64,000 bases of DNA from assembly GCF_001438695.1 (NCBI RefSeq), contig NZ_JQBH01000001.1:3248-67247 (forward strand). The letters are read 5' to 3'. Numbering within the stretch: the first letter of the stretch is position 1; each line of letters starts with the position of its first letter. The translations under genes and the position numbers were made by a program. Positions 1-64,000 of this stretch are shown here, piece after piece. The notes beneath the pieces are model-generated. The model was not told the DNA's origin, did no database searches, and saw only the letters and a list, made by a program, of their open reading frames with translations. The stretch is from Fructobacillus fructosus KCTC 3544. Lineage in GTDB: Bacteria; Bacillota; Bacilli; Lactobacillales; Lactobacillaceae.

Positions 1-1
1 C

Positions 2-313
2 GTGAAAACGGCGAACATGATCAGCCTTCCTTTTGCAGATAAAAAGTATGACTATGTCGTATCAAGTTTAGCCTTCCACAATATAAAGCCGGCTTCCGCA
101 AGAGTACATGCACTAGAAGAAGCTGTACGTGTTCTTACTGACAATGGTTCTCTAATCATTGTAGACACTGGCCATCACAAAAAAGAATACACAGACGCGC
201 TCTCTAGCTTGGGGCTTGAAGTCATAGAAGCTAAAACATACGGTGTATCTGGATGGTGGACAGGTCCATGGATGCCCACCTATTCCATCATTGCAAAACG
301 AGACCATTCATAA
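2..313 (+). CDS. Class I SAM-dependent methyltransferase, C-terminal part (5' truncated by window edge)
   Basis: About 103 codons of the C-terminal half of a Rossmann-fold methyltransferase. The stretch LPFADKKYDYVVSSLAFHNI matches the post-II/motif IV region of the UbiE/Methyltransf_11 type (acidic-hydrophobic strand followed by the substrate loop), and a later VLTDNGSLIIVD matches the motif VI strand. The SAM-binding GxGxG loop is not in the window, so the gene begins upstream; the GTG at position 2 is only the first available start and is probably internal. A strong intrinsic terminator follows directly. Substrate unknown. It lies at the outer edge of the accessory region and may be either host or cargo. 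Confidence 0.7.
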   Translation: MKTANMISLPFADKKYDYVVSSLAFHNIKPASARVHALEEAVRVLTDNGSLIIVDTGHHKKEYTDALSSLGLEVIEAKTYGVSGWWTGPWMPTYSIIAKRDHS

Positions 314-324
314 ACTATGTAATT

Positions 325-356
325 AGCCTACTCAGACAAGTAGGCTTTTTATTTTT
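325..356 (+). terminator. Intrinsic terminator after methyltransferase
   Basis: An 8-bp perfect stem AGCCTACT/AGTAGGCT with a 6-nt loop is followed by a run of T (347-356). It ends the methyltransferase transcript. Confidence 0.85.
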
Positions 357-386
357 GGGATGTACTCAATTACTACAAAATACTAT

Positions 387-417
387 AAACCACTGCCCTA
401 TTTTGGGGATGTGGTTT
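387..417 (-). terminator. Hairpin downstream of the zinc-ribbon gene
   Basis: Arms AAACCAC (387-393) and GTGGTTT (411-417) enclose an inner CCC/GGGG pairing. It lies just past the stop codon of the minus-strand gene at 441-1031. The T-run is poor, so it may be a weak terminator or an mRNA-stabilising hairpin. Confidence 0.45.
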
Positions 418-440
418 GTAACTTTTTAGGTGTGACCTTG

Positions 441-1031
441 TTAATCTTTTTCATACACCTTTTTACCATGTACTCTTATTGCTTCCGACCATTGCGCTTT
501 AATGGCCTTGTCATGCGCTTCTCTTCTCTGCTGGTAGAGTTCGTATATATCAGCTAACTGCATACTTATACGGTCAATCTGCTCTAGCTTCCTAGCGTAT
601 GTAGCCCAGTGCATTCCCTTCGGCCGTTTTGGTGTAATGTACAGTCTATAAGCTAGATCACAGGCTAATAGATGGCCTAAGCCCACATAACTGTTATACA
701 AACCTGAGTCTAGATTGTTAATAAGATTTAGCTGTTTATCGTGTAATGCCATGATTTTATCGAACATGTTGCGTCTGGCCTTGTTATCTTGAGCAACATA
801 ATACAACCCCGCACATACTCGGCATATCACTGCCCGCCTTACTTGATACAATGCGCCTTTTCGCTTCTCACAGTAAGGACAAACAAACCAATACCGTACA
901 CCGCCATAATTAGGTTTAGTTGTTGCTAAAGCTATCTTGTGACCTTGCCATTTAACAAGATGAGCACGGGGATGTTTGCTAAAGTCTAGTTCCTTGATAT
1001 TTAGTTTTGGATAGCTTGTGACCTTTTGCAT
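441..1031 (-). CDS. Orphan zinc-ribbon protein of mobile-element type, function unknown
   Basis: A 196-residue basic protein. Two CxxC pairs near residues 51-54 (CPYC) and 71-74 (CRVC) lie either side of KRKGALYQVRRAVI and follow GGVRYWFV. This double-knuckle layout, GG-R-WF-CPxC ... CRxC-LxY, recurs in uncharacterised proteins carried by plasmids, phages and integrative elements; I do not know a function. The C-terminal half is helical and charged. The ATG start at 1031 has a modest AAGGG upstream. The promoter region carries a cluster of TTGCAAC repeats, the first of which touches the start codon, suggesting autoregulation or replication-linked control. Nucleic-acid binding is likely from the zinc ribbon but is inference. 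Confidence 0.7.
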   Translation of the reverse strand: MQKVTSYPKLNIKELDFSKHPRAHLVKWQGHKIALATTKPNYGGVRYWFVCPYCEKRKGALYQVRRAVICRVCAGLYYVAQDNKARRNMFDKIMALHDKQLNLINNLDSGLYNSYVGLGHLLACDLAYRLYITPKRPKGMHWATYARKLEQIDRISMQLADIYELYQQRREAHDKAIKAQWSEAIRVHGKKVYEKD

Positions 1032-1185
1032 TGCAACCCTTAATTTATGTCTAAATCAATAAGCAAATTTTGCAACCTTGTTGCACACTTTTTAAAACTC
1101 TTTAGTCTACTATCGTTATTATATCAACCGTTATAAGCTTGCAACCCTGTAACTTTTAGGGTGCAACCTTTTGCAACGTTGCAAC
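1031..1185. repeat. Cluster of six TTGCAAC(C) repeats upstream of the zinc-ribbon gene
   Basis: Copies of TTGCAAC or a one-base variant start at 1031, 1070, 1139, 1161 (GTGCAACC), 1171 and 1179, all in the same orientation; a shortened copy (TTGCACA) lies at 1081. The last two overlap as a perfect 14-bp palindrome TTGCAACGTTGCAA (1171-1184). An ACCCT/AGGGT hairpin (1144-1162) sits among them. Position between a minus-strand start codon and the gene-free DNA fits an operator array or iterons. Confidence 0.7.
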
Positions 1186-1264
1186 ACTATTTAAGTGCGT
1201 TCTTGATCGTATAGGCATAGGTTTTAACAGGTTTTCATATTAGGTTTTGTTAGGTTCATCAGCA

Positions 1265-1300
1265 CAAAAATAGCCCTACTCGTTTGAGTAAGGCTTTTCT
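1265..1300 (-). terminator. Bidirectional intrinsic terminator after the small ORF
   Basis: AGCC-TACTC and GAGTA-GGCT arms with a 4-nt loop, one mismatch, a T-run on the minus side (ATTTTT) and TTTTCTTATT on the plus side. It ends the minus-strand small ORF at 1300-1560. Confidence 0.7.
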
Positions 1301-1560
1301 TATTCATACACTTTAAACATGTCATCATAACTAATGGCTAGCGTATATGTCTTTTTAGAACATACTTTAAATCCTAATTGTTTCATTTTCTACCAATTCT
1401 TAAAGCGCTTTACACCCTCATCAGATTTAGCAAAGCTAGCCTTAATCTTAGCTACATTTTTTTCTTGTTCAACCTGTGTAGGGTGGAAGATCTTACGGTA
1501 CTGTTCAGCTTGTGCCTTGTTATCTAAATCAAAAACAACATGCTTGTTATCAATAATCAT
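1300..1560 (-). pseudogene. Small ORF interrupted by an in-frame amber codon
   Basis: An ATG at 1560 follows a near-ideal Shine-Dalgarno (AAGGGGGG, 5 nt gap). It opens a 56-codon frame beginning MIIDNKHVVFDLDNKAQAEQ and ending RFKNW at a TAG (1390-1392). The same frame then continues without a further stop for 29 codons (KMKQLGFKVCSKKTYTLAIS...), ending at TAA (1300-1302) just before a terminator. Either the gene encodes a 56-residue protein, or a nonsense mutation has split an 86-residue one, or the amber is read through. Composition is lysine-rich and soluble. No family recognised. The strong ribosome site shows that at least the first part is or was translated. Confidence 0.6.
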
Positions 1561-1690
1561 AGCAACCCCCCTTATACGTTACTGTTGCCAGAAACAAAGT
1601 AAAGGTATAAAAAACATCGTTCCTACACCTATCTATAAATAAATAATACAAGGAAGTCATACAAAATGTAAAGCTATTTTTTAATCGTTT

Positions 1691-1720
1691 TGACGTCTCT
1701 TGACGGTCAGTGACGGTCAA
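1691..1720. repeat. Three 10-bp tandem direct repeats
   Basis: TGACGTCTCT, TGACGGTCAG and TGACGGTCAA follow each other with exact 10-bp periodicity. Ten-base spacing places each copy on the same helical face, as in protein-binding arrays. Confidence 0.6.
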
Positions 1721-1820
1721 ATAAGCGTAAAAGATAAATTGGTATAGTCGCTATATAGTTAATCATTGCCCGCTATTCAAGGTGTAACCATCCCCGTTAC
1801 ATACTTGCTACTTTGTAACG

Positions 1821-1857
1821 TTGCCATTTTTGGCAATGCTTCCCCACTACTGGGGAA
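1821..1857. repeat. Hairpin pair H1/H2 of the CCA-N4-TGG family
   Basis: H1 is TTGCCA-TTTT-TGGCAA (1821-1836). H2 is TTCCCCA-CTAC-TGGGGAA (1840-1857). They are 3 bp apart. Stems differ in sequence but both are fully paired and share the CCA/TGG top. Confidence 0.75.
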
Positions 1858-1861
1858 CGGT

Positions 1862-1876
1862 CTAAGTTCAACTTAG
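1862..1876. repeat. Inverted repeat CTAAGTT/AACTTAG
   Basis: A 7-bp perfect dyad around one central base. It directly follows hairpin H2. A second dyad CCTAGAT/ATCTAGG lies at 1908-1924. Confidence 0.6.
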
Positions 1877-1981
1877 GGCATCACGTTTCATTATTCCCCT
1901 ATGTCGTCCTAGATTTAATCTAGGTCGTTGAGCTGTCAGCAATATGCAGACACCTTTAATCTTTTTGAGGATGTTTAGCGT

Positions 1982-2001
1982 TTCTGCCACTTCTGGCAAA
2001 A
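1982..2001. repeat. Hairpin H3 of the CCA-N4-TGG family
   Basis: TGCCA-CTTC-TGGCA with flanking TT/AA pairs beyond one mismatch. Confidence 0.65.
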
Positions 2002-2158
2002 AGTAAAGGGGTTGTGTCTTGCCACCTCTTCCAATCTATGCAACGCCTGTTGTTTAACTGTTATCTGTACCGACTCTACCTCGGTTCAGGTTCGAACACT
2101 TTAGAAAAAATACAAGTGTAGTTGCAACTAATGTTGTCAAAGGGGTGTCTATTTTGGA

Positions 2159-2193
2159 CACTCCTTTTTGTTTTCGCCACTTTTGGCAAAGGA
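2159..2193. repeat. Hairpin H4 nested in a larger inverted repeat
   Basis: GCCA-CTTT-TGGC (2176-2187) sits inside perfect outer arms ACTCCTTT and AAAGGAGT. The mismatch position below the core is the same as in H3. Confidence 0.65.
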
Positions 2194-2384
2194 GTCGGCA
2201 AATCACCGCCCCCCTATCTTGATTATTTAAGAGAGCATACACATATCGTCATCAAACAGACAGGCGCGGGTGTATGTTTTGTTTTTTATTATATCTACGC
2301 CCAATCATACTGCAGAAAATTAAAAAGCCTATACGGGCTTTATATGGCGTATTTATTTAAGTGATATAAATAAGGCTTGTGGAT

Positions 2385-2741
2385 CTAATACTGCTTCATC
2401 ATAATCAATTTACCGCCCTTGGCTCTTTCTGATAACTTGATCGACTTGGCCAACCTGTTCAGCTCGTTGTTGACCTCTTGTATCACGGCAGTAGGCGCTA
2501 CTATGTTGTAATACTCGCCAAAAGGTTTACGGTACTTGTAGTGGTCGTGTTGCATTTGTACGATTTCAGACGGTAGGGTGGCCACATACGGGTCAAGCGT
2601 CCGATGTATTTCTTCCCAAAAGTTACAGTTTTCTTCTGCAAAACGATTATTAAAGCCTGCCCGTTTTAATTGTTCGATGTTCTCCAACGTCCAACCATTG
2701 CAACCTGTAAAGTATTCTCGGAGTATTTCCCTTTTGTTCAT
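2385..2741 (-). CDS. Unknown 118-residue accessory protein
   Basis: The frame is open further upstream, but the ATG at 2741 is preceded by a strong GGGGGA ribosome site and lies about 30 bp after a TATAAT (2770-2775), so the protein starts MNKREILREYFTGCNGW. It contains NIEQLKRAGFNNRF, an NCNFWEEIHRTLDPYVATLP segment and a basic C-terminus ending KLIMMKQY. Helical, soluble, no signal peptide. I recognise no family; the short ordered protein and its company suggest an element-encoded function. There is no partner gene close by on the same strand. Confidence 0.6.
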   Translation of the reverse strand: MNKREILREYFTGCNGWTLENIEQLKRAGFNNRFAEENCNFWEEIHRTLDPYVATLPSEIVQMQHDHYKYRKPFGEYYNIVAPTAVIQEVNNELNRLAKSIKLSERAKGGKLIMMKQY

Positions 2742-2899
2742 GTCATCCCCCACAAAGACTTTTAAGACAATTATACAGGACTTACCTGACGCACTGATTC
2801 GGTGCACCAGCGTGTTTGAAAACACGGAGGTCAATAGGTGTGTGGATGTAACCACACCGCAAATATAACGGGTGTACTTTTAAGTACGCCTGTTGTTTG

Positions 2900-2953
2900 T
2901 TGTCCACTACTGGACAATTGGGGGATGATTCATTTTCTGCCACAACTGGCAGA
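2900..2953. repeat. Hairpin pair H5/H6 of the CCA-N4-TGG family
   Basis: H5 is TTGTCCA-CTAC-TGGACAA (2900-2917) and H6 is TCTGCCA-CAAC-TGGCAGA (2936-2953). Both have 7-bp perfect stems and 4-nt loops; H5 shares its loop exactly with H2 although the stems differ. Confidence 0.75.
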
Positions 2954-3039
2954 CTTTCTTGATTGTCTTTGTTAGATCCTAAAGTACCAAATCAGTACCG
3001 CAGATAAAGGCGTCAACTCCAATTCAGCGTATTTGTACT

Positions 3040-3135
3040 AAAAATGTGTTATTTTGCAAAATAAAAGACGGCACAAAGGCCGTCCTTGATAGCATCCCCG
3101 CTATAAAAAAATGTGTTAAAAATGTGTTATTTTGC
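3040..3135. repeat. Direct repeats AAAAATGTGTTA (possible integrase arm sites)
   Basis: The 18-mer AAAAATGTGTTATTTTGC occurs exactly at 3040-3057 and 3118-3135; the 12-mer AAAAATGTGTTA also occurs at 3107-3118, abutting the last copy. They lie 95-190 bp from the 3' end of the tRNA-Ser gene, where tyrosine-integrase arm-type sites would be expected. Confidence 0.6.
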
Positions 3136-3162
3136 TTGCAATCTATAGCAATTCATAGCAAC

Positions 3163-3212
3163 CCTAAAAAACAAAAAGAGGTCAAGACCAGGCTTTTTGA
3201 GCCCTCTTGACC
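3163..3212 (-). terminator. Terminator of tRNA-Ser (and typA read-through)
   Basis: A 10-bp perfect outer stem (GAGGTCAAGA/TCTTGACCTC) with inner GGCT/AGCC pairing, followed on the minus strand by TTTTTGTTTTTT. It starts 18 nt past the tRNA 3' end. Confidence 0.85.
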
Positions 3213-3230
3213 TCTCTTGAAATGTCTCAA

Positions 3231-3319
3231 GGAGATAGCGGGATTTGAACCCGCACACCGCCATACGACGGCTCGACGGATTTCGAGTCCGCTGCAGTAC
3301 CAGATTGTGCCATATCTCC
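3231..3319 (-). tRNA. tRNA-Ser(CGA)
   Basis: Class II tRNA with acceptor stem GGAGATA/TATCTCC, D stem GCA/TGC, anticodon loop CTCGAAA (anticodon CGA, codon UCG), a long variable arm and T arm GCGGG-TTCAAAT-CCCGC. CCA is not encoded. The base after the acceptor stem is T, whereas bacterial tRNA-Ser usually has G73. The 3' end faces the accessory region. Confidence 0.93.
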
Positions 3320-3335
3320 ATAAGTCCGCCCTAGA

Positions 3336-3365
3336 ATTTTACCATAAGTAAAAGCGGGCAGACAA
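3336..3365 (-). promoter_or_regulatory. Promoter of tRNA-Ser
   Basis: On the minus strand TTGTCT (-35), 18 bp, TAAAAT (-10), placed about 17 bp before the tRNA 5' end and inside the typA-tRNA gap. Confidence 0.6.
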
Positions 3366-3378
3366 GGTTTAAATTTAA

Positions 3379-5220
3379 TTACTTATTCTTGCGCTTAGCA
3401 GCCTTTTCACGCTCACCAGTGTTCAAGATAGCCTTACGGATACGAACGTTTTCTGGCGTTACTTCAACGTATTCATCGTCGTTCAAGAATTCCAGAGAAG
3501 CTTCCAAGTTCATTTCGCGTGGCGTCTTGATTGAAGCCGTTTGATCCTTGTTCGATGAACGAACGTTAGACTGTGGCTTCATCTTCGTAACGTTAACTGA
3601 GATATCGTTATCACGGGCGTTCATACCCACAACCATACCTTCATACACGTCAACACCAGCACCGACGAACATTTGACCACGGTCTTCCACACCCATGATG
3701 GCGTAGTTGGTAGTTTGTCCCTGGTTGATTGAAACCAAGGCACCGTTACGACGACCTGGCGCCCAGTTCTTAACCATTGGACGGTATTCTGCATAAGTGT
3801 GGTTGTAGATTCCATAACCGTGCGTTGCCGTCATGAATTCCGTTGAATAACCAATCAAACCACGTGATGGGGCCATATAAGTCAAACGAGTCTGGCCGTT
3901 CCCAACGGATTCCATGTTTTGCATTTCACCCTTACGTTGGTTCAAAGAGTCAATAACTGATGAAGCATATTCATCAGGTGTATCGATTTGAACGGATTCG
4001 TATGGTTCAGACTTCACACCATCGATGTCACGGAAGATAACCTGTGGACGTGAAGCTTGCAATTCGAAGCCTTCACGACGCATGTTTTCAATCAAGATTG
4101 ACAAGTGCAATTCACCACGACCAGAAACAAGCCATGTTCCAGCAGTTGGCATGTCTTCAACACGCAATGACACATCCGTGTGCAATTCGCGGTGCAAACG
4201 ATCTTCAATTTGACGAGCCGTCACGAACTTTCCTTCACGACCAGCAAAGGGGCTGTCGTTTTGACGGAAAGTCATTTGCAACGTTGGTTCATCAATACGA
4301 AGCAAAGGCAATGCTTCAGGATGAGCAGGATCAACAACCGTTTCACCAACGTTGATGTCTTCCATACCAGAAACGGCAATCAAGTCACCGGCCTTGGCTT
4401 CTTGGATGTCAACCTGGTCCAAACCAATGAAACCAGCCAACTTCGTAACACGGAAGTCCTGTGTCGTACCGTCCAACTTCATAACGGTCACGTTGTCACC
4501 AACTTTGATGGTTCCACGCTTAACACGTCCGATACCGATACGACCAACGAAGTCGTTGTAATCCAACATGGCCACTTGGAACTGCAAAGGTTCGTCTGAG
4601 TTGTCAACGGGAGCAGGAATCGTTTCGAAGACCGTATCAAAGATTGGCTTCATTGTGTGTTCTTGCGTGTCAACTTCTGGATCCAATGACGTTGTTCCGT
4701 TCATGGCAGAAGCAAAGATAACTGGGAAGTCCAAGTCATCTTCGTCAGCACCCAATTCGATGAACAAGTCCAACACTTCGTCCACAACTTCTGAAGGACG
4801 GGCACCAGGACGGTCCACCTTGTTCACGATAACGATTGGCGTCAAGTGTTGTTCGAAGGCCTTCTTCAAAACGAAACGAGTCTGTGGCATCGTTCCTTCA
4901 AAGGCGTCGACAACCAAGAGAACACCGTCAACCATTCCCATGATACGTTCAACTTCTCCACCAAAGTCGGCGTGACCTGGGGTGTCCAAAATGTTAATTT
5001 GCTTGTCGCCGACACGGACAGCCGTGTTCTTTGACAGGATCGTGATTCCACGTTCCTTTTCAATGTCGTTCGTGTCCATGGCACGGTCGCCCAAGGATGC
5101 TTCCTTACGGGCGTCCATAGTGTCGGACTGCTTCAACAATTCGTTCACCAACGTCGTCTTTCCGTGATCGACGTGGGCGATGATAGCGATGTTACGAATA
5201 TCTTCGCGAAGTTTTGCCAA
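3379..5220 (-). CDS. typA: Ribosome-associated translational GTPase TypA/BipA
   Basis: A 613-residue protein, normal for the family. The N-terminal GTPase domain shows AHVDHGKTT (15-23), the DTPGHADF switch and NKVD specificity motif; domains II, III and V and the BipA-type C-terminal domain follow. TypA binds the ribosome and supports 50S assembly and growth under cold or stress. The start is TTG at 5220, supported by AAAGGAG 10 nt upstream; no ATG fits. It follows the suhB-like gene and precedes tRNA-Ser in the same direction, the gene order seen in other lactic acid bacteria for the yktA-suhB-typA part. Confidence 0.97.
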   Translation of the reverse strand: MAKLREDIRNIAIIAHVDHGKTTLVNELLKQSDTMDARKEASLGDRAMDTNDIEKERGITILSKNTAVRVGDKQINILDTPGHADFGGEVERIMGMVDGVLLVVDAFEGTMPQTRFVLKKAFEQHLTPIVIVNKVDRPGARPSEVVDEVLDLFIELGADEDDLDFPVIFASAMNGTTSLDPEVDTQEHTMKPIFDTVFETIPAPVDNSDEPLQFQVAMLDYNDFVGRIGIGRVKRGTIKVGDNVTVMKLDGTTQDFRVTKLAGFIGLDQVDIQEAKAGDLIAVSGMEDINVGETVVDPAHPEALPLLRIDEPTLQMTFRQNDSPFAGREGKFVTARQIEDRLHRELHTDVSLRVEDMPTAGTWLVSGRGELHLSILIENMRREGFELQASRPQVIFRDIDGVKSEPYESVQIDTPDEYASSVIDSLNQRKGEMQNMESVGNGQTRLTYMAPSRGLIGYSTEFMTATHGYGIYNHTYAEYRPMVKNWAPGRRNGALVSINQGQTTNYAIMGVEDRGQMFVGAGVDVYEGMVVGMNARDNDISVNVTKMKPQSNVRSSNKDQTASIKTPREMNLEASLEFLNDDEYVEVTPENVRIRKAILNTGEREKAAKRKNK

Positions 5221-5254
5221 TTTCTTGTGCTCCTTTTACTTAGCTACTCACAAG

Positions 5255-5283
5255 AAAGACTAGGAGGAAGTCCCCTAGTCTTT
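5255..5283 (-). terminator. Hairpin between suhB-like gene and typA
   Basis: A 10-bp perfect stem AAAGACTAGG/CCTAGTCTTT overlapping the suhB-like stop codon, with only a short T-run (TTTCTTG), so partial read-through into typA is likely. Confidence 0.65.
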
Positions 5284-6078
5284 TGCCATCTTGCTGATTT
5301 CGCGATGAATCTCGTTTGTAGCGATTAATACTGAGTTTGATAATAGCATATTTGGAAGGCTTCCGTCAAGGTTTTTTACTTGATAACCCAACCCTTCTGC
5401 CAGTGCGCGACCCGCTGCTAAATCCCAGGGAGATAGTTTCGATAAATAAGCCTGCGCTGAACCAGTAAATAGTCTGGTAAAGGAAATGCCGGCGGAACCG
5501 ATAACACGCACGGCACGAGCCTGTAAAGCCATTTCACCATAGGGCTTCTCCCCCACAACCAATCGCCTCCCTGAAACGATGACAACGGCATCCCTCAGTG
5601 ATTGGTTTTTCACCACTGGCAGTTCCTGACTATCCATGTAGACACCCGTTTGCTTGCCCCCGTGAAAAAGTCGGCCAGCCGGGACATCACAAATCCACCC
5701 TAGAACCGGTTCCCCATCCTGATATAAAGCCATCATGATGGCGTAGTCACGGTCCTCCAAAACAAAGTTCAAAGTCCCGTCAATTGGATCGATGAACCAG
5801 ACCTGCCCGGCCATCGTGGTTGCCCGTCGTTCACCAGCCTCTTCACAGACGAAGCGAGCCTCGGGATCCAGGCTTTGAACCTTCTCAATCAAAACTCGTT
5901 GATTGGCCCGGTCCAAGTCCGTCACTAGGTTTCTCCGGTCGCCATTTTTATACGAAACATCCGGTGCCTGTCTTTGCCGTTCTTCCTTCGTTTGCTGGGC
6001 CAAACGTTTCATCCAGGAAGACACCTGTTCATCCAATTTGATTAATTGGTTTTTATCACTTAACTTAATCACGGACAA
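5275..6078 (-). CDS. suhB: Inositol monophosphatase family protein
   Basis: A 267-residue Mg-dependent phosphatase of the inositol monophosphatase/SuhB/CysQ fold. It has EEAGER (metal ligand glutamate), FIDPIDGTLNFV (the DPIDGT metal motif) and the late SPWDLAAG motif, in family order. Likely substrates are inositol phosphate-like or nucleotide phosphates; the true substrate in lactic acid bacteria is unclear. Its TTG start lies within the last codons of the upstream UPF0223 gene (14-bp overlap), so the two are translationally coupled. Symbol is by family only. Confidence 0.85.
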   Translation of the reverse strand: MSVIKLSDKNQLIKLDEQVSSWMKRLAQQTKEERQRQAPDVSYKNGDRRNLVTDLDRANQRVLIEKVQSLDPEARFVCEEAGERRATTMAGQVWFIDPIDGTLNFVLEDRDYAIMMALYQDGEPVLGWICDVPAGRLFHGGKQTGVYMDSQELPVVKNQSLRDAVVIVSGRRLVVGEKPYGEMALQARAVRVIGSAGISFTRLFTGSAQAYLSKLSPWDLAAGRALAEGLGYQVKNLDGSLPNMLLSNSVLIATNEIHREISKMAKD

Positions 6079-6340
6079 TCACCCGGCTATTGCCGTCTTT
6101 GGTTAGCTTCATTGTCTGATAAATGGAACGACCGGTCTGCTCTTCAAAATCACGGTCAAACTTCTTCTGTTCTGATTTGGAAGGAATCACTTCGCAAAAC
6201 TGTCGGTGGTTTTCCAAGAGCAGGTTTCGATCACAGCCACCCTCATACACTTGTAAAACAGCATCAACTAGGTTCGAAACGGCAACCATGTCTTGGACAT
6301 CCCAATTGCCGTCAATTGGTAACTGATAGTTATCTGCCAT
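6065..6340 (-). CDS. UPF0223 family protein (YktA-like)
   Basis: A 91-residue helical protein. N-terminal YQLPIDGNWDVQDMVAVSNLV and central EVIPSKSEQKKFDRDFEEQTG match the UPF0223 signature (Y-P-D-W ... VPSK-E-K ... G-S-Y). A compact all-helical fold is known for the family; the function is not. It is first in an operon with the suhB-like gene, overlapping it, and precedes typA. Confidence 0.85.
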   Translation of the reverse strand: MADNYQLPIDGNWDVQDMVAVSNLVDAVLQVYEGGCDRNLLLENHRQFCEVIPSKSEQKKFDRDFEEQTGRSIYQTMKLTKDGNSRVIVRD

Positions 6341-6497
6341 ATTGGCCTCCCATTTACTCGACTTTTACCTCTTTAGTTTAACAAGGAACCCCCTTGATTG
6401 CTAGGAATTGAGCATTAAAAAGTCAAAGAGAAGACCATGCACAATCTCCTGATTTTTTGCTATACTGGAAAGTACGAAAAGAAAGGTGGCGATGCCC

Positions 6498-7073
6498 ATG
6501 ACGATCCGCTTTACAATGGAAAAAATTACAAAGGATGGCGATCCGGTCCTGCGGAAAACAGCCGAAAAAGTACCCTTCCCGCTTTCTGACGAACACCGTC
6601 AGTTGGCAAAGGACATGATGACCTACTTAGTTGTCTCACAAGACCCCGAAAAAAACGAACCCTATGGACTTCGTCCAGGTGTTGGCCTAGCTGCCAATCA
6701 AGTTGGTGAATCACTTCAAATGAGCGCAATTTTAATCCCTTCTGAGGATCCCGCCGAAGAAGACGATCAGCCCTACTTCAAGGGCGTTATCTTCAACCCC
6801 GTGATTATTTCAGAAACGGTTGGCCGGACTGCCCTTGAAACGGGTGAAGGATGCCTGTCAGTTGACCAAGACGTACCCGGCTTTGTTCCCCGTTCGAAGA
6901 AAATCAAGGTTCGCTACCAAGATGAAAATGGCGAAACAAAGGAAATTACCCTTCGCAATTACCCTGCGATTGTCTTCCAGCACGAAATTGATCACCTCCA
7001 TGGCAAGTTATATTACGACCACATCGATAAGGCTGACCCATGGCATGTTGATGATGAAACAAAGTATGTTTAA
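6498..7073 (+). CDS. def: Peptide deformylase
   Basis: Removes the formyl group from the N-terminal methionine of nascent proteins. All three catalytic motifs are present: GVGLAANQVG (61-70; Asn replaces the more usual Pro), EGCLS (117-121, Cys metal ligand) and HEIDH (162-166). The insert after motif 1 and the length of 191 residues mark the Gram-positive type 2 class. Start chosen at ATG 6498 because AAAGGTGG lies 8-9 nt upstream; GTG 6486 and ATG 6492 are too close to or within it. Monocistronic, flanked by a terminator. Confidence 0.95.
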   Translation: MTIRFTMEKITKDGDPVLRKTAEKVPFPLSDEHRQLAKDMMTYLVVSQDPEKNEPYGLRPGVGLAANQVGESLQMSAILIPSEDPAEEDDQPYFKGVIFNPVIISETVGRTALETGEGCLSVDQDVPGFVPRSKKIKVRYQDENGETKEITLRNYPAIVFQHEIDHLHGKLYYDHIDKADPWHVDDETKYV

Positions 7074-7074
7074 T

Positions 7075-7102
7075 AAAAAAGGACTCTTGCGAGTCCTTTT
7101 TT
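7075..7102 (+). terminator. Terminator of def
   Basis: GGACTC-ttgc-GAGTCC followed by six T. Confidence 0.9.
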
Positions 7103-7144
7103 GATTAATTTATGACAAATATTAAAATAAAATGATAAAAACTA

Positions 7145-7173
7145 TTGACAAAAAATGATTCACTAGGTATTGT
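7145..7173 (+). promoter_or_regulatory. Promoter of the T-box transcript
   Basis: TTGACA (7145-7150), 17 bp, TATTGT (7168-7173). Transcription would start near 7180 at the foot of the T-box stem I. Confidence 0.8.
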
Positions 7174-7179
7174 TTTAGA

Positions 7180-7456
7180 CATCAGATACGTTGATGAGAT
7201 AAGTAATTTTCAGCGGCATGCATTAGAGAGCGGATATTTTGGTGAAAGTCCGACATGCTTAGAAGACGAAAATGGTCTCGGAGTTCAATAAGTTGGTGAG
7301 TTGTCCGCAATTAGCCAACTTCGGGTGCGCCCGTTACCGCGTTAGAGTATCTCTTTATTGACGTACTTGTTAAGTGTCTACCAGTGATGTTAGACAAAAC
7401 CAGGGTGGTAACGCGATCCAATCGTCCCGTAGTCTTTTGACTACGGGACTTTTTTT
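7180..7456 (+). ncRNA. T-box riboswitch, predicted methionine specifier
   Basis: The conserved T-box AGGGTGGTAACGCG is at 7402-7415 and a perfect 11-bp terminator GTCCCGTAGTC/GACTACGGGAC with a T7 tail at 7424-7456. Stem I features are visible: AGTAA near 7203, AGAGAG near 7227 and GGTGAAAGTCC. On the 3' side of stem I the sequence GAAAATGG places ATG (7272-7274) followed by a purine in the specifier position, so uncharged tRNA-Met should antiterminate. The downstream MetQ-like gene fits methionine. The specifier call depends on my hand folding. Confidence 0.9.
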
Positions 7457-7478
7457 ATGCCGCAAAGGAGAAAACAAA

Positions 7479-7538
7479 ATGAAAATACGGACAGCCCGTT
7501 CCGTTAAAGACCCGCCAAATTGGTTCACAACCAATTGA
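7479..7538 (+). CDS. 19-codon leader ORF between T-box and metQ-like gene
   Basis: ATG at 7479 follows a very good ribosome site (AAAGGAG, 8 nt). The ORF reads MKIRTARSVKDPPNWFTTN. Its last six codons lie inside an 8-bp hairpin (AATTGGTT/AACCAATT, 7518-7536) that sits 20 nt upstream of the metQ-like ribosome site, so its translation could affect the next gene. It contains one Met only (the start). It might be a regulatory leader peptide or the remnant of a lost gene. Confidence 0.5.
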   Translation: MKIRTARSVKDPPNWFTTN

Positions 7539-7566
7539 ACGAATAATCATAAAATGGAGAGAAAAC

Positions 7567-8406
7567 ATGAAAAAATCACTTAAATGGGTCATCGCCCTCA
7601 TCATTTTACTTGGCATTGGCTACTTCAGTTTTGGTCGTCACGAAGCTAGCGCTAAGGAAGAAACCCTAACCGTTGGAATTATGGCTGGCGACAAGCGAAC
7701 GGATGAACAATGGAAAATCATTAAAGCCAATGCAAAGAAAGAAGGTTTGAATCTTAAAATCAAAACCTTCACCGACTACACGCAGCCTAACGCCGCATTG
7801 ACCTCCGGAGACATCGACGTGAACGCCTTTCAGCACTACATTTTCTTAAACGACTGGAATAAGACACATAAGTCGGACATCGTCCCAGTTGGGGAAACCA
7901 TCATCGTTGCCGGTCGTCTTTATTCTGACAAGCACAAGAAACTGAGTGAAATTCCAAATGGTGGCACTGTCGCCATTTCAAATTCAAAGATTACACAAGG
8001 ACGAACACTGCTCCTTCTTCAAGCAGCCGGTCTGATTAAAATCGCTGACGGTGTGAAGGATCCGACTTTGAAAGATATTACCGACAACCCTAAGAACTTA
8101 CAATTCAAAGAAGTTGGCACTGATCAACTCGTTCGGGTGCTACCTGAAGTTGACTTAGCCTCTGTTGACCCAAGCTTCATTGTTGGTTCTGGTCGATCCA
8201 TCAAGTCTGCCATCTATGTTCGTCCAATCGATAAGAGCCAACATGATGGCATCAACATCATTGCCACGACGAAGGCTAAAAAGAACAGTCAGGCCATCAA
8301 AAAATTCGTCAAAGCCTACCAATCAAAGAACGTTGCCGACTATATCGACAATAAGAGTGGCACGGGCGAAATCGCCGTTTGGAAAGGAGCCCCAGAAGTC
8401 AAGTAA
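7567..8406 (+). CDS. metQ: MetQ/NlpA-family methionine-binding protein without lipobox
   Basis: A 279-residue substrate-binding protein of D/L-methionine ABC importers. After a hydrophobic N-terminal segment (residues 8-24) it shows TLTVGIMAGD, NAFQHYIFLNDWNK and the SNSKITQGRTLLLLQAAGLI region typical of NlpA. There is no Cys after the hydrophobic segment, so it is not lipidated as usual; it is either secreted (possible AxA cleavage at EASAK) or membrane-anchored. No metN or metI lies beside it, so it must share a transporter encoded elsewhere. Control by the upstream methionine T-box is expected. GGAG lies 7 nt before the ATG. Confidence 0.88.
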   Translation: MKKSLKWVIALIILLGIGYFSFGRHEASAKEETLTVGIMAGDKRTDEQWKIIKANAKKEGLNLKIKTFTDYTQPNAALTSGDIDVNAFQHYIFLNDWNKTHKSDIVPVGETIIVAGRLYSDKHKKLSEIPNGGTVAISNSKITQGRTLLLLQAAGLIKIADGVKDPTLKDITDNPKNLQFKEVGTDQLVRVLPEVDLASVDPSFIVGSGRSIKSAIYVRPIDKSQHDGINIIATTKAKKNSQAIKKFVKAYQSKNVADYIDNKSGTGEIAVWKGAPEVK

Positions 8407-8433
8407 TACAAGCAATCCAGCAGATCAAGTCTA

Positions 8434-8470
8434 AAAAGCAGGCCGAGTAAAACACTCGACCTGCTTTTAT
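8434..8470 (+). terminator. Bidirectional terminator between metQ-like gene and dnaJ
   Basis: GCAGG-CGAGT and ACTCG-CCTGC arms with one mismatch and a short loop; T-runs on both strands. Confidence 0.85.
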
Positions 8471-8479
8471 TCATAATGT

Positions 8480-9388
8480 TTACTTAAACATGCCCTTTTT
8501 CGCCGCTGACTTACCAGAAGCCTTGGCAAATTCTTCAAGGGCAATCTTTTGTCCCTTATTCAACTTCGTTGGCACAACAACGTTGATAATCACGAACTCA
8601 CTTCCAAAGCCTGAGCCGTGGAGGCGCGGTGCTCCCTTACCGGCCAAACGGAAGCGGCGACCGTTTTGGGTACCAGCAGGCACCTTCAACTTCACATCAC
8701 CGTGGACCGTCTTCACTGGAATCTCTGCACCCAGCGTGGCTGTCAAGAAGTCGATATCCTGTTGAACATAGATATCAGCCCCATCACGTTCGAAGCCTTC
8801 CTTTGAAGCGCCAACTGTGAAGACCACGAAGAGGTCCCCATGAGGGCCACCGTTTACACCGGCTTCACCCTGACCTGCTAAGCGCATCTGCTGGCCGGTT
8901 TCAACTCCGGCCGGCACCTTAACCTTAACTTCGTGTTGCTTAGCATCCCCTTGGGATTGCGTGTACTTCACGTGCTTTTCGGTACCAAAAATAGCCTCTT
9001 CAAAAGTCAAGTGCATCCGGTACTGCAAGTCACGGCCCTTGCGCGGCGCGTTTGGATCCTGCTGGAAACCACCGCCGAACATTTGCGAGAAAATATCACC
9101 CAAGTCGGAGAAGTCACCGCCGAAACCACCTTGTGCGCCACCGAAGCCGCCAAAGCCACCTTGCCCGTTAGCACCAGCTGAACCAAATTGATCATATTGC
9201 TGACGCTTTTGTGGGTCACCTAAGGTTTCCCAAGCCTCTTGAACTTCCTTATACTTATCCTCAGCCCCAGGCTCATGGTTCAAATCGGGGTGGTACTTCT
9301 TGGACAATTTCCGGTAAGCCTTTTTGATTTCGTCTTGGCTGGCGTCCTTTGAAACGCCGAGTCGATCATAAAATTCCGTATTATTCAC
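8480..9388 (-). CDS. dnaJ: DnaJ-type co-chaperone lacking the zinc-finger domain
   Basis: A 302-residue Hsp40. The J domain occupies residues 4-70 with HPD at 33-35; a Gly/Phe-rich segment follows ([17 protein letters not shown]...). It then passes straight into the substrate-binding C-terminal domains. There is no CxxCxGxG repeat and no cysteine at all, so it is a type II (CbpA-like) architecture instead of the 370-385-residue type I DnaJ normal for this operon position. It should stimulate DnaK ATPase. GTG start with AAAGGAG upstream. Last gene of hrcA-grpE-dnaK-dnaJ. Confidence 0.93.
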
Positions 9389-9417
9389 AAGCAGCTCCTT
9401 TATTTCTTAGTATGTAC

Positions 9418-9443
9418 AACAGGCTAGGTTCCCCTAGCCTGTT
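9418..9443. repeat. Perfect 11-bp hairpin between dnaK and dnaJ
   Basis: AACAGGCTAGG-TTCC-CCTAGCCTGTT. In the transcribed minus direction no T-run follows, so it is more likely an mRNA processing/stability hairpin than a terminator; a T-run exists only on the plus side. Confidence 0.7.
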
Positions 9444-9475
9444 TTTGTATTGAAAAGCTGGACTAAAAAGTCGAA

Positions 9476-11332
9476 TTACTTCTTGTCGTCATCGTTGACT
9501 TCTTCGAAGTCACCGTCAACCGTGTTGTCATCCTTTGCTTGTCCTTGACCAGCTTCTTGGCCAGCAGCACCACCTTGTGCTTGTTGTGCCTGTTGGTAAA
9601 GCTTTGCAGCCAATTCTTGTGCAACCTTTGACAAGGCATCAGACTTGTCCTTCAAATCTGTTAAGTCGGCGTTTTCGTCCTTGGCATCTTCTTTGGCCTT
9701 CTTCAAGGCTTCCAAAGCCTCCTTTGTTGGCTTTGTGTCTTCTTCAGACAACTTGTCGCCAACTTCTTCCAAAGTCTTTTCCGTCTGGAAAATCAATTGA
9801 TCCGCGTTGTTGCGCGTTTCGACAGCTTCCTTCTTCTTGTTGTCGGCTTCTTCGTTTGCCTTGGCGTCGTTCATCATCTTTTCGATTTCTTCGTCAGACA
9901 AACCACCGGCAGCTTGGATGGTGATTTTTTGTTCCTTCTGAGTACCAAGGTCCTTAGCAGAAACGTTGACGATACCGTTACGGTCAATATCGAAGGTCAC
10001 TTCGATCTGAGGAACACCACGTGGGGCTGCAGGAATGTCAGCCAACTGGAAGCGTCCCAAGGTCTTGTTGTCGGCAGCCATTGAACGCTCACCTTGCAAG
10101 ACGTGGATATCAACTGCTGGTTGATTATCAGCGGCCGTTGAGAAGACCTGTGACTTTGACGTAGGGATCGTCGTGTTACGGTCGATCAACTTCGTGAAGA
10201 CACCACCCATCGTTTCGATACCAAGTGACAATGGCGTAACATCCAAGAGGACAACGTCTTTAACGTCACCAGTAATCACACCACCTTGAACAGCGGCACC
10301 AAGGGCAACGGCTTCATCAGGGTTGATTGAGTGGTTAGGTTCCTTACCGGTCAACTTCTTAACTGATTCTTGAACAGCTGGGATACGAGTTGAACCACCG
10401 TTCAAGATAACTTCATCGATGTCATTAAATGACAAGCCAGCATCCTTCAAGGCGTTCAAGACAGGTTGTTCCGCCTTCTTAACCAAGTCAGCCGTCAATT
10501 CGTTGAACTTTGCACGAGTCAAAGACGTTTGCAAGTGCAAAGGTCCTTGATCACCAGAAGCGATAAATGGCAAGTCAATTTGTGCTTCCGTTGCAGAAGA
10601 CAAGGTCTTCTTAGCAGCTTCGGCAGCATCCTTCAAACGTTGCAAGGCCAACTTATCTTGCTTTAAATCAATGCCGTTTTCCTTCTTAAATTCGTCAGCC
10701 AAGTAGTCGATAATCTTTTCATCAAAGTTATCACCACCAAGGTGCGTGTCACCGTTCGTTGACAAAACTTCGAAGACCCCGTCACCCAATTCGAGGACAG
10801 AAACATCAAAGGTTCCACCACCCAAATCGTAAACAAGAATCTTTTCATCCTTGTCCAACTTGTCCAAACCATAAGCCAAAGCAGCGGCCGTTGGCTCGTT
10901 GATGATACGTTCTACCTTCAATCCGGCAATCTTACCAGCATCCTTGGTTGCTTGACGCTGGGCATCGTTAAAGTAAGCAGGTACCGTGATAACGGCCTGA
11001 TTGACTTTTTCACCTAAGTAATCTTCGGCATAGCCCTTGATGTATTGCAAAATCATGGCTGAGATTTCTTGTGGCGTGTATTCCTTGTCGCCAACCTTAA
11101 CTTTGTAACCAGCCTCACCCATGTGTGACTTGATTGATGAAATCGTGTCCGGGTTCGTGATGGCCTGACGCTTGGCCACGTCACCAACTTGGGTTTCCCC
11201 GTTCTTAAATGAGACAACAGAAGGTGTTGTCCGACCACCATCAGGGTTGGTGATAATCTTTGGCTTACCACCTTCCAAAACAGCAACAGCAGAGTTCGTC
11301 GTTCCTAAATCAATTCCAATAATCTTTGACAT
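9476..11332 (-). CDS. dnaK: Molecular chaperone DnaK (Hsp70)
   Basis: A 618-residue Hsp70. The ATPase domain begins [13 protein letters not shown] and includes [14 protein letters not shown] and [12 protein letters not shown]; the substrate-binding domain starts after [14 protein letters not shown]. The C-terminal tail is Gln/Gly/Ala-rich and acidic (ends EEVNDDDKK). It refolds proteins with DnaJ and GrpE. It lies 98 bp after grpE and 87 bp before dnaJ; AAAGGAG precedes its ATG. Regulation is expected through HrcA/CIRCE sites upstream of hrcA. Confidence 0.99.
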
Positions 11333-11430
11333 GTATCGATACTCCTTTGATTTTTAATCAACATTTTTAGCTTTTTTCGGTGTGGTGCGTCAAACGCTGA
11401 GTCACCATGTTTTCAATTATGTAAGTTCAC

Positions 11431-12009
11431 TTACTGAGCAACCGCTACCATGGCCGGACGAATCACCCGATCATGAAGCATGTAGCCCTTTTGCAGAACA
11501 GAAGCAACCTGGTCGGCCTTCAACTCACCTTCCGCGGGCACCGTTTGAACACCCTGCATCGTCTGTGGGTCAAAGTCGTCGCCAACCTGGCCAACTTCAA
11601 CAATCCCGTTTTCAGTTAGGGCCGCCTTCAAAGTCTTCAGGGTAATTTGAACACCCTTGTGGACCTGGGCGACTTTTTCGTCGTCGCCTGCATCAACAGC
11701 CAAGGCACGCTCTAAGTTATCAACGACCGGTAAAATGGCAGTTGCCAATTTCTGGCCATCGTACTTGCGAACGTTGGCCATCTCACGGGCGTTACGCGTC
11801 TGAATGTTTTGAATCTCAGCTTGCGCACGAAGTAAGGCATCGTCTTTGTCAGCCAACTGCTTCTTTAACTCGTCAAGCGGATTCGTTTCATCTTCCTGCT
11901 TTGAGTCATCTTGAACCTTTTCTGGATTTTCACCAGCGAAATCCTGAGCCTTTTCCTCTTCAAGGATTTCTTGTTCATCGATTTGCTGTTCTTGATCTTT
12001 CTTGGCCAC
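11431..12009 (-). CDS. grpE: Nucleotide exchange factor GrpE
   Basis: A 192-residue protein with an acidic N-terminus, a long coiled-coil region (about residues 40-90) and the C-terminal beta domain containing VGDDFDPQTMQGVQTVPAE and VLQKGYMLHDRVIRPAMV, the GrpE signature. Drives ADP release from DnaK. GTG start with AAAAGGAGG upstream. It begins 12 nt after the hrcA stop, indicating cotranscription. Confidence 0.97.
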   Translation of the reverse strand: MAKKDQEQQIDEQEILEEEKAQDFAGENPEKVQDDSKQEDETNPLDELKKQLADKDDALLRAQAEIQNIQTRNAREMANVRKYDGQKLATAILPVVDNLERALAVDAGDDEKVAQVHKGVQITLKTLKAALTENGIVEVGQVGDDFDPQTMQGVQTVPAEGELKADQVASVLQKGYMLHDRVIRPAMVAVAQ

Positions 12010-12021
12010 AAGAGCCTCCTT

Positions 12022-13056
12022 TTATGCTTCGTATTCAATTAGCTTTGAGTCGAGTGCTTGAGCAAATGCCAGGAGCAACTTTGATAGTTGTGCATAAGGC
12101 ATTCGCATCGGACCAACCAAGGCAATCACACCACTGTTATCCTGACCCACGGTAAAGGCCGTCGCCAACATGGCAAAGTCATTTAAGACGGGCGTGTGTA
12201 ACTCATCACCCAAGCGAATGTTGACACGACCACTCTCAGCCTTGGCTAAGTGCCGAACCGCATCTGGGGAATCAAAGAGCTCCAAGATTTTACGAGCAGC
12301 TTTGACATCAAGATACGCGTCGTCAGCCACTTCCAGTAGGTTAAAGCGACCACCAAGGTGAACCGTTTCTTCCACCGAGCGGGCTAAGACGTCCCCAAAC
12401 AACTGAAGGAAAGCCGCCGGACTCTCAATGTTTCGCGAGAGCAAAACCGGCAACTGCTCCGAAGTCATTAGGGAAAGAACTTCGTGAACCGGTCGGCCCA
12501 CCATCGAAGCATTGATGTAAGCCACCATGCTCGACAGCGATTCAAGCGGCAATTCCTTCGGCAATCGGAAAGTCTGTGAAGTGACCTTGCCATCCGATGT
12601 AGCAAGCACGGCAATCACTTGCCGGTTCTCCATCGGAATGAGCTGAAAGGAAGAAATCTTCAGATTAATTGGCTTAGGCTTTAACACCAAAGCCGTTAAC
12701 CCTGTTTCTTTCGCCAAGAGCTTGGCCGTTTGGTCCAGGAGCTCGTCTAATTCATGGAAGTTTCCTCGAATTTGCCGAGCCACCGACTGAATCTCTTCAC
12801 TTGAAACGGTATCGCTACCCATTAGATGATCTAAGTAATAACGATAACCCTCCAACGAAGGAATTCGACCAGCAGAAGTATGTAACTTCTTAATCAAATC
12901 AGCCGACTCAAGACTAGACATCTCATTTCGAATCGTCGCAGGCGATACATCTAAATCTAATTCGTCGTGCAACGTCTTCGAACCGACAGCATGGGCGGTT
13001 TGCGTGTACTGGTAAATGATTGCAGCGAGTATCCGCTGTTGCCTTTCAGTTAACAC
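12022..13056 (-). CDS. hrcA: Heat-inducible transcription repressor HrcA
   Basis: A 344-residue repressor: winged-helix N-terminus (LTERQQRILAAIIYQYTQTA, VSPATIRNEMSSLE recognition region) and C-terminal GAF-like dimerisation domain. It binds CIRCE operators and represses the class I heat-shock genes. The frame extends to a TTG at 13077, but the GTG at 13056 has AAAGGCGG at good spacing and gives the usual HrcA start (VLTERQ). First gene of the dnaK operon. Confidence 0.96.
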   Translation of the reverse strand: MLTERQQRILAAIIYQYTQTAHAVGSKTLHDELDLDVSPATIRNEMSSLESADLIKKLHTSAGRIPSLEGYRYYLDHLMGSDTVSSEEIQSVARQIRGNFHELDELLDQTAKLLAKETGLTALVLKPKPINLKISSFQLIPMENRQVIAVLATSDGKVTSQTFRLPKELPLESLSSMVAYINASMVGRPVHEVLSLMTSEQLPVLLSRNIESPAAFLQLFGDVLARSVEETVHLGGRFNLLEVADDAYLDVKAARKILELFDSPDAVRHLAKAESGRVNIRLGDELHTPVLNDFAMLATAFTVGQDNSGVIALVGPMRMPYAQLSKLLLAFAQALDSKLIEYEA

Positions 13057-13077
13057 CCAATCACCGCCTTTCTTCAA

Positions 13078-13104
13078 TTAGCACTCGATTACCTCAACTG
13101 CTAA
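13078..13104. promoter_or_regulatory. CIRCE element 1 (degenerate right half)
   Basis: TTAGCACTC-N9-AACTGCTAA, against the consensus TTAGCACTC-N9-GAGTGCTAA. It lies between the predicted -10 and the hrcA ribosome site. Confidence 0.8.
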
Positions 13105-13109
13105 TTCTT

Positions 13110-13137
13110 ATTATACAGATGATTTTCAAGAATGCAA
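13110..13137 (-). promoter_or_regulatory. Promoter of hrcA-grpE-dnaK-dnaJ
   Basis: On the minus strand TTGCAT, 16 bp, TATAAT. It is bracketed by the two CIRCE-like elements. Confidence 0.75.
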
Positions 13138-13143
13138 CCCCTT

Positions 13144-13170
13144 TTAGCACTCTTTTTATCTGACTGCTAA
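13144..13170. promoter_or_regulatory. CIRCE element 2
   Basis: TTAGCACTC-N9-GACTGCTAA, one mismatch to consensus in the right half; just upstream of the -35. Confidence 0.8.
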
Positions 13171-13203
13171 TTGTAATTATATGTGAGTGTTAAAAATAAT
13201 ACC

Positions 13204-13237
13204 TAAAAAAAGACCAGTCCTCAGACTAGTCTTTTTC
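13204..13237 (-). terminator. Terminator of ribF
   Basis: AAAAAGACTAGTC/GACTGGTCTTTTT on the minus strand with a four-base loop and T-run; overlaps the ribF stop. Confidence 0.85.
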
Positions 13238-14176
13238 AAAATAATTTCTGGTATCTTGTCGATCTCGTTCCAGTTGCTCAATCAGTGCTTCGGCCGACTC
13301 AAAAGCCACTTCCCCACGCAGCCGTTGCAACCACTTCACACGGACCGGCTCCCCGTAGACGGCTTGGTCAAAGTCCAGTAAGTTAATTTCAACAGTTACC
13401 GGTCGGTCCTTACCAAAAGTCACGTTACGGCCAATCGACGCCATTCCCATCACCTGTTGGCCTAAGATTGTCACAGAAACAACATAAACACCGATGGCCG
13501 GCAGAGACTCTTGCTCCGGTGTCCAAATGTTAATGGTGGGAAAGCCTAACGTCCGCCCTCTCGCATCGCCATGAACCACTACGCCCGACGTTTCGTGATG
13601 ACGGCCAAGACTTGCCTTAACAAAGTCCAGGTCCCCATCGGCCAAGGCAGCCCGAATGTCACGCGAAGCGATTTTATGATTCTGACCAGCTAAAGCCGTC
13701 TTTGCGACTGTCACCACGTCAAATCGATTCCTAGCGTAGTTTGATAGGTGCGCCATGTCCGCCTGCTTATCACGAGCACCATACAGGTGGTCATAACCAG
13801 CTACCACCACTCTTGGTGAAAGTGGCATGAGCACTTCGTCTACAAAGCTTTGCGGTTCCAACTCTGACAACATTGAAGTCAGGTTCAGGCAATAAACACG
13901 TGCCACACCTAATTTTGAAAGTAGCGCTACCTTTTCATCTAGTGGTGTTAAATCGTGCCAAGGTAGCGGAAGCTTTTGAAAGACAAGACCGGGATAAGGA
14001 GTATACGTCAGCACGGCCAGCGGTAGGCCAAGCCGGTCAGCTTCTTCCTTTGCTCTTTTAATCACTGCCTGATGGCCCAAATGCACACCATCAAAGTAGC
14101 CCATCACAAGCACTTGGGGCTCGGTGACTTTCAAATTGTTATCCAATGGATAGTGAAGCTTCGTTAACTCTGTCAT
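13226..14176 (-). CDS. ribF: Bifunctional riboflavin kinase/FAD synthetase
   Basis: A 316-residue enzyme turning riboflavin into FMN and FAD. The N-terminal nucleotidyltransferase shows GYFDGVHLGH (26-35) and the C-terminal kinase shows GDARGRTLGFPTINI. Start taken at ATG 14176 (MTELTKL), because the longer frame runs into truB and has no family similarity. No clear Shine-Dalgarno precedes this ATG; instead TATAAT ends 7 nt upstream, so a leaderless or very short-leader transcript is possible in addition to read-through from truB (23-nt gap). Confidence 0.95.
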   Translation of the reverse strand: MTELTKLHYPLDNNLKVTEPQVLVMGYFDGVHLGHQAVIKRAKEEADRLGLPLAVLTYTPYPGLVFQKLPLPWHDLTPLDEKVALLSKLGVARVYCLNLTSMLSELEPQSFVDEVLMPLSPRVVVAGYDHLYGARDKQADMAHLSNYARNRFDVVTVAKTALAGQNHKIASRDIRAALADGDLDFVKASLGRHHETSGVVVHGDARGRTLGFPTINIWTPEQESLPAIGVYVVSVTILGQQVMGMASIGRNVTFGKDRPVTVEINLLDFDQAVYGEPVRVKWLQRLRGEVAFESAEALIEQLERDRQDTRNYFEKD

Positions 14177-14198
14177 GTTTTTGATTATACACGTTTTC

Positions 14199-15113
14199 TT
14201 ATAGGAAATAATAGCGGGAACGCCAAAGTGCTTCCTCATCGGAATAGGCATACACTGCCACTAACTTTCCTTGGTAATGTAACTGATAATACCCATCCTG
14301 ATTTTTAGGCCAGCTACTAATCTTGCGACCATTCTTTGCCCAGGTAAACTCTTCGTCCGTTAGTTCCCGTCGTTCATAGGGTAAAACGTCAGCAATTGGC
14401 TTTAACTTTTTCTCAATTCCGCTTTCATCAAGTGTCATTAATTCAGCTAAGTCCGTTGCTTCATCAATTGAAAAGCCGGATCCTGACTGTCGGGTTAAAG
14501 AAGTCATCGTTGCCGGTAAACCAAGCTTCTGCCCCAAATCATAAGCAAGCGTTCGAATATACGTGCCCTTCGAAACCGTTGCTTCAAAGTCGATGGCTTG
14601 ATAGGGCTGATTAGCCACCCATCTTAAAGACGAAGTCGGCTTAAAATGATAAATGGTGGCCGCTCGCTCAGGAAGTTCCACCGTTTCACCGGCTCGAGCA
14701 TATTCGTACAGGCGCTTTCCTTTCACCTTAACGGCCGAATAAATCGGTGGAATTTGAATGATATCACCTTCTAGACTCTGAAAAGCCGCTGCTAATTTTT
14801 CTCCATCGATGGCTTCTGTCAGCGGCTCTTTTGCAACAACGGCTCCATCCGCATCCTGACTTTCGGTGGCAAAGCCAAAGGTGACGGTCCCGGTATAGGT
14901 TTTCGGCCGACTTTGCAAAAGATCAATGAGCTTTGTGGCCTTCCCTAAAGCCACAACCAAAACGCCGTCAACATTCGGATCTAACGTACCGGCATGGCCG
15001 ATTTTCCGCTGCCCGGAAATTCGTCGTAATCGAGCCACGACACCGAAGGAAGTCATGTTCTTTGGTTTGTTTACCACTAATAAGCCGTTTAAATTACTCG
15101 TTTGCTTGGTCAT
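14199..15113 (-). CDS. truB: tRNA pseudouridine(55) synthase TruB
   Basis: A 304-residue enzyme making pseudouridine 55 in the T loop of tRNAs. Begins GLLVVNKPKNMTSFGVV, with KIGHAGTLDPNVDGVL holding the catalytic Asp45; YSAVKVKGKRLYEYAR and GTYIRTLAYDLG follow in family order. A C-terminal PUA-like part is present. AAAGGCGAAGGA precedes the ATG. Pairs with ribF as is common in Firmicutes. Confidence 0.97.
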   Translation of the reverse strand: MTKQTSNLNGLLVVNKPKNMTSFGVVARLRRISGQRKIGHAGTLDPNVDGVLVVALGKATKLIDLLQSRPKTYTGTVTFGFATESQDADGAVVAKEPLTEAIDGEKLAAAFQSLEGDIIQIPPIYSAVKVKGKRLYEYARAGETVELPERAATIYHFKPTSSLRWVANQPYQAIDFEATVSKGTYIRTLAYDLGQKLGLPATMTSLTRQSGSGFSIDEATDLAELMTLDESGIEKKLKPIADVLPYERRELTDEEFTWAKNGRKISSWPKNQDGYYQLHYQGKLVAVYAYSDEEALWRSRYYFL

Positions 15114-15135
15114 GTCCTTCGCCTTTCAATCAACC

Positions 15136-15174
15136 AAAAAAGCCGGTCATTCATCGTGAAATCGTCGGCTTTTA
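15136..15174 (-). terminator. Terminator of the first aminotransferase
   Basis: AAAAGCCG/CGGCTTTT with a long loop containing a weaker inner pairing, T-run on the minus side. Confidence 0.7.
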
Positions 15175-15176
15175 TT

Positions 15177-16364
15177 TTACCGGTTTGCCCGGCGCTTTTC
15201 AATGTATGCTTGAATGCGTTTCAGTCCTTCCTTCAACTGGTCGGTGTCGCCAGCATAGGATAGCCGCAGGTAGTTCTTTGCTCCATCAAACTGGGAGAAG
15301 GCTTCGCCAGGGATTACCCCGACTTTGCCATCCTTTGCTAACTTTTCAGCGAAAGTCCAACCATCTTCTTCGATGTCTGCTGGTAACTTCGCAAAGATAT
15401 AGAAAGCCCCATCGGGCGACAAGACATCAAAGCCCAAATGACGCAACACTTGGACCGCCATGTCACGGCGCTTTTGATAAGTATCAATCATTGGCTTCAG
15501 CGCTTCTTTAGGCATTTGTAAAGCAGCCAACGCACCATCATAAACAAAGGTTGGAATGGCATAAACCAAGGTTGCATGAACCTTTTGAATTTGAGCGGCA
15601 ACGTCTTCCGGTGCCAAGACGAAACCAACTCGATAGCCAGTCATCGCATGGGACTTTGACAGACCGTTCACCACGATGGCCCGTTCGGGTAAAAATTCAC
15701 CAATGGACACGTGGTTTTGACCATAGGTCAATTCGGAGTAAATTTCGTCTGAAATTACCCAAATACCAGCTTTTTCAAATGCTTGGGCCAAAGCCTCCAG
15801 TTCTTTTCTCGTATAAGTTACACCCGTTGGGTTACTTGGATAGTTGAACAAAACGGCCTTCACAGGTACTGTTGCATTTTTAATGGACGTCGCCACCAAT
15901 TCAGGAGTCAGCTTAAAGCCAGTCTTTGACGTATCGACTGAAATGGCCTTGCCGCCCGCCATGGCAATCGAAGAAAAGTAAGAACCGAAGGCTGGATCCG
16001 GAATCAAAATTCCATCACCGGTTGACAGGAGGGCTTTGAAAATCGCAAAGATGCCCTCGGTGACACCTGATGTCACAATCACCTGATTAATGGAAGCATA
16101 ATCAAGGTTGTAGCGGTCCTTCATATAATCCAAAACCGCTTGGCGCAACGCGGGGGTTCCTTGTGAATCGCCGTAATGTGAATGGTTATCTTCAATTCCC
16201 TTAATCGTTGCCTGTTTAACCGCCTCCGGCGTGTCAAAGCCTGGTTCCCCAAAGGTTAAATAAACTAAATCATCAATGCCCTGAATACTTGCTTGGAAGC
16301 CCAGGAGCTTATCAGCAGGAATTTCGGTTACTTCAGGATTTAAAGCTGGAATCTCACTTGACAT
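15177..16364 (-). CDS. PLP-dependent class I/II aminotransferase (copy 1)
   Basis: A 395-residue fold-type I aminotransferase. NYPSNPTG (174-181), SDEIYSEL and the PLP lysine in GLSKSHAMTGYR (Lys237) are intact, as is the C-terminal RLSYAGD arginine. It is close to the PatA/AraT type acting on aromatic amino acids or N-acetyl-diaminopimelate precursors; the substrate cannot be told from sequence alone. It lies downstream of a paralog in the same orientation with its own intergenic region, pointing to tandem duplication. Confidence 0.93.
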   Translation of the reverse strand: MSSEIPALNPEVTEIPADKLLGFQASIQGIDDLVYLTFGEPGFDTPEAVKQATIKGIEDNHSHYGDSQGTPALRQAVLDYMKDRYNLDYASINQVIVTSGVTEGIFAIFKALLSTGDGILIPDPAFGSYFSSIAMAGGKAISVDTSKTGFKLTPELVATSIKNATVPVKAVLFNYPSNPTGVTYTRKELEALAQAFEKAGIWVISDEIYSELTYGQNHVSIGEFLPERAIVVNGLSKSHAMTGYRVGFVLAPEDVAAQIQKVHATLVYAIPTFVYDGALAALQMPKEALKPMIDTYQKRRDMAVQVLRHLGFDVLSPDGAFYIFAKLPADIEEDGWTFAEKLAKDGKVGVIPGEAFSQFDGAKNYLRLSYAGDTDQLKEGLKRIQAYIEKRRANR

Positions 16365-16450
16365 AAACGGCCTTCTTTCGTTTAACTAACAACATTTTAG
16401 TTATATTTTAACGCAGTCAGACTAAAAACAAAAGATGATTATGAAAGAAA

Positions 16451-16484
16451 AATGAGTAAAGATACCCATCTTTACTCATTTTTT
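16451..16484 (-). terminator. Terminator of the second aminotransferase
   Basis: A 13-bp perfect stem (AATGAGTAAAGAT and its complement) with a 4-nt loop and T-run. Confidence 0.88.
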
Positions 16485-17655
16485 AATCTTTTTGCTTGGA
16501 TAAATATTTTTTCAACCGTGCTAAACCAGCTTTTAGTGTTGCCATATCAGCAGCATAGGACAACCGAACGTAGCGCTTCGCCTCGTCAAAGAGGGAAAAA
16601 GCCGTTCCAGGAATAATTGCAACGCCGCCGTTCTTTGCTAAATCCAAAGCAAAGTCCTGGGCGTCCAAGTTGACTTTATCCGGCAATTTCGCATAAAGGT
16701 AGAACGCTCCCCTTGGAGAAACCACTTCAAAGCCCAATTCTTCCAGTTCCTTTTTTGCAAAGTCACGGCGTTCTCGATAACCATCAATCATATAGGCCAG
16801 TTCGTCTCTGTCCATTTTAAAAGCGGCTACCGCTCCATCTTGTACAAAAGTCGGCAGGGAAAAAACCGACGAACCATGAACCTTCTGGATTTCTTCAATG
16901 AGCGCTAAGGGACCAGCAATCAACCCAAGCCGGTAGCCCGTCATGGCATGGGACTTGGATAAGCCATTCACAACAATCGACCGCTCAGGCAGTAACTTTC
17001 CCATTGATTGATGGTGCCCTTCATAGGTTAGCTCTGCATAGATTTCATCCGAAATCACCCACAAATCGTGCCGTTCAAAACAGTCAGCCAACGCCTGTAG
17101 TTCCGCTAATGAATAGCTCACACCAGTTGGATTGTTTGGATAGTTGAACAAGATGGCACGAACCGGAACGGTCGCACTCGCAATCACTTCATCGACTAAG
17201 GCAGGTGTCAATTTAAAGTCGGCCTTTGCCGTGTTGATTGGCAGAGCGACACCCCCCGCCAAAGACAGCGCGGCAAAATATGAACCATAAGCCGGATCCG
17301 GTATCAACAAGCCATCTCCAGCTGTGAGCAGCGTCTTAAAAATCGCCTGAATGCCTTCCGTAACCCCAGCCGTCATAATTAAATTGTCGATGCTTGGATA
17401 GTTTAGTTGGTAGCGGTCCTTCAAATAAGCCAGGGCTGCCTGACGTAATGCCAGTTCGCCCTGTGAGTTGCCATAGTGGGAGCGATCATCATCAATAGCC
17501 TTCTTTGTCGCCTCCTTAACCGCTTTCGGACTAGCAAAGCCTGGTTCACCAAAAGTTAAATAAACTAAATCAGAGTAGTTGCTCAGTGACTTTTGAAAAG
17601 TCAAAATGCGATCTGGTTCAAGTTCGGTAACAAGGGGGTTTAATGGCTGGGTCAT
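16483..17655 (-). CDS. PLP-dependent class I/II aminotransferase (copy 2)
   Basis: A 390-residue paralog of the adjacent gene, alignable from the first DLVYLTFGEPGF to the last RLSYAAD without large gaps. PLP lysine is Lys234 in GLSKSHAMTGYR; NYPNNPTG is at 171-178. Differences around the substrate pocket (for example LSLAGGVALPINTAK against the other copy) suggest diverged specificity. ATG start with AAAGGAT upstream. Between the copies lies a terminator and a promoter-like AT-rich stretch, so they are transcribed separately. Confidence 0.93.
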   Translation of the reverse strand: MTQPLNPLVTELEPDRILTFQKSLSNYSDLVYLTFGEPGFASPKAVKEATKKAIDDDRSHYGNSQGELALRQAALAYLKDRYQLNYPSIDNLIMTAGVTEGIQAIFKTLLTAGDGLLIPDPAYGSYFAALSLAGGVALPINTAKADFKLTPALVDEVIASATVPVRAILFNYPNNPTGVSYSLAELQALADCFERHDLWVISDEIYAELTYEGHHQSMGKLLPERSIVVNGLSKSHAMTGYRLGLIAGPLALIEEIQKVHGSSVFSLPTFVQDGAVAAFKMDRDELAYMIDGYRERRDFAKKELEELGFEVVSPRGAFYLYAKLPDKVNLDAQDFALDLAKNGGVAIIPGTAFSLFDEAKRYVRLSYAADMATLKAGLARLKKYLSKQKD

Positions 17656-17786
17656 GGACTCTATCCTTTCGAGAACAAATTGTGGAAATCGTTATGTTTA
17701 GTCTACACTTTCGACTTTACCATTTAAAGGTGAAAAAGATGAAAGTATGGACTTTTTAAGTGAAAAATATTCATGTTGAAACCAAA

Positions 17787-17820
17787 AGAAAAGAGCAACA
17801 CTCTTTGTGTTGCTCTTTTC
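17787..17820 (-). terminator. Terminator of the rimP-rbfA operon
   Basis: AAAAGAGCAACAC/GTGTTGCTCTTTT with a 5-nt loop and T-run on the minus strand after rbfA. Confidence 0.9.
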
Positions 17821-17826
17821 AGCTAA

Positions 17827-18186
17827 TTATTTTCCCTCTTTACGGTGCAAATCCCGAATCAAGGATTCGATATGATCACCATATTGAATCGAATTATCCA
17901 AAATAAAGTGGATTTCTGGAATTTTATAAACCGTCAAACGTGAACCGAGTTCACGCCGAATCAGTCCAGAAGCCGCTTCCAAGCCGGCCTGAGCCTTCTT
18001 ACGATCAGAAGCCAAATCCGAAAGAATGGAATAGTAGATGTTAGCGATCTGCAAGTCACCGGAAACATCAACGGAAGTCACCGTGACGTCTTGAACCCGT
18101 GGATCGTTGACCCGCTTCAAAAGCAAATCAGACACATCTTTTTGAATTTCCTGGGCCAAACGCCCAGCGCGTTGTGCATTTGCCAT
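17827..18186 (-). CDS. rbfA: Ribosome-binding factor A
   Basis: A 119-residue KH-type 30S maturation factor. RAGRLAQEIQKDVSDLL, DPRVQDVTVTSVDVSGDLQIA and LGSRLTVYKIPEIHFILDNSIQYGDHIESLI are diagnostic. Acts on the 16S 5' helix in cold and late 30S assembly. Follows infB by 17 nt with AGGAGGT before the ATG; last gene of the operon. Confidence 0.97.
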   Translation of the reverse strand: MANAQRAGRLAQEIQKDVSDLLLKRVNDPRVQDVTVTSVDVSGDLQIANIYYSILSDLASDRKKAQAGLEAASGLIRRELGSRLTVYKIPEIHFILDNSIQYGDHIESLIRDLHRKEGK

Positions 18187-18203
18187 CGCTACCTCCTGAA
18201 AAA

Positions 18204-20672
18204 TTACTTAGGCTTAACTTCTTCCATGACGTAGGCTTCGACCTCATCGCCAGGCTTAATGTCGTTAAACTTGTTAACTGTAAATCCAAAGTCGTAACCG
18301 AACTTGACTTCGTTGACAGCATCCTTACCGCGTTGCAAGGATGCCAATTCACCATCGTAGATCACTGTACCATCACGAACGATGCGGACCTTTGAGTCCT
18401 TGGTAATCTTACCTTCTTCAACCGTGGCACCGGCAATCGTTCCAACCTTAGAGAACTTAAAGAGCTCCTTAACAACGATTTGTCCGATAATCTTTTCTTC
18501 GTAGACAGGTTCAAGTTGACCCTTCATGGCTGCCGTCACGTCATCAATGGCGTCATAGATAACGGAGTAGAAGCGCATGTCGATGTGGTCAGCCGAGGCC
18601 TGGTTCTTTGCAAACGGCGTTGGGCGAACGTTGAATCCGATGATCAAGGCTCCAGAAGCTTCCGCAAGGGAAACGTCGGATTCGTTAATGGCACCAACGG
18701 CGGCGTGGACAACGTCCACACGAACACCGTCGACTTCAATCTTCTTCAATGAACCAACCAAGGCTTCAACAGAACCCTGAACGTCGGCCTTCACAACAAC
18801 TGGCACCGTCTTCATGGCCTTTTCAGCCATTGTGTTAAAGAGCGTATCCAAAGTAACAACAGATGATGAATTGCGAACTTCTTCACGAGCACGCTTTTCA
18901 CGTTCTTCACCAGCGGCACGGGCGGACTTTTCGTCAGCCATCACCACGAAACGGTCACCAGCAGCTGGCACTGCGTTCAAACCAGTGATTTGAACAGGTG
19001 TTGCTGGCTTGGCTTCATCCAAGTCCTGACCATTTTCATTTTGCATCGTACGAATACGACCATAAGTGTTTCCAACAACCACGGGGTCCCCAACATGAAG
19101 CGTTCCCTGTTGAACCAAGACCGTTGAAACTGGTCCACGACCCTTATCCAAACGAGCTTCAATAACGGAACCACGGGCTGGCACTGTTGGGTCAGCCTTC
19201 AATTCCAAAACATCAGCTTCAAGCAAAATCATTTCAAGCAATTGGTCAACGTTTTGTCCGAACTTAGCCGAAATCTTAACGAAGATGGTTGAACCACCAT
19301 ATTCTTCAGGTACCAAGTCGTAAGCCATCAATTGGTTCATGACTTGGTCAGGGTTTGCCCCTTCCTTATCAATCTTATTCACGGCTACAATAACTGGCGT
19401 TCCAGCAGCTTTGGCGTGGTTGATCGCTTCAATCGTCTGTGGTTGAACACCATCATCGGCGGCAACAACCAGAACCGTAATGTCGGTAACGTTGGCACCA
19501 CGGGCACGCATTTCAGTAAAGGCCGCGTGACCAGGGGTATCCAAGAAGGTAATCAAACGACCATCCAAGCGAGCTTGATAAGCCCCGATGTGCTGTGTGA
19601 TTCCACCAGCTTCACCTTCCGTAACGTTCGTCTTACGCAAGTAATCCAACAAAGTCGTCTTACCATGGTCAACGTGTCCCATGATGGTCACAACTGGTGC
19701 ACGTGGCTCCAAGTTCTCTTCATTGACTTTTTCATCGTCGAAGAAGCGGTCGATGTCAGCCAAGTCTTCTTCTTCCTTCTGCTTAGCTTCGATACCGTAG
19801 TCAGCCGCCAAAATTTCGATGGTATCTTCGTCCAACGATTGGTTTTGGTTCGTAACGATTCCAAGCAAGAAAAGCTTCTTGATAATTTCAGCCGTGTCAC
19901 GGTGCAAGAGTTTTGAAAGGTCCTGCACGTTCATGCCAACCTTGTATTCCAGTACTTCTGGCAATGGCTGTTCCTTACGAACCGTTGGTGCCTTCTTTGG
20001 CGCTTGCTTTGCCGCAATACGACGAGCTTTCTTTGAACCGTGTGGCTTGTCATTACGGCGTGGCGTTTGCTGACCAGTCCCGTTTGTGTTTCGCTTACGC
20101 GTGTTGTTACGGGCGGAATTGTTTCCAGAAGCCAGTGAACCACCGAAACGACCAGCACCATTACCAGCCGCAGGTTTAGCGGTCGTACTTGCTGCAGGCT
20201 TGGCTGCCGGTTTAGCCGCTGCCTTCTTTGCGACCTTTTGTTCGGCCTTCTTTTGTGCTTCCACCTTGGCACGCTTGTTTTCAGCAACGTACTCCTTCAA
20301 AGAATCATCCTTCTTTGCGGAGTAATTAATCTGGCCTTCACGTGGCTTTGTTGACCATGATTTCTTTTCACGAATCATTGGACGACCCGTGCTGTTGTTG
20401 GAACGGTTATTTGGACGGCGTGAGCCGCCACCTTGTCCAGGACGTCCGTTATTATTAGCACCCTGTTGACGGTTTTGTCCGTTGTGACCATTATGTTCAG
20501 TTCGTGGCCCATTTGACTTTGGACGTGGACGCGCTGGTGATGCTGGCTTTGCCGCACCATCTGATAACTTGGCCGCATGGCGTCGTTGCGATGCTGGCAA
20601 TTCCTTTCGTTCAGGTACTGCCATCTTGCGGGTTTTGCGGTTTGAACCGGAGAATTTCTTTTCTTCTGCCAT
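18204..20672 (-). CDS. infB: Translation initiation factor IF-2
   Basis: An 822-residue initiation GTPase. A long basic, Asn/Gly/Ala-Lys-rich N-terminal region (1-230) precedes the IF2-N segment ([19 protein letters not shown]), then the G domain with GHVDHGKTT (332-340), DTPGHAAF and NKID, and domains II-IV. Positions fMet-tRNA on the 30S subunit. Its ATG overlaps the ylxQ stop by one base (TAATG), so it is translationally coupled; GGAGCGGAATTA supplies the ribosome site. The low-complexity N-terminus varies between species. Confidence 0.98.
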
Positions 20673-20989
20673 TAATTCCGCTCCTTTTCTTCAAGTAGTT
20701 GATTGATTTTTTTAGCAAAGCCAGCGTCTGAAACAGCCAGAACCGATCGGTTCAACCCGATTGCTTGACTAATTTCATCTCTCGTTAAGGTGTCAATATA
20801 TTGGGCACCGTAATACTGACTTTTGTCTGAAAATTTTTTATGCTGACTAGTGCCACCATCTTTTGGAAAGAAGACAACTTTTGCCGTCTGATTCTGGATG
20901 GCTTTTAGCGTTGGGCCAGACCCTAACACGAGCTTATTGGCTCGTCGTGCCAAACCCAGGAGTTGACTCAATTCTTTAGTCGGCATCAT
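20672..20989 (-). CDS. ylxQ: L7Ae-family RNA-binding protein YlxQ
   Basis: About 105 residues of the L7Ae/L30e/Gadd45 fold, with [22 protein letters not shown] and the late [14 protein letters not shown] strand-helix typical of YlxQ. K-turn RNA binding is likely; precise role unknown. The frame is open upstream over ylxR, but ATG 20989 (or 20986) at the ylxR stop gives the family N-terminus. It overlaps ylxR by 14 bp and infB by one base, so the three are tightly coupled. Confidence 0.9.
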
Positions 20990-21278
20990 TTTCAAACAGC
21001 TCTTTTCGTGCTTGTTGGTGATCGACGTAGGCGTACAGTTCCTCGTAAAAGGCTGGATCAATCGCTTGTGAAAATGCCTTTTCGAAAACCTTTTGTTGCT
21101 GGGCCTTCTTAGCAATTTCACGGTCTAAAGCGATATAAGCCCCACGGCCGTTTTTCTTTCCCGTTGGGTCAAGGGAGACCTCCCCCTCCTTATTTCGGAC
21201 AACCCGAACGAGTTCTTTCTTTGGCACCATCTCACCAGAAACGATGTCCTTTCGCATTGGAATTTTCCGTGTCTTCAT
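20976..21278 (-). CDS. ylxR: YlxR family nucleic-acid-binding protein (RnpM)
   Basis: A 100-residue protein starting MKTRKIPMRKDIVSGEMVPKKELVRVVRNKEG, with DPTGKKNGRGAYI, the hallmark of the YlxR fold. B. subtilis YlxR was reported to bind RNase P RNA. The ATG at 21278 has GGAGGTG 6 nt upstream, which excludes the longer frame. The usual CxxC-like start of some members (RxCxxCR) is here RKIPMRKD. Confidence 0.93.
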   Translation of the reverse strand: MKTRKIPMRKDIVSGEMVPKKELVRVVRNKEGEVSLDPTGKKNGRGAYIALDREIAKKAQQQKVFEKAFSQAIDPAFYEELYAYVDHQQARKELFENDAD

Positions 21279-21294
21279 GAGGCACCTCCAAAAA

Positions 21295-22467
21295 TTAAAT
21301 TTCAGGGTTTTCGCTATCGTCGACCATGGCATCAACACTGTCATCTAAGTTTGTGTCTTCCGCATCGTTTGCTGCGTCATCAAACGCATCGTCCGAAGCT
21401 TCATCCATCGAAACGGCAAGATCAGCCGCTTCCGATTCAGGCTTGATGTCAATCTTAACACCGGTTAAACGAGCAGCCAAACGGGCATTTTGCCCCTTCT
21501 TACCGATTGCCAATGACAACTGGTCGTCAGGTACAATCACCGTCACAGCTTGATCATTTTCAGGGTCGAAAATAACATCCGTCACTTCGGCCGGGTTTAA
21601 GGCATTGGCAATGTATTGCGCTTCGTCTTCCACCCATTCCACGATATCCATATGCTCACCACCAAGTTCCGTTACCACGGCTTGGACACGGGCACCACGC
21701 TGTCCAACAAGGGCCCCAACGGGATCCAAGTCGGCATCGTGCGTGTAGACGGCAATCTTTGAACGGTCACCCGCTTCACGAGCAACGGAAACGATCTCCA
21801 CCGTTCCATCGTACACTTCTGGTACTTCCTGCTCGAAAAGTCGCTTAACCAAGCCAGGTGCTGTCCGTGACACGAAGATTTGCGGTCCCTTCAGTGAATC
21901 ATCGACCTTTGAAACTAAGACCTTGATACGGTCGCGCATCCGGTAGTGCTCCGTTGGCATCTGGTCACCAGGAGTCATAACGGCTTCTTGCTTACCAGGC
22001 AACATGACGTACAAGAAACGGCTATCCTGACGTTCAACTTCTCCGGTAATGATTTCGCCTTCGTAGTCCTTGTAACGGTTATAAACAGCCTGACGAGTCG
22101 CCTCACGCATCTTCTGCACGATAACCTGCTTAGCAGCTTGTGCGGCCATTCGACCAAAGTCTTTAGGCGTTACATCAAAACGAATTTCATCACCGGGTTC
22201 GTAGGCCTTATTGATTGCCTGAGCATCCGTCAACGAAATTTCAGTATCCGGATCCAAGAGGTCGTCGTCAAGCACAACGGTTTTCACCTGCTTAATGGTC
22301 ATCTTGCCCTTCTTATCGTCGAAAGTCGCTTCAACGTTTTGGTTGGCGTTGTACTGCTTCTTGTAGGCAGCCTTTAAGGCGTTTTCCAAAGCCTCAACCA
22401 CAACTTCGCGATCAATCCCTCGTTCTTGTTCTAAGGCATCTAGGGCCTGTACTAGTTCTTTACTCAT
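21295..22467 (-). CDS. nusA: Transcription termination/antitermination protein NusA
   Basis: A 390-residue protein: N-terminal RNA-polymerase-binding domain, S1 domain ([20 protein letters not shown]), and two KH domains ([18 protein letters not shown] and [20 protein letters not shown]). It ends in an acidic Asp/Ala-rich tail and lacks the C-terminal repeats of proteobacterial NusA. Controls pausing and intrinsic termination. Second gene of the operon, 29 nt after rimP; probable target of self-regulation at the leader terminator. Confidence 0.98.
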
Positions 22468-22496
22468 GTACTCACTCCACTGTTAATTAAACAAAA

Positions 22497-22967
22497 TTAA
22501 ATTGAAACGACTGCCTTGGCAATCTCATCCCAGGAAAATGACTTGTCTTCACCGTCGACGGTCAGAACTAACTGTTTCTCATCGACTGCTTTAATCAGAC
22601 CGGTCCACTTCTTCTGCCCGTCTTTAGCGGCAAAAAGCGCAATGGTAATTGGATCGCCGGCTTCTTTAGCCCAGGCAAAGTGCCAGGGTTCGTTTAACGC
22701 CCGATCCATTCCAGGTGAGGCGATGTCTAACATGTACTCACCCGGTACAGGGTCAACAGCTGCTCCGTCAAGTGCTTCGTTGACTGCCTGTGTAAAAGTC
22801 GTGATTTGTGCCATTGAAATGTTTTCATGCGCTGGCAAATCCACAAGCAGCTCAACGGTTTTTTGTCCAGCAACCTTCTTAATGGACAAATCCCATAATA
22901 GTAGCCCTTGTTCATCAATAATTGGTTGAACAAGGTCAATAAGGGCTTGGTTCTTTGCTTGTACCAT
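22497..22967 (-). CDS. rimP: Ribosome maturation factor RimP
   Basis: A 156-residue 30S maturation factor with LLWDLSIKKVAGQKTVELLVDL and the PGEYMLDIASPGMDRALNEPWHF signature. ATG 22967 has AAAGGGAGAT 4 nt before it and gives the conserved N-terminus; the longer frame passes through a terminator-like hairpin in the leader. First gene of rimP-nusA-ylxR-ylxQ-infB-rbfA. Confidence 0.95.
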   Translation of the reverse strand: MVQAKNQALIDLVQPIIDEQGLLLWDLSIKKVAGQKTVELLVDLPAHENISMAQITTFTQAVNEALDGAAVDPVPGEYMLDIASPGMDRALNEPWHFAWAKEAGDPITIALFAAKDGQKKWTGLIKAVDEKQLVLTVDGEDKSFSWDEIAKAVVSI

Positions 22968-22993
22968 TTGATCTCCCTTTCGATTTCTTGCCA

Positions 22994-23030
22994 TAAAAAA
23001 TGAGCCGGTCAATCTGCTCGACCCGCTCAT
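22994..23030 (-). promoter_or_regulatory. Terminator-like hairpin in the rimP-nusA leader (attenuator)
   Basis: An 11-bp stem with one mismatch (ATGAGCCGGTC at 23000-23010 against 23020-23030) followed on the minus strand by six T, placed between the promoter and the rimP ribosome site. It is a complete intrinsic terminator in the 5' leader of the nusA operon. Confidence 0.8.
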
Positions 23031-23057
23031 TTACGACTGTAAATTAACTTACCCTTA

Positions 23058-23086
23058 TAATAGTTGATTTACGACCGAAAAGCAAG
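23058..23086 (-). promoter_or_regulatory. Promoter of the rimP-nusA-infB operon
   Basis: On the minus strand TTGCTT, 17 bp, TATTAT, about 25 bp upstream of the leader hairpin. Confidence 0.7.
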
Positions 23087-23096
23087 GAAGTAAAGA

Positions 23097-23120
23097 AAAA
23101 ACCACAGCAAGGCTGTGGTT
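23097..23120 (-). terminator. Terminator of rpmG-rpsN
   Basis: AACCACAGC/GCTGTGGTT with a 3-nt loop and T6 on the minus strand. Confidence 0.9.
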
Positions 23121-23130
23121 AACATTCAAA

Positions 23131-23400
23131 TTACCAAGAAGCCTTACGAACACCAGGAATTTGACCCTTGTGTGCTAATTGGCGGAAGTTCAAACGTGAC
23201 AAACCAAATTCACGCATGTAACCGTGTGGACGGCCATCAATGCGGTCACGGTTGTGAACACGAACAGGTGATGAATCCTTTGGCAACTTAGCCAAACCAA
23301 TATAGTCACCGGCAGCCTTCAAAGCAGCACGCTTGTCAGCGTACTTGGCAACCATTGCTTCACGTTGCTTTGCCTTTGCAATCTTTGATTTCTTAGCCAT
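23131..23400 (-). CDS. rpsN: 30S ribosomal protein S14, zinc-free (C-) type
   Basis: An 89-residue S14 ending in the conserved [44 protein letters not shown]. It has no cysteines, so it belongs to the long C- form that does not need zinc. Part of the 30S head near the decoding region. Its ATG overlaps the rpmG stop by one base (TAATG), with AAGGAG in the end of rpmG. In bacteria with both forms this pair replaces the zinc-binding copies under zinc shortage; whether a C+ copy exists here cannot be seen. Confidence 0.97.
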
Positions 23401-23549
23401 TACTTGATCTCCTTAAACGTTACAACTTTACGAAGTTTTGGTGAGTACTTCTTTAACTCCAAACGGTCAGGCGTGTTACGACGGTTCTTTGACGTCAAGT
23501 AAATACGCTCCCCAGTTTCGTCATTGCCTAATACGACATGAATACGCAT
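23400..23549 (-). CDS. rpmG: 50S ribosomal protein L33, zinc-free type
   Basis: 49 residues, [22 protein letters not shown]... to VVTFKEIK. The family core [25 protein letters not shown] is clear, but both CxxC pairs of the zinc form are absent (positions hold other residues). Missed by length filters. AGGAGCTGG precedes the ATG. Coupled to rpsN by a TAATG overlap and transcribed from a strong promoter upstream. Confidence 0.95.
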
Positions 23550-23613
23550 AGTCCAGCTCCTCAGATTTTAGAATTTTGATAAAAAATTTATTTGCTTGTC
23601 AATACAAAATAGT

Positions 23614-23642
23614 ATTATACATGCTTGTTTACACACTGTAAA
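23614..23642 (-). promoter_or_regulatory. Promoter of rpmG-rpsN
   Basis: On the minus strand TTTACA, 17 bp, TATAAT. No convincing Zur/AdcR-type palindrome was recognised over it. Confidence 0.75.
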
Positions 23643-23688
23643 GGGGTCTTTTTAACTTTTTCTTAAAAAGTTACCCACAAATAACAAC

Positions 23689-24594
23689 TTAGAATTGCTT
23701 TTGCAATGGTGGCACCACTTGCTTTTTACGTGAAACAACACCTGGCAAGTCAATCACGTTGTCATCAAGCTTTTTACCGAATGCCTTTTCGATGGCAGCG
23801 GCCGTATCACCAAGGTAAAGCGCCTTAGAATTTGAATTCAAGATGTCAGTAATGACCAACAAGAAGTTTTCATAACCAGAAGCTTTCATTGCTTTTTCAA
23901 GGTCAGCTTGTCGCTTCAACACTTCGTCAATGTCAACCGTGTTGACTTGACCAATTCGGAAGTCATGGTCGCCCATCGTAAAGGATTTGGCATCCCCTTC
24001 CAACAAGTCTTCATCGGACTTCGAAGACAAGTCAGTTCCTGCCTTCAACATGGCTAATCCGTAGGCATCAACATCATCAATGCCCGCCATCTTAGCCAGT
24101 TCAGGCAAGGCGGCACGGTCGACATCCGTTGTGGTTGGGCTCTTCAACAAGAGGGTGTCCGAAATCAAACCAGAAACCAACATACCGGCAATTTTTGCTG
24201 GAATGGTCAGTCCAGCTTTGAGGTATTCATAGTACAAAATGGTTGATACAGATCCCCATGGCTTTGCTGTAATGTACAAAGGCGTGGCGTTCTGAAAATT
24301 AAACTTGTGATGATCATAAATGCCATAAACCGTCACATCAGCCAAGTTATCCACTGACTGTGCTGCTTCGTTATGGTCAACCAAGACAACTTCTTCCGTC
24401 GTCGCCTTGTCAATAATTGGCAAGGCTTGCAAGCCAAAGTGGTCTAACGCATACTGCGTTTCTTGGTTGGGCTTACCTTGTGCAACGGCTTCGGTATCGA
24501 GACCTTGTTGTGCCAATAAATCAGCGGCTGCCATTGCTGATGCAATGGTATCCGTATCCGGACTCTTGTGTCCAAAAACTTGAATCTTTGCCAT
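23689..24594 (-). CDS. ppaC: Manganese-dependent inorganic pyrophosphatase (family II)
   Basis: A 301-residue DHH-family enzyme hydrolysing pyrophosphate to phosphate. Metal ligands are visible in GHKSPDTDT (His9, Asp13, Asp15), VLVDHNE and IYDHHKF; the C-terminal DHHA2 part ends GVVSRKKQVVPPL with the substrate-binding SRKKQ. Start at ATG 24594 with GAGGAG upstream gives the family N-terminus MAKIQVFGHK. Monocistronic. Confidence 0.97.
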   Translation of the reverse strand: MAKIQVFGHKSPDTDTIASAMAAADLLAQQGLDTEAVAQGKPNQETQYALDHFGLQALPIIDKATTEEVVLVDHNEAAQSVDNLADVTVYGIYDHHKFNFQNATPLYITAKPWGSVSTILYYEYLKAGLTIPAKIAGMLVSGLISDTLLLKSPTTTDVDRAALPELAKMAGIDDVDAYGLAMLKAGTDLSSKSDEDLLEGDAKSFTMGDHDFRIGQVNTVDIDEVLKRQADLEKAMKASGYENFLLVITDILNSNSKALYLGDTAAAIEKAFGKKLDDNVIDLPGVVSRKKQVVPPLQKQF

Positions 24595-24666
24595 GAAAAA
24601 TTTTCTCCTCATTGCGGTTACCCGCATCATTACATCCCTATTGTATCAAGAAAAGCGACCGAATTT

Positions 24667-27099
24667 CTAGCCCTCTTCTTGTAAATCTAAGGGTTCAATT
24701 GACAGTGCCTGGCCATCCGACGATGGTTTCAACAAAGCCGAACCGTTCGCCGTTCGGTTGGATAGACCGTGGTCTTGCAATTGGATGTCAAAAGTCTTTA
24801 GGCGGTCTGTTGTAATTCTTAGAACAGACTGGTCAGAAGGAATAACCGTCGCAGCAGCAATGGCATAGTGAACCGTCTTACGTGGCGATAATACCTGCAC
24901 TCCCTTGTTTGCTCGATGGGACAGTGTAATTTCGTCCAATCGTGAGTACTTGAAGGTTCCTTGGTTGGTTACCAAAGCCAAGTAAGATGACTGACTAGTG
25001 AGTACTAAGGCGGCGACTACCTGGTCGTCAGCGACTAACTTCATCGCCTTTACACCAGCGGTACGGGCCCCAACAACAGGCACTTCCGAAACTGCAAAGC
25101 GCAGGGCTAAGCCATTGGTGGATAACGTCATGACTTCTTGCTTATCATTGACAACTTGTACCTGAATCAAGCGAGAAGCAGCCGTTTTCAGCTTCATGAC
25201 CACGGCGGACTTTTTCTTATAGGCCTTTGGAATTAAATCCTTCAGAACTGATTGCTTGATGTAGCCGTCGTTTGATGCCATCAGCAACTGCTGATCAGTT
25301 TCAGGATTATCGACAACCAACGCGGACAAAATGAGTTCATCAGAATCCCAATTTGACAAAGTCTGTGAGAAGTGTTCCCCCGGTTCCTTCCATTTGAAAT
25401 CGGCAATTTCATAAACGGGACGATAAATCAGGTTCCCCATGTTGGTAAAGGCCAACAAGTGTTGGGTGGTGTTGACCGTTTCATTTAAGATAACCGGATC
25501 ATCATCAGCTAATCCGTTTTCAGCAGCAGACGCCTTAAAGGATCGTAATGATGAACGCTTCACATACCCGTTTTGCGAAAGCAACAAACGTACGTTTTCA
25601 TCTGGAACTGTCACGGCAGTATCAATGACTAACGACTCGATTTCGTCCTCAATGACCGTTTGTCGCTCCGTGGCATATTCCTTCGATACCGCCCGCAATT
25701 CTTTCCGAATCACGTTATGCAAAGCAGCTGTTTCATTCAAAATCTTTTGCAAGTCTGCAATCTTCTTTGCTAGTTCATCGTGCTCATCTTGTAGTTGTGT
25801 CACGTCAGTATTCGTCAAACGATATAGCTGTAGCGTCACGATGGCTTCGGCTTGAGCCTTCGTAAAGTCATACTGGTCAATCAAATTTTGCGTCGCATCC
25901 TTACGGTTCTTTGACGAGCGAATGGTTTGCACCACTTCATCTAGAATCGACAGCATTCGGATTAACCCTTCAACAATGTGTTGACGAGCCTGTGCTTTCT
26001 TCAAATCGTAGGCCGAACGCTTTAAAACAACGTCCTTTCGGAAATCCAAAAAGGCCGTCAAGCCATTTTGCAAGGTAACCAAAACCGGTCGTTGATCGTG
26101 AATCGCCACCATGTTGAAGTTGTATGAGATCTGTAGATCCGTCTTTTTAAAGAGGTAGGTCAAAATACCATCAGCCGAGGCATCCTTTGCCAATTCAATG
26201 ACAATAGACATTCCTTCTCGGTCCGATTCATCCCGAACTTCGGAAATACCAGCCACTTCTTTATTTAAACGAATGCCGTCAATCTTGGCGACCAAGTTCG
26301 ATTTCACCACTTCGTACGGAATCTCAGTGATTTCAATCTTTTGCTTACCACCCTTTAGCGGGGTGACTTCGGTCTTAGCACGGACAACCACACGCCCACG
26401 CCCAGTTTGATAAGCTTGCTTAATGCCGTCAACACCCTGAATAATGCCACCAGTTGGAAAGTCAGGACCCTTTACAAATTCCATTAACTTATCCAAAGGA
26501 GCACCAGGATGATCCAACAGGTAAATCAACGCATCGTTAATTTCCTTTAAATTGTGTGGTGGAATATCCGTCGCATAACCAGCAGAAATTCCCGTTGCGC
26601 CGTTCACAAAAAGATTAGGAACACGAGATGGGAGGACGGTTGGCTCATAGGTCGTATCATCGAAATTCAGAACCATTTCGACGGTATCTTGAGCCAAATC
26701 CTTTAGAATTTCGCCAGAAATCTTGGCCAAACGAGACTCGGTGTATCGCATGGCTGCGGCCGGATCATTATCAACCGATCCGTTGTTCCCATTCATGTCA
26801 ATCAGTGGTTCGCGAACCTTCCAGTCTTGCGAAAGTCGAACCATGGCTTCGTAAATTGACGAATCACCGTGCGGGTGAAAATTACCCATGATGTTTCCAA
26901 CGGCCTTAGCAGACTTTCGGTATGGATGATCATAAGTATTTGAATCCTGATCCATTGCGTAGAGAATACGACGTTGAACTGGTTTCAATCCATCACGAAT
27001 GTCGGGCAGGGCTCGTTCCTGAATAATGTATTTCGAATAGCGACCGAAGCGTTCGCCCATGACGGCTTCTAATGAAAGCTCAGTAATGCGGTCTGCCAT
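24667..27099 (-). CDS. parC: DNA topoisomerase IV subunit A
   Basis: An 810-residue type IIA topoisomerase subunit that decatenates chromosomes. The breakage-reunion domain has the catalytic tyrosine in AAAMRYTESRL (Tyr119) and the quinolone-pocket GDSSIYEA (Ser80, Glu84, the sensitive-type residues). A C-terminal beta-pinwheel follows. ParC and GyrA resemble each other; the assignment rests on pairing with parE 34 nt upstream and on lacking a clear GyrA box. Confidence 0.96.
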   Translation of the reverse strand: MADRITELSLEAVMGERFGRYSKYIIQERALPDIRDGLKPVQRRILYAMDQDSNTYDHPYRKSAKAVGNIMGNFHPHGDSSIYEAMVRLSQDWKVREPLIDMNGNNGSVDNDPAAAMRYTESRLAKISGEILKDLAQDTVEMVLNFDDTTYEPTVLPSRVPNLFVNGATGISAGYATDIPPHNLKEINDALIYLLDHPGAPLDKLMEFVKGPDFPTGGIIQGVDGIKQAYQTGRGRVVVRAKTEVTPLKGGKQKIEITEIPYEVVKSNLVAKIDGIRLNKEVAGISEVRDESDREGMSIVIELAKDASADGILTYLFKKTDLQISYNFNMVAIHDQRPVLVTLQNGLTAFLDFRKDVVLKRSAYDLKKAQARQHIVEGLIRMLSILDEVVQTIRSSKNRKDATQNLIDQYDFTKAQAEAIVTLQLYRLTNTDVTQLQDEHDELAKKIADLQKILNETAALHNVIRKELRAVSKEYATERQTVIEDEIESLVIDTAVTVPDENVRLLLSQNGYVKRSSLRSFKASAAENGLADDDPVILNETVNTTQHLLAFTNMGNLIYRPVYEIADFKWKEPGEHFSQTLSNWDSDELILSALVVDNPETDQQLLMASNDGYIKQSVLKDLIPKAYKKKSAVVMKLKTAASRLIQVQVVNDKQEVMTLSTNGLALRFAVSEVPVVGARTAGVKAMKLVADDQVVAALVLTSQSSYLALVTNQGTFKYSRLDEITLSHRANKGVQVLSPRKTVHYAIAAATVIPSDQSVLRITTDRLKTFDIQLQDHGLSNRTANGSALLKPSSDGQALSIEPLDLQEEG

Positions 27100-27133
27100 A
27101 TGGAGATTTCCCTATCCTTTCGTTTTTTAGTAA

Positions 27134-29326
27134 TTAAAACAGGTCAAGGTTCTCGAAATTTTCGGGATCCTTCTTGTTTTGGGGATGACGATCATCCTTT
27201 TTATCAGTTGACTTATTTGAAGATGACTGCTTTGAAAGACTTTCTTCTTCGGCCCTTTCAGCTTGTGCTGCTGGACTATTTTCAGCAATCTGTTCGACTT
27301 CCGCAGCTTCGCTCTCGACGTGCGGATTCTTACCAGCCATCACTTGGTCGAAGACCTGACTTGAATCAGAGTCCCCTGCCACGTTGTCCAAAATGGATCC
27401 CTCTTCTTCAAGGGTAAACTGGACGTTTTTTTCAATCCACTGACGACGTGGGTCGACTTTATCACCCATTAGAGTTGTCACTCGCTTTTCGGCTAACATG
27501 GCGTCATCAATCTTCACGCGAATCAAGGTCCGGGACTCGGGATCCATGGTTGTTTCCCAAAGCAGGGTCGCGTTCATTTCACCAAGACCCTTGAAACGGG
27601 TCAGCTCGTACTTCACCTTGGCTTCGGAGGTAATCTTAGCCAATTCATCGTTAGTCCAGGCAAAGGAATCGGCTTTCTTTCCCCGGTACTTCACACGGTA
27701 AAGCGGTGGCAAAGCGATATAGACCTTACCGGCTTCAATCAAAGGTCGCATATACTTATAGAAGAAAGTGAGCAGGAGCGTCTGGATGTGTGCTCCGTCG
27801 TCATCGGCATCGGTCATGATGATGACCTTATCAAAAGCAGCGTTCTTAATGTTAAAGTCAGGCCCAACACCCGCACCAATGGCGTATATCAAAGTCGAGA
27901 TTTCCTCGTTCTTCAAAATATCAGCCAACTTGGCCTTCTGGGTGTTCAAGACTTTCCCACGCAGCGGCAAGATGGCCTGGAACTTACGGTCACGACCTTG
28001 CTTAGCCGAACCACCGGCCGAATCCCCCTCGACCAAGAAGAGTTCGTTCTTGTCGGCGTTTTTCGATTGGGCAGGCGCCAGCTTACCGGACAAAAGACGT
28101 TCCTTCTTGCCCTTAGATTTACCAGTTCGAGACTCTTCACGGGCCTTACGAGCGGCTTCACGAGCTTCACGAGCACGGAGCGCCTTGCGAACAATCTTCT
28201 GTCCGAAGTCCCCGTTTTCAAGTAGGAAGCGGGCTAACGTGTCATTCACAACAGAATCAACGGCACCACGAGCTTCCGTTGTCCCCAACTTATCCTTGGT
28301 CTGTCCTTCGAACTGCAGAATTTCTTCTGGGACACGGAGGGAGATTACCGCTGACAACCCTTCACGAACGTCGGAGCCCTCCAGGTTCTTATCCTTCTCC
28401 TTCAACAAGTTTACGCGGCGAGCGTATTCGTTAAAGGCCTTCGTCCAAGCGGCCCGGAACCCAGCTTCGTGAGTACCACCGTCTTGCGTGCGAACGTTGT
28501 TAACAAAGGATAAGAGGGTTTCAGAATAGCCATCGTTATACTGAGCAGCCACGTCAACGACGATGCCGTCGCTTTCCCCTTCAAAAGTCATGACCGGTCC
28601 AAGGCCTTCCTTTTCTTCGTTCAAAAAATCAACGAAGGATTGAAGCCCATGTTCATAATGGTAGACTTCCTGGCGAACGGGATCGACACGCTTATCCGTC
28701 AAAGTAAAACGCACCCCTGACATCAAAAAAGCAGCTTCGCGAAGGCGTTCGGCCAACGTGTCAAACTTAAAGACCGTTGTGGAAAAGATGGAAGCATCCG
28801 GCTTAAAAGTCACTGTTGTTCCCGTGTGATCTTTTGTTGCACCCAAGTCAATTAGTGTGCCAACCGGCTTGCCACCCTTTTCAAAGGTTTCTTCAAAGCG
28901 GTGACCATCACGAACGATTGTCACCTTTAAAGATTCTGACAGGGCATTAACAACGGAAGAGCCAACACCGTGTAGCCCACCAGAGGTTGCATACCCCCCC
29001 TGGCCAAACTTTCCACCAGCGTGGAGAACGGTCAAAATAACTTCAGGAGTCGGCTTTCCAGAAGCATGCATGCCAACCGGCATCCCTCTTCCTTGATCAG
29101 ACACCGTAATCGCGTTATTTTCTTCAATCGTGACATCAATTTCGTTTCCGTAGCCCCCCAATGCTTCGTCAACAGCGTTATCGACGATTTCATATACGAG
29201 GTGGTGCAACCCACGGCCGTCAGTTGACCCGATGTACATACCTGGCCGTTTCCGAACGGCTTCCAGTCCTTCTAGGATTTTAATTGAATCAGAATCGTAA
29301 TGTCTTTGCTCTGTCACAGTAATCAT
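27134..29326 (-). CDS. parE: DNA topoisomerase IV subunit B
   Basis: A 730-residue ATPase subunit. GHKL motifs: EIVDNAVDEAL, GRGMPVGMH and GGLHGVGSSVVNAL; Toprim motifs: FLVEGDSAGGSAKQGRDR and TDADDDGAH. It ends with an extra charged, Gln/Ser/Lys-rich tail (about the last 80 residues) beyond the usual 650-residue ParE, of unknown role. AAAGGATGAT precedes the ATG. Forms an operon with parC. Confidence 0.97.
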   Translation of the reverse strand: MITVTEQRHYDSDSIKILEGLEAVRKRPGMYIGSTDGRGLHHLVYEIVDNAVDEALGGYGNEIDVTIEENNAITVSDQGRGMPVGMHASGKPTPEVILTVLHAGGKFGQGGYATSGGLHGVGSSVVNALSESLKVTIVRDGHRFEETFEKGGKPVGTLIDLGATKDHTGTTVTFKPDASIFSTTVFKFDTLAERLREAAFLMSGVRFTLTDKRVDPVRQEVYHYEHGLQSFVDFLNEEKEGLGPVMTFEGESDGIVVDVAAQYNDGYSETLLSFVNNVRTQDGGTHEAGFRAAWTKAFNEYARRVNLLKEKDKNLEGSDVREGLSAVISLRVPEEILQFEGQTKDKLGTTEARGAVDSVVNDTLARFLLENGDFGQKIVRKALRAREAREAARKAREESRTGKSKGKKERLLSGKLAPAQSKNADKNELFLVEGDSAGGSAKQGRDRKFQAILPLRGKVLNTQKAKLADILKNEEISTLIYAIGAGVGPDFNIKNAAFDKVIIMTDADDDGAHIQTLLLTFFYKYMRPLIEAGKVYIALPPLYRVKYRGKKADSFAWTNDELAKITSEAKVKYELTRFKGLGEMNATLLWETTMDPESRTLIRVKIDDAMLAEKRVTTLMGDKVDPRRQWIEKNVQFTLEEEGSILDNVAGDSDSSQVFDQVMAGKNPHVESEAAEVEQIAENSPAAQAERAEEESLSKQSSSNKSTDKKDDRHPQNKKDPENFENLDLF

Positions 29327-29382
29327 CCTTTATCTTCGTTTTCAAAAGGCCAGCCCAGCTAGCACTTTTGGCAATCTACTTA

Positions 29383-29411
29383 ATAATAGATTAAAAATTA
29401 AAAACTGACAA
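29383..29411 (-). promoter_or_regulatory. Promoter of parE-parC
   Basis: On the minus strand TTGTCA, 17 bp, TATTAT, 57 bp before the parE start. Confidence 0.7.
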
Positions 29412-29549
29412 CAAGAAAATTTTATCAGTTTTTTCAATGTCCTTTATTTCATAACTAGGCTAATTCCCGCCACCTCCCCTTCCATTCCGCAAATACTACG
29501 TTTTTTATGGTAAAATATTAGCTGCTGTTTCAAAAAGGAGTTTTTTAAA

Positions 29550-30158
29550 ATGGAAAAAACAATCATGGTTTTTATCCTTGCCTACCTCATCGGTTCACTA
29601 GTTCCTGGCTATTGGATTGGCAAGCTTTTCTTCCATAAAGATATTCGTACAGAAGGATCTGGTAACATCGGAACGACGAACGCCTTCCGAATTCTTGGTC
29701 CAGTAGCTGGCACTGTGGTACTTGCTGCAGACATCCTTAAGGGTGCGTTAGCCGCCATGCTACCTAGCTTTTTCGGACTGAACATCAACGTTATGCTCGT
29801 TGGTCTTTTTGCCATTCTAGGTCACACCTTTTCTTTTTGGATTGGCTTTAAGGGTGGAAAGGCCGTCGCTACCTCCGCCGGTGTGCTTTCCGTATACAAC
29901 GGGCCGCTCTTCTGGATGGTTTGTGCCGTCTTTGTTTCCTGTCTGTTGCTCTTCTCCATGGTATCCGTTGCTTCCATGGTTGGTTTCACCTTTGCCACGA
30001 TCATGTCCGTTTTCTATTACCATGATCTAATTCTTTCCATTATTGCCATCGTTTTGACCATTTTTGTCTTCTACCGACATCGTCAAAACATCGGCCGTAT
30101 CCTTTCTGGAAAGGAATCCACCATTCCATTTGGCTTAGTTTACTGGCTGAAAAAATAA
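29550..30158 (+). CDS. plsY: Glycerol-3-phosphate acyltransferase PlsY
   Basis: A 202-residue integral membrane enzyme using acyl-phosphate to acylate glycerol-3-phosphate, the first step of phospholipid synthesis. Conserved motifs are SGNIGTTN (motif 1), GFKGGKAVAT (motif 2) and HRQNIGR (motif 3), with five predicted membrane segments. Divergent from parE, as in many Firmicutes. AAAAGGAG precedes the ATG. Confidence 0.97.
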   Translation: MEKTIMVFILAYLIGSLVPGYWIGKLFFHKDIRTEGSGNIGTTNAFRILGPVAGTVVLAADILKGALAAMLPSFFGLNINVMLVGLFAILGHTFSFWIGFKGGKAVATSAGVLSVYNGPLFWMVCAVFVSCLLLFSMVSVASMVGFTFATIMSVFYYHDLILSIIAIVLTIFVFYRHRQNIGRILSGKESTIPFGLVYWLKK

Positions 30159-30165
30159 TGAATAT

Positions 30166-30206
30166 TCAAAAAGGCCCACCGGAAAATATTTCCGGTGGGC
30201 CTTTTA
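30166..30206. terminator. Bidirectional terminator between plsY and the next gene
   Basis: A long perfect hairpin AAAAGGCCCACCGGAAA/TTTCCGGTGGGCCTTTT with a 4-nt loop. Confidence 0.92.
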
Positions 30207-30782
30207 TTACATCAAATAGTGACTACCTAATTTCAACCGTTTCCACATCCCTGGCTGCAAACGTCTAAGAAAAAGCGTCCCGTGCAGCGTCAGTAGGACC
30301 GCGTCAATCAAATTCATTTTAACTAGGTAAAGAACGAAGAAGAGTAAAGTGGTTGGTGGTAACAGAAGCAAAACGAAAAGGATCCATGCTCGTTCGAACG
30401 ACCATTTGTTCTTTAAATAACGTTTTTGCTGATCATTTGGTTGAAAAGGCTGTAAATTAAGATGATTATCAACCCGTTTCTTCGCCGTTCGATAGGCCAT
30501 CCACCAGAAAAAGGCAGGTAAAATGGTCGTCACAACGAATGCAAACCACCAAAGAATTGGATTACTCACCGTGATTTTGGGAATCGGAAAGAAAAACTTG
30601 CCTAACCAGAGCACCGTGCCAATAATTGCTGAAGTCAGAAAAGAAATGAATAACGCGAGATCATAGCCAGTTTTCGGTGTAATCTCCCCTTGATAATATT
30701 GTTTATCATCACTGGCATAATAAATCATTTTTCGTGACTTTCCCACCTTCATAGGAATCAAGCGAATCGGTTGGGTCAACAA
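30207..30782 (-). CDS. Integral membrane protein of unknown function
   Basis: About 191 residues with hydrophobic segments near 42-65, 75-97 and 128-155, separated by a basic cytoplasmic loop (YRTAKKRVDNHLNLQPFQPNDQQKRYLKNKW). The N-terminus includes KMIYYASDDKQYYQGEITPKTGYDLA. No family recognised. It starts with TTG (30782 or 30779) after GGAGAAGG, 19 nt downstream of rel, so it is probably the last gene of a rel transcript. Confidence 0.7.
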   Translation of the reverse strand: MLTQPIRLIPMKVGKSRKMIYYASDDKQYYQGEITPKTGYDLALFISFLTSAIIGTVLWLGKFFFPIPKITVSNPILWWFAFVVTTILPAFFWWMAYRTAKKRVDNHLNLQPFQPNDQQKRYLKNKWSFERAWILFVLLLLPPTTLLFFVLYLVKMNLIDAVLLTLHGTLFLRRLQPGMWKRLKLGSHYLM

Positions 30783-30801
30783 GGGCCTTCTCCTTTAATC
30801 G

Positions 30802-33039
30802 TTAGTGAATGGTTCGTTTAACATCATAAACAGAGTGCGTTGCACTAAGAGAATCAATGATGCCATTTAGCTGTGCCAAGTTTGAAACCCCGAGTGAAGC
30901 CTGTACTTGGACCATGCCACCGCGCGTCACGTGCCCGTTAATCTCTTTGATGAAACGGGTCTTGGCATTTAAGGATTTCAAAATCGTATTTAAGATACCA
31001 GGTTCGTTTTCAGCATGAATCGTTAAATCAGCGGTGTAGTCAGGCCTTTGTCCATTGGGGTCTGCCCATACAACGTCAACCAGTCGTTCGCCCGCCTTTT
31101 GCGCAGCATGAATGTTTGGACAGTCAAAGCGATGAACTGCCACACCACGCCCCTGCGTAATGTAACCCGTGACCGAATCCCCTGGGACCGGCGTACAACA
31201 CTTAGCCAAGTGAACGAGTAGGCTATCAATACCGGCAATCACCACATCTGATTCAGCTTCTCGTTGCTTTCCTTTGGAGGGCTGGTTCTCTTTTTTAATG
31301 GCGCCACCCTCTTCGAGCAAACGCTTCTCAAGATCCGCGGCTTCCTTCGCCTCTAAGGCCTCACGATGTGATTTAGTCAGCTCACGAACAACCGCCAAGC
31401 GTGTCAAATCTCCGTAACCAACGGCTGCTAGCAAATCATCCTTTGTCCCGGATTGGAAAGTATCCGCAACAGCCTGCAACTTTTCATCACTAATAAAGTC
31501 GTTGGCTTCATAGCCCTGGTCAAAGAGCTCTTTGGTAACAGCATCCAAACCAGATTGGATGTTATCAGCACGATCCCTTTTCTTCAAAGAGGACTTAATC
31601 TTATGGCGAGCTTTTCTTGTTTTAACCAAGTCAAGCCAGTCCCGCGACGGTTGTGCGTTCGGACTGGTCAGGATTTCCATGATATCACCGTTTTGGATTT
31701 GGTAATCCAAGGGAACGATGCGACCGTTTGCCTTCGCGCCAGTCGTGTGAGCGCCAACGTTTGTGTGAATGGCAAAGGCCATGTCCAAAGGACCTGCTCC
31801 CTGCGCAAGTTCATAAACATCCCCAGCCGGTGAAAAGGCATAGACGCGATCAACAAAAAGGTCGGTCTGCACAGAATCCATGAAGTCCTGGGCATCTTCT
31901 GCTGATTCCTGGAACTCCAAGATTCCCTGAATCATGTTTAAGACCTGCTCGGATTGGTCAGTCACGTTGGCCTGTTGATCAGAACCTTTATTTTTCTTAT
32001 AGGCCCAATGAGCAGCCACACCAAATTCAGCGACTTGGTGCATCTTGTACGTCCGAATCTGTACTTCTAAGGGGCGACCAGAAGGTCCGATAACCGTTGT
32101 ATGTAATGATTGGTAGCCGTTTGGCTTTGGTAAGGCGATGTAGTCCTTAAACCTGCCTGGCAAGGGTTTCCAATGTGCGTGGATGGCCCCCAAAACGGCG
32201 TAAGTATCCGTTAAGTTTTCCGTTAACACCCGAATCGCTGACAAATCATAGATTTCATCAAAGGACTTGTGCTTATCGACAAGCTTACGATAAATGGAGT
32301 AAATGTGCTTTGGACGTCCATATACCGAAACATCCTCGATGTGCAATTCGTCAATGCTTTCTTCAATTTGACCGATGGCTTCCTGGATAACTGCCATTCG
32401 CTCATCGCGCTTCATGGACATCATACTGGCAATCTTATGGTAAGCATCCGGCTCCAAGTATGACAAGGAGAGATCCTCTAGTTCCCACTTAATGGCGGAA
32501 ATACCCAAACGGTCAGCCAATGGTGCGTAAATCGAAAGCGTTTCTTGTGAAATTCGCCGTTGCTTGTCAGGACGAAGGGCATCCAGCGTGCGCATATTAT
32601 GCAGACGATCCGCTAACTTAACGATAATCACGCGGATGTCTTTTGCCATCGCTAAAAGAAGCTTGCGGTGGTTTTCGGCCAACTGTACCTTGGAGTCTTG
32701 GTACTTAATTTTGGAAATCTTGGTGACCCCATCAACAATTCGACCCACCACTGGACCAAATTTATCAACGACATCTTCCAAAGTCACAGGTGTATCTTCC
32801 ACAATGTCGTGTAAGAAGCCAGCCACAATGGTAGGACCATCCATCTTTAATTCAGCAAGAATGCCTGCCACTTGAATAGGGTGTGCGATGTAGGGGATGC
32901 CCGATTGTCGCTTTTGTTCCTTATGTAGCTCGCTGGCCCAATCATAAGCTTCGGTAACTGCTTTTACTTGGTCCTCTGGCAGGTAATCGGCGACCATGGT
33001 CAAGACATCTTTCGCTTGGTAATCCTTATGCTTTGTCAT
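30802..33039 (-). CDS. rel: Bifunctional (p)ppGpp synthetase/hydrolase Rel
   Basis: A 745-residue stringent-response enzyme. The HD hydrolase domain is intact (His53, His77-Asp78 in FLHDIVEDT, Glu81-Asp82); the synthetase domain contains YGRPKHIYSIYRKL and DLSAIRVL; TGS (VYAFSPAGDVYELAQGAGPLDMAFAIHT), zinc-finger-like CCTPVPGD and C-terminal ACT domains follow. Start at ATG 33039 with AAAGGGGG, not the longer frame. Makes and degrades ppGpp in response to stalled ribosomes. Confidence 0.97.
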   Translation of the reverse strand: MTKHKDYQAKDVLTMVADYLPEDQVKAVTEAYDWASELHKEQKRQSGIPYIAHPIQVAGILAELKMDGPTIVAGFLHDIVEDTPVTLEDVVDKFGPVVGRIVDGVTKISKIKYQDSKVQLAENHRKLLLAMAKDIRVIIVKLADRLHNMRTLDALRPDKQRRISQETLSIYAPLADRLGISAIKWELEDLSLSYLEPDAYHKIASMMSMKRDERMAVIQEAIGQIEESIDELHIEDVSVYGRPKHIYSIYRKLVDKHKSFDEIYDLSAIRVLTENLTDTYAVLGAIHAHWKPLPGRFKDYIALPKPNGYQSLHTTVIGPSGRPLEVQIRTYKMHQVAEFGVAAHWAYKKNKGSDQQANVTDQSEQVLNMIQGILEFQESAEDAQDFMDSVQTDLFVDRVYAFSPAGDVYELAQGAGPLDMAFAIHTNVGAHTTGAKANGRIVPLDYQIQNGDIMEILTSPNAQPSRDWLDLVKTRKARHKIKSSLKKRDRADNIQSGLDAVTKELFDQGYEANDFISDEKLQAVADTFQSGTKDDLLAAVGYGDLTRLAVVRELTKSHREALEAKEAADLEKRLLEEGGAIKKENQPSKGKQREAESDVVIAGIDSLLVHLAKCCTPVPGDSVTGYITQGRGVAVHRFDCPNIHAAQKAGERLVDVVWADPNGQRPDYTADLTIHAENEPGILNTILKSLNAKTRFIKEINGHVTRGGMVQVQASLGVSNLAQLNGIIDSLSATHSVYDVKRTIH

Positions 33040-33087
33040 GGAACCCCCTTTCAAACGGCTTTTGCCATTAACTTTTAGATAATCTTC

Positions 33088-33116
33088 ATTATAAGCGAAT
33101 AAAAGAAGAGACACAA
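33088..33116 (-). promoter_or_regulatory. Promoter of rel
   Basis: On the minus strand TTGTGT, 17 bp, TATAAT, about 48 bp before the rel ATG. Confidence 0.65.
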
Positions 33117-33304
33117 GCAAGGAATTGTCCCGTTTGACACCTTGTCGATGCGTCGCCCTTGAAACGACTTTTTTATAAAAAGGGAGCAACAACTGCTGTA
33201 TAAAAGAACGTCATTTCACTTCGTTTTCAACCATCGTTCTCCCTGAAAAATCACAGTAAAAAGAGTAAGATAGTGGAATAGTGAATTCATTTTTTGGAGG
33301 CATC

Positions 33305-34522
33305 ATGACAAATACAAGCAAAACGATTGATTGGAAACGCAACATGTGGATTATTTGGTTGGCCGTCATGATGACTGGTGCTGCCTTTTCCGAAATCATT
33401 CCTTTTCTTTCCCTCTACATCGAAAGCATGGGTTCCTTTACAAAAGATCAGTTAAACTTTTATTCGGGAGCGGCCTTCGCCGTGACTTTCTTAGTATCGG
33501 CAATTGTTTCACCCCTCTGGGGGAAGCTAGCTGATAAAAGTGGTCGAAAACTCATGATGATGCGAGCAGCGTTAGGACTGGGTTTGGTGATGGCGTTGAC
33601 CGGTCTTTGTCAAAACGTCTGGCAACTGATTCTCCTACGAGGTTTGCAGGGCGCCTTAGGTGGCTTTGTGTCAAATTCCAACGCCCTCATCGCAACGCAA
33701 ACACCAAAAGATCAGGTGGGACGTGCGCTTGGCATTGTCGTGACTGGTTTCACCGGTGGTACTCTAATTGGCCCATTGATTGGTGGTTCACTCGCAACCT
33801 TCCTATCCTACCGACAGATTTTCTTTATTACTGCCACCATCTTTGTCATTGTCTTTTTCTTCATCTGGCTACTTGTTCAAGAAGAACGTCCAGACCAGTT
33901 AAGTGATGATGAAAAAGCGAAGAAACCAACCGTTCGTTTTCGTGACTTACCAAACCGGAGGATTCTCCTGGCGCTCTTCGTCACCACGATGTTAGTTCAA
34001 ATCGTTAACATGGCCATCAACCCGATTGTTGCGCTCTTCGTCCGTGAAGTGCTTGCTGGTCACGGTAACGTCACCTTTATTACGGGCGTCGTCGCGGCTA
34101 TGCCAGGTTGTGCCACCTTTATCTTCGCCTCTTGGTTTGGTCGTCTTGGCGATCGAATTGGTACCAAATTCATGCTTCAGATGGGGTTTGTCCTTGCTGT
34201 GATTGCTTTCGTACCGACAGCCTTCGTCACGACCGTTTTCTGGCTACTCTTCTTCCGCTTTTCAATTGGAATTGCCGATGCCACCCTTCTACCGGCTATC
34301 CAGACATTGATTTCACGTAATAGCCCGGATGACATGGTTTCCCGTGTCTTTTCCTACAACCAATCCTTCCAGTCAATTGGATCCGTTCTTGGCCCAATGT
34401 GTGGAACCCTGATTGCTTCTGCCTTTGATTATCGAGCAATTTTCCTCTTTACTGCCGCCGTTATGGCCATTAACGGTACACTCTTCTACTTCAATATTTA
34501 CCGTAACGAGAAGATTCATTAG
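33305..34522 (+). CDS. Major facilitator superfamily drug exporter (DHA1 type)
   Basis: A 405-residue, 12-helix transporter. Motif A appears as GKLADKSGRKLMMMRAA after helix 2, and motif C-like glycine pattern (GIVVTGFTGGTLIGPLIGG) in helix 5, the hallmark of proton antiporters of the PmrA/NorA multidrug group. Substrates not predictable. The start is ATG 33305 with GGAGG 5 nt upstream, removing eight residues from the open frame. Divergent from rel. Confidence 0.88.
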   Translation: MTNTSKTIDWKRNMWIIWLAVMMTGAAFSEIIPFLSLYIESMGSFTKDQLNFYSGAAFAVTFLVSAIVSPLWGKLADKSGRKLMMMRAALGLGLVMALTGLCQNVWQLILLRGLQGALGGFVSNSNALIATQTPKDQVGRALGIVVTGFTGGTLIGPLIGGSLATFLSYRQIFFITATIFVIVFFFIWLLVQEERPDQLSDDEKAKKPTVRFRDLPNRRILLALFVTTMLVQIVNMAINPIVALFVREVLAGHGNVTFITGVVAAMPGCATFIFASWFGRLGDRIGTKFMLQMGFVLAVIAFVPTAFVTTVFWLLFFRFSIGIADATLLPAIQTLISRNSPDDMVSRVFSYNQSFQSIGSVLGPMCGTLIASAFDYRAIFLFTAAVMAINGTLFYFNIYRNEKIH

Positions 34523-34532
34523 TAGCTAACTT

Positions 34533-34570
34533 AAAAAGTCGTCTGGACACTTATCCAGACGACTTTTTTA
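34533..34570. terminator. Bidirectional terminator between MFS gene and glnA
   Basis: A 15-bp perfect stem AAAAAGTCGTCTGGA and complement with a 6-nt loop. Confidence 0.92.
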
Positions 34571-34577
34571 ATGGTTA

Positions 34578-35927
34578 TTAGTAATTCATAAAGTAGTTAT
34601 CTAGTTCCCACTTTGACACGTACTGACGGTAAGACGTGTACTCAATGCGCTTTGCTTCAGTAAACTTATCGATGATATGAGTACCAATTGCATCAATAAT
34701 CACGTTATCTTCTTCCAACTCTTCCAAAGCATCGAGCAGAGTGTCCGGAAGATTCTTAATACCCGCTTTCTTCCGTTCATTTTCATCCATCAAGTAGATG
34801 TTTTTATCAACAGAAGCCGTTGGCTCCAAGTGTTGTTCAATTCCATCCAAGCCGGCTGAAAGGATGGCCGCCAAACAAGTATAGGGGTTCGTTGTTGGAT
34901 CAACTGTTCGAAGTTCCAAACGGGTAGCCAATCCACGCGAAGCCGGTACACGAACCATTGGTGAACGGTTCGAAGCGGACCAAGCGATATAAACGGGCGC
35001 TTCAAATCCAGGTGTCAAACGCTTATAGGAGTTAACCGTTGGGTTGGCGATGGCCGTCAAAGCCGGCGCGTGCTTCAAAACACCACCTAAGAAGTTCAAG
35101 GCCGTGTCTGATAGACCAAGGTAGTCGTCGTCTTGACCTGCAAAGGCATTCCCGTTTTCATTGAACAATGACATGTTGATGTGCATACCCGAACCGTTAA
35201 TACCAGAAATTGGCTTTGGCATGAAGGTTGCATAGTAACCATTTTCGCGGGCAATGGTCTTCACAACAAGCTTAAAAGTCTGAATCTTGTCAGCGGCATC
35301 CAAAACATCATCGTAACGGAAATCCACTTCGTGCTGTCCTGCAGCCACTTCGTGGTGGGCTGCTTCCACTTCAAAGCCCATCTTTTCCAAAGCCAACACA
35401 ATTTCACGACGGACATCTTCACCACGGTCCAGGGGTGCCAAATCGAAGTAGGAACCATGATCGTTTAATTCCATCGTTGGCTTACCCTCTTCGTCCAACT
35501 TAAAGAGGAAGAATTCGGGTTCAGGTCCAATGTTGAATTCCGTGAAACCTTGTTTCTGCGCGTGTTTTACCGCTTCCTTCAAGGCAATTCTGGGATCCCC
35601 GGCAAACGGCGTTCGATCCTTGTTGTATACATCGGCAATTAAACGAGCGACTTTACCGCCGTGACCGTCAGTTGCCCATGGGAAGATTAAAAAAGTCGAG
35701 AGATCGGGATAAAGGTACATATCCGATTCATTGATTCGAACGAATCCTTCGATGGAGGAACCATCAAACATTAGGTCATTATTGAGCACTTTGTCCAATT
35801 GTGACGTTGGCACTTCCACGTTTTTAATGGTTCCTAACACGTCAGTAAAAGTCACACGGATAAACTCCACGTTTTCTTCTGCAACACGCGCCTTAATTTC
35901 TTCTTTTGTCATGAACTTCTGTGTCAT
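34578..35927 (-). CDS. glnA: Glutamine synthetase type I
   Basis: A 449-residue enzyme making glutamine from glutamate and ammonia. Contains [48 protein letters not shown] and [10 protein letters not shown]. Length and the absence of an adenylylation-type loop fit the GSI-alpha class controlled by feedback and GlnR. Start chosen at ATG 35927 ([11 protein letters not shown]), 6 nt after GGGGGA; the in-frame ATG just before is too close. Cotranscribed with glnR 44 nt upstream. Confidence 0.97.
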
Positions 35928-35971
35928 CATATCCCCCATGTCGTGTTTTTCGTCTGATTTGGTCAATCAAC

Positions 35972-36313
35972 TCAAGGTTGATTAAAGCGGGCAATTTGGG
36001 CAAATTCATCTTGCAAAGAGCGACGAAGTGATGAATTGACATCCTCTTCGCGGGCCTTCTGCAGGCGCTCTGCCTTATCAAAGAGCTCCTTAATATCCTT
36101 GGTTGAATCACCAGCATCTAAGTGGTCTTTAATTCGCAAGAGTTGGTCAATGTCGTTTAAAGAGAAGCGTCGCTGGCCACCCTTCCCCCGTTCTGGCTTC
36201 ACTAACCCGTGTTCTTCGTAATAACGAATTTGACGATCGGATAGCAAAGTCAGTTCGCGGACAACCGACATCGGCAAGACAGCTTTATTTCGTTGTAATT
36301 CAGAACTTTTCAC
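35972..36313 (-). CDS. glnR: MerR-family nitrogen regulator GlnR
   Basis: A 113-residue repressor with a MerR-type winged helix (LLSDRQIRYYEEHGLVKPERGKGGQRRFS) and a short C-terminal tail that senses feedback-inhibited glutamine synthetase. GTG start at 36313, 8 nt after GGGGGATGG. Operon with glnA, so autoregulation is expected, although a canonical TGTNA-N7-TNACA site was not found upstream. Confidence 0.95.
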   Translation of the reverse strand: MKSSELQRNKAVLPMSVVRELTLLSDRQIRYYEEHGLVKPERGKGGQRRFSLNDIDQLLRIKDHLDAGDSTKDIKELFDKAERLQKAREEDVNSSLRRSLQDEFAQIARFNQP

Positions 36314-36337
36314 GATTCACCATCCCCCTTGCTAATG

Positions 36338-36366
36338 ATAATAGCTGAAAGAATAAAAACTGTCTA
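36338..36366 (-). promoter_or_regulatory. Promoter of glnR-glnA
   Basis: On the minus strand TAGACA, 17 bp, TATTAT, 25 bp upstream of the glnR start. Confidence 0.7.
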
Positions 36367-36388
36367 AAAATTGGTTAGGTTTCTTGAC

Positions 36389-36426
36389 TTAACTAGCAAA
36401 ATTGGTACTAGAATTGGTCTAGTTAA
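36389..36426. promoter_or_regulatory. Palindrome with AATTGGT repeats upstream of glnR promoter
   Basis: Arms TTAACTAG (36389-36396) and CTAGTTAA (36419-36426) enclose ACTAG (36407-36411) and two AATTGGT copies (36400, 36412); a third AATTGGT (36369-36375) touches the -35. It is a candidate operator. Confidence 0.55.
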
Positions 36427-36477
36427 CAAAGGAAACGACTCGAATTAATCAAAAGGTTACCGATGCCTTTTTTCTTA

Positions 36478-36508
36478 GTAAAAAGGAGTCGTTACCGACT
36501 CCTTCACT
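36478..36508 (-). terminator. Terminator of polA
   Basis: AAGGAGTC/GACTCCTT with a 6-nt loop and TTTTTA on the minus strand. Confidence 0.85.
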
Positions 36509-36512
36509 CCTC

Positions 36513-39203
36513 TTACTTTGCTTCGTACCAAGTTGGTCCTGAATGTGATTCCACCTTCAGCGGGATAGCCAACTTAACGGCTGAATCCATGACTTTTGTC
36601 ACGGTATCACGTAGCTCGTCTAGTTCGCTTTCAGGGCATTCGAAGACGAGTTCATCATGCACCTGAACGAGCATATTAGCCGCCATTCCCTTCGCCTCAA
36701 TGGCCTGGCTAACTTTAATCATCGCAATTTTGATAATATCAGCAGCCGACCCCTGGATGGGCGAATTCATGGCTGTTCGTTCAGCAAAAGAGCGGGTATT
36801 GAAATTCTTAGCATTGATGTCTGGCAGATAGCGACGACGGTGCTCAATCGTTTCAACAAAACCGTCCTTGTGAGCTCTTTCCTTGATTTGTCCCATCCAT
36901 TGATGAATACGCGGAAACTCCCTGAAGTAAGTTTCAATGAAAGACTTGGCCTCCTTACGGGGAATGTTCAAATTCTTGGAAAGACCATAATCCGAAATTC
37001 CATAGACAATTCCAAAGTTGACCGCCTTAGCTGTCCGTCGCTGATCTGGATCAATTGGCGCATCCTCTGGTAGCCCAAAGACTTTACGTGCCGTTTCGGC
37101 GTGAATGTCTTCATCTTCAACGAAGGCGTGTTCCATGGCCGGATCACCGGTAATGGAAGCCAGTACACGGAGCTCAATTTGGGAATAGTCAGCCCCAAAA
37201 ATTTGCCAGCCATCGTGTGATGGAACAAAGGCGTGACGAATCTTTCGACCAGCCTCTGTTCGCATGGGGATGTTTTGGAGGTTTGGATCCACGGAAGAAA
37301 GTCGGCCAGTCTGCGTCAATGTCTGCAAGAAACGCGTGTGGACTTTTTGATCTGCTGGATTAACAACGGACAACAAGCCATCGACATAGGTGGACTTTAA
37401 CTTAGCCAATTGACGATAAGCCAAAATATGTTCAACAATTGGTGCTTCTGGGGCCAACTTCTCAAGAACTTCAACCGCAGTCGAATAACCGGTCTTGGTT
37501 TTCTTAATAACCGGCAAACCCATTTTTTCAAAAAGTAACGTACCAAGTTGTTTCGTTGAATTAATGTTGAACTCTTCACCAGCCATTTGGTAAATTTCTT
37601 GCTTTAGAGAAGCAATCTGCTCGTCCATTTCCTGGCCCATCTTCTCTAAACGGGCTTCGTTCACCTTAAATCCTTGAGCTTCCATCTTTGCTAAAACAAA
37701 GGAAAGAGGTAATTCAATGTCGCGATATAGATGACTCTGCTCGTGCTCATCCAAGTCTGAAAAGGCTTGGTCACGCAAACCAAAAATTGTTTCGGCTTTG
37801 TGCCCAACGTGGTCAATCAAGACTTTTTCTTCTTCGGGAACGGTAAATTTAGCTCCCTTACCATAAACTTCCTCATCAGAAGCCAAGTAACGTCCAAAAC
37901 GTCCGGCCAAAGTTGACAAAACATTATCATTACCAACCGTGTCTAACAAATAGGCTACCAACAAGAAATCAAAATCAACAGCCCCTAACGTCAGTCCTAA
38001 TCGATGCAAAAGTACCCAGTGTTCCTTCGCATTAAAGACCCGTAACTTTGTTTGACTCCCTTCAACAATTTGCCGTAACAAATCATTATCAAAGAAGGTA
38101 AAGTCGCGGGAACCATAGTAGCCAACTTCGTCATTCCCAATAGAAAAAGCGAGCATATCAGCTTGATGATAATTTTCGCCAGACGTTTCAATGTGAAAGG
38201 CTAGGTAATCTTCCTTAACTAACCGTTCCAGCGCGGCTTTTGACAAAGGATGGACTGTTTGAAAGTCGCCTTGTTTTTTTTCGGATTCTTCGGCAATTTG
38301 ACCAACATCGTCAAAAAGTGTGTGGGCGCGTAACTTATTTAGTGCCTGCTTAAAGTGCAACTTTTCAAAAAGGTTAACCAATCCCTTTTCCTCAGGACCA
38401 TTGTAAGTAATGTCTTTTAATCCAATGGACAACTTAGCATCCGTAATGATGGTCGCCAACTTCTGTGCCCGATAGGCCTGTTCCTTATCGTTAATTAGGT
38501 TTTCCTTCATTTTGGAAGGTTTCATCTCATCAACATGGGCATAGAGATTATCCAAATCGTGGTACTGTTTCAATAACTTCAGCGCAGTTTTTTCACCGAC
38601 CTTGGTTACCCCCGGGTAGTTATCCGATGTATCCCCAGTTAATGCTTTTTTATCAATGATTTGTTCGGGTGTAATTCCAAACTCGTTCATAATAAAATCA
38701 GGCGTGTAAACCTCGACTTGGCTAACCCCTTTCTTGGTTAGCTTAACCGTCACATCATCCGTCACTAACTGAGTCAAATCCTGATCACCAGTAATGATAA
38801 TGACTTGATCCCCGGCTGCCTGCCCAATCCGCGAAAGCGTTCCAATGATGTCATCAGCCTCTAGACCAACTTGTTCATAGTTGTGGAGACCGTGGACCTC
38901 CACCATCTCACGGAGGTACGGAAACTGTTCCTTAAACTCGGCCGGAGCCTTATCGCGACCGGCTTTGTAATCAGCATACAAGTCCCCACGAAAAGTCTCT
39001 CGACCTGATCGAGCATCCCAAGCCACTAACCCCATATCGGGTTGCATGGGCAAAACAATCGACTCCAAGAAGTTATTGAAGGCAACGAGGGCGTTTGTAT
39101 GCAGGCCCTCCGGTGTTACCATTCGGTCGAGCTGCTGGTACATCGCATAAAAGGCACGAAAAGCCAACGAATTACCGTCAATTAGTAGAATTTTTTTACT
39201 CAT
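36513..39203 (-). CDS. polA: DNA polymerase I
   Basis: An 896-residue enzyme for Okazaki fragment processing and repair. The 5'-3' exonuclease domain (LLIDGNSLAFRAFYAM, GDTSDNYPG) and polymerase domain (GADYSQIELRVLA, RRTAKAVNFGIVYG, LVQVHDELVFE) are intact. In the middle, the 3'-5' exonuclease motif I reads FHIETSG where proofreading enzymes have FDxET, so proofreading is predicted lost, as in many Firmicutes. Monocistronic. Confidence 0.97.
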   Translation of the reverse strand: MSKKILLIDGNSLAFRAFYAMYQQLDRMVTPEGLHTNALVAFNNFLESIVLPMQPDMGLVAWDARSGRETFRGDLYADYKAGRDKAPAEFKEQFPYLREMVEVHGLHNYEQVGLEADDIIGTLSRIGQAAGDQVIIITGDQDLTQLVTDDVTVKLTKKGVSQVEVYTPDFIMNEFGITPEQIIDKKALTGDTSDNYPGVTKVGEKTALKLLKQYHDLDNLYAHVDEMKPSKMKENLINDKEQAYRAQKLATIITDAKLSIGLKDITYNGPEEKGLVNLFEKLHFKQALNKLRAHTLFDDVGQIAEESEKKQGDFQTVHPLSKAALERLVKEDYLAFHIETSGENYHQADMLAFSIGNDEVGYYGSRDFTFFDNDLLRQIVEGSQTKLRVFNAKEHWVLLHRLGLTLGAVDFDFLLVAYLLDTVGNDNVLSTLAGRFGRYLASDEEVYGKGAKFTVPEEEKVLIDHVGHKAETIFGLRDQAFSDLDEHEQSHLYRDIELPLSFVLAKMEAQGFKVNEARLEKMGQEMDEQIASLKQEIYQMAGEEFNINSTKQLGTLLFEKMGLPVIKKTKTGYSTAVEVLEKLAPEAPIVEHILAYRQLAKLKSTYVDGLLSVVNPADQKVHTRFLQTLTQTGRLSSVDPNLQNIPMRTEAGRKIRHAFVPSHDGWQIFGADYSQIELRVLASITGDPAMEHAFVEDEDIHAETARKVFGLPEDAPIDPDQRRTAKAVNFGIVYGISDYGLSKNLNIPRKEAKSFIETYFREFPRIHQWMGQIKERAHKDGFVETIEHRRRYLPDINAKNFNTRSFAERTAMNSPIQGSAADIIKIAMIKVSQAIEAKGMAANMLVQVHDELVFECPESELDELRDTVTKVMDSAVKLAIPLKVESHSGPTWYEAK

Positions 39204-39238
39204 TTTGCTCCCCTTGTTTCATCTTCTTGTAGTTTAGC

Positions 39239-39266
39239 ATAAAAAAAGCTCGCCGAAGCGAGCGTC
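39239..39266 (-). terminator. Terminator of the Bax-inhibitor-1 family gene
   Basis: On the minus strand GCTCGC-TTCG-GCGAGC (a UUCG tetraloop) followed by T7. Confidence 0.9.
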
Positions 39267-39279
39267 TTTTGTATTCAAC

Positions 39280-40005
39280 TTAATCTCTTTGGTTGCCAAA
39301 AAGCTGCAGCAATGAATAGAAGATGTTAATGAAGTCCAGATAGAGCATCAAGGCACCAATAACAGCCATTCCAGTCAATTGAGCATCACCTGCTCCCTGT
39401 CCAGCCATTTGTTCGTAATTCTGACGCAACATGTTGTTATCGTATGCCGTGTACAAGGCAAAGATAATCACAGAAGCAAACGACACCAGCATCTGGAAAC
39501 CGGTTGAACCCATAAAGATGTTGATGATGGATGCAACAACCAATCCAATCAACAATCCAAACAAGATGGGACCCATGCCAGCTAAGGACTTCTTAGTAAA
39601 GAAACCGTAGGCTGCCATTCCGGCAAACAGAGCGGCCGTCGAACCAAAGGCTGCTAAAACAGATGCCTGCGTATAGTAGGCCAGCAAAATGCCAAGTGTC
39701 AATCCCTGCGCAACCGCAAAGGCCATTAACAAACCAAAGGCTTTTGAAGGATTATTTCGCAACGAAGCCCCACGAATCATCGCAACCAAAACCAATTCAA
39801 CGGCTACAACGGCGATAGTCCCAATCCATGAACCAGCAAAAAGCGACACAACCTGTGGCAAGAAGAAGTTCTGAACCACAAAGCCAGAAACGGCGGTAAC
39901 CGCTAATGCAATTGCCATAAAGCCGTATACTCGTTGAAAGAAAAGCTTCATCCCATTATCAGCACCCGTCACATCGCGACGTGTGTTGAAATCAAAGTTA
40001 TTCAT
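39280..40005 (-). CDS. Bax inhibitor-1/YccA family membrane protein
   Basis: A 241-residue protein with seven predicted membrane helices and conserved YGFMAIALAVTAVSG, YTQASVLAAFGSTAALF and ALYTAYDNNMLRQ (the family D near the C-terminus). Homologs are proton-sensitive calcium leak channels (B. subtilis YetJ) or FtsH modulators (YccA). Start ATG 40005 with AGGAGGT 6 nt upstream. Monocistronic. Confidence 0.93.
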   Translation of the reverse strand: MNNFDFNTRRDVTGADNGMKLFFQRVYGFMAIALAVTAVSGFVVQNFFLPQVVSLFAGSWIGTIAVVAVELVLVAMIRGASLRNNPSKAFGLLMAFAVAQGLTLGILLAYYTQASVLAAFGSTAALFAGMAAYGFFTKKSLAGMGPILFGLLIGLVVASIINIFMGSTGFQMLVSFASVIIFALYTAYDNNMLRQNYEQMAGQGAGDAQLTGMAVIGALMLYLDFINIFYSLLQLFGNQRD

Positions 40006-40078
40006 TTCATACCTCCTATAAATACTTAAAATCAATTTTAAATATTATAACCTAGACACGTTAATTTAACATTAAAAA

Positions 40079-41413
40079 TTATGAACGGTCCGGTTGAATC
40101 TGCCCGAGTAGTTTTTCAAAAGCAAATTCATACTTTTCGATATCCCCTGCCCCCATAAAGACAAAGACGGCGTCATCATGTGCCAACAGTGGTGATAAGT
40201 TATCTTCTGAGATAATCGTTGCCCCACCTGGAATTTCCTTCGCAATATCTTCAGCTGAAACGGTCCCACTGGCTTCACGGGCGGAGCCAAAAATTGGGGT
40301 TAGATAAACCGTATCAGCCTTTGAAAGAGCCTTAGCGAACTCATCCTTATAGGCAATCACTCGGGTAAAGGTATGTGGCTGGAAAACCGCCACGATTTCT
40401 TTATCGGGATGTTCCTGTCGGGCAGCGTCAAGTGTTGCCTTAATCTCAGTTGGATGATGGGCATAGTCATCAATGATAGTGGCCGCCCCGACTTTTCTTT
40501 CTGAGAACCGACGCTTCACTCCTGGGTACGTCTTCAAATGTTCACGAACACCATCCAAATCGAGTCCTTCTAAGTAAGCAACCGCAATAACAGCCGTCGC
40601 GTTAAAGATATTGTGTTGTCCAAAGATGGGAATAAAGAAACGTCCCAAATCCTGACCACGGAAGGAAACGGAAAAAGTGGAGCCGTTCGTCTCCTTATCA
40701 ACGTCTTGGATTAAGAAGTCATCACGACCTGAAACATCACCGTAGTAATAGAGTGGCACGTCCACTGAAAGTTTCTGCAATGATGGGTCGTCACCCCAGG
40801 CAACAATCCCCTTCTTAACGCCCTTCGCAAAGTCTTCAAATGCAGAAAAGACATCCTCTAAATTCTTGTAGTAATCAGGATGATCGAAATCGATGTTCGT
40901 CAAAATTGCATAGTCAGGGTGGTATGGCTTGAAGTGACGACGATACTCATCGGCTTCCAGAACAAAGAATTCGGAGTTTTCAACACCGTGTCCCGTACCA
41001 TCCCCAATTAGATATGAAGTCCGTGCCACATTCTTCATAACGTGGGCCAGCATACCTGTTGTCGATGTTTTTCCGTGTGCACCGGCAACCGCAATTGTCG
41101 TTGCCTGCGCAATTTGTTCCGCCACGGCCTCAGGGAAGGTTATCATTTTGACACCAGCATCAAGTGCCGCTTTCACTTCAACCTGATCATCTTCGAAAGC
41201 GTTGCCTCGAACGAAAGTGTAGTCCCGATACTTCTCAATGTTTTTTGCATCAAAAGGTAAAATCGTGATTCCGGCCTTTTCAAGGGGGGCCTGCGTATAA
41301 GTGAACTGACTAATATCAGAACCCACAACCTCATTTCCTTGGTCGTGTAAAATCTGAGCCAATGGCCCCATACCCGTGCCTTTAATTCCGATGAAATAAT
41401 ATTTCTTTGACAT
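40079..41413 (-). CDS. murC: UDP-N-acetylmuramate--L-alanine ligase
   Basis: A 444-residue ATP-dependent Mur ligase adding the first L-Ala of the peptidoglycan stem. N-terminal Rossmann GIKGTGMGPLAQIL, central P-loop AGAHGKTSTTGML, and C-terminal DDYAHHPTEI are present. Cytoplasmic. Follows the ytpR-like gene by 11 nt in a six-gene run. Confidence 0.97.
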   Translation of the reverse strand: MSKKYYFIGIKGTGMGPLAQILHDQGNEVVGSDISQFTYTQAPLEKAGITILPFDAKNIEKYRDYTFVRGNAFEDDQVEVKAALDAGVKMITFPEAVAEQIAQATTIAVAGAHGKTSTTGMLAHVMKNVARTSYLIGDGTGHGVENSEFFVLEADEYRRHFKPYHPDYAILTNIDFDHPDYYKNLEDVFSAFEDFAKGVKKGIVAWGDDPSLQKLSVDVPLYYYGDVSGRDDFLIQDVDKETNGSTFSVSFRGQDLGRFFIPIFGQHNIFNATAVIAVAYLEGLDLDGVREHLKTYPGVKRRFSERKVGAATIIDDYAHHPTEIKATLDAARQEHPDKEIVAVFQPHTFTRVIAYKDEFAKALSKADTVYLTPIFGSAREASGTVSAEDIAKEIPGGATIISEDNLSPLLAHDDAVFVFMGAGDIEKYEFAFEKLLGQIQPDRS

Positions 41414-41424
41414 AGTCTCTCTTT

Positions 41425-42084
41425 TTAATAATTCGTATCAATCCGACCGTCTTTATAGAGGTCTTTCGCCTGATCAAAGTCGAATACCTCGCCAATTGAA
41501 CCAAAATCATCCGGTAGGACCAAAGCACCTGGTTTATCAGGAGCCCCTGCCAACTGTAGTTCACGACCGGAAACAATCATACCGGCAGATGGAACACCGC
41601 GCAACGCACCAGGCCAGATAATTTCACCGGAAGGCATCATTGCTCCTGGTTGAGCAACCACCACCTTAATGCCGGTTGCCATGTTTGGTGAACCGGAAAC
41701 AATCTGTAAGCGATCATTTTCCCCAACATCCACTTTGGTAACATGTAAATGGTCGGAATCAGGATGTTCTGTCATCTCTTCAACAACGCCAATCACCAAC
41801 TTTGAAGGATCAGTGTTAATTTTGAAATCGATGCCAACCTTTGCCAATTCTTGATTGATTAAGTCAACCTGTTTTTCCGTCAAAAATACTTGACCGGCCT
41901 TATTGGTCGACAAGCCCAATTCCTGAGCTAAATTAGCGAGATTAATGGCAACGACATCCCCGTTTTCAGGGTTTTTTACCACCGTTACGTTTCCCTTTGT
42001 GTCCACTTCTTGATGTCCAGTTGATGGTGCAAAAGTCAACATCAACACATCACCCGTCGCGGCGGGATTAAAGACTGCAATCAT
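41425..42084 (-). CDS. ytpR: YtpR family tRNA-binding domain protein
   Basis: A 219-residue protein: N-terminal DUF4479-type domain (GDVLMLTFAPSTGHQEVDTKGNVTVV) and C-terminal EMAP/OB tRNA-binding domain (VIGVVEEMTEHPDSDHLHVTKVDVG, QIVSGSPNM, IWPGALRGVPSAGMIVSGREL). It resembles the N-terminal piece of PheT. Binding to RNA is likely; role unknown. It is 28 nt after mtnN and precedes murC. Confidence 0.93.
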   Translation of the reverse strand: MIAVFNPAATGDVLMLTFAPSTGHQEVDTKGNVTVVKNPENGDVVAINLANLAQELGLSTNKAGQVFLTEKQVDLINQELAKVGIDFKINTDPSKLVIGVVEEMTEHPDSDHLHVTKVDVGENDRLQIVSGSPNMATGIKVVVAQPGAMMPSGEIIWPGALRGVPSAGMIVSGRELQLAGAPDKPGALVLPDDFGSIGEVFDFDQAKDLYKDGRIDTNY

Positions 42085-42112
42085 GAATCAATTCCCTTTC
42101 CAATAAGTATAC

Positions 42113-42790
42113 TTATTCATTTATTGTATCAAGATAAGCTAATAAGAGTTCAGCTGACTTTTGGCCGGCCTGCACAACGTACTCATCGAAGTCGATGTTC
42201 GATTCACCGTCTGCCTGATCCGACACCCCACGTAAGACAATAAATGGCTTTTTAAAGCGTGTTGCCACTTGGGCAACCGCCGCTCCTTCCATTTCAGCTA
42301 ATTGAGCGTCCGTAAAGTTTTGTAAAATCTTTTCCTTCATCGACTGTTGAACAAACGTGTCCCCAGTAACAATCAGTCCTTTTTTGACATCAGTTAATTT
42401 TTCGAATGCCGAAACGAGGGAAGAATCAGCTTGAAAACGAGCAGGTTGAGCTGGGAGTTGACCATAATCATAGCCAAAAGCCGTCACATCGGCATCAAAA
42501 TAAGCCAACTCACTACCAATCACCAAATCACCAATCGAAAGTCCCTCTTGGAGAGCACCAGCTGATCCAGTATTAATCACGAGGTCGACATCGAAAACCT
42601 GAGTCAGAATGGTTGTCGCAGTGGCTGCGGCCACTTTACCGATACCTGATTCAGCCAAAAAAACATCCTGGCCATTGTATTGGCCAATTAAAACTTCCAA
42701 ATCAGAAAAGGCAACGGTTTCCGCATCCTTTAAGGCCGCAGTCAGGGCCTTCTTTTCTTCGGCCATCGGCGTAATAATTCCAATTTTCAT
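42113..42790 (-). CDS. mtnN: 5'-methylthioadenosine/S-adenosylhomocysteine nucleosidase
   Basis: A 225-residue nucleosidase: MKIGIITPMAEEKKAL, INTGSAGAL, and ALEM-like AEMEGAAVAQVATRF followed by LRGVSDQAD with the catalytic Asp. Recycles the by-products of SAM-dependent methylation and polyamine synthesis; also supplies S-ribosylhomocysteine if LuxS is present. Preceded by GGAGGCTGTT. Confidence 0.96.
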   Translation of the reverse strand: MKIGIITPMAEEKKALTAALKDAETVAFSDLEVLIGQYNGQDVFLAESGIGKVAAATATTILTQVFDVDLVINTGSAGALQEGLSIGDLVIGSELAYFDADVTAFGYDYGQLPAQPARFQADSSLVSAFEKLTDVKKGLIVTGDTFVQQSMKEKILQNFTDAQLAEMEGAAVAQVATRFKKPFIVLRGVSDQADGESNIDFDEYVVQAGQKSAELLLAYLDTINE

Positions 42791-42799
42791 AACAGCCTC

Positions 42800-43099
42800 C
42801 TATGGCAAAACAAAGAAAAGAACGTACATCAAAACGGTTACAACCCCAACAAAAATCATGCCGCGGTTATATCGCCACGAAAGTCGGTCCATCTTTCCTT
42901 TTTGGGTGAGCTGACCGTCTGAGCCAAGTTCAAACTTGCCCTTGTGCGTCAATCGCATTTCTGCTCGATTTGCTGGCTCAACAACGGTAATTTCATCCTC
43001 ATGTGCCTTGGCATATTCACGTTCAACTTGTCGACGTTGACGTGCTCGATTTTTTTGTTCACGACTCTCTTTACTACGAGAGAAAAAACTATTGACCAT
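42800..43099 (-). CDS. Small single-pass membrane protein of unknown function
   Basis: 99 residues: a very charged N-terminal coiled segment (SRSKESREQKNRARQRRQVE), a middle part with NRAEMRLTHKGKFELGSDGQ, and one C-terminal membrane helix (MIFVGVVTVLMYVLFFVLP), so tail-anchored topology. No named family recognised. It overlaps the NUDIX gene by 11 bp and precedes mtnN by 9 nt, so it is translated in the same operon. Confidence 0.8.
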   Translation of the reverse strand: MVNSFFSRSKESREQKNRARQRRQVEREYAKAHEDEITVVEPANRAEMRLTHKGKFELGSDGQLTQKGKMDRLSWRYNRGMIFVGVVTVLMYVLFFVLP

Positions 43100-43664
43100 T
43101 CTTTAATCTCCGAATTGTCCAATGGAAATAGGCAGTGATTGTCTTCAAATCATTTAGTTGACCAGCTTCATATAAAGACGTCATTTCATCATAAGAAATG
43201 GTCACAACATCTAAATATTCTCCTTCATCACGTGGAAGCTGATTGGCGCCATCGAGGTGCGTCAATTCCGTTGCCACATAGAGGGCAATCTTCGAATCGG
43301 TGAAGCCAACCGCCTCAAACCCATCGGCAAACGCTTCCAATTTTCCAGGATGAATGCGAATCTCTTCGTTTAATTCGCGAATGGCAGCTTCCCGGCAAGC
43401 GGTTTTAATGTCACCATGATCACGCGCATCAACTTTGCCAGCTGGGATTTCTAAAACAAAGTCCTGAACCGGTTCACGCCACTGCTTTACAAACACCGCG
43501 TGGTCCTCGTCAATGAGAGGGAGAATACCAACAGCCGGACCACGTGTAACCACGTCACGCTGGGCCAAACTACCATCAAACAACTTAACCCAGCGGGAAT
43601 CAATCTTAAAGATTGGCCCCTCGTATTTGATGTCGTTTGAAACGCAAGTTTCTTTCTCCACCAT
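43089..43664 (-). CDS. nudF: NUDIX hydrolase, ADP-ribose pyrophosphatase type
   Basis: A 191-residue NUDIX protein. The box is PAGKVDARDHGDIKTAC-REAAIRELNEEIRI (about 75-104); REAAIRELNEE carries the metal ligands. The segment between Gly and the REA core is a few residues longer than standard. Similar to ADP-ribose pyrophosphatases that clear ADP-ribose. Starts 2 nt after the csp stop with GGAGG in the csp end, so translation is coupled. Confidence 0.9.
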   Translation of the reverse strand: MVEKETCVSNDIKYEGPIFKIDSRWVKLFDGSLAQRDVVTRGPAVGILPLIDEDHAVFVKQWREPVQDFVLEIPAGKVDARDHGDIKTACREAAIRELNEEIRIHPGKLEAFADGFEAVGFTDSKIALYVATELTHLDGANQLPRDEGEYLDVVTISYDEMTSLYEAGQLNDLKTITAYFHWTIRRLKNGQ

Positions 43665-43666
43665 GC

Positions 43667-43882
43667 TTACGCCTCCTCTTGAATTGGCGAAACTTGAGCA
43701 GCTTGAAAGCTATCCTTTCCCTGCACGAGCACGTACTGCACCCGTTCACCAGGATGTAAGGACTTAAAGCCTTCTCCTGCAATTCCGTTGAAATGAACGT
43801 AAACGTCATCGCCTTTTTCATCCGGAGTGATATAACCGTAACCACGGTCTTTTTGCCAAATTTTTACTGTACCTTTTTTCAT
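43667..43882 (-). CDS. Cold-shock domain protein
   Basis: 71 residues of a CSD beta barrel: RNP1 reads DRGYGYITP (12-20; Tyr replacing the usual Phe) and RNP2 VYVHF (27-31). C-terminal SPIQEEA. Single-stranded RNA/DNA chaperone. Diverged from the major CspA paralogs, so likely an accessory member. TATAAT lies only 6 nt before the ATG. First gene of the csp-NUDIX-mtnN-ytpR-murC run. Confidence 0.93.
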   Translation of the reverse strand: MKKGTVKIWQKDRGYGYITPDEKGDDVYVHFNGIAGEGFKSLHPGERVQYVLVQGKDSFQAAQVSPIQEEA

Positions 43883-43888
43883 ACCTCT

Positions 43889-43897
43889 ATTATAGCA
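43889..43897 (-). promoter_or_regulatory. Extended -10 promoter abutting the csp start codon
   Basis: On the minus strand TGCTATAAT, an extended -10, ends 6 nt before the ATG, so a transcript from it would start at or next to the start codon. Confidence 0.55.
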
Positions 43898-43940
43898 AAA
43901 ATTGGACTAGACTAGGTGAATTTGCTTGGAACCTTTTGAC

Positions 43941-43975
43941 AAAAAAGAGTGTCATCAAACGATGACACTCCTCTT
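43941..43975 (-). terminator. Terminator of the purine permease gene
   Basis: GAGTGTCATC/GATGACACTC, 4-nt loop, T6 on the minus strand. Confidence 0.9.
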
Positions 43976-43989
43976 AAGGAAATACTGAG

Positions 43990-45441
43990 TTAAATAAAGG
44001 CCAACAATACAAAGTTTGCCAAGAAGAACCCTGTGATAATCAACAGAATGGGTGACAGTTCCTTCCACTTACCTTGGGCAACTTTCACAAGAATGTAGAA
44101 AATGAAACCAGCAGCGATTCCATAGGAAATGGAGAAGGAGAAGCCCATGAAAATTGAAGTGAAGAAGGCCGGAATGGCAACCGCCAAATCAGACCAATCA
44201 ATTTTCTTGAATTCACCCATCATCATGATTCCGACCATAATCAAGATTGGCGCCGTCGCAGCCGTCGGCACGATGGAGACCAATGGTGACAAAACAAGCA
44301 TGGCCAAGAACCCAATTGACGTCACAACGTTGGTCAAGCCAGTTCGTCCACCTGAGGCAACACCGGTTGCGGACTCAATCAAGGTTGTCGTGTTTGACGT
44401 TCCAACAGCCCCTGCCAAAGTCGTCGTAAAGGTATCAACAACCAAGGCCTTGTCCATCTTTGAGTTGAAGGAATTATCGGCAACGAAGGCTTCTTGGTCC
44501 TTCTTTGAGAAGATGCCCGTTTGGTTCCCGATTCCAATCAAAGTCCCGATGGCATCAAACAAACCAGTCAAGCCCATGGCAAAGACCGTCACGATGGCAA
44601 GCGAAGCCTTTGACCAAGATGACCAGAGAGAACCCATCCCGTTTGAACCAAAGGCGGCCCCAAAGGCATTCGTAAAGTCAGCAAAGGCGTTTGGTAATGA
44701 CGTTGCGGCTGACAAGTGGGTACTCGTCACCCCCATTGGGATTCCAATCAAAGTCGTTAAAATCAGAGTAATCAAGAATGAAGCCGGCACCTTTTTAATC
44801 ACCAAGAAGGTCAAAATTAAGAGGCCAATCAAGGCCAACAAGGCAGATGCCTGTGTAAAGCGGGTTAATTCAGGGGTAACGGAACCGGAAGCCAGAATCG
44901 AATCGAGAGCGCCTTTGACAGCACCACCAGAATAAGGCTTATCATTGACCGTCATGATTGACGATCCAGAAACGACGAAATTAATAAAACCGGCGTTCTT
45001 CAGACCAATATAGGTCACAAAAACACCCAAACCACCACCAATGGCGGCCTTCAATTCTTCCGGAATGGCTTTCACGATAGCCTGACGACCATGGGTCAAA
45101 GTAATCACGATGTCTAAGAGGCCGACCATGAAAACGATGGCCAGGGCTTGCTGCCACTTAAAGCCAAAGCCAAAGACGATGGTGTAAGTGAAATAGGCCT
45201 GCATTCCGATACCGGGTGCTAAAGCAAAGGGTACGTTGGCATAAAGTCCCATCAGAAGCGTCCCAAAGACAGCCACAATAATGGCGGCAATGAAAACGGC
45301 TAACTGAGACATTCCTGCCTGAGATAAAATCTGCGGGTTTAAAAAGAAAATGTAAGCCATTGAAACAAAAGTCGTTAGGCCGGCAATCACTTCCTTTTTA
45401 ACCGTCGTTTGATTCTCTTTTAATTTGAAAAAATTTTCCAT
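43990..45441 (-). CDS. pbuG: NCS2 (AzgA-type) hypoxanthine/guanine permease
   Basis: A 483-residue proton symporter with 12-14 membrane segments. AGLTTFVSMAYIFFLNPQIL, ALAPGIGMQAYFTYTIV, DIVITLTHGRQAIVKAIP, and NTTTLIESATGVASGGRTGLT are the signature of the AzgA/PbuG branch importing purine bases (hypoxanthine, guanine or adenine). Start at ATG 45441 (MENFFKLKENQT). The ribosome site AAGGAG is 20 nt upstream, but a GGGC-GAAA-GCCC hairpin in the gap shortens the effective distance. Confidence 0.93.
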   Translation of the reverse strand: MENFFKLKENQTTVKKEVIAGLTTFVSMAYIFFLNPQILSQAGMSQLAVFIAAIIVAVFGTLLMGLYANVPFALAPGIGMQAYFTYTIVFGFGFKWQQALAIVFMVGLLDIVITLTHGRQAIVKAIPEELKAAIGGGLGVFVTYIGLKNAGFINFVVSGSSIMTVNDKPYSGGAVKGALDSILASGSVTPELTRFTQASALLALIGLLILTFLVIKKVPASFLITLILTTLIGIPMGVTSTHLSAATSLPNAFADFTNAFGAAFGSNGMGSLWSSWSKASLAIVTVFAMGLTGLFDAIGTLIGIGNQTGIFSKKDQEAFVADNSFNSKMDKALVVDTFTTTLAGAVGTSNTTTLIESATGVASGGRTGLTNVVTSIGFLAMLVLSPLVSIVPTAATAPILIMVGIMMMGEFKKIDWSDLAVAIPAFFTSIFMGFSFSISYGIAAGFIFYILVKVAQGKWKELSPILLIITGFFLANFVLLAFI

Positions 45442-45466
45442 TTTACGAGGGCTTTCGCCCACTCCT
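45441..45466 (-). promoter_or_regulatory. Ribosome site with intervening GNRA hairpin before pbuG
   Basis: AAGGAG (to 45462), then a perfect GGGC-GAAA-GCCC tetraloop hairpin (45449-45460), then the ATG. Folding leaves about 8 nt of unpaired spacing. Confidence 0.6.
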
Positions 45467-45547
45467 TTTTAGTTTTTAGTTTGGCTTGCTGGTCGACAAT
45501 CGCTCCAATGAAGCGGTCACGCTAAAACAGCAAGTTTCTTTAACCGT

Positions 45548-48500
45548 TTAAAAGTCAAAGAGTGACAATTGGTTTTCATCTGGCAAATCTGAAATGACCG
45601 AGTGCAGCGTCAAGAAATCAATGATGGTTTGCGAGACTTTTCCCCGTTTCTTCAAATCTTCCTTTGAAATAAATGGCTTTTCAGCACGCGAGGCAACAAT
45701 TTGGTTCGCCACGTTATCCCCCAAGCCCGGAATAACGGAAAACGGTGGAATGAGTTCATTGCCGTCAATCACCCATTCGGTTGCTTCTGAACGATTGAGG
45801 TCAACCATCTTAAAGGAAATACCACGTTCAAGTGCCTCATTCGCCATTTCGAGCACGGTCTGTAGGTCCTGGTCGCCCTTCGTTGCTTCGTTGCCCAGGT
45901 CTTTGATTTTGGCAATCGCTGCCTTAACCGCTTCCTTTCCACGGGCCATGGCAACCACATCAAAGGCGTTTGCACGAACCGTGAAGTAGGTTGCGTAGTA
46001 AATGGCTGGGAAGTAGACCTTAAAGTAGGCAATTCGCAAAGCCATTAAGACGTAGGCCGCCGCGTGGGCACGGGGGAACATGTATTTGATTTTGAGACAG
46101 GACTCAATATACCATTCTGGCACTTGATGATCACGCATTAACTTCTGGTATTCATCCGTAATGCCCTTTCCCTTACGAACCTTTTCCATGATGTTAAAGG
46201 CAGCATCGGCAGGCAAGCCCCAGTTAATCAAATCCGTCATGATTTTATCACGGGTTCCAATCACCGTGGCAATCGTCGCCGTACCGTTTTCAACCAAGTC
46301 ATGGGCGTTGCCCAGCCACACGTCCGTACCGTGGGAAAGACCAGAAATCTGTAGCAGCTCCGAATAAGTATGGGGCTGCGTATCTTCCAACATGTTTCGG
46401 ACAAAGCCGGTTCCAAACTCTGGCAGACCGAGCGTTCCGGTGTTGGAATATATTTGATCCGGTGTAACCCCTAGTGGTTCGGTTGATGTGAAAAGCGCCA
46501 GAACACCGGGATCATTTGCCGGGATTGTCGTTGGATCAATACCAGATAAATCCTTTAACGTACGAACCATCGTTGGATCATCATGACCCAGAATATCCAT
46601 TTTCAAGAGGTTATCGTGAATCGAATGGTAATCCATGTGGGTCGTTTGCCAAAGTGCGTTCTGGTCATCAGCTGGGTACTGAACTGGCGTAAAGTCATAA
46701 ATATCGTAATCGGCAGGAACAATCAGAATTCCCCCAGGGTGCTGTCCCGTTGTTCGCTTAACGCCAGTCACACCTTGTGCTAAGCGCTCTTCCTCCGCAT
46801 TACGGTACTGTTTTTCATGATCACGCTCATAGGCCTTGACGTAACCAAAAGCGGTTTTTTCGGCAACCGTAGCAATGGTTCCAGCACGAAAGACTTTTTT
46901 AACCCCGAACATGACTTTCATGTAATCGTGAGCAATCGGTTGGTAATCACCCGAGAAATTCAAATCGATATCGGGCACCTTGTTTCCCGTGAAGCCCATG
47001 AAGGTTTCAAAGGGAATGTTGTGACCGTCTCCGATTAGTAGCTCACCTGGATGGTTCGGATCCTCTTTATCTGGCAAATCATAGCCGGATCCATACTTCT
47101 TAGGATCTGCCAATTCAAAATAGTCACCGTGCGCAGAGCGGTAGTGCGGTGGCAATGGATTAACCTCGGTAATCCCAGACATCGTGGCCACGAAGGAAGA
47201 ACCAACCGATCCACGGGAACCAACCAAGTAGCCGTCCTTATTGGACTTCGCCACCAATCGTTGCGAAATCATGTAGTGTGGCGCAAATCCGTGTCCAATA
47301 ATGGCCTTCAGCTCTTTGTCAATTCGTTCCTGAATGGGCTCTGGTATCGGATTACCATACATTTCCTTGGCCGCCGCCAACGTCTTTTCACGTAGCTCAT
47401 CCCCGGCTTCTGGAATCTGTGGCGGATAGGAACCTTCTTTCAGAGGTTGAATGTCATCCAACTCATCAGCCACTACATGGGTATTGTCAATGACAACGGC
47501 TTTTGCTTTTTCCTCGCCCAAAAAGTCAAATTCCTCTAACAAGTCAGCGGTCGTTCGGAAGTGAACCTCTGGCAGCTTTTGTCGGTTCAGTGGATTACCT
47601 GGTTGAGAACCAATCAAAATATCACGGTAAATATGATCTTCTGGATTCGTGTACTTCACATCCCCAGTTACTACCACGGGTTTCCCTAATTCGTCACCAA
47701 TTTTAACCATGTCGGCCAAAATCTTCTTCAGCTTATTCGGTCCTGCAATCAATCCACTATCCAGCATAGGCTGATAATTTGGCAAGGGCTGAATCTCAAG
47801 GTAGTCATAGAAAGCCGCCTTCTTTTTAGCAGGTTCATAACCCTTTTCAATCAATGTCACGATTAGGTCACCTGCGGTGTCTCCTGAACCAACGATGAGC
47901 CCTTCTCGAAACTTTTCCAAAACGGAGCGAGGAATTCTTGGGACTTTATTAAAGTAAGAGACGTTTGATTCCGAAACCAAACGATAAAGATTCTTCAGCC
48001 CAACTTGGTTCTGTACCAACAACGAGGCGTGGAATGGACGGCCATGCCGCCAAGCGCCACCATCCAGCATGTGGTCATTCAACTCATTCAAGTTCGTTAC
48101 GTCGTGAGTCTTTTTAGCCTCTTTAATCAGCTTCCAACCTAAATGACCAGTTGTTTCGGCATCATAGATGGCTCGGTGAGCCTGTTCCAACTCAATTCCA
48201 AACTTCTTGGCTAAAGTCCCCAAACGGTAGGATTTATAATCGGGATATAACCAACGAGTGAAGGGCAAGGTATCAATAACTGGTTCTTTGATTGGCCCCT
48301 CTTGATACCTGGCATAGGTAGCGTTCATAAAATCGACATCAAAAGTCACATTGTGCCCAATCAATACCGATCCCTGAATCCACTCCCGGAAACGATCAAT
48401 GACTGTTTGCTCTGGCTTGGCATTGGCCACCATCGCATCAGTAATTGAAGTCAGATTGGTCGTAAATTCAGATAATGGGAACCCAGGATTAATATACTCT

Positions 48501-49861
48501 GAAAACTTATCAATCACGTTACCCATTTGCATTTTCACGGCCGAAAGTTCGATAATTCGATCGGAAACAGCCGAAAGTCCCGTTGTTTCCAAATCGAAAG
48601 CCACGTAGGTCAATGACGAATCTTCTAAGACCTGATCGTTTGTGTTGTACGCAATGGGATCCCCATCTTCAACAACATTCGCTTCCATCCCATAAATGAT
48701 CTTCAAATCATTTTTCTTACCAGCTGCAATCGCCTGTGGATAACCTTGGACGTTCCCGTTGTCCATCACTGCCAAGGATTCCTGTCCCCAGGACCTCGCC
48801 AACTTGGCCACTTGACCAAAGTCAGTCACTGCATCCATTCCCGTCATGTTGGTATGGGTGTGGAGTTCGATCCGTTTTTCGTCACCCTGATAACTATCCT
48901 GACGGTCCTGATGGTCAACGACTTGTAAGTCATAAATATTCAATACAAGCTCACGTGCATAAGTATCTTCTTGGACTTTCCCACGAACCTTAACCCAGCA
49001 ACCAGCTTTAATTTGTTCAAAAACTGCTTCATCCTGTTCATTGTTTGAGAACTTTTTGGCCGAAATTGAAGAGGAATAATCGGTAATCTTCAAATTTAAC
49101 AATTGCCGTTTTGAACGGAGCACCCGAACTTCATCAGCAAACACATAGCCCTCAATGAGCACATTTGCTTCTTCCCCGTCAATTTCAGCCAGGCGAGTAA
49201 CTTCGGCATCAGGGTTGATTGCTCTTCCCAAACGAAGTGGAACCCCGTCAGCCGTTTTTTTAGGCGTCGCCTTTTCAGCCCGTTCGATGGCTTGGTTAAT
49301 ATTTTGGCGAACCTGTTGTTGGTGTGAATCAAAATGTTCCTGGAGCTTTTGTTGTTGATCTTCATCAACAACGACCGAAAACTGCAACCCAGACATGCCA
49401 AAATCAGCATAACTCTTCGATAAATCAGCCAGTGTTTGCTCTGTTAACGCTCCTGCCAAAGTCGGTGCGGCCGTTGCAATGACGACGTGCTGCTGATCTT
49501 TTAATTCAATTCGCGAAGCTGAGGCTAACTGCTGAACCAACGCGTATGACAGGCTCCCCTGTGTTAAGGCAAAGTGGAAGTAGGCCTGCACTTCTTCCTC
49601 AGTAGAGCCAGCTTCCCTTGGCTCGACGTTTAAGTAGACCGCCTTAACCTGTTTGAAGTTAGCGGCCAATCCCTGATAAAAAGCCAGATAAGCCGCAAAA
49701 GTCAGTACACGGTCCGTTTCTAGGATAAAGCGCCATGTCTTGGCTACCGGATCAACCACCACTGATGACAAGGAAGCATCGTTTAAAACCGCCTTCAGGT
49801 TATCAGGTAATTGAGCCTGTTCCATCAATTTTTCTAATTGTTCTCTTTGACTAAGCGCCAT
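45548..49861 (-). CDS. polC: DNA polymerase III subunit alpha, PolC type
   Basis: A 1437-residue main replicative polymerase of Gram-positive bacteria. OB fold, split PHP domain (ELHTHTNMTGMDA), inserted proofreading exonuclease (YVAFDLETTGL, GHNVTFDVDF, HRAIYDAETTG), catalytic palm (VPDIDLNFSGDYQ), and C-terminal helix-hairpin region. Exonuclease residues are intact. Downstream of proS with a terminator between, and upstream of pbuG. Confidence 0.98.
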   Translation of the reverse strand: MALSQREQLEKLMEQAQLPDNLKAVLNDASLSSVVVDPVAKTWRFILETDRVLTFAAYLAFYQGLAANFKQVKAVYLNVEPREAGSTEEEVQAYFHFALTQGSLSYALVQQLASASRIELKDQQHVVIATAAPTLAGALTEQTLADLSKSYADFGMSGLQFSVVVDEDQQQKLQEHFDSHQQQVRQNINQAIERAEKATPKKTADGVPLRLGRAINPDAEVTRLAEIDGEEANVLIEGYVFADEVRVLRSKRQLLNLKITDYSSSISAKKFSNNEQDEAVFEQIKAGCWVKVRGKVQEDTYARELVLNIYDLQVVDHQDRQDSYQGDEKRIELHTHTNMTGMDAVTDFGQVAKLARSWGQESLAVMDNGNVQGYPQAIAAGKKNDLKIIYGMEANVVEDGDPIAYNTNDQVLEDSSLTYVAFDLETTGLSAVSDRIIELSAVKMQMGNVIDKFSEYINPGFPLSEFTTNLTSITDAMVANAKPEQTVIDRFREWIQGSVLIGHNVTFDVDFMNATYARYQEGPIKEPVIDTLPFTRWLYPDYKSYRLGTLAKKFGIELEQAHRAIYDAETTGHLGWKLIKEAKKTHDVTNLNELNDHMLDGGAWRHGRPFHASLLVQNQVGLKNLYRLVSESNVSYFNKVPRIPRSVLEKFREGLIVGSGDTAGDLIVTLIEKGYEPAKKKAAFYDYLEIQPLPNYQPMLDSGLIAGPNKLKKILADMVKIGDELGKPVVVTGDVKYTNPEDHIYRDILIGSQPGNPLNRQKLPEVHFRTTADLLEEFDFLGEEKAKAVVIDNTHVVADELDDIQPLKEGSYPPQIPEAGDELREKTLAAAKEMYGNPIPEPIQERIDKELKAIIGHGFAPHYMISQRLVAKSNKDGYLVGSRGSVGSSFVATMSGITEVNPLPPHYRSAHGDYFELADPKKYGSGYDLPDKEDPNHPGELLIGDGHNIPFETFMGFTGNKVPDIDLNFSGDYQPIAHDYMKVMFGVKKVFRAGTIATVAEKTAFGYVKAYERDHEKQYRNAEEERLAQGVTGVKRTTGQHPGGILIVPADYDIYDFTPVQYPADDQNALWQTTHMDYHSIHDNLLKMDILGHDDPTMVRTLKDLSGIDPTTIPANDPGVLALFTSTEPLGVTPDQIYSNTGTLGLPEFGTGFVRNMLEDTQPHTYSELLQISGLSHGTDVWLGNAHDLVENGTATIATVIGTRDKIMTDLINWGLPADAAFNIMEKVRKGKGITDEYQKLMRDHQVPEWYIESCLKIKYMFPRAHAAAYVLMALRIAYFKVYFPAIYYATYFTVRANAFDVVAMARGKEAVKAAIAKIKDLGNEATKGDQDLQTVLEMANEALERGISFKMVDLNRSEATEWVIDGNELIPPFSVIPGLGDNVANQIVASRAEKPFISKEDLKKRGKVSQTIIDFLTLHSVISDLPDENQLSLFDF

Positions 49862-49886
49862 GATACCTTCCTCGATTAAAAGTCAA

Positions 49887-49912
49887 AAAGCCGACGAAGC
49901 GCCGACTTTTAA
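49887..49912 (-). terminator. Terminator of proS
   Basis: A 10-bp stem with two G-U pairs (AAAGTCGGCG/CGTCGGCTTT) and a T-run on the minus strand. Confidence 0.75.
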
Positions 49913-49915
49913 AGA

Positions 49916-51631
49916 TTACTTTTGTAGCCATTCACCAAGGCGTTCAACCACGTCTGCCGCTGGCATTTCAAAGCTTTCGCCACTTTCACGGAGATTAACT
50001 TCGACGATTCCTTCGCTGGCTTTTTTACCAACCGTAATGCGAACTGGCAAACCAATCAAGTCAGCATCCGCAAACTTGACACCCGCGCGCTCCTTACGGT
50101 CATCAATCAAATCATCGTATCCAGCTGCTTGGACCTGCTTGTCCAAATCAGCAGCCAACGCCGCCTGGTCATCATCCTTCAAGTTAATTGGCACGATGTG
50201 AACATCATATGGTGCAATTGATGCTGGCCAGACCAAGCCCTTATCGTCGGCCTTCTGTTCCGAAACAGCAGCCAAAAGACGAGAAATCCCAATGCCGTAA
50301 CTTCCCATGATAATATCAACGGAGCGACCGTTCTGATCAAGGACTTTGGCACCCAATGATTCTGAATACTTGGTTCCTAGCTTAAAGATATGACCAATCT
50401 CAATTCCCTTTGTAAAGGCTAATTTACCCTTTCCATCAACAGCCAGTTCACCTTCTTTAGCCGTGCGGAAATCGCCCACTTGTTCAGGCGTAAGTGCGAC
50501 ATCACGATCCCAGTTAATGTTGATGTAGTGTTTGCCGTCTTCATTAGCCCCCGCTGCGAAGTTAACCAAATCGGCCGCTCGTTCATCAACCAAAAGTCGA
50601 ACATCATCTGGCAGGCCGATTGGTCCAAGTGAGCCGAAAGAGGCTCCGAGCTTTTCTTTTACCATTGCTTCGTCAGCCAGTTCAACTTCAGGCAAGCCCA
50701 AGAAGTTTTGCACCTTGACCAAGTTCACTTCGAAATCACCGGTCGTCACAACGGCCGCTAACTCACCTTCCGGTCCCTGAATGATAATGGTCTTGACCAG
50801 TTCGTCGGCAGGTTGGTTAAGCAATTGCGACAGTTCGTCAATTGTCTTCGCGTTTGGTGTATCAATCTTTTTCAGTTCTTGCTTTGGTTCAGCAGAACGG
50901 TCCACTCGTTCATAAAAGTCTTGTGCCATCTCCAAGTTAGCCGCATAATCCGAACCCTCTGAATAGACGATGGTATCCTCACCAGCTGCTGCCGGAGCAG
51001 AAAACTCCTTCGAGTCGGAACCACCCATGGCACCTGCATCCCCAACAATCACACGGTAGTCCAAGCCGACGCGATCAAAAATCCGACGGTAAGCGGCTTC
51101 CATTTGGTTAAAGATGCGATCAAGGCCTTCGTAGTCACTTGTAAAGGAATACGCATCCTTCATAATAAATTCACGTGTTCGCAACAAACCAAAACGTGGT
51201 CGTCCTTCGTCACGGAACTTCGATTGAATTTGGTAAACCAATAATGGCAATTTCTTATAGGATTTGATGTCGTTCCCAATCAATTCCGTAAACGTTTCTT
51301 CGTGCGTTGGTCCCAGGATAAAGTCGCGATCCTGACGATTCTTAAACTTGTACAAATCTTGGCCATATGTCGCATAACGACCTGAACGCTGCCAGAGTTC
51401 AGCAGGTAAAATTTCGGGAACCAGCATTTCATTGGCGTTCACGGCAGCCATTTCTTCTCGAACAATGCTTTCGACTTTGTTCAAGACACGCTTAGCCAAT
51501 GGTAAGTAGGCAAAAGCCCCAGCAGATACGGGACGGATGTACCCTGCTTTTAGTAATAACTGATGCGACTTGACCTCGGCATCCGCTGGCACTTCTCGCA
51601 GAGTTGGCATAAAGAGCTGTGTTTGTTTCAT
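49916..51631 (-). CDS. proS: Prolyl-tRNA synthetase (bacterial type)
   Basis: A 571-residue class II synthetase with the bacterial architecture: motif 1 region (VEAIVREEM-like VESIVREEMAAVNANEMLVPEI), motif 2 (FRDEGRPRFGLLRTREFIMKDAYSF), an inserted editing domain (NAKTIDELSQLL to VDERAADLVNFAAGANEDG), motif 3 (SYGIGISRLLAA), and anticodon-binding domain. Charges tRNA-Pro and hydrolyses Ala-tRNA-Pro. Confidence 0.98.
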   Translation of the reverse strand: MKQTQLFMPTLREVPADAEVKSHQLLLKAGYIRPVSAGAFAYLPLAKRVLNKVESIVREEMAAVNANEMLVPEILPAELWQRSGRYATYGQDLYKFKNRQDRDFILGPTHEETFTELIGNDIKSYKKLPLLVYQIQSKFRDEGRPRFGLLRTREFIMKDAYSFTSDYEGLDRIFNQMEAAYRRIFDRVGLDYRVIVGDAGAMGGSDSKEFSAPAAAGEDTIVYSEGSDYAANLEMAQDFYERVDRSAEPKQELKKIDTPNAKTIDELSQLLNQPADELVKTIIIQGPEGELAAVVTTGDFEVNLVKVQNFLGLPEVELADEAMVKEKLGASFGSLGPIGLPDDVRLLVDERAADLVNFAAGANEDGKHYININWDRDVALTPEQVGDFRTAKEGELAVDGKGKLAFTKGIEIGHIFKLGTKYSESLGAKVLDQNGRSVDIIMGSYGIGISRLLAAVSEQKADDKGLVWPASIAPYDVHIVPINLKDDDQAALAADLDKQVQAAGYDDLIDDRKERAGVKFADADLIGLPVRITVGKKASEGIVEVNLRESGESFEMPAADVVERLGEWLQK

Positions 51632-51684
51632 AATTTCCTTCTTTCCTATGACTTAGTTATGTACGGGGAAGCCTCCCCTTCTAG

Positions 51685-52941
51685 TTAAAATTGCAGCAAA
51701 TCCTTAGCAGTGACCAAAACCATTAAAATGAGTAAGGCGACTGTCCCAACCATCATGATCCCATTGGCAAGTGCTTTAGGGAACGGATGACGGAAAATCG
51801 TTTCATATAAGTCTAAGAAGACTTTACCGCCATCCAATGGTGGAATCGGTAGCAGGTTAATCAGACCGAGGTTTACTGACAAGAAACCGAGTAAGGCCAG
51901 TACAGTCAAGAATCCTTGATTGCTAGCCGTTGACGTTGCTTTGGCTAACATGACTGGACCGCCTAATTTATTGAGTGAGAAAGTGGATGTGAATAAATCA
52001 AGAATGCCACAACCTACTTGGGTAAACCAGGAGCCAGTCATGGTCAACCCATACTGAAGACGGTTAGTAAAACCAGTTTCTCCCTTCGCCACAACCCCAA
52101 TTCGATAGGTCTTTTGACCAGAAACAGCAACTGCTTCTGGGGTTACCTTTACCGACTTGGTGACGCCGGATCGCTGGTAAGAAATGAACAGCGCACTTTG
52201 ACCAGCTTTGTTTACTCGACTGGCAAAGTCGGTAAAGGTCTTTACCGAATGGCCATCAACCGAAAGGATTCGATCGTTTGCTTTTAAACCAGCTTCAGCC
52301 GCCGGTTGGTGAGCCACTACTTGGCCCAACACCGGCGTATTTGTTGAAACCTGACCTAGGGAAAAGGCCAAAACCATGGCGGCCAGCAAAGCAAGCACAA
52401 AATTCATCACTGGCCCAGCAAGGTTAATGGCCAGGCGTTTCAAGGCTGATGCCGACTCAATCCAACTTGCCCGTGGCGCAATCCGTGTTTCTTGACCGGA
52501 GTCATCAATTATTAGCGCGGTTGGGGCAACAAACAACGTTTCCATCACATTGCTGCCATTCCGGTAGCCGGTCAACACCAAACCATCAACCAAGTCTGCT
52601 TGATCGATTTGAAACAGAAAACCCGCTTCCTCCCGGTCAGCCTGACAATCGATGTTTACCACTAGACCATCAGGATCCTGTTCGAGGTAAACCTGTTGAC
52701 CGGCCACTAATTTGGCGTGGTCTTCTTCCGAAGCCATTCGAACATAACCACCCACCGGTAGTAACCGAATGGTATAAGACGTGCTGTTTCGATACCAAGA
52801 GAATAGCTTGGGTCCCATTCCAATGGCAAATTCTCGAACGAGCACGCCCGTTTTCTTGGCCACAATAAAATGACCAAATTCGTGAAAGGAAACAAGCAAA
52901 GCAAAAACGACAATAAAAGCTAGTATGGCAGTCAACGACAT
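51685..52941 (-). CDS. rseP: RIP metalloprotease RseP (site-2 protease)
   Basis: A 418-residue intramembrane zinc protease with four membrane segments, catalytic HEFGH at 20-24, a PDZ domain in the middle (KANDRILSVDGHSVKTFTDFA), and LLPIPPLDGGKVF carrying the third zinc ligand. Homologs cleave anti-sigma factors and leftover signal peptides. Sits between cdsA and proS, the standard Firmicutes order. GGAGGGGA before the ATG. Confidence 0.97.
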   Translation of the reverse strand: MSLTAILAFIVVFALLVSFHEFGHFIVAKKTGVLVREFAIGMGPKLFSWYRNSTSYTIRLLPVGGYVRMASEEDHAKLVAGQQVYLEQDPDGLVVNIDCQADREEAGFLFQIDQADLVDGLVLTGYRNGSNVMETLFVAPTALIIDDSGQETRIAPRASWIESASALKRLAINLAGPVMNFVLALLAAMVLAFSLGQVSTNTPVLGQVVAHQPAAEAGLKANDRILSVDGHSVKTFTDFASRVNKAGQSALFISYQRSGVTKSVKVTPEAVAVSGQKTYRIGVVAKGETGFTNRLQYGLTMTGSWFTQVGCGILDLFTSTFSLNKLGGPVMLAKATSTASNQGFLTVLALLGFLSVNLGLINLLPIPPLDGGKVFLDLYETIFRHPFPKALANGIMMVGTVALLILMVLVTAKDLLQF

Positions 52942-52977
52942 GGTGCTTTCCCCTCCTTTACAAAAACTGGCGATGGC

Positions 52978-53781
52978 TTAATGAAGAAAGCCAAGAATTG
53001 ACAGTAACGGCATCACAACCAACATCGAATCGAATCGATCAAGAATACCACCGTGTCCGGGTAAAATTTTGCCCGAATCCTTCACGCCAAAGTGCCGTTT
53101 GAAGGAAGACTCGATCAAATCCCCTAACTGACCCCCTAGTGATAGAAGAGCAACAGCCAAAATAATTTCAAGAATTGGTCGGTGCAACCAACCAGTCAAA
53201 CCATAAATCGTTGACATCACAACAATCGCAATGAGCGATCCACCAACAGAACCTTCCCAAGTCTTATTAGGTGAGATGTTGGGGGCTAACTTGTGCTTTC
53301 CAAATGCTTTTCCACAGAAATAGGCAAAGGAATCCGTTATCCATACCGTTAACATTCCGAAGAAAAGCACGGCAAGCCCACGCTGATCCGCGAGGTAAAA
53401 GTAATGGAAACCAGTTCCAATATAGACCATCGAAAGGAAAAGCACGCCAGCATCGTTAATGTTAAAGGACTTTTTGGAAAGAACTGTCCGTAACAAAAAC
53501 AAAAAGGCAATGGCGTAAACGACGGTATCCGAAGCAACCGTCATTGGCCAGTTATCCGAAACCCACAACCAAAAATGCTGTGGCAAAATCAACGCAACGA
53601 CCCCGGTCAACGAAAGAATTGCCTCAAAAGATACCAAAAGTGTCTTTGTCATTCGGAGCATTTCCCCCATTGCGACCCAACCCAGCGCAATGGTGAGCAG
53701 TAGCAAGGGAATGTGTCCGATAATTACCAAGGGAACAAAAACCAAGAGGGCCACAATGGCCGTAATAATGCGCGTTTGCAT
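52978..53781 (-). CDS. cdsA: Phosphatidate cytidylyltransferase
   Basis: A 267-residue membrane enzyme making CDP-diacylglycerol. About eight helices; signature KTWEGSVGGSLIAI and C-terminal GDLIESSFKRHFGVKDSGKILPGHGGILDRFDS are intact. Feeds phosphatidylglycerol and cardiolipin synthesis. Between uppS and rseP. Confidence 0.97.
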   Translation of the reverse strand: MQTRIITAIVALLVFVPLVIIGHIPLLLLTIALGWVAMGEMLRMTKTLLVSFEAILSLTGVVALILPQHFWLWVSDNWPMTVASDTVVYAIAFLFLLRTVLSKKSFNINDAGVLFLSMVYIGTGFHYFYLADQRGLAVLFFGMLTVWITDSFAYFCGKAFGKHKLAPNISPNKTWEGSVGGSLIAIVVMSTIYGLTGWLHRPILEIILAVALLSLGGQLGDLIESSFKRHFGVKDSGKILPGHGGILDRFDSMLVVMPLLSILGFLH

Positions 53782-53803
53782 TGCAAATTCTCACTTTCAA
53801 AAT

Positions 53804-54595
53804 TTAAGCTTTTACTTTACCAAAACGACGATCACGCTTCGTATACGCTGCCAGTGCGGCTTTGAAATCACCTTCAGCAAAATCAGGCCACAAAACATCG
53901 GTAAAATAGAACTCTGAATAGGCCGCCTGGAAAGGCAAGAAGTTCGAAAGACGTTCTTCACCAGACGTGCGGATGATTAAGTCGGGATTGGCTAAGTCGC
54001 CAAGAAAGGCCGTTGTTAATTCAGAAGCCAGGGTATCCGCATCAATTTGTTCGATGGCTAGCTCGCCATCAAGCATCCGCTGACCAAGTTTCTTCGCTGC
54101 GTCAACGATTTCTTGTTGACCACCATAGTTCAAGGCAAAGTTCAAAATCAGGCCATCGTTTTTCGCGGTATCCGCCTTTGCATCGAGCACGGCCTGCCTT
54201 GTAGCAGCAGGCAAATGGTCAATATCCCCGATTGTCTCCACCCGAACATTTTGTTCAAGCAATTCAGGCACAAAGGTATCGAAAAAAGTCACTGGTAACT
54301 TCATTAAAAACTTCACTTCGTCTTCTGGACGAGACCAGTTCTCTGTCGAAAAGGCATAAACGGTTAACACTTTCACGCCGGCTTGATTGGCCAATTTTGT
54401 GACTCGTTTAACCGTTTCCATCCCTTCCTTGTGTCCAGCAACACGAGGCAGATGGCGTTTCTTCGCCCAGCGGCCGTTTCCGTCCATAATGATGGCCAGG
54501 TGCTTTGGGACTTTATATTCACTAGCATCCAAGTAAGATGGCTGGCCATTTTGTTCGGATTTTTTTGGTGTAAAAAGTCCAGAAAAGATCGACAT
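53804..54595 (-). CDS. uppS: Undecaprenyl diphosphate synthase
   Basis: A 263-residue cis-prenyltransferase. IIMDGNGRWAKKR holds the catalytic Asp38; HKEGMETVKRVTKLA and TSGEERLSNFLPFQAAYSEFYF are family motifs. Makes the C55 carrier for peptidoglycan. ATG 54595 with AGGAGTG upstream is preferred over the longer frame. First gene of uppS-cdsA-rseP-proS. Confidence 0.97.
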   Translation of the reverse strand: MSIFSGLFTPKKSEQNGQPSYLDASEYKVPKHLAIIMDGNGRWAKKRHLPRVAGHKEGMETVKRVTKLANQAGVKVLTVYAFSTENWSRPEDEVKFLMKLPVTFFDTFVPELLEQNVRVETIGDIDHLPAATRQAVLDAKADTAKNDGLILNFALNYGGQQEIVDAAKKLGQRMLDGELAIEQIDADTLASELTTAFLGDLANPDLIIRTSGEERLSNFLPFQAAYSEFYFTDVLWPDFAEGDFKAALAAYTKRDRRFGKVKA

Positions 54596-54658
54596 AAAAG
54601 TCACTCCTATACATGAAAAAATACTCTTCATTAGTTTACCAGAATTAAAGAAGACAAA

Positions 54659-54686
54659 CAAAAAAACCGGTGAATTTTCACCGGCT
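54659..54686 (-). terminator. Terminator of glmS
   Basis: An 8-bp stem CCGGTGAA/TTCACCGG with a 2-nt centre, followed by a long T-run on the minus strand. Confidence 0.88.
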
Positions 54687-54730
54687 TTTATGCTGAACCT
54701 ATTAAGAATAAAAAGTCCTCTACAACAAGC

Positions 54731-56539
54731 TTATTGCACCGTCACAGACTTTGCTAGGTTACGAGGACGATCAACGTCCGAACCACGGTCCAACGTAGCA
54801 TAGTATGCAACTAGTTGGGCTGGAATAACGGCCAGAATAGGCATCAAAAGTTCGTTTACTTCTGGCAAAACAAAGGCATCCCCATCCTGTGCCAAGCTCT
54901 CGGATGCAAAGACAACGGTGTTGGCACCACGTGCAGCAACCTGTGCAACTTCACCACGAAGCAAACCAGCCGTCTTCTTTTGCGTCAGCAAAGCAAAGAC
55001 TGGCGTTCCCTCTTCAATCAAAGAAATGGTTCCGTGCTTCAACTCCCCAGCGGCAAACCCTTCCGTTTGAACATAGGAAATTTCCTTCAACTTCAAAGCG
55101 GCTTCTAGCGCAACAGCGGCGTCCAAGCCACGACCGATGTAGAAGGCCGATTGCTGATCCTTCAATGCGCTTTCAGCAATCTTTTTGAAGCTTTCCTTTT
55201 CATCCGTAATCGCTTGGATTTCAACGGCAACTTTAGCAAGTTCGGCCTTCAGATCAAAGCCGGGATTACCAAGTGCTGCCGCCAAAATGGCTTGAACTAA
55301 CACTTGAGCCGTATAAGCCTTCGTTGAAGCCACGGCGATTTCAGGGCCAGCTAAGACTGGCAGCGCAAAGTCAGCTTCGCGGGTCAAAGTAGAATTCATC
55401 ACGTTGGCCAAAGTCAAGGCTGGATACCCTTGCTTCTTAACGTTATCCAATACCTCACGTGAGTCGGCCGTTTCGCCAGACTGCGATAGGAAGATGAAAA
55501 ATGGCTTTTCAGACAACATTGGTTGGTCGTAAGCAAATTCAGAGGCAATGTGCACTTCCGTTGGAATTTTCGCCCACTGTTCGAAATAGCGCTTACCAAT
55601 CAAACCGGCATGGTAAGAAGTTCCAGCTGCCACAATATAAAGACGGTCAGCCTCTTGAATCGTGTCCGTCACGGCGCAAGGAATCCCCTGTAAATTGCCG
55701 TCTTCATCAAAGTAGTGACCAGCAATCTTACGAGCAACCACAGCTTGTTCGTCGATTTCCTTCAGCATGTAGTAAGGATAAGCACCCTTGTCAGTATCTT
55801 CAGGATCAATCTCTAGGATAAATGGCTTTCGCTCAACTTGCTTGCCAGAGACATCATAAATTGTCACTGAATCGGGACGAACAAGGGCCATGTCTCCATC
55901 CCGCAACTCAATAAATTCCTTCGTCAAATCAACCATTGCAGCCGCATCCGACGTCACGGCGTTCCCGTGATCCGAAATACCAACCAGCAATGGTGACTTC
56001 TTTTTAGCCACGTATAAAGTCTCAGGATCTTGTTGATCCACAAGAAGAAAGCCGTAAGCGGAATTACCATCTAGCAATGAAATCATCTTCCGGAAAGCTT
56101 CAGCCGTGGTCAATCCGTCCTTTGAAAACTTATCTACTAATTGAACAGCCACTTCGGTATCCGTTTCGGATACCAAGTGAACACCCTGCAAATAAGTTTC
56201 CGTCAATTCTTTATAGTTTTCAATGACACCGTTGTGAACCAAGAAGAAACGGTTATCCTCAGATTTTTGAGGGTGCGCATTTTCAACCGTCACGTTACCG
56301 TGCGTGGCCCAACGAGTATGCGCAATTCCCGCCGTTGCCTGAAAGCCTTTGGTTTCAGCAATGGCTTTTTCAGCTAGCTTGGACACCCGGCCCTTTTCTT
56401 TGATCAAGGCATCCTGCCCAGAAGGATTAGCCAAGTAGACGCCGGCTGAATCATAGCCACGGTACTCTAACTTCTGTAATCCTTGCAAGAGGTAAGGTAG
56501 TGCATCCCCGACCCCAGTAACACCAACAATTCCACACAT
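54731..56539 (-). CDS. glmS: Glutamine--fructose-6-phosphate aminotransferase
   Basis: A 602-residue enzyme making glucosamine-6-phosphate. N-terminal glutaminase with Cys2 nucleophile (MCGIVGVTG), HTRWATHG and EN-RFFLVHNGVIEN; two SIS sugar-isomerase domains (AAGTSYHAG, FLSQSGETADS) and the DRPRNLAKSVTV end. First step of amino-sugar supply for cell wall. No glmS ribozyme was recognised in the leader. Confidence 0.98.
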   Translation of the reverse strand: MCGIVGVTGVGDALPYLLQGLQKLEYRGYDSAGVYLANPSGQDALIKEKGRVSKLAEKAIAETKGFQATAGIAHTRWATHGNVTVENAHPQKSEDNRFFLVHNGVIENYKELTETYLQGVHLVSETDTEVAVQLVDKFSKDGLTTAEAFRKMISLLDGNSAYGFLLVDQQDPETLYVAKKKSPLLVGISDHGNAVTSDAAAMVDLTKEFIELRDGDMALVRPDSVTIYDVSGKQVERKPFILEIDPEDTDKGAYPYYMLKEIDEQAVVARKIAGHYFDEDGNLQGIPCAVTDTIQEADRLYIVAAGTSYHAGLIGKRYFEQWAKIPTEVHIASEFAYDQPMLSEKPFFIFLSQSGETADSREVLDNVKKQGYPALTLANVMNSTLTREADFALPVLAGPEIAVASTKAYTAQVLVQAILAAALGNPGFDLKAELAKVAVEIQAITDEKESFKKIAESALKDQQSAFYIGRGLDAAVALEAALKLKEISYVQTEGFAAGELKHGTISLIEEGTPVFALLTQKKTAGLLRGEVAQVAARGANTVVFASESLAQDGDAFVLPEVNELLMPILAVIPAQLVAYYATLDRGSDVDRPRNLAKSVTVQ

Positions 56540-56598
56540 GGTTTGAATCTCACTTTCATATCAATTGGTTTAATTAATTTAAATTTATTACAGCCCTT

Positions 56599-56626
56599 AT
56601 TCTATCAAGGTCACACGGGAAGTAAA
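56599..56626 (-). promoter_or_regulatory. Candidate promoter of glmS
   Basis: On the minus strand TTTACT, 16 bp, TAGAAT, about 60 bp before the ATG. Confidence 0.5.
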
Positions 56627-56727
56627 AGGAAAATTTGCTGATTGGTATAGACATCAACACCCCATGGTAGCCAAAACAGCCAAAAGGCATAAAAATGAAA
56701 TAAAAACCGAATAATGAAGGCAAAATA

Positions 56728-56736
56728 TGCTAAAAT
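56728..56736 (+). promoter_or_regulatory. Candidate extended -10 of the ade operon
   Basis: TGCTAAAAT, extended -10 form, 33 bp before the ade ATG; no clear -35. Confidence 0.45.
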
Positions 56737-56769
56737 AAATAAAATTTACCGATTAAAAAGGAGCATTTC

Positions 56770-58428
56770 ATGTCAATCCCTGTCGATTATTGTCTACATT
56801 CCGGATACGTTTTAAACGTTTTTACTCAGGAGTTCGAAGAGAAGACCATTTGGATTAAAGAGGACCGCGTGGTTTTCGTCGGTCCCTCAGAACAATACGT
56901 TGCAAAAGATAAGATTGACTGTTCAGGACGCTACCTAGTACCGGGTCTCATCGATGCCCATCTCCATATTGAATCATCACTATTAACACCATCCGAATTT
57001 GGTCGACTTTCATTAAAGCAAGGCGTCACGCGCATTTTCGCCGATCCCCATGAAATTGCTTCCGTTGCTGGTGTTTCAGGCATCCAATACATGCTCGATT
57101 CAGCAAAGAAAACCCCGTTGCATATTCACTATATGCTACCGTCATCAGTACCTGCTACAAACTTCGAACACGCCGGTGCGACTTTGGATGCCGAAGCATT
57201 AAAACCCTTCTACCAACACCAGGAAGTGGCTGGTTTGGCTGAGGTGATGGATTATCCTGCGGTTGCAAATCATGACGAAGACATGCTCCAAAAAATCAGT
57301 GATGCGCAAAAGGCTGGGAAACACGTCGACGGTCACGGGGCTGGTCTTGGTCCTGCTGAATTAGCCGTTTACCGCGCCTATGGCATTGATACCGATCACG
57401 AAGCAACCTCGGTTGAAGAAGCGCTAGACCGTATTTCTGCTGGAATGAACATCTTCATTCGAGAAGGTACCGTGGAACGGGATGAAAGCGCACTCTTACC
57501 CGCCGTCAATGCAGCCAACCAAAACCACTTCTCCTTCGCAACAGATGACAAGTCCGCAAAAGACATTCAAGAGGAAGGGTCCATTAACTTTAACGTTGCC
57601 TTAGCCATCCAAGAAGGCTTGCAGCCAGAGTTAGCCTATACAATGGCTTCGTTGAATGCAGCCAAGGCACACCATCTCCAAAACGTTGGGGCCATTGCGC
57701 CCGGTTTTGTCGCCGATCTACTGATTCTAGATAATCCCGAACAGGTTTCAGTCGTCAAAACCATGGTGAGTGGTCAGTTCTTTGAGGACAAAAAAGAAGA
57801 GGTCCTTTGGCTCCCTGGGCAACAAATTAACCTTAGCTTTAGCGAAGGTGATTTATCATTACCATTAGATGCTAACAAGCCCGCCCACGTCATTGAAATT
57901 GAACCGCACCACATCACCACAAAACACAGCATCGAACAAGTGCCAGTTGATGAAAACGGCCAGTTTGCACCAAACGAAGAATTTGCCAAAATCGCAGTAG
58001 TCGAGCGTTACCACGACTTAGGTCATGGCGTTGGTATCATCAAAGGGCTGCACCTAAAACAAGGCGCCATTGCCTCAACAATTGCCCACGACTCCCATAA
58101 CGTCATTGTAGCCGGCCAAAACGACCAAGACATGGCGCTCGCTGTTCAGACACTGAAGAAGGTTGGAGGCGGACAAGTGGTCGTTGACAACGGCCTCGTC
58201 ACCATTCTGCCTCTGGCAATTGGTGGCTTAATGTCGGACAAATCCTATGAAGAGCTCATCTCAGAACAAAATCTTTTAAATACTGCCTTTTCAAAAATTT
58301 CGGATTTGGCTTTTGATCCCTTCTTGACGCTCTCATTCATGGCACTCCCTGTCATACCGAGTCTAAAAATAACCGATCAAGGTCTCTTCGATGTTGAGAA
58401 ATTTGAATTTATTCATATTCAGGATTAG
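56770..58428 (+). CDS. ade: Adenine deaminase
   Basis: A 552-residue amidohydrolase converting adenine to hypoxanthine. LVPGLIDAHLHIESSLLTPSEFGRL carries the metal HxH; FADPHEIASVAG, HVDGHGAGL, and FATDDKSAKDI are typical of the bacterial AdeC family, as is the C-terminal domain with AHDSHNVIVAG. AAAAGGAG precedes the ATG. Feeds purine salvage together with the purine permease elsewhere in the window. Followed by an unknown gene 9 nt downstream. Confidence 0.96.
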   Translation: MSIPVDYCLHSGYVLNVFTQEFEEKTIWIKEDRVVFVGPSEQYVAKDKIDCSGRYLVPGLIDAHLHIESSLLTPSEFGRLSLKQGVTRIFADPHEIASVAGVSGIQYMLDSAKKTPLHIHYMLPSSVPATNFEHAGATLDAEALKPFYQHQEVAGLAEVMDYPAVANHDEDMLQKISDAQKAGKHVDGHGAGLGPAELAVYRAYGIDTDHEATSVEEALDRISAGMNIFIREGTVERDESALLPAVNAANQNHFSFATDDKSAKDIQEEGSINFNVALAIQEGLQPELAYTMASLNAAKAHHLQNVGAIAPGFVADLLILDNPEQVSVVKTMVSGQFFEDKKEEVLWLPGQQINLSFSEGDLSLPLDANKPAHVIEIEPHHITTKHSIEQVPVDENGQFAPNEEFAKIAVVERYHDLGHGVGIIKGLHLKQGAIASTIAHDSHNVIVAGQNDQDMALAVQTLKKVGGGQVVVDNGLVTILPLAIGGLMSDKSYEELISEQNLLNTAFSKISDLAFDPFLTLSFMALPVIPSLKITDQGLFDVEKFEFIHIQD

Positions 58429-58437
58429 GAGACAAAA

Positions 58438-58941
58438 ATGCAAGCAATTAATATTCCAGCAAATGAATTAATCAAAGTACTCGTTGGTCAAGACGTCAGC
58501 GTTGATCAAACTATCCAAGGCAGCTTTCTATTAGTCGCCGAAGAAAACCATGACGAGGGTCTACCTTCAGCAATGGCGGCAGCCGTAGCCGATATTGCCC
58601 TTGGTCATGTTCAACTGCAAAAACTTGTTCACCCCCTACGGGTCGCAGTCAATCAACCAATCTGGACACCCTACCAGTTTGATGAATCCTTTCTCACGGC
58701 TGAACCCCATAACTGGTTTGGTCCGGAAGCCATTGTTTTAGAAAAGCGATTTGAGGACTTTACTAAGTCCTACAAAGGGCCACGTGATGCCAACGGTCGC
58801 ATTCCAAGCAACCAGGTTCCAGACGAAATCGCCAAGCCACTGCTCATTGAAGACGCTTACTGGGCCGCCTATGCCAACTTTGTGAACGACCCTAACGAGC
58901 AGTTCAAAAAGCAATTACGCCCAATTTTTTCAAATCAGTAA
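58438..58941 (+). CDS. Unknown protein in operon with adenine deaminase
   Basis: 167 residues, acidic, no signal peptide or membrane segment. Contains SFLLVAEENHDEGLPSAMAAAVADIALGH, QPIWTPYQFDESF and EDAYWAAYANFVNDPN. I recognise no family. It starts 9 nt after ade with GGAG before the ATG and is followed by a terminator, so it is the second gene of a two-gene unit; a link to purine metabolism is inferred from that alone. Confidence 0.8.
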   Translation: MQAINIPANELIKVLVGQDVSVDQTIQGSFLLVAEENHDEGLPSAMAAAVADIALGHVQLQKLVHPLRVAVNQPIWTPYQFDESFLTAEPHNWFGPEAIVLEKRFEDFTKSYKGPRDANGRIPSNQVPDEIAKPLLIEDAYWAAYANFVNDPNEQFKKQLRPIFSNQ

Positions 58942-58946
58942 TACTA

Positions 58947-58982
58947 AAAAACCTCCTTGCTATACAGCAAGGAGGCTTTTAT
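58947..58982. terminator. Bidirectional terminator between ade operon and ftsK
   Basis: CCTCCTTGC/GCAAGGAGG with a 6-nt loop; T-run on the plus side and TTTTTTAG on the minus side. Confidence 0.9.
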
Positions 58983-58986
58983 ATCA

Positions 58987-61398
58987 CTATTCAGTTTTTT
59001 TCGCCACGTTGACTTGTCGTGGCCTTGCCCCGTCTGCTGGTCCGATGTAACCAGCATTTTCAAGGTCATCAATCAATCGAGCAGCTCGATTATAACCAAT
59101 CCGGAAACGTCGTTGCAGAAGCGAAGTCGAGGCCTTTTGTTGGTCGATGACAAACTCCAACGCTTCGTCAAAGAGCTCATCATCTGAATTACCAGCAACG
59201 CCTGCTTCGTCTTGCGCAATTTCTTCATCCGTCACCGTCATCTTATCATCATAAGCGACCGTTTGTTCGTCCTTAACAAAGTCGACAACTGCCGTCACGT
59301 CAGCGTTAGATATGAAAGCCCCCTGCAAACGCTTATGCGCCTTTCCAGGTGGTGCAAAAATCATGTCACCCCGACCGAGCAATTTTTCAGCACCGTTCGT
59401 GTCCAAAATCGTTCGAGAGTCAATACCGGAGGCCGTCCGAAAGGCAATTCGACCCGGTATATTGGACTTGATTGTTCCGTTAATGACTTTCACATCCGGA
59501 CGCTGGGTAGCCAAAATCATGTGAATCCCGGCAGCACGGGCCTTCGCTCCAAGACGGGCAATGGAAACTTCAATTTCAGAACCCACCGTTGCCATCAAAT
59601 CAGCAAACTCATCAACTACGGCCACAATGTAAGGTAATTTGGTCATCAAGGCGTTTCCCGTTTCCTTAGCATGGGCATTGTTTTCTTCAACCGCCGCGTT
59701 GTATTCACCAACGTTACGCTTGCCAAACTGAGCGAGCAAGTCATAGCGGTTTTCCATCTCCTCGACCAATTTATTCAGAGATTTAGCAGCTTTTTTAGGG
59801 TCTGACACAACTGGCGTCAGCAAGTGAGGGATGCCGTTATAAATGGAAAGCTCCACCACCTTCGGATCAACCATCATGAGCTTCACTTCCGATGGCTTGG
59901 CCTTTAACAAAAGCGAAACAATGATGCCGTTTAATCCAACCGACTTACCAGAACCCGTCGAACCGGCAATCAATAAGTGAGGCATCGCGGCAAGGTCAAC
60001 GGAGACAATCTTGCCTGACACGTCACGACCGAGGGGCACGGTTAGTAGCCCCTCATTTAAGGTGTTTGATTGCTCAATCATATCTCGAAAGCCAACGACA
60101 GCCTGCGTATCGTTTGGCACTTCAATTCCAACATAGGGTTTTCCAGGAATTGGTGCTTCAATTCGAATGGATTTCGCAGCTAGAGCAAGTGCTAAATCAT
60201 CAGCCAAATTCGCAATTCGGTTTACTTTAACCCCCTGCCCCGGCTTCAATTCATATTGGGTCACAGTTGGTCCCAATGAAACGGAGGAAACCGTGGCCTC
60301 CACCCCGAATGACTTTAATGTATCGTGAACCAAGCGAGATTTAGCGTTCAAGCTCTTCGCTTCCTTCGTTTGGTCCGTTGCCTTTGTTTTTGTCAACAGA
60401 GAAGTCGATGGCAACTGGTAATCGTCATCGGATAGGTTTGCTTGTTCGCTATCAAAACCACTAGCCGTTTTCTGGTCACTTGTTTCATTAGAGGGTTTGG
60501 AAGCATTCACATTCGGCAGCACGTGCTCAATCCCGTGCGTTCCATCCACGACTGGCTCTTCGTTACCCACGTCTGGTTGCTGCCAATTAATTTGCGGCTC
60601 TTCCAATTTTGTTTCTTCCGGCTCGGTCGTTTTCGGTTCATCCTCCACAACCGGCGCAAAAGGATCTTCTACCATGGATTTTGGTTCCGTCTTCGCTCCA
60701 CCAAAAGGATCATCGCCAAAATCAGTTAGATCCTGTCGCTCTTTTTTGGTCAACAGCGCCCGCTGATCACGACGAGCTTCCTGCTTTTCCCGAATTTCAA
60801 CGGCCTTTTCTTGCGCCTTTTGAACTGACTTTTGAGCCATATCACGAGCGGGCAATTTAAAAGTCACAATCAACCCAGCAACGAGGAGAACAACGATAAT
60901 GATGATGGTCCCAACGTTTGACAGAAAGGTGCTGGTAAGCTGGTAAAAGGCGGCCCCGATGATTCCCGATCCAACAGGGGTGTGAGCAGTCTGGTTCGTC
61001 AATTCCTGTCCAATGATTCGCGTCACCTGCGACAGCGGACTACCATCGGGCAAATCCGCGCCGGTATTAAAAAGCAAGGCCGACAGTAACAAAGCAGCTA
61101 AATAAAGCATGCCACCACCAGCATAAACGCGACCTGGAACAGGTAAGACTTTGTCCATCACCAAGTAATAGCCAGCATACAGCATAACCACCGCCAACGT
61201 CACTTGATAAAGATTACCAATGAAGAACCGGACAAAGTCAGCTAAATAAACGCCAAACAAACCAATCTGGAAAATGGCAAAAACGGATAGAATCAGAATC
61301 GTCACTAAAGCAATGACCTGACTGGCTGCACCAGAACGGGTCATTTTTTGATTCTTTTTCTTATTTTTTTGCCCTCTTTTTTTAGCCTGCTTCGCCAT
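58987..61398 (-). CDS. ftsK: DNA translocase FtsK/SpoIIIE
   Basis: An 803-residue septal DNA pump. Basic N-terminus, four membrane helices (about 27-185), an acidic Pro/Glu-rich linker (220-340), the motor with Walker A GSTGSGKSVG and Walker B-like YIVAVVDEFADLM, and a C-terminal gamma winged helix (ALEFVIDQQKASTSLLQRRFRIGYNRAARLID) that reads chromosome polarity motifs. ATG 61398 after GAGGAG; a GTG immediately before is less likely. Confidence 0.96.
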   Translation of the reverse strand: MAKQAKKRGQKNKKKNQKMTRSGAASQVIALVTILILSVFAIFQIGLFGVYLADFVRFFIGNLYQVTLAVVMLYAGYYLVMDKVLPVPGRVYAGGGMLYLAALLLSALLFNTGADLPDGSPLSQVTRIIGQELTNQTAHTPVGSGIIGAAFYQLTSTFLSNVGTIIIIVVLLVAGLIVTFKLPARDMAQKSVQKAQEKAVEIREKQEARRDQRALLTKKERQDLTDFGDDPFGGAKTEPKSMVEDPFAPVVEDEPKTTEPEETKLEEPQINWQQPDVGNEEPVVDGTHGIEHVLPNVNASKPSNETSDQKTASGFDSEQANLSDDDYQLPSTSLLTKTKATDQTKEAKSLNAKSRLVHDTLKSFGVEATVSSVSLGPTVTQYELKPGQGVKVNRIANLADDLALALAAKSIRIEAPIPGKPYVGIEVPNDTQAVVGFRDMIEQSNTLNEGLLTVPLGRDVSGKIVSVDLAAMPHLLIAGSTGSGKSVGLNGIIVSLLLKAKPSEVKLMMVDPKVVELSIYNGIPHLLTPVVSDPKKAAKSLNKLVEEMENRYDLLAQFGKRNVGEYNAAVEENNAHAKETGNALMTKLPYIVAVVDEFADLMATVGSEIEVSIARLGAKARAAGIHMILATQRPDVKVINGTIKSNIPGRIAFRTASGIDSRTILDTNGAEKLLGRGDMIFAPPGKAHKRLQGAFISNADVTAVVDFVKDEQTVAYDDKMTVTDEEIAQDEAGVAGNSDDELFDEALEFVIDQQKASTSLLQRRFRIGYNRAARLIDDLENAGYIGPADGARPRQVNVAKKTE

Positions 61399-61521
61399 CA
61401 CAAACTCCTCTTAAACGCAGGTTCAGACACCCGCAAAGTCAAAATTATTACGTTACCTATCTTAGCACATGCCAAAAGAAGGCTCTACCCTCTCTCAATA
61501 AGCAAGATAAGTAGATTACAA

Positions 61522-61563
61522 ACAAAAAAGGCTTCACATCAACAAATGATGTGAAACCTTTTT
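61522..61563 (-). terminator. Terminator of tRNA-Glu
   Basis: AAAGGTTTCACATCA paired with TGATGTGAAGCCTTT (one G-U), T-run on the minus strand. Confidence 0.88.
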
Positions 61564-61565
61564 AG

Positions 61566-61637
61566 TAGCCCGTGAGAGAATCGAACTCTCGATTCCGCCG
61601 TGAAAGGGCAGCGTCTTAGCCACTTGACCAACGGGCC
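61566..61637 (-). tRNA. tRNA-Glu(UUC)
   Basis: 72 nt: acceptor GGCCCGT/ACGGGCT with the G1-U72 wobble, anticodon loop CTTTCAC (anticodon TTC), T loop TTCGAAT, discriminator A. CCA not encoded. Stands alone. Confidence 0.97.
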
Positions 61638-61679
61638 ATGGTCAGTTGTTGTTCAACATTTCTATCAAACAACTATGTT

Positions 61680-61708
61680 AGTATAGCAAGGAATTCTGAC
61701 CAAGGCAA
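61680..61708 (-). promoter_or_regulatory. Promoter of tRNA-Glu
   Basis: On the minus strand TTGCCT, 17 bp, TATACT, 42 bp before the tRNA. Confidence 0.65.
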
Positions 61709-61769
61709 GACTTTTCTGATTATTTTTTTATTTTTTTGCCATTACTTGCTTTGCACGACAACTTGTAGC

Positions 61770-62288
61770 TTACTTCAACTTATCCTGTTCATAGGTGTGA
61801 ATCTTATCGAGCTCAGCAAAGTCTTGTTGTCGCAAAGCCTCAAAAATCACGATAGCAACAGTATTCGACAAGTTTAAGGAGCGGATGTTTTGATCGTTTT
61901 GCGGAATCCGGATGGCCTTTTCTGGATTTTGACGCATAAAGACTTCAGGCAAACCCGTTGTTTCCTTACCGAATAGGAAGTAATTGTCCCCTTTACCCTC
62001 CTGTTCACGGTAGTCAGGGTCCGTATAATCCTGGTTAGCAAACTTCGACACCAAGTAGAGGGAGTCGTTGTCACCAAGTGTTTCCAAAAAATCCGGTAAC
62101 GATGGATGCGTCACTAACTGGACGTGGTCCCAATAATCCAAACCAGCACGCTTCACGGCCTTATCCGAAATATCAAAACCAAGTGGCTCGATTAAATGTA
62201 GAACGGCGTTTGTACCAGCGGCTGTTCGGGCAATATTACCCGTGTTAGCAGGCATAACCGGTTCAAATAATACAATATGATTGGTCAT
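61770..62288 (-). CDS. trmL: tRNA (cytidine/uridine-34-2'-O)-methyltransferase TrmL
   Basis: A 172-residue SPOUT methyltransferase modifying the wobble base of tRNA-Leu. NTGNIARTAAGTNAVLHLIEPLGF, YFLFGKETTGLPEVF and RIPQNDQNIRSLNLSNTVAIVIFEALRQ form the knotted SAM site. Single-domain form of usual length. Own transcript. Confidence 0.96.
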   Translation of the reverse strand: MTNHIVLFEPVMPANTGNIARTAAGTNAVLHLIEPLGFDISDKAVKRAGLDYWDHVQLVTHPSLPDFLETLGDNDSLYLVSKFANQDYTDPDYREQEGKGDNYFLFGKETTGLPEVFMRQNPEKAIRIPQNDQNIRSLNLSNTVAIVIFEALRQQDFAELDKIHTYEQDKLK

Positions 62289-62416
62289 TTATCTTATCCT
62301 TTTTCTTGTAAAATCAACTCCCCTATTTTAGCACAGATTGCCAGTCCACCATCAGGACTGACTTTTCCATGTTATAATGACAAGGATATTAAAAAAGCAA
62401 AGGAGTGTTTCTGAAC

Positions 62417-63448
62417 ATGTCTGTTCACCACGTACTTTTTGGTACTTATACTAAGAAAACTTCAAAGGGTGTCTATGAAGCCGCCTTTGATTCTGAAACG
62501 GGTCAGTTAAGCAATGCAAAACTGGTCTATGAAGCAACTAACCCTACCTATTTAGCCTTGTCAAAGGCTAACCGGGCCTATATCGTTGACAAGCGTGGCG
62601 ATTTAGGTGGCGTTGCCGCAACCGATAACAGCAAACGTCCAATGGCTGAAATTGGCGCCAACATGACGGAAGGGTCAACCCCTGCTTACATCGGTGTTGA
62701 TGAGAATCGTCAACTCGTCTTTGCCGGCTACTACCACCGTGGTACCGTTGAATCCTACAAGATTCTTGACAATGGTTCACTGGAGATTCGCGATACCTGG
62801 AAAAACGAAGGCTCCGGCCCACGTCCTGAACAACAATCATCACACGTTCACTTTGCCAACCTCACCCCCGACAACCGCTTAGTTGTTGTCGACCTTGGGA
62901 CTGATGAAGTCATTACCTTTGACGTTACAGAGGATGGTCAGCTCAACGAAGCCGCTCGTTTCGAGACGACTGCCGGATTCGGCCCTCGCCACATCCGCTT
63001 CTCAAAGGATGGTGAATACGCCTACCTACTCGGCGAACTTTCCTCGCTGTTGTCCGTTCTCAAGTACAATGCAGAAGACGGATCCTTTGACCACCTAATG
63101 ACAGCCTCAACCATTCCAAGTGACTGGGATGACCACAATGGTGCTGCCGCCATTCGTATCTCAAAGGATGGTCGCTTCATTTACACATCAAACCGAGGAC
63201 ACGACACTATTGCCGTCTTTAAAACCTCAAACCTTGGCGCCGAAATTGAATTAATTCAAAACATTTCGATTGAAGGATCTTTCCCACGGGACATGGCTTT
63301 TGACCCAGAAGAAAAACACCTTGTCGTTGCAAACCAAAACACGGATAACGTTTCTGTTTTTGCTCGCGATGCCGAAAGTGGCGAACTTTCTCTTGTTCAA
63401 AAGGACTTTGTCATTCCAGAAGGCGTTCGTGTCGCCTTTGAAGATTAA
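62417..63448 (+). CDS. pgl: 6-phosphogluconolactonase, beta-propeller type
   Basis: A 343-residue seven-bladed propeller of the YbhE/lactonase family, hydrolysing 6-phosphogluconolactone in the oxidative pentose-phosphate (phosphoketolase) route. FGTYTKKTSKGVYEAAFD, GPRPEQQSSHVHFANLTPD and FGPRHIRFSKDGEYAYLLGEL are typical. ATG 62417 gives the family N-terminus; AAAGGAG lies 12 nt before it, a slightly long gap. Fits heterofermentative sugar use. Confidence 0.93.
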   Translation: MSVHHVLFGTYTKKTSKGVYEAAFDSETGQLSNAKLVYEATNPTYLALSKANRAYIVDKRGDLGGVAATDNSKRPMAEIGANMTEGSTPAYIGVDENRQLVFAGYYHRGTVESYKILDNGSLEIRDTWKNEGSGPRPEQQSSHVHFANLTPDNRLVVVDLGTDEVITFDVTEDGQLNEAARFETTAGFGPRHIRFSKDGEYAYLLGELSSLLSVLKYNAEDGSFDHLMTASTIPSDWDDHNGAAAIRISKDGRFIYTSNRGHDTIAVFKTSNLGAEIELIQNISIEGSFPRDMAFDPEEKHLVVANQNTDNVSVFARDAESGELSLVQKDFVIPEGVRVAFED

Positions 63449-63451
63449 GCC

Positions 63452-63481
63452 AAAAAGACCAGTTATGCTGGTCTTTTTTTT
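63452..63481 (+). terminator. Terminator of pgl
   Basis: AAAAGACCAG/CTGGTCTTTT with a 5-nt loop and T8. Confidence 0.92.
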
Positions 63482-63493
63482 GACTTTATTAAT

Positions 63494-63535
63494 AAAAAAG
63501 CCTTACAACAGACAAACTGTTGTAAGGGTTTTTAT
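63494..63535 (-). terminator. Terminator of the ABC permease gene
   Basis: CCTTACAACA/TGTTGTAAGG with a 7-nt loop and T-rich end on the minus strand. Confidence 0.88.
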
Positions 63536-63542
63536 ACAATAA

Positions 63543-64000
63543 TTAACGATTCATCCGCTTCTCGGCAAAGCCAAGTGCGCGTGAAATTGAAAAAGTCAAA
63601 ACAAAATAAATCATGGACGTAATAATCAATGGCACAAAGGGTTCAAAAGAAGCCCCCTGCACAACCGACGTTTCGTACATCAGTTCCCCAACGCCAATGA
63701 CCGAAATAACGGACCCTTCCTTAATAACAGAAACAAATTCGTTACCAAGGGCTGGCAAAATGGTTCGAATCGCTTGGGGTAAGATAACTAAACGCATTGC
63801 CCGGTTTTTCGTAAAGCCGAGAGAGCGGGCTGCTTCCATCTGACCATCGGAAACGGATTCGATTCCCGAACGAATGATTTCGGCTACGTAAGCGGCCGAA
63901 TTCAATCCCATCGCCAGGGCACCGGAAGCAAAGGCCGAAAGGTTTAGCCCAAGCACTTGGGCACCGAAGAAGACCATAAAAGCCTGAACCAGCAGAGGAG
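63543..64000 (-). CDS. Amino-acid ABC transporter permease, C-terminal part (truncated by window edge)
   Basis: At least 152 codons of a polar amino-acid permease (HisM/GlnP type). The frame stays open to the window edge, reading PLLVQAFMVFFGAQ, the end of the usual RGTPLLVQ motif, so the ATG at 63977 is internal. The EAA loop is intact (MEAARSLGFTKNRAMRLVILPQAIR), and GNEFVSVIKEGSVISVIGVGEL follows. Glutamine, arginine or cystine are possible substrates. Partner genes lie beyond the window. Confidence 0.92.
   Translation of the reverse strand, partial: PLLVQAFMVFFGAQVLGLNLSAFASGALAMGLNSAAYVAEIIRSGIESVSDGQMEAARSLGFTKNRAMRLVILPQAIRTILPALGNEFVSVIKEGSVISVIGVGELMYETSVVQGASFEPFVPLIITSMIYFVLTFSISRALGFAEKRMNR

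Follow-up and report, generated by a model that had tools for sequence, protein, structure and literature searches.

Hairpins in a gene-poor stretch of a Fructobacillus phage satellite correspond to sites within the antirepressor genes of many phages

What keeps six short hairpins, alike at the top and different in the lower stem, in the same small stretch of DNA beside a bacterial tRNA gene? The window analysed here, 64,000 nt in all, corresponds to bases 3248–67247 of contig C1 in a Fructobacillus draft genome of 1.48 Mb. An initial annotation, made from the letters alone, had pointed to six sites sharing CCA-N4-TGG between 1821 and 2953, with stems said to change on both sides at once, and had proposed that a fold was being kept for a structure-specific binder of single-stranded DNA or RNA; a palindromic operator was offered as the alternative. 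Here, we report that the region is almost certainly an array of 'ant boxes', segments of 18–34 bp, mostly palindromes, which correspond to sites within the antirepressor (ant) genes of many phages (Table 1).

Results

All six CCA-N4-TGG sites are present with the loops first described, and the hairpins are real and far beyond chance. Perfect stems measure 6 bp at 1821–1836, 7 bp at 1840–1857, 2900–2917 and 2936–2953, 5 bp at 1985–1998 and 4 bp at the site at 2177; the lower stem, said to stay paired throughout, does so fully in four of the six, and the two remaining sites (1983–2000 and 2173–2190) each have one mismatch. A stem of at least 5 bp is found in five of the six CCA-N4-TGG sites of 1771–2960, compared with no such site in 19,575 of 20,000 first-order Markov nulls, one in 422 and two in 3. 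The remaining window (3331–64000) contains 21 CCA-N4-TGG sites, one of which reaches a stem of 5 bp and none of which reaches 6. Counted without regard to the motif, perfect stems of at least 6 bp number 11 in 1771–3229, compared with 1.6 for nulls and 2.6 for core DNA of the same length. Equal density in core regions had been named as one observation that would refute the initial reading; core density is near zero, and dispersal over the core genome of the REP/BIME type is not seen. The region was also called gene-free, but a conserved ORF of 117 aa sits between the two groups of sites and gene-poor is the better description.

A covariance-model search of relatives, one of the checks first proposed, recovered sites from satellites of the genus and from some prophages, while matches in core genes were single; the strong matches that we examined lie in satellites or prophages. 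Across 201 genomes of the family, including the source genome, 38 have a match at E <=0.02, and five or more matches occur in four genomes of the same genus (18, 11, 5 and 5), two of g6 (5 and 6) and one of g11 (5). In G107, of genus g11, five weak matches, four of equal score, perhaps reflect a repeated element. Several sites are kept at the same places in homologous elements, each place with its own arms, as the initial reading requires. Its claim of covariation likewise stands: the arms change together with the palindrome retained, both among 19 satellite sites, selected as clear hairpins, and among the 20 distinct ant boxes described below. The sites match no Rfam family and no described family was found among the papers listed in literature searches, in agreement with the first impression.

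Table 1 Annotated features of the satellite end in the window
Feature	Position	Strand	Remark
PICI-like phage satellite, integrated, right end	1..3229	.	homologous elements in relatives at tRNA-Ser, tmRNA and tRNA-Glu
Zinc-ribbon-like ORF, 196 aa, satellite gene	441..1031	-	not needed for sites: G126 has no match yet has sites
56-aa ORF	1390..1560	-	likely remnant of a two-gene module; longer form in G006
Ant box, BRO-N type A, TTGCCATTTTTGGCAA	1821..1836	+	same place conserved in satellites
Ant box, BRO-N type A, TTCCCCACTACTGGGGAA	1840..1857	+	arms equal those of Lactococcus ant genes
Ant box, BRO-N 'DERSKFNLG' type	1855..1877	+	23/23 identity to BRO-N gene in L214, another lineage
7-bp hairpin CCTAGATTTAATCTAGG	1908..1924	+	
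Ant box, BRO-N type A, one C.A mismatch	1983..2000	+	perfect in homologous elements
Probable ant box, BRO-N 'KGVSVLDTPGG' type	2142..2164	+	by eye 20/23 letters against L213 hairpin
Ant box, BRO-N type A, one C.A mismatch	2173..2190	+	
117-aa conserved satellite ORF, between both site groups	2385..2738	-	six loci in five Fructobacillus genomes
Ant box, AntA type, GTGTGGATGTAACCACAC	2835..2863	+	28/29 identity to AntA gene of G126
Ant box, AntA-like, GTACTTTTAAGTAC	2865..2893	-	89.7% match, antisense, within antirepressor gene of Streptococcus phage Javan407
Ant box, BRO-N type A, TTGTCCACTACTGGACAA	2900..2917	+	same sequence at eight satellite loci, counting the window
Ant box, BRO-N type A, TCTGCCACAACTGGCAGA	2936..2953	+	identical to site in BRO-N gene L212
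Ant box, BRO-N 'KYQISTAGQLR' type, third lineage	2979..3003	+	22/22 to L273 (2982–3003); 96% to Staphylococcus phi575 antirepressor
Conserved satellite end beside tRNA, att-side repeats	3166..3220	.	matched in six homologous ends; also aligned
tRNA-Ser(CGA), integration target	3230..3319	-	3' end faces satellite; borders complete F. papyrifericola element too

The left part of the satellite precedes the window on the same contig, which begins within a Rha-like gene, and this copy is truncated leftward by the contig end; HTH and CI-like repressor ORFs, named by reading the sequences, lie directly left of the window. A complete relative in F. papyrifericola sits at the same tRNA. Its order begins with an integrase, a helicase, PrimPol and small regulators and goes on with Rha, CI and the zinc ribbon; a first group of sites, a type I restriction cargo, the 117-aa gene and further sites then lead up to the tRNA. 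Domain names were assigned with Pfam for the G126 element only, and by reading sequences for the other elements and the restriction cargo. Integration at a tRNA end is seen in the window itself, and relatives supply both an integrase and a replication module of PrimPol and a D5-type helicase (G126 by Pfam, G212 by similarity). No capsid or tail genes were recognised on reading the listed ORFs of the G126 and G212 elements, and the element is therefore called a PICI-like satellite. A search for PrimPol in viral contigs found none, and the 117-aa ORF matches no Pfam family above cut-off. The zinc-ribbon gene had been suggested as a partner of the sites, but G126 carries sites without it, which rules it out as a necessary one.

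Several neighbouring features were noted along the way. A methyltransferase passenger gene at window 2–313 (its start lies before the window and it is partly masked) is shared with a second satellite on contig C2, and TGACG(G/T) repeats at 1690–1720 and 3166–3220, similar in relatives, are possible integrase arm or replication repeats. In the F. papyrifericola satellite, the apparent type I restriction-modification cargo, so named from its sequence, occupies L135:3179-8981, with one group of boxes on either side. The source genome has a second satellite-like element, L177 (G000:C44), with terminase-, portal- and capsid-like genes by reading; its type-A boxes lie within the portal-like gene (one) and after the capsid-like gene (two), and it also has an AntA-type box (coordinates 2114–2133, 9480–9497 and 11944–11987). 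The record of the LLC-1 'phage' (L248, KJ608189) seems to include, at 38389–50000, a second module that resembles a satellite and has an integrase of its own as well as a PrimPol-like gene.

Outside satellites, the strongest model matches include BRO-N ant genes of prophages in the source genome. Within such genes the palindrome TTnnCCA-N4-TGGnnAA, its arms differing but paired, occupies the same codons in Fructobacillus prophages and in phages of Leuconostoc, Lactobacillus, Lactococcus, Brochothrix and Staphylococcus. Each of the ten phages retrieved for comparison (Leuconostoc LLC-1; Lactobacillus LL-H, JCL1032, Ld25A and Ldl1; Lactococcus 63301, bIL309 and CHPC836; Brochothrix NF5; Staphylococcus 187) has a palindrome of 7–9 bp with a 4-nt loop between the codons for YVRWxRVNxYL and those for KGDFI. 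The form RW..VN.YL...KGDFI is found in 26 of 79 distinct BRO-N genes, and in 23 of the 26 the site forms a perfect stem of 7 bp or more, the exceptions being L259 (no stem), L256 (broken gene) and L211 (6 bp). When synonymous codons were shuffled, 60 times for each gene, the observed stem was reached at most once in 21 of the 26. By comparison, BRO-N genes of other form have a stem of at least 7 bp in 3 of 53 cases, and many lack a significant hairpin.

From 23 genes with the box, found as perfect stems, we drew a set of 20 distinct type-A ant boxes; this set does not include L208 (6-nt loop), L256 (broken) and L259 (none). All 120 cells of its inner six pairs are Watson-Crick, while the arms vary at pairs 4–6, with GC 11, TA 5 and CG 4 at pair 4 and CG 11, TA 5 and GC 4 at pair 5. 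The site is retained while the encoded amino acids differ (SATSGR, LSTSGQ, NSPEVGK, YLSQEVGK), and the same box occurs in genes with ORF6C and with ANT C-terminal domains. In one BRO-N ant gene (L212:695-758) the box and its codons, about 45 nt, are tandemly duplicated. A structure model of BRO-N has a mean pLDDT of 57 and is confident over the N-terminal domain only; in this prediction the box codons would map to a loop devoid of secondary structure, at low confidence outside that domain. The model has no significant fold match in the PDB, and a comparison by sequence found no solved relative. Among AntA genes, a hairpin exceeds the codon-shuffle control in only 3 of the 21 loci tested (of 30; 9 in which no ORF was found were left out). 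Hairpins of 10–12 bp lie within or near the ORF6N genes L351, L355, L356 and L360, where strand handling was poor, and suggest a further antirepressor family with boxes.

The window region matches several ant families, and at a site within the ant genes; we therefore regard it as an array of antirepressor-gene sites and not as a free-standing family of hairpins. Across 22 satellite-type loci, 71 type-A sites pair at 6 or more of 7 positions, and 55 of these use arms seen in ant genes while 16 do not. Other array segments match other BRO-N lineages and AntA genes. For an enrichment test, the targets were restricted to ant loci recovered through protein or HMM searches; the 12,366 nt of 11 array stretches then contained 28 separate matching segments (2.26/kb), of about nine kinds by our own grouping and not independent events, given that related satellites share segments. 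The controls gave 2 in 37,500 nt of core (0.05/kb), 3 in 37,007 nt of gene-rich satellite DNA (0.08/kb) and 0–2 per replicate in 20 Markov replicates. Loci L314–L320, fetched for matching arrays, were excluded as targets; a separate comparison that included them returned 71 matches, an overstatement. The type-A segments are not fully independent evidence because the first BRO-N query gene was picked via the hairpin model, whereas the other BRO-N and the AntA segments are independent. The gaps of bIL310 and the Javan satellites (see below) entered the test after one segment had matched, and their further segments were unchosen.

In the window, the 1855–1877 box includes the hairpin CTAAGTTCAACTTAG at 1862–1876, and its region shares 93% identity across 29 nt with an anti-repressor gene of phage record PP754928; the 2900–2917 box has the same arms as ant genes L235, L206, L260 and L209. 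The match of the 2936–2953 box to a type-A gene spans 2935–2953. The probable box at 2142–2164 did not come up in the BLAST comparisons of array against ant genes. Pfam places BRO-N, AntA, ANT or ORF6C domains in L178, L179, L185, L213, L214, L273 and L346, and the Javan407 antirepressor was labelled AntA-like by reading its translation. Homologous segments occur in both orientations, between satellites as well as within the window, and stem deviations in satellite sites are about equally G-T (13) and C-A (11) among 532 cells, a count that takes in chance sites. We also observed, in 7 of 14 satellite stretches, a segment of 26–31 nt that in Lactobacillus phage Sha1 lies directly upstream of terS, likely a packaging (cos-like) site (L320:1001-1029, L042:6262-6291, L043:7435-7462, L045:7552-7579 and L135:2968-2995). 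In the EFB-N1 satellite, L047:8733-8761 has its match within terS, both in Anoxybacillus phage A403 and in a Latilactobacillus phage, and is possibly pac-like.

Against the phage collection at E up to 10, the window array matched 37 records, 5 of them annotated as antirepressor, on three segments, and the other 32 unannotated, intergenic or in other genes. A core stretch of equal length matched 64 records, with no antirepressor annotation among the 60 matches listed. Among plasmids, the window array matched 4 records, none annotated as antirepressor, and an array piece of F. papyrifericola matched three, all in BRO-family genes. BLAST of 320–3229 against plasmids and phages at E 1e-5 returned no match. 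A pattern scan of viral contigs gave 0 matches for a single box and 41 stretches for a degenerate box, a number that we estimate to be at chance level.

A 106-nt array piece from the second satellite of the source genome was searched against 50,697 phage records and matched 40. Of these, 25 are annotated as antirepressor (22 Staphylococcus, 2 Lactococcus, 1 Pseudomonas), 7 come from intergenic DNA of the Streptococcus satellites Javan201, 203, 641, 643, 646 and 650 and of Lactococcus bIL310, and 8 are unannotated or in other genes. We take bIL310 to be a satellite; its record, of 15 kb, names no capsid or tail gene. In bIL310, Javan201 and Javan641, further BRO-N or AntA matches fall in the gene-free gaps, compared with 0, 1 and 0 in gene-rich controls of equal length. 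Stems of at least 7 bp number 2, 3 and 0 in these gaps against 0.4–0.7 expected, an excess so slight that the evidence there lies in the ant matches and not in the stems. A second array piece matched 121 phage records (89 Klebsiella, 23 Staphylococcus); among the 40 matches listed, most are an unrelated transcription inhibitor and none is from Staphylococcus. Ten loci of g16 and g7 had no ant match but one, which is A-rich, a weak comparison because the same test gave only 0 and 2 matches for two known Fructobacillus array loci.

Discussion

Palindromes that stay perfect while their letters change, that contain no inner G-U pair and that occur in either orientation fit a double-stranded site for a dimer whose specificity differs from phage to phage. 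Ant itself is the natural candidate for the binder, because the box goes with the N-terminal domain and is shared by genes with ORF6C and ANT C-terminal domains. Each box may thus be bound, as double-stranded DNA, by the N-terminal domain of its matching Ant in dimeric form, and we put the chance that the boxes are Ant binding sites, a role read from sequence, at one in two. In the phage, a box within its own ant gene could serve autoregulation or a nucleoprotein complex on ant. In the satellite, the boxes would bind Ant once any of several helper phages switches on, and the array could then act as a signal from helper to satellite or as a sink that weakens the helper's antirepressor. We consider these two roles about equally probable: satellites are known to sense their helpers, which fits a signal, and a sink would protect the lysogen. 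The wider proposal, that ant genes of Gram-positive phages carry the palindromic site of their own product and that satellites of several genera gather these boxes from unrelated phages into one gene-poor array, thereby tuning to many helpers at once or disarming them, is tentative, and we would place it a little below an even chance.

The palindromic operator comes nearer to this proposal than an RNA element does, although the drift of half-sites that it envisaged is between phages, each box corresponding to a different antirepressor gene. In nine phage and prophage sequences, box copies outside ant did not exceed shuffled half-sites and none lay near the cI-cro promoters; we accordingly rejected CI/Cro operators as an explanation, and the lack of a second site near cI-cro is unusual for a plain operator. 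Intrinsic terminators were set aside as well, the type-A stems having, by eye, no long T-run after them.

Array transcripts might instead form hairpins that mimic, or pair with, those of ant mRNA, titrating an RNA-binding protein or silencing Ant. The phage boxes do lie in coding sequence, several window segments are ant-sense, and P1 and N15 are known to control ant by antisense. Work on the latter appears by title among the references of PMC5944126. Two observations nonetheless lead us to disfavour any single-strand or RNA reading, including the fold recognised in single-stranded DNA or RNA that was first proposed: the inner six pairs of the 20 type-A boxes contain no G-U, and segment orientation varies between satellites and within the window. 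Rfam also offers no match besides tRNA and tmRNA (four loci, gathering score), and for window 1–6000 only sub-threshold matches besides the tRNA. We judge mimicry at the RNA level unlikely. A strand-specific RNA element, suggested at one point by the C.A mismatches, was dropped on the same two grounds and on a same-strand G.T in L180.

The boxes could also be crossover or recombinase sites that shuffle ant domains, with satellites exchanging DNA with their helpers. Domain shuffling of antirepressor genes is known, satellites differ by rearrangement of their array modules and a tandem copy occurs in one ant gene, but the matches are short (about 19–34 nt) and do not reach into flanking ant sequence, and a non-systematic look noticed no recombinase partner; this explanation strikes us as improbable. 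We give as small a chance to target sites for a nuclease or silencing factor, encoded by satellite, host or phage and directed against ant genes, with the array regulating the factor. In another satellite system a phage nuclease mimics origin-binding specificity (PMC8263062), but no nuclease gene common to the box-carrying elements was noticed among the ORFs read, again non-systematically. An origin of satellite replication or a packaging signal (iterons, a single-strand origin, cos/pac) would suit a region at the element end, and some satellites carry the Sha1 upstream-terS segment; that segment was not seen in the window's own stretch, and boxes that differ in sequence and match ant genes make this account very improbable. 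Template-switch correction can make the arms of a palindrome agree without selection, and neutral repeats in a gene-poor region might be perfected in this way. This mutational account is already disfavoured and has scant probability, given that the same site lies at the same codons across phages of several genera, is retained despite amino-acid change and is matched in separate ant families.

An array of antirepressor-gene sites has partial parallels among known systems. The lambda-type ori lies inside gene O, and there, too, a recognition site sits within the gene of its presumed binder and changes with that protein; the ant genes differ in holding one or two palindromes, and we claim no replication role for them. 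The L5 stoperators and the conserved inverted repeats of phiC31 are dispersed repressor sites, and like the boxes they are several short sites in non-coding phage DNA, but they are near-identical and serve one repressor, whereas the boxes differ and match ant genes of different phages. PICI/SaPI satellites resemble the present element in their int, repressor and replication genes, no capsid genes having been seen in the relatives read here. Their Stl repressor senses several unrelated helper proteins (PMC6695447), so that an integrated satellite responds to many helpers, as we propose here; Stl acts by protein–protein contact, unlike the many DNA sites matching antirepressor genes that are gathered here in cis. 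In prophage crosstalk, antirepressors act in trans on prophage repressors and couple the fates of several prophages in one cell (PMC3121763); the present case differs in that DNA sites lie on the satellite.

A conserved palindrome within antirepressor genes has a role that seems unreported in the literature that we searched: among the papers listed from open-access sources, titles and the starts of abstracts describe no such site, and subscription journals fell mostly outside this coverage, so that the result is no proof of novelty. Satellite arrays that collect such sites from many phage lineages are a second, linked and testable finding. If the reading of the boxes as sites for their own gene product is true, site and specificity evolve together, and the array is a DNA library of helper identities. 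Should Ant bind the boxes, this would show what BRO-N and AntA domains recognise, arrays could find use in food fermentation strains, either as decoys keeping prophages silent or as sensors that detect phage induction, and the helper range of a satellite could be read from its array.
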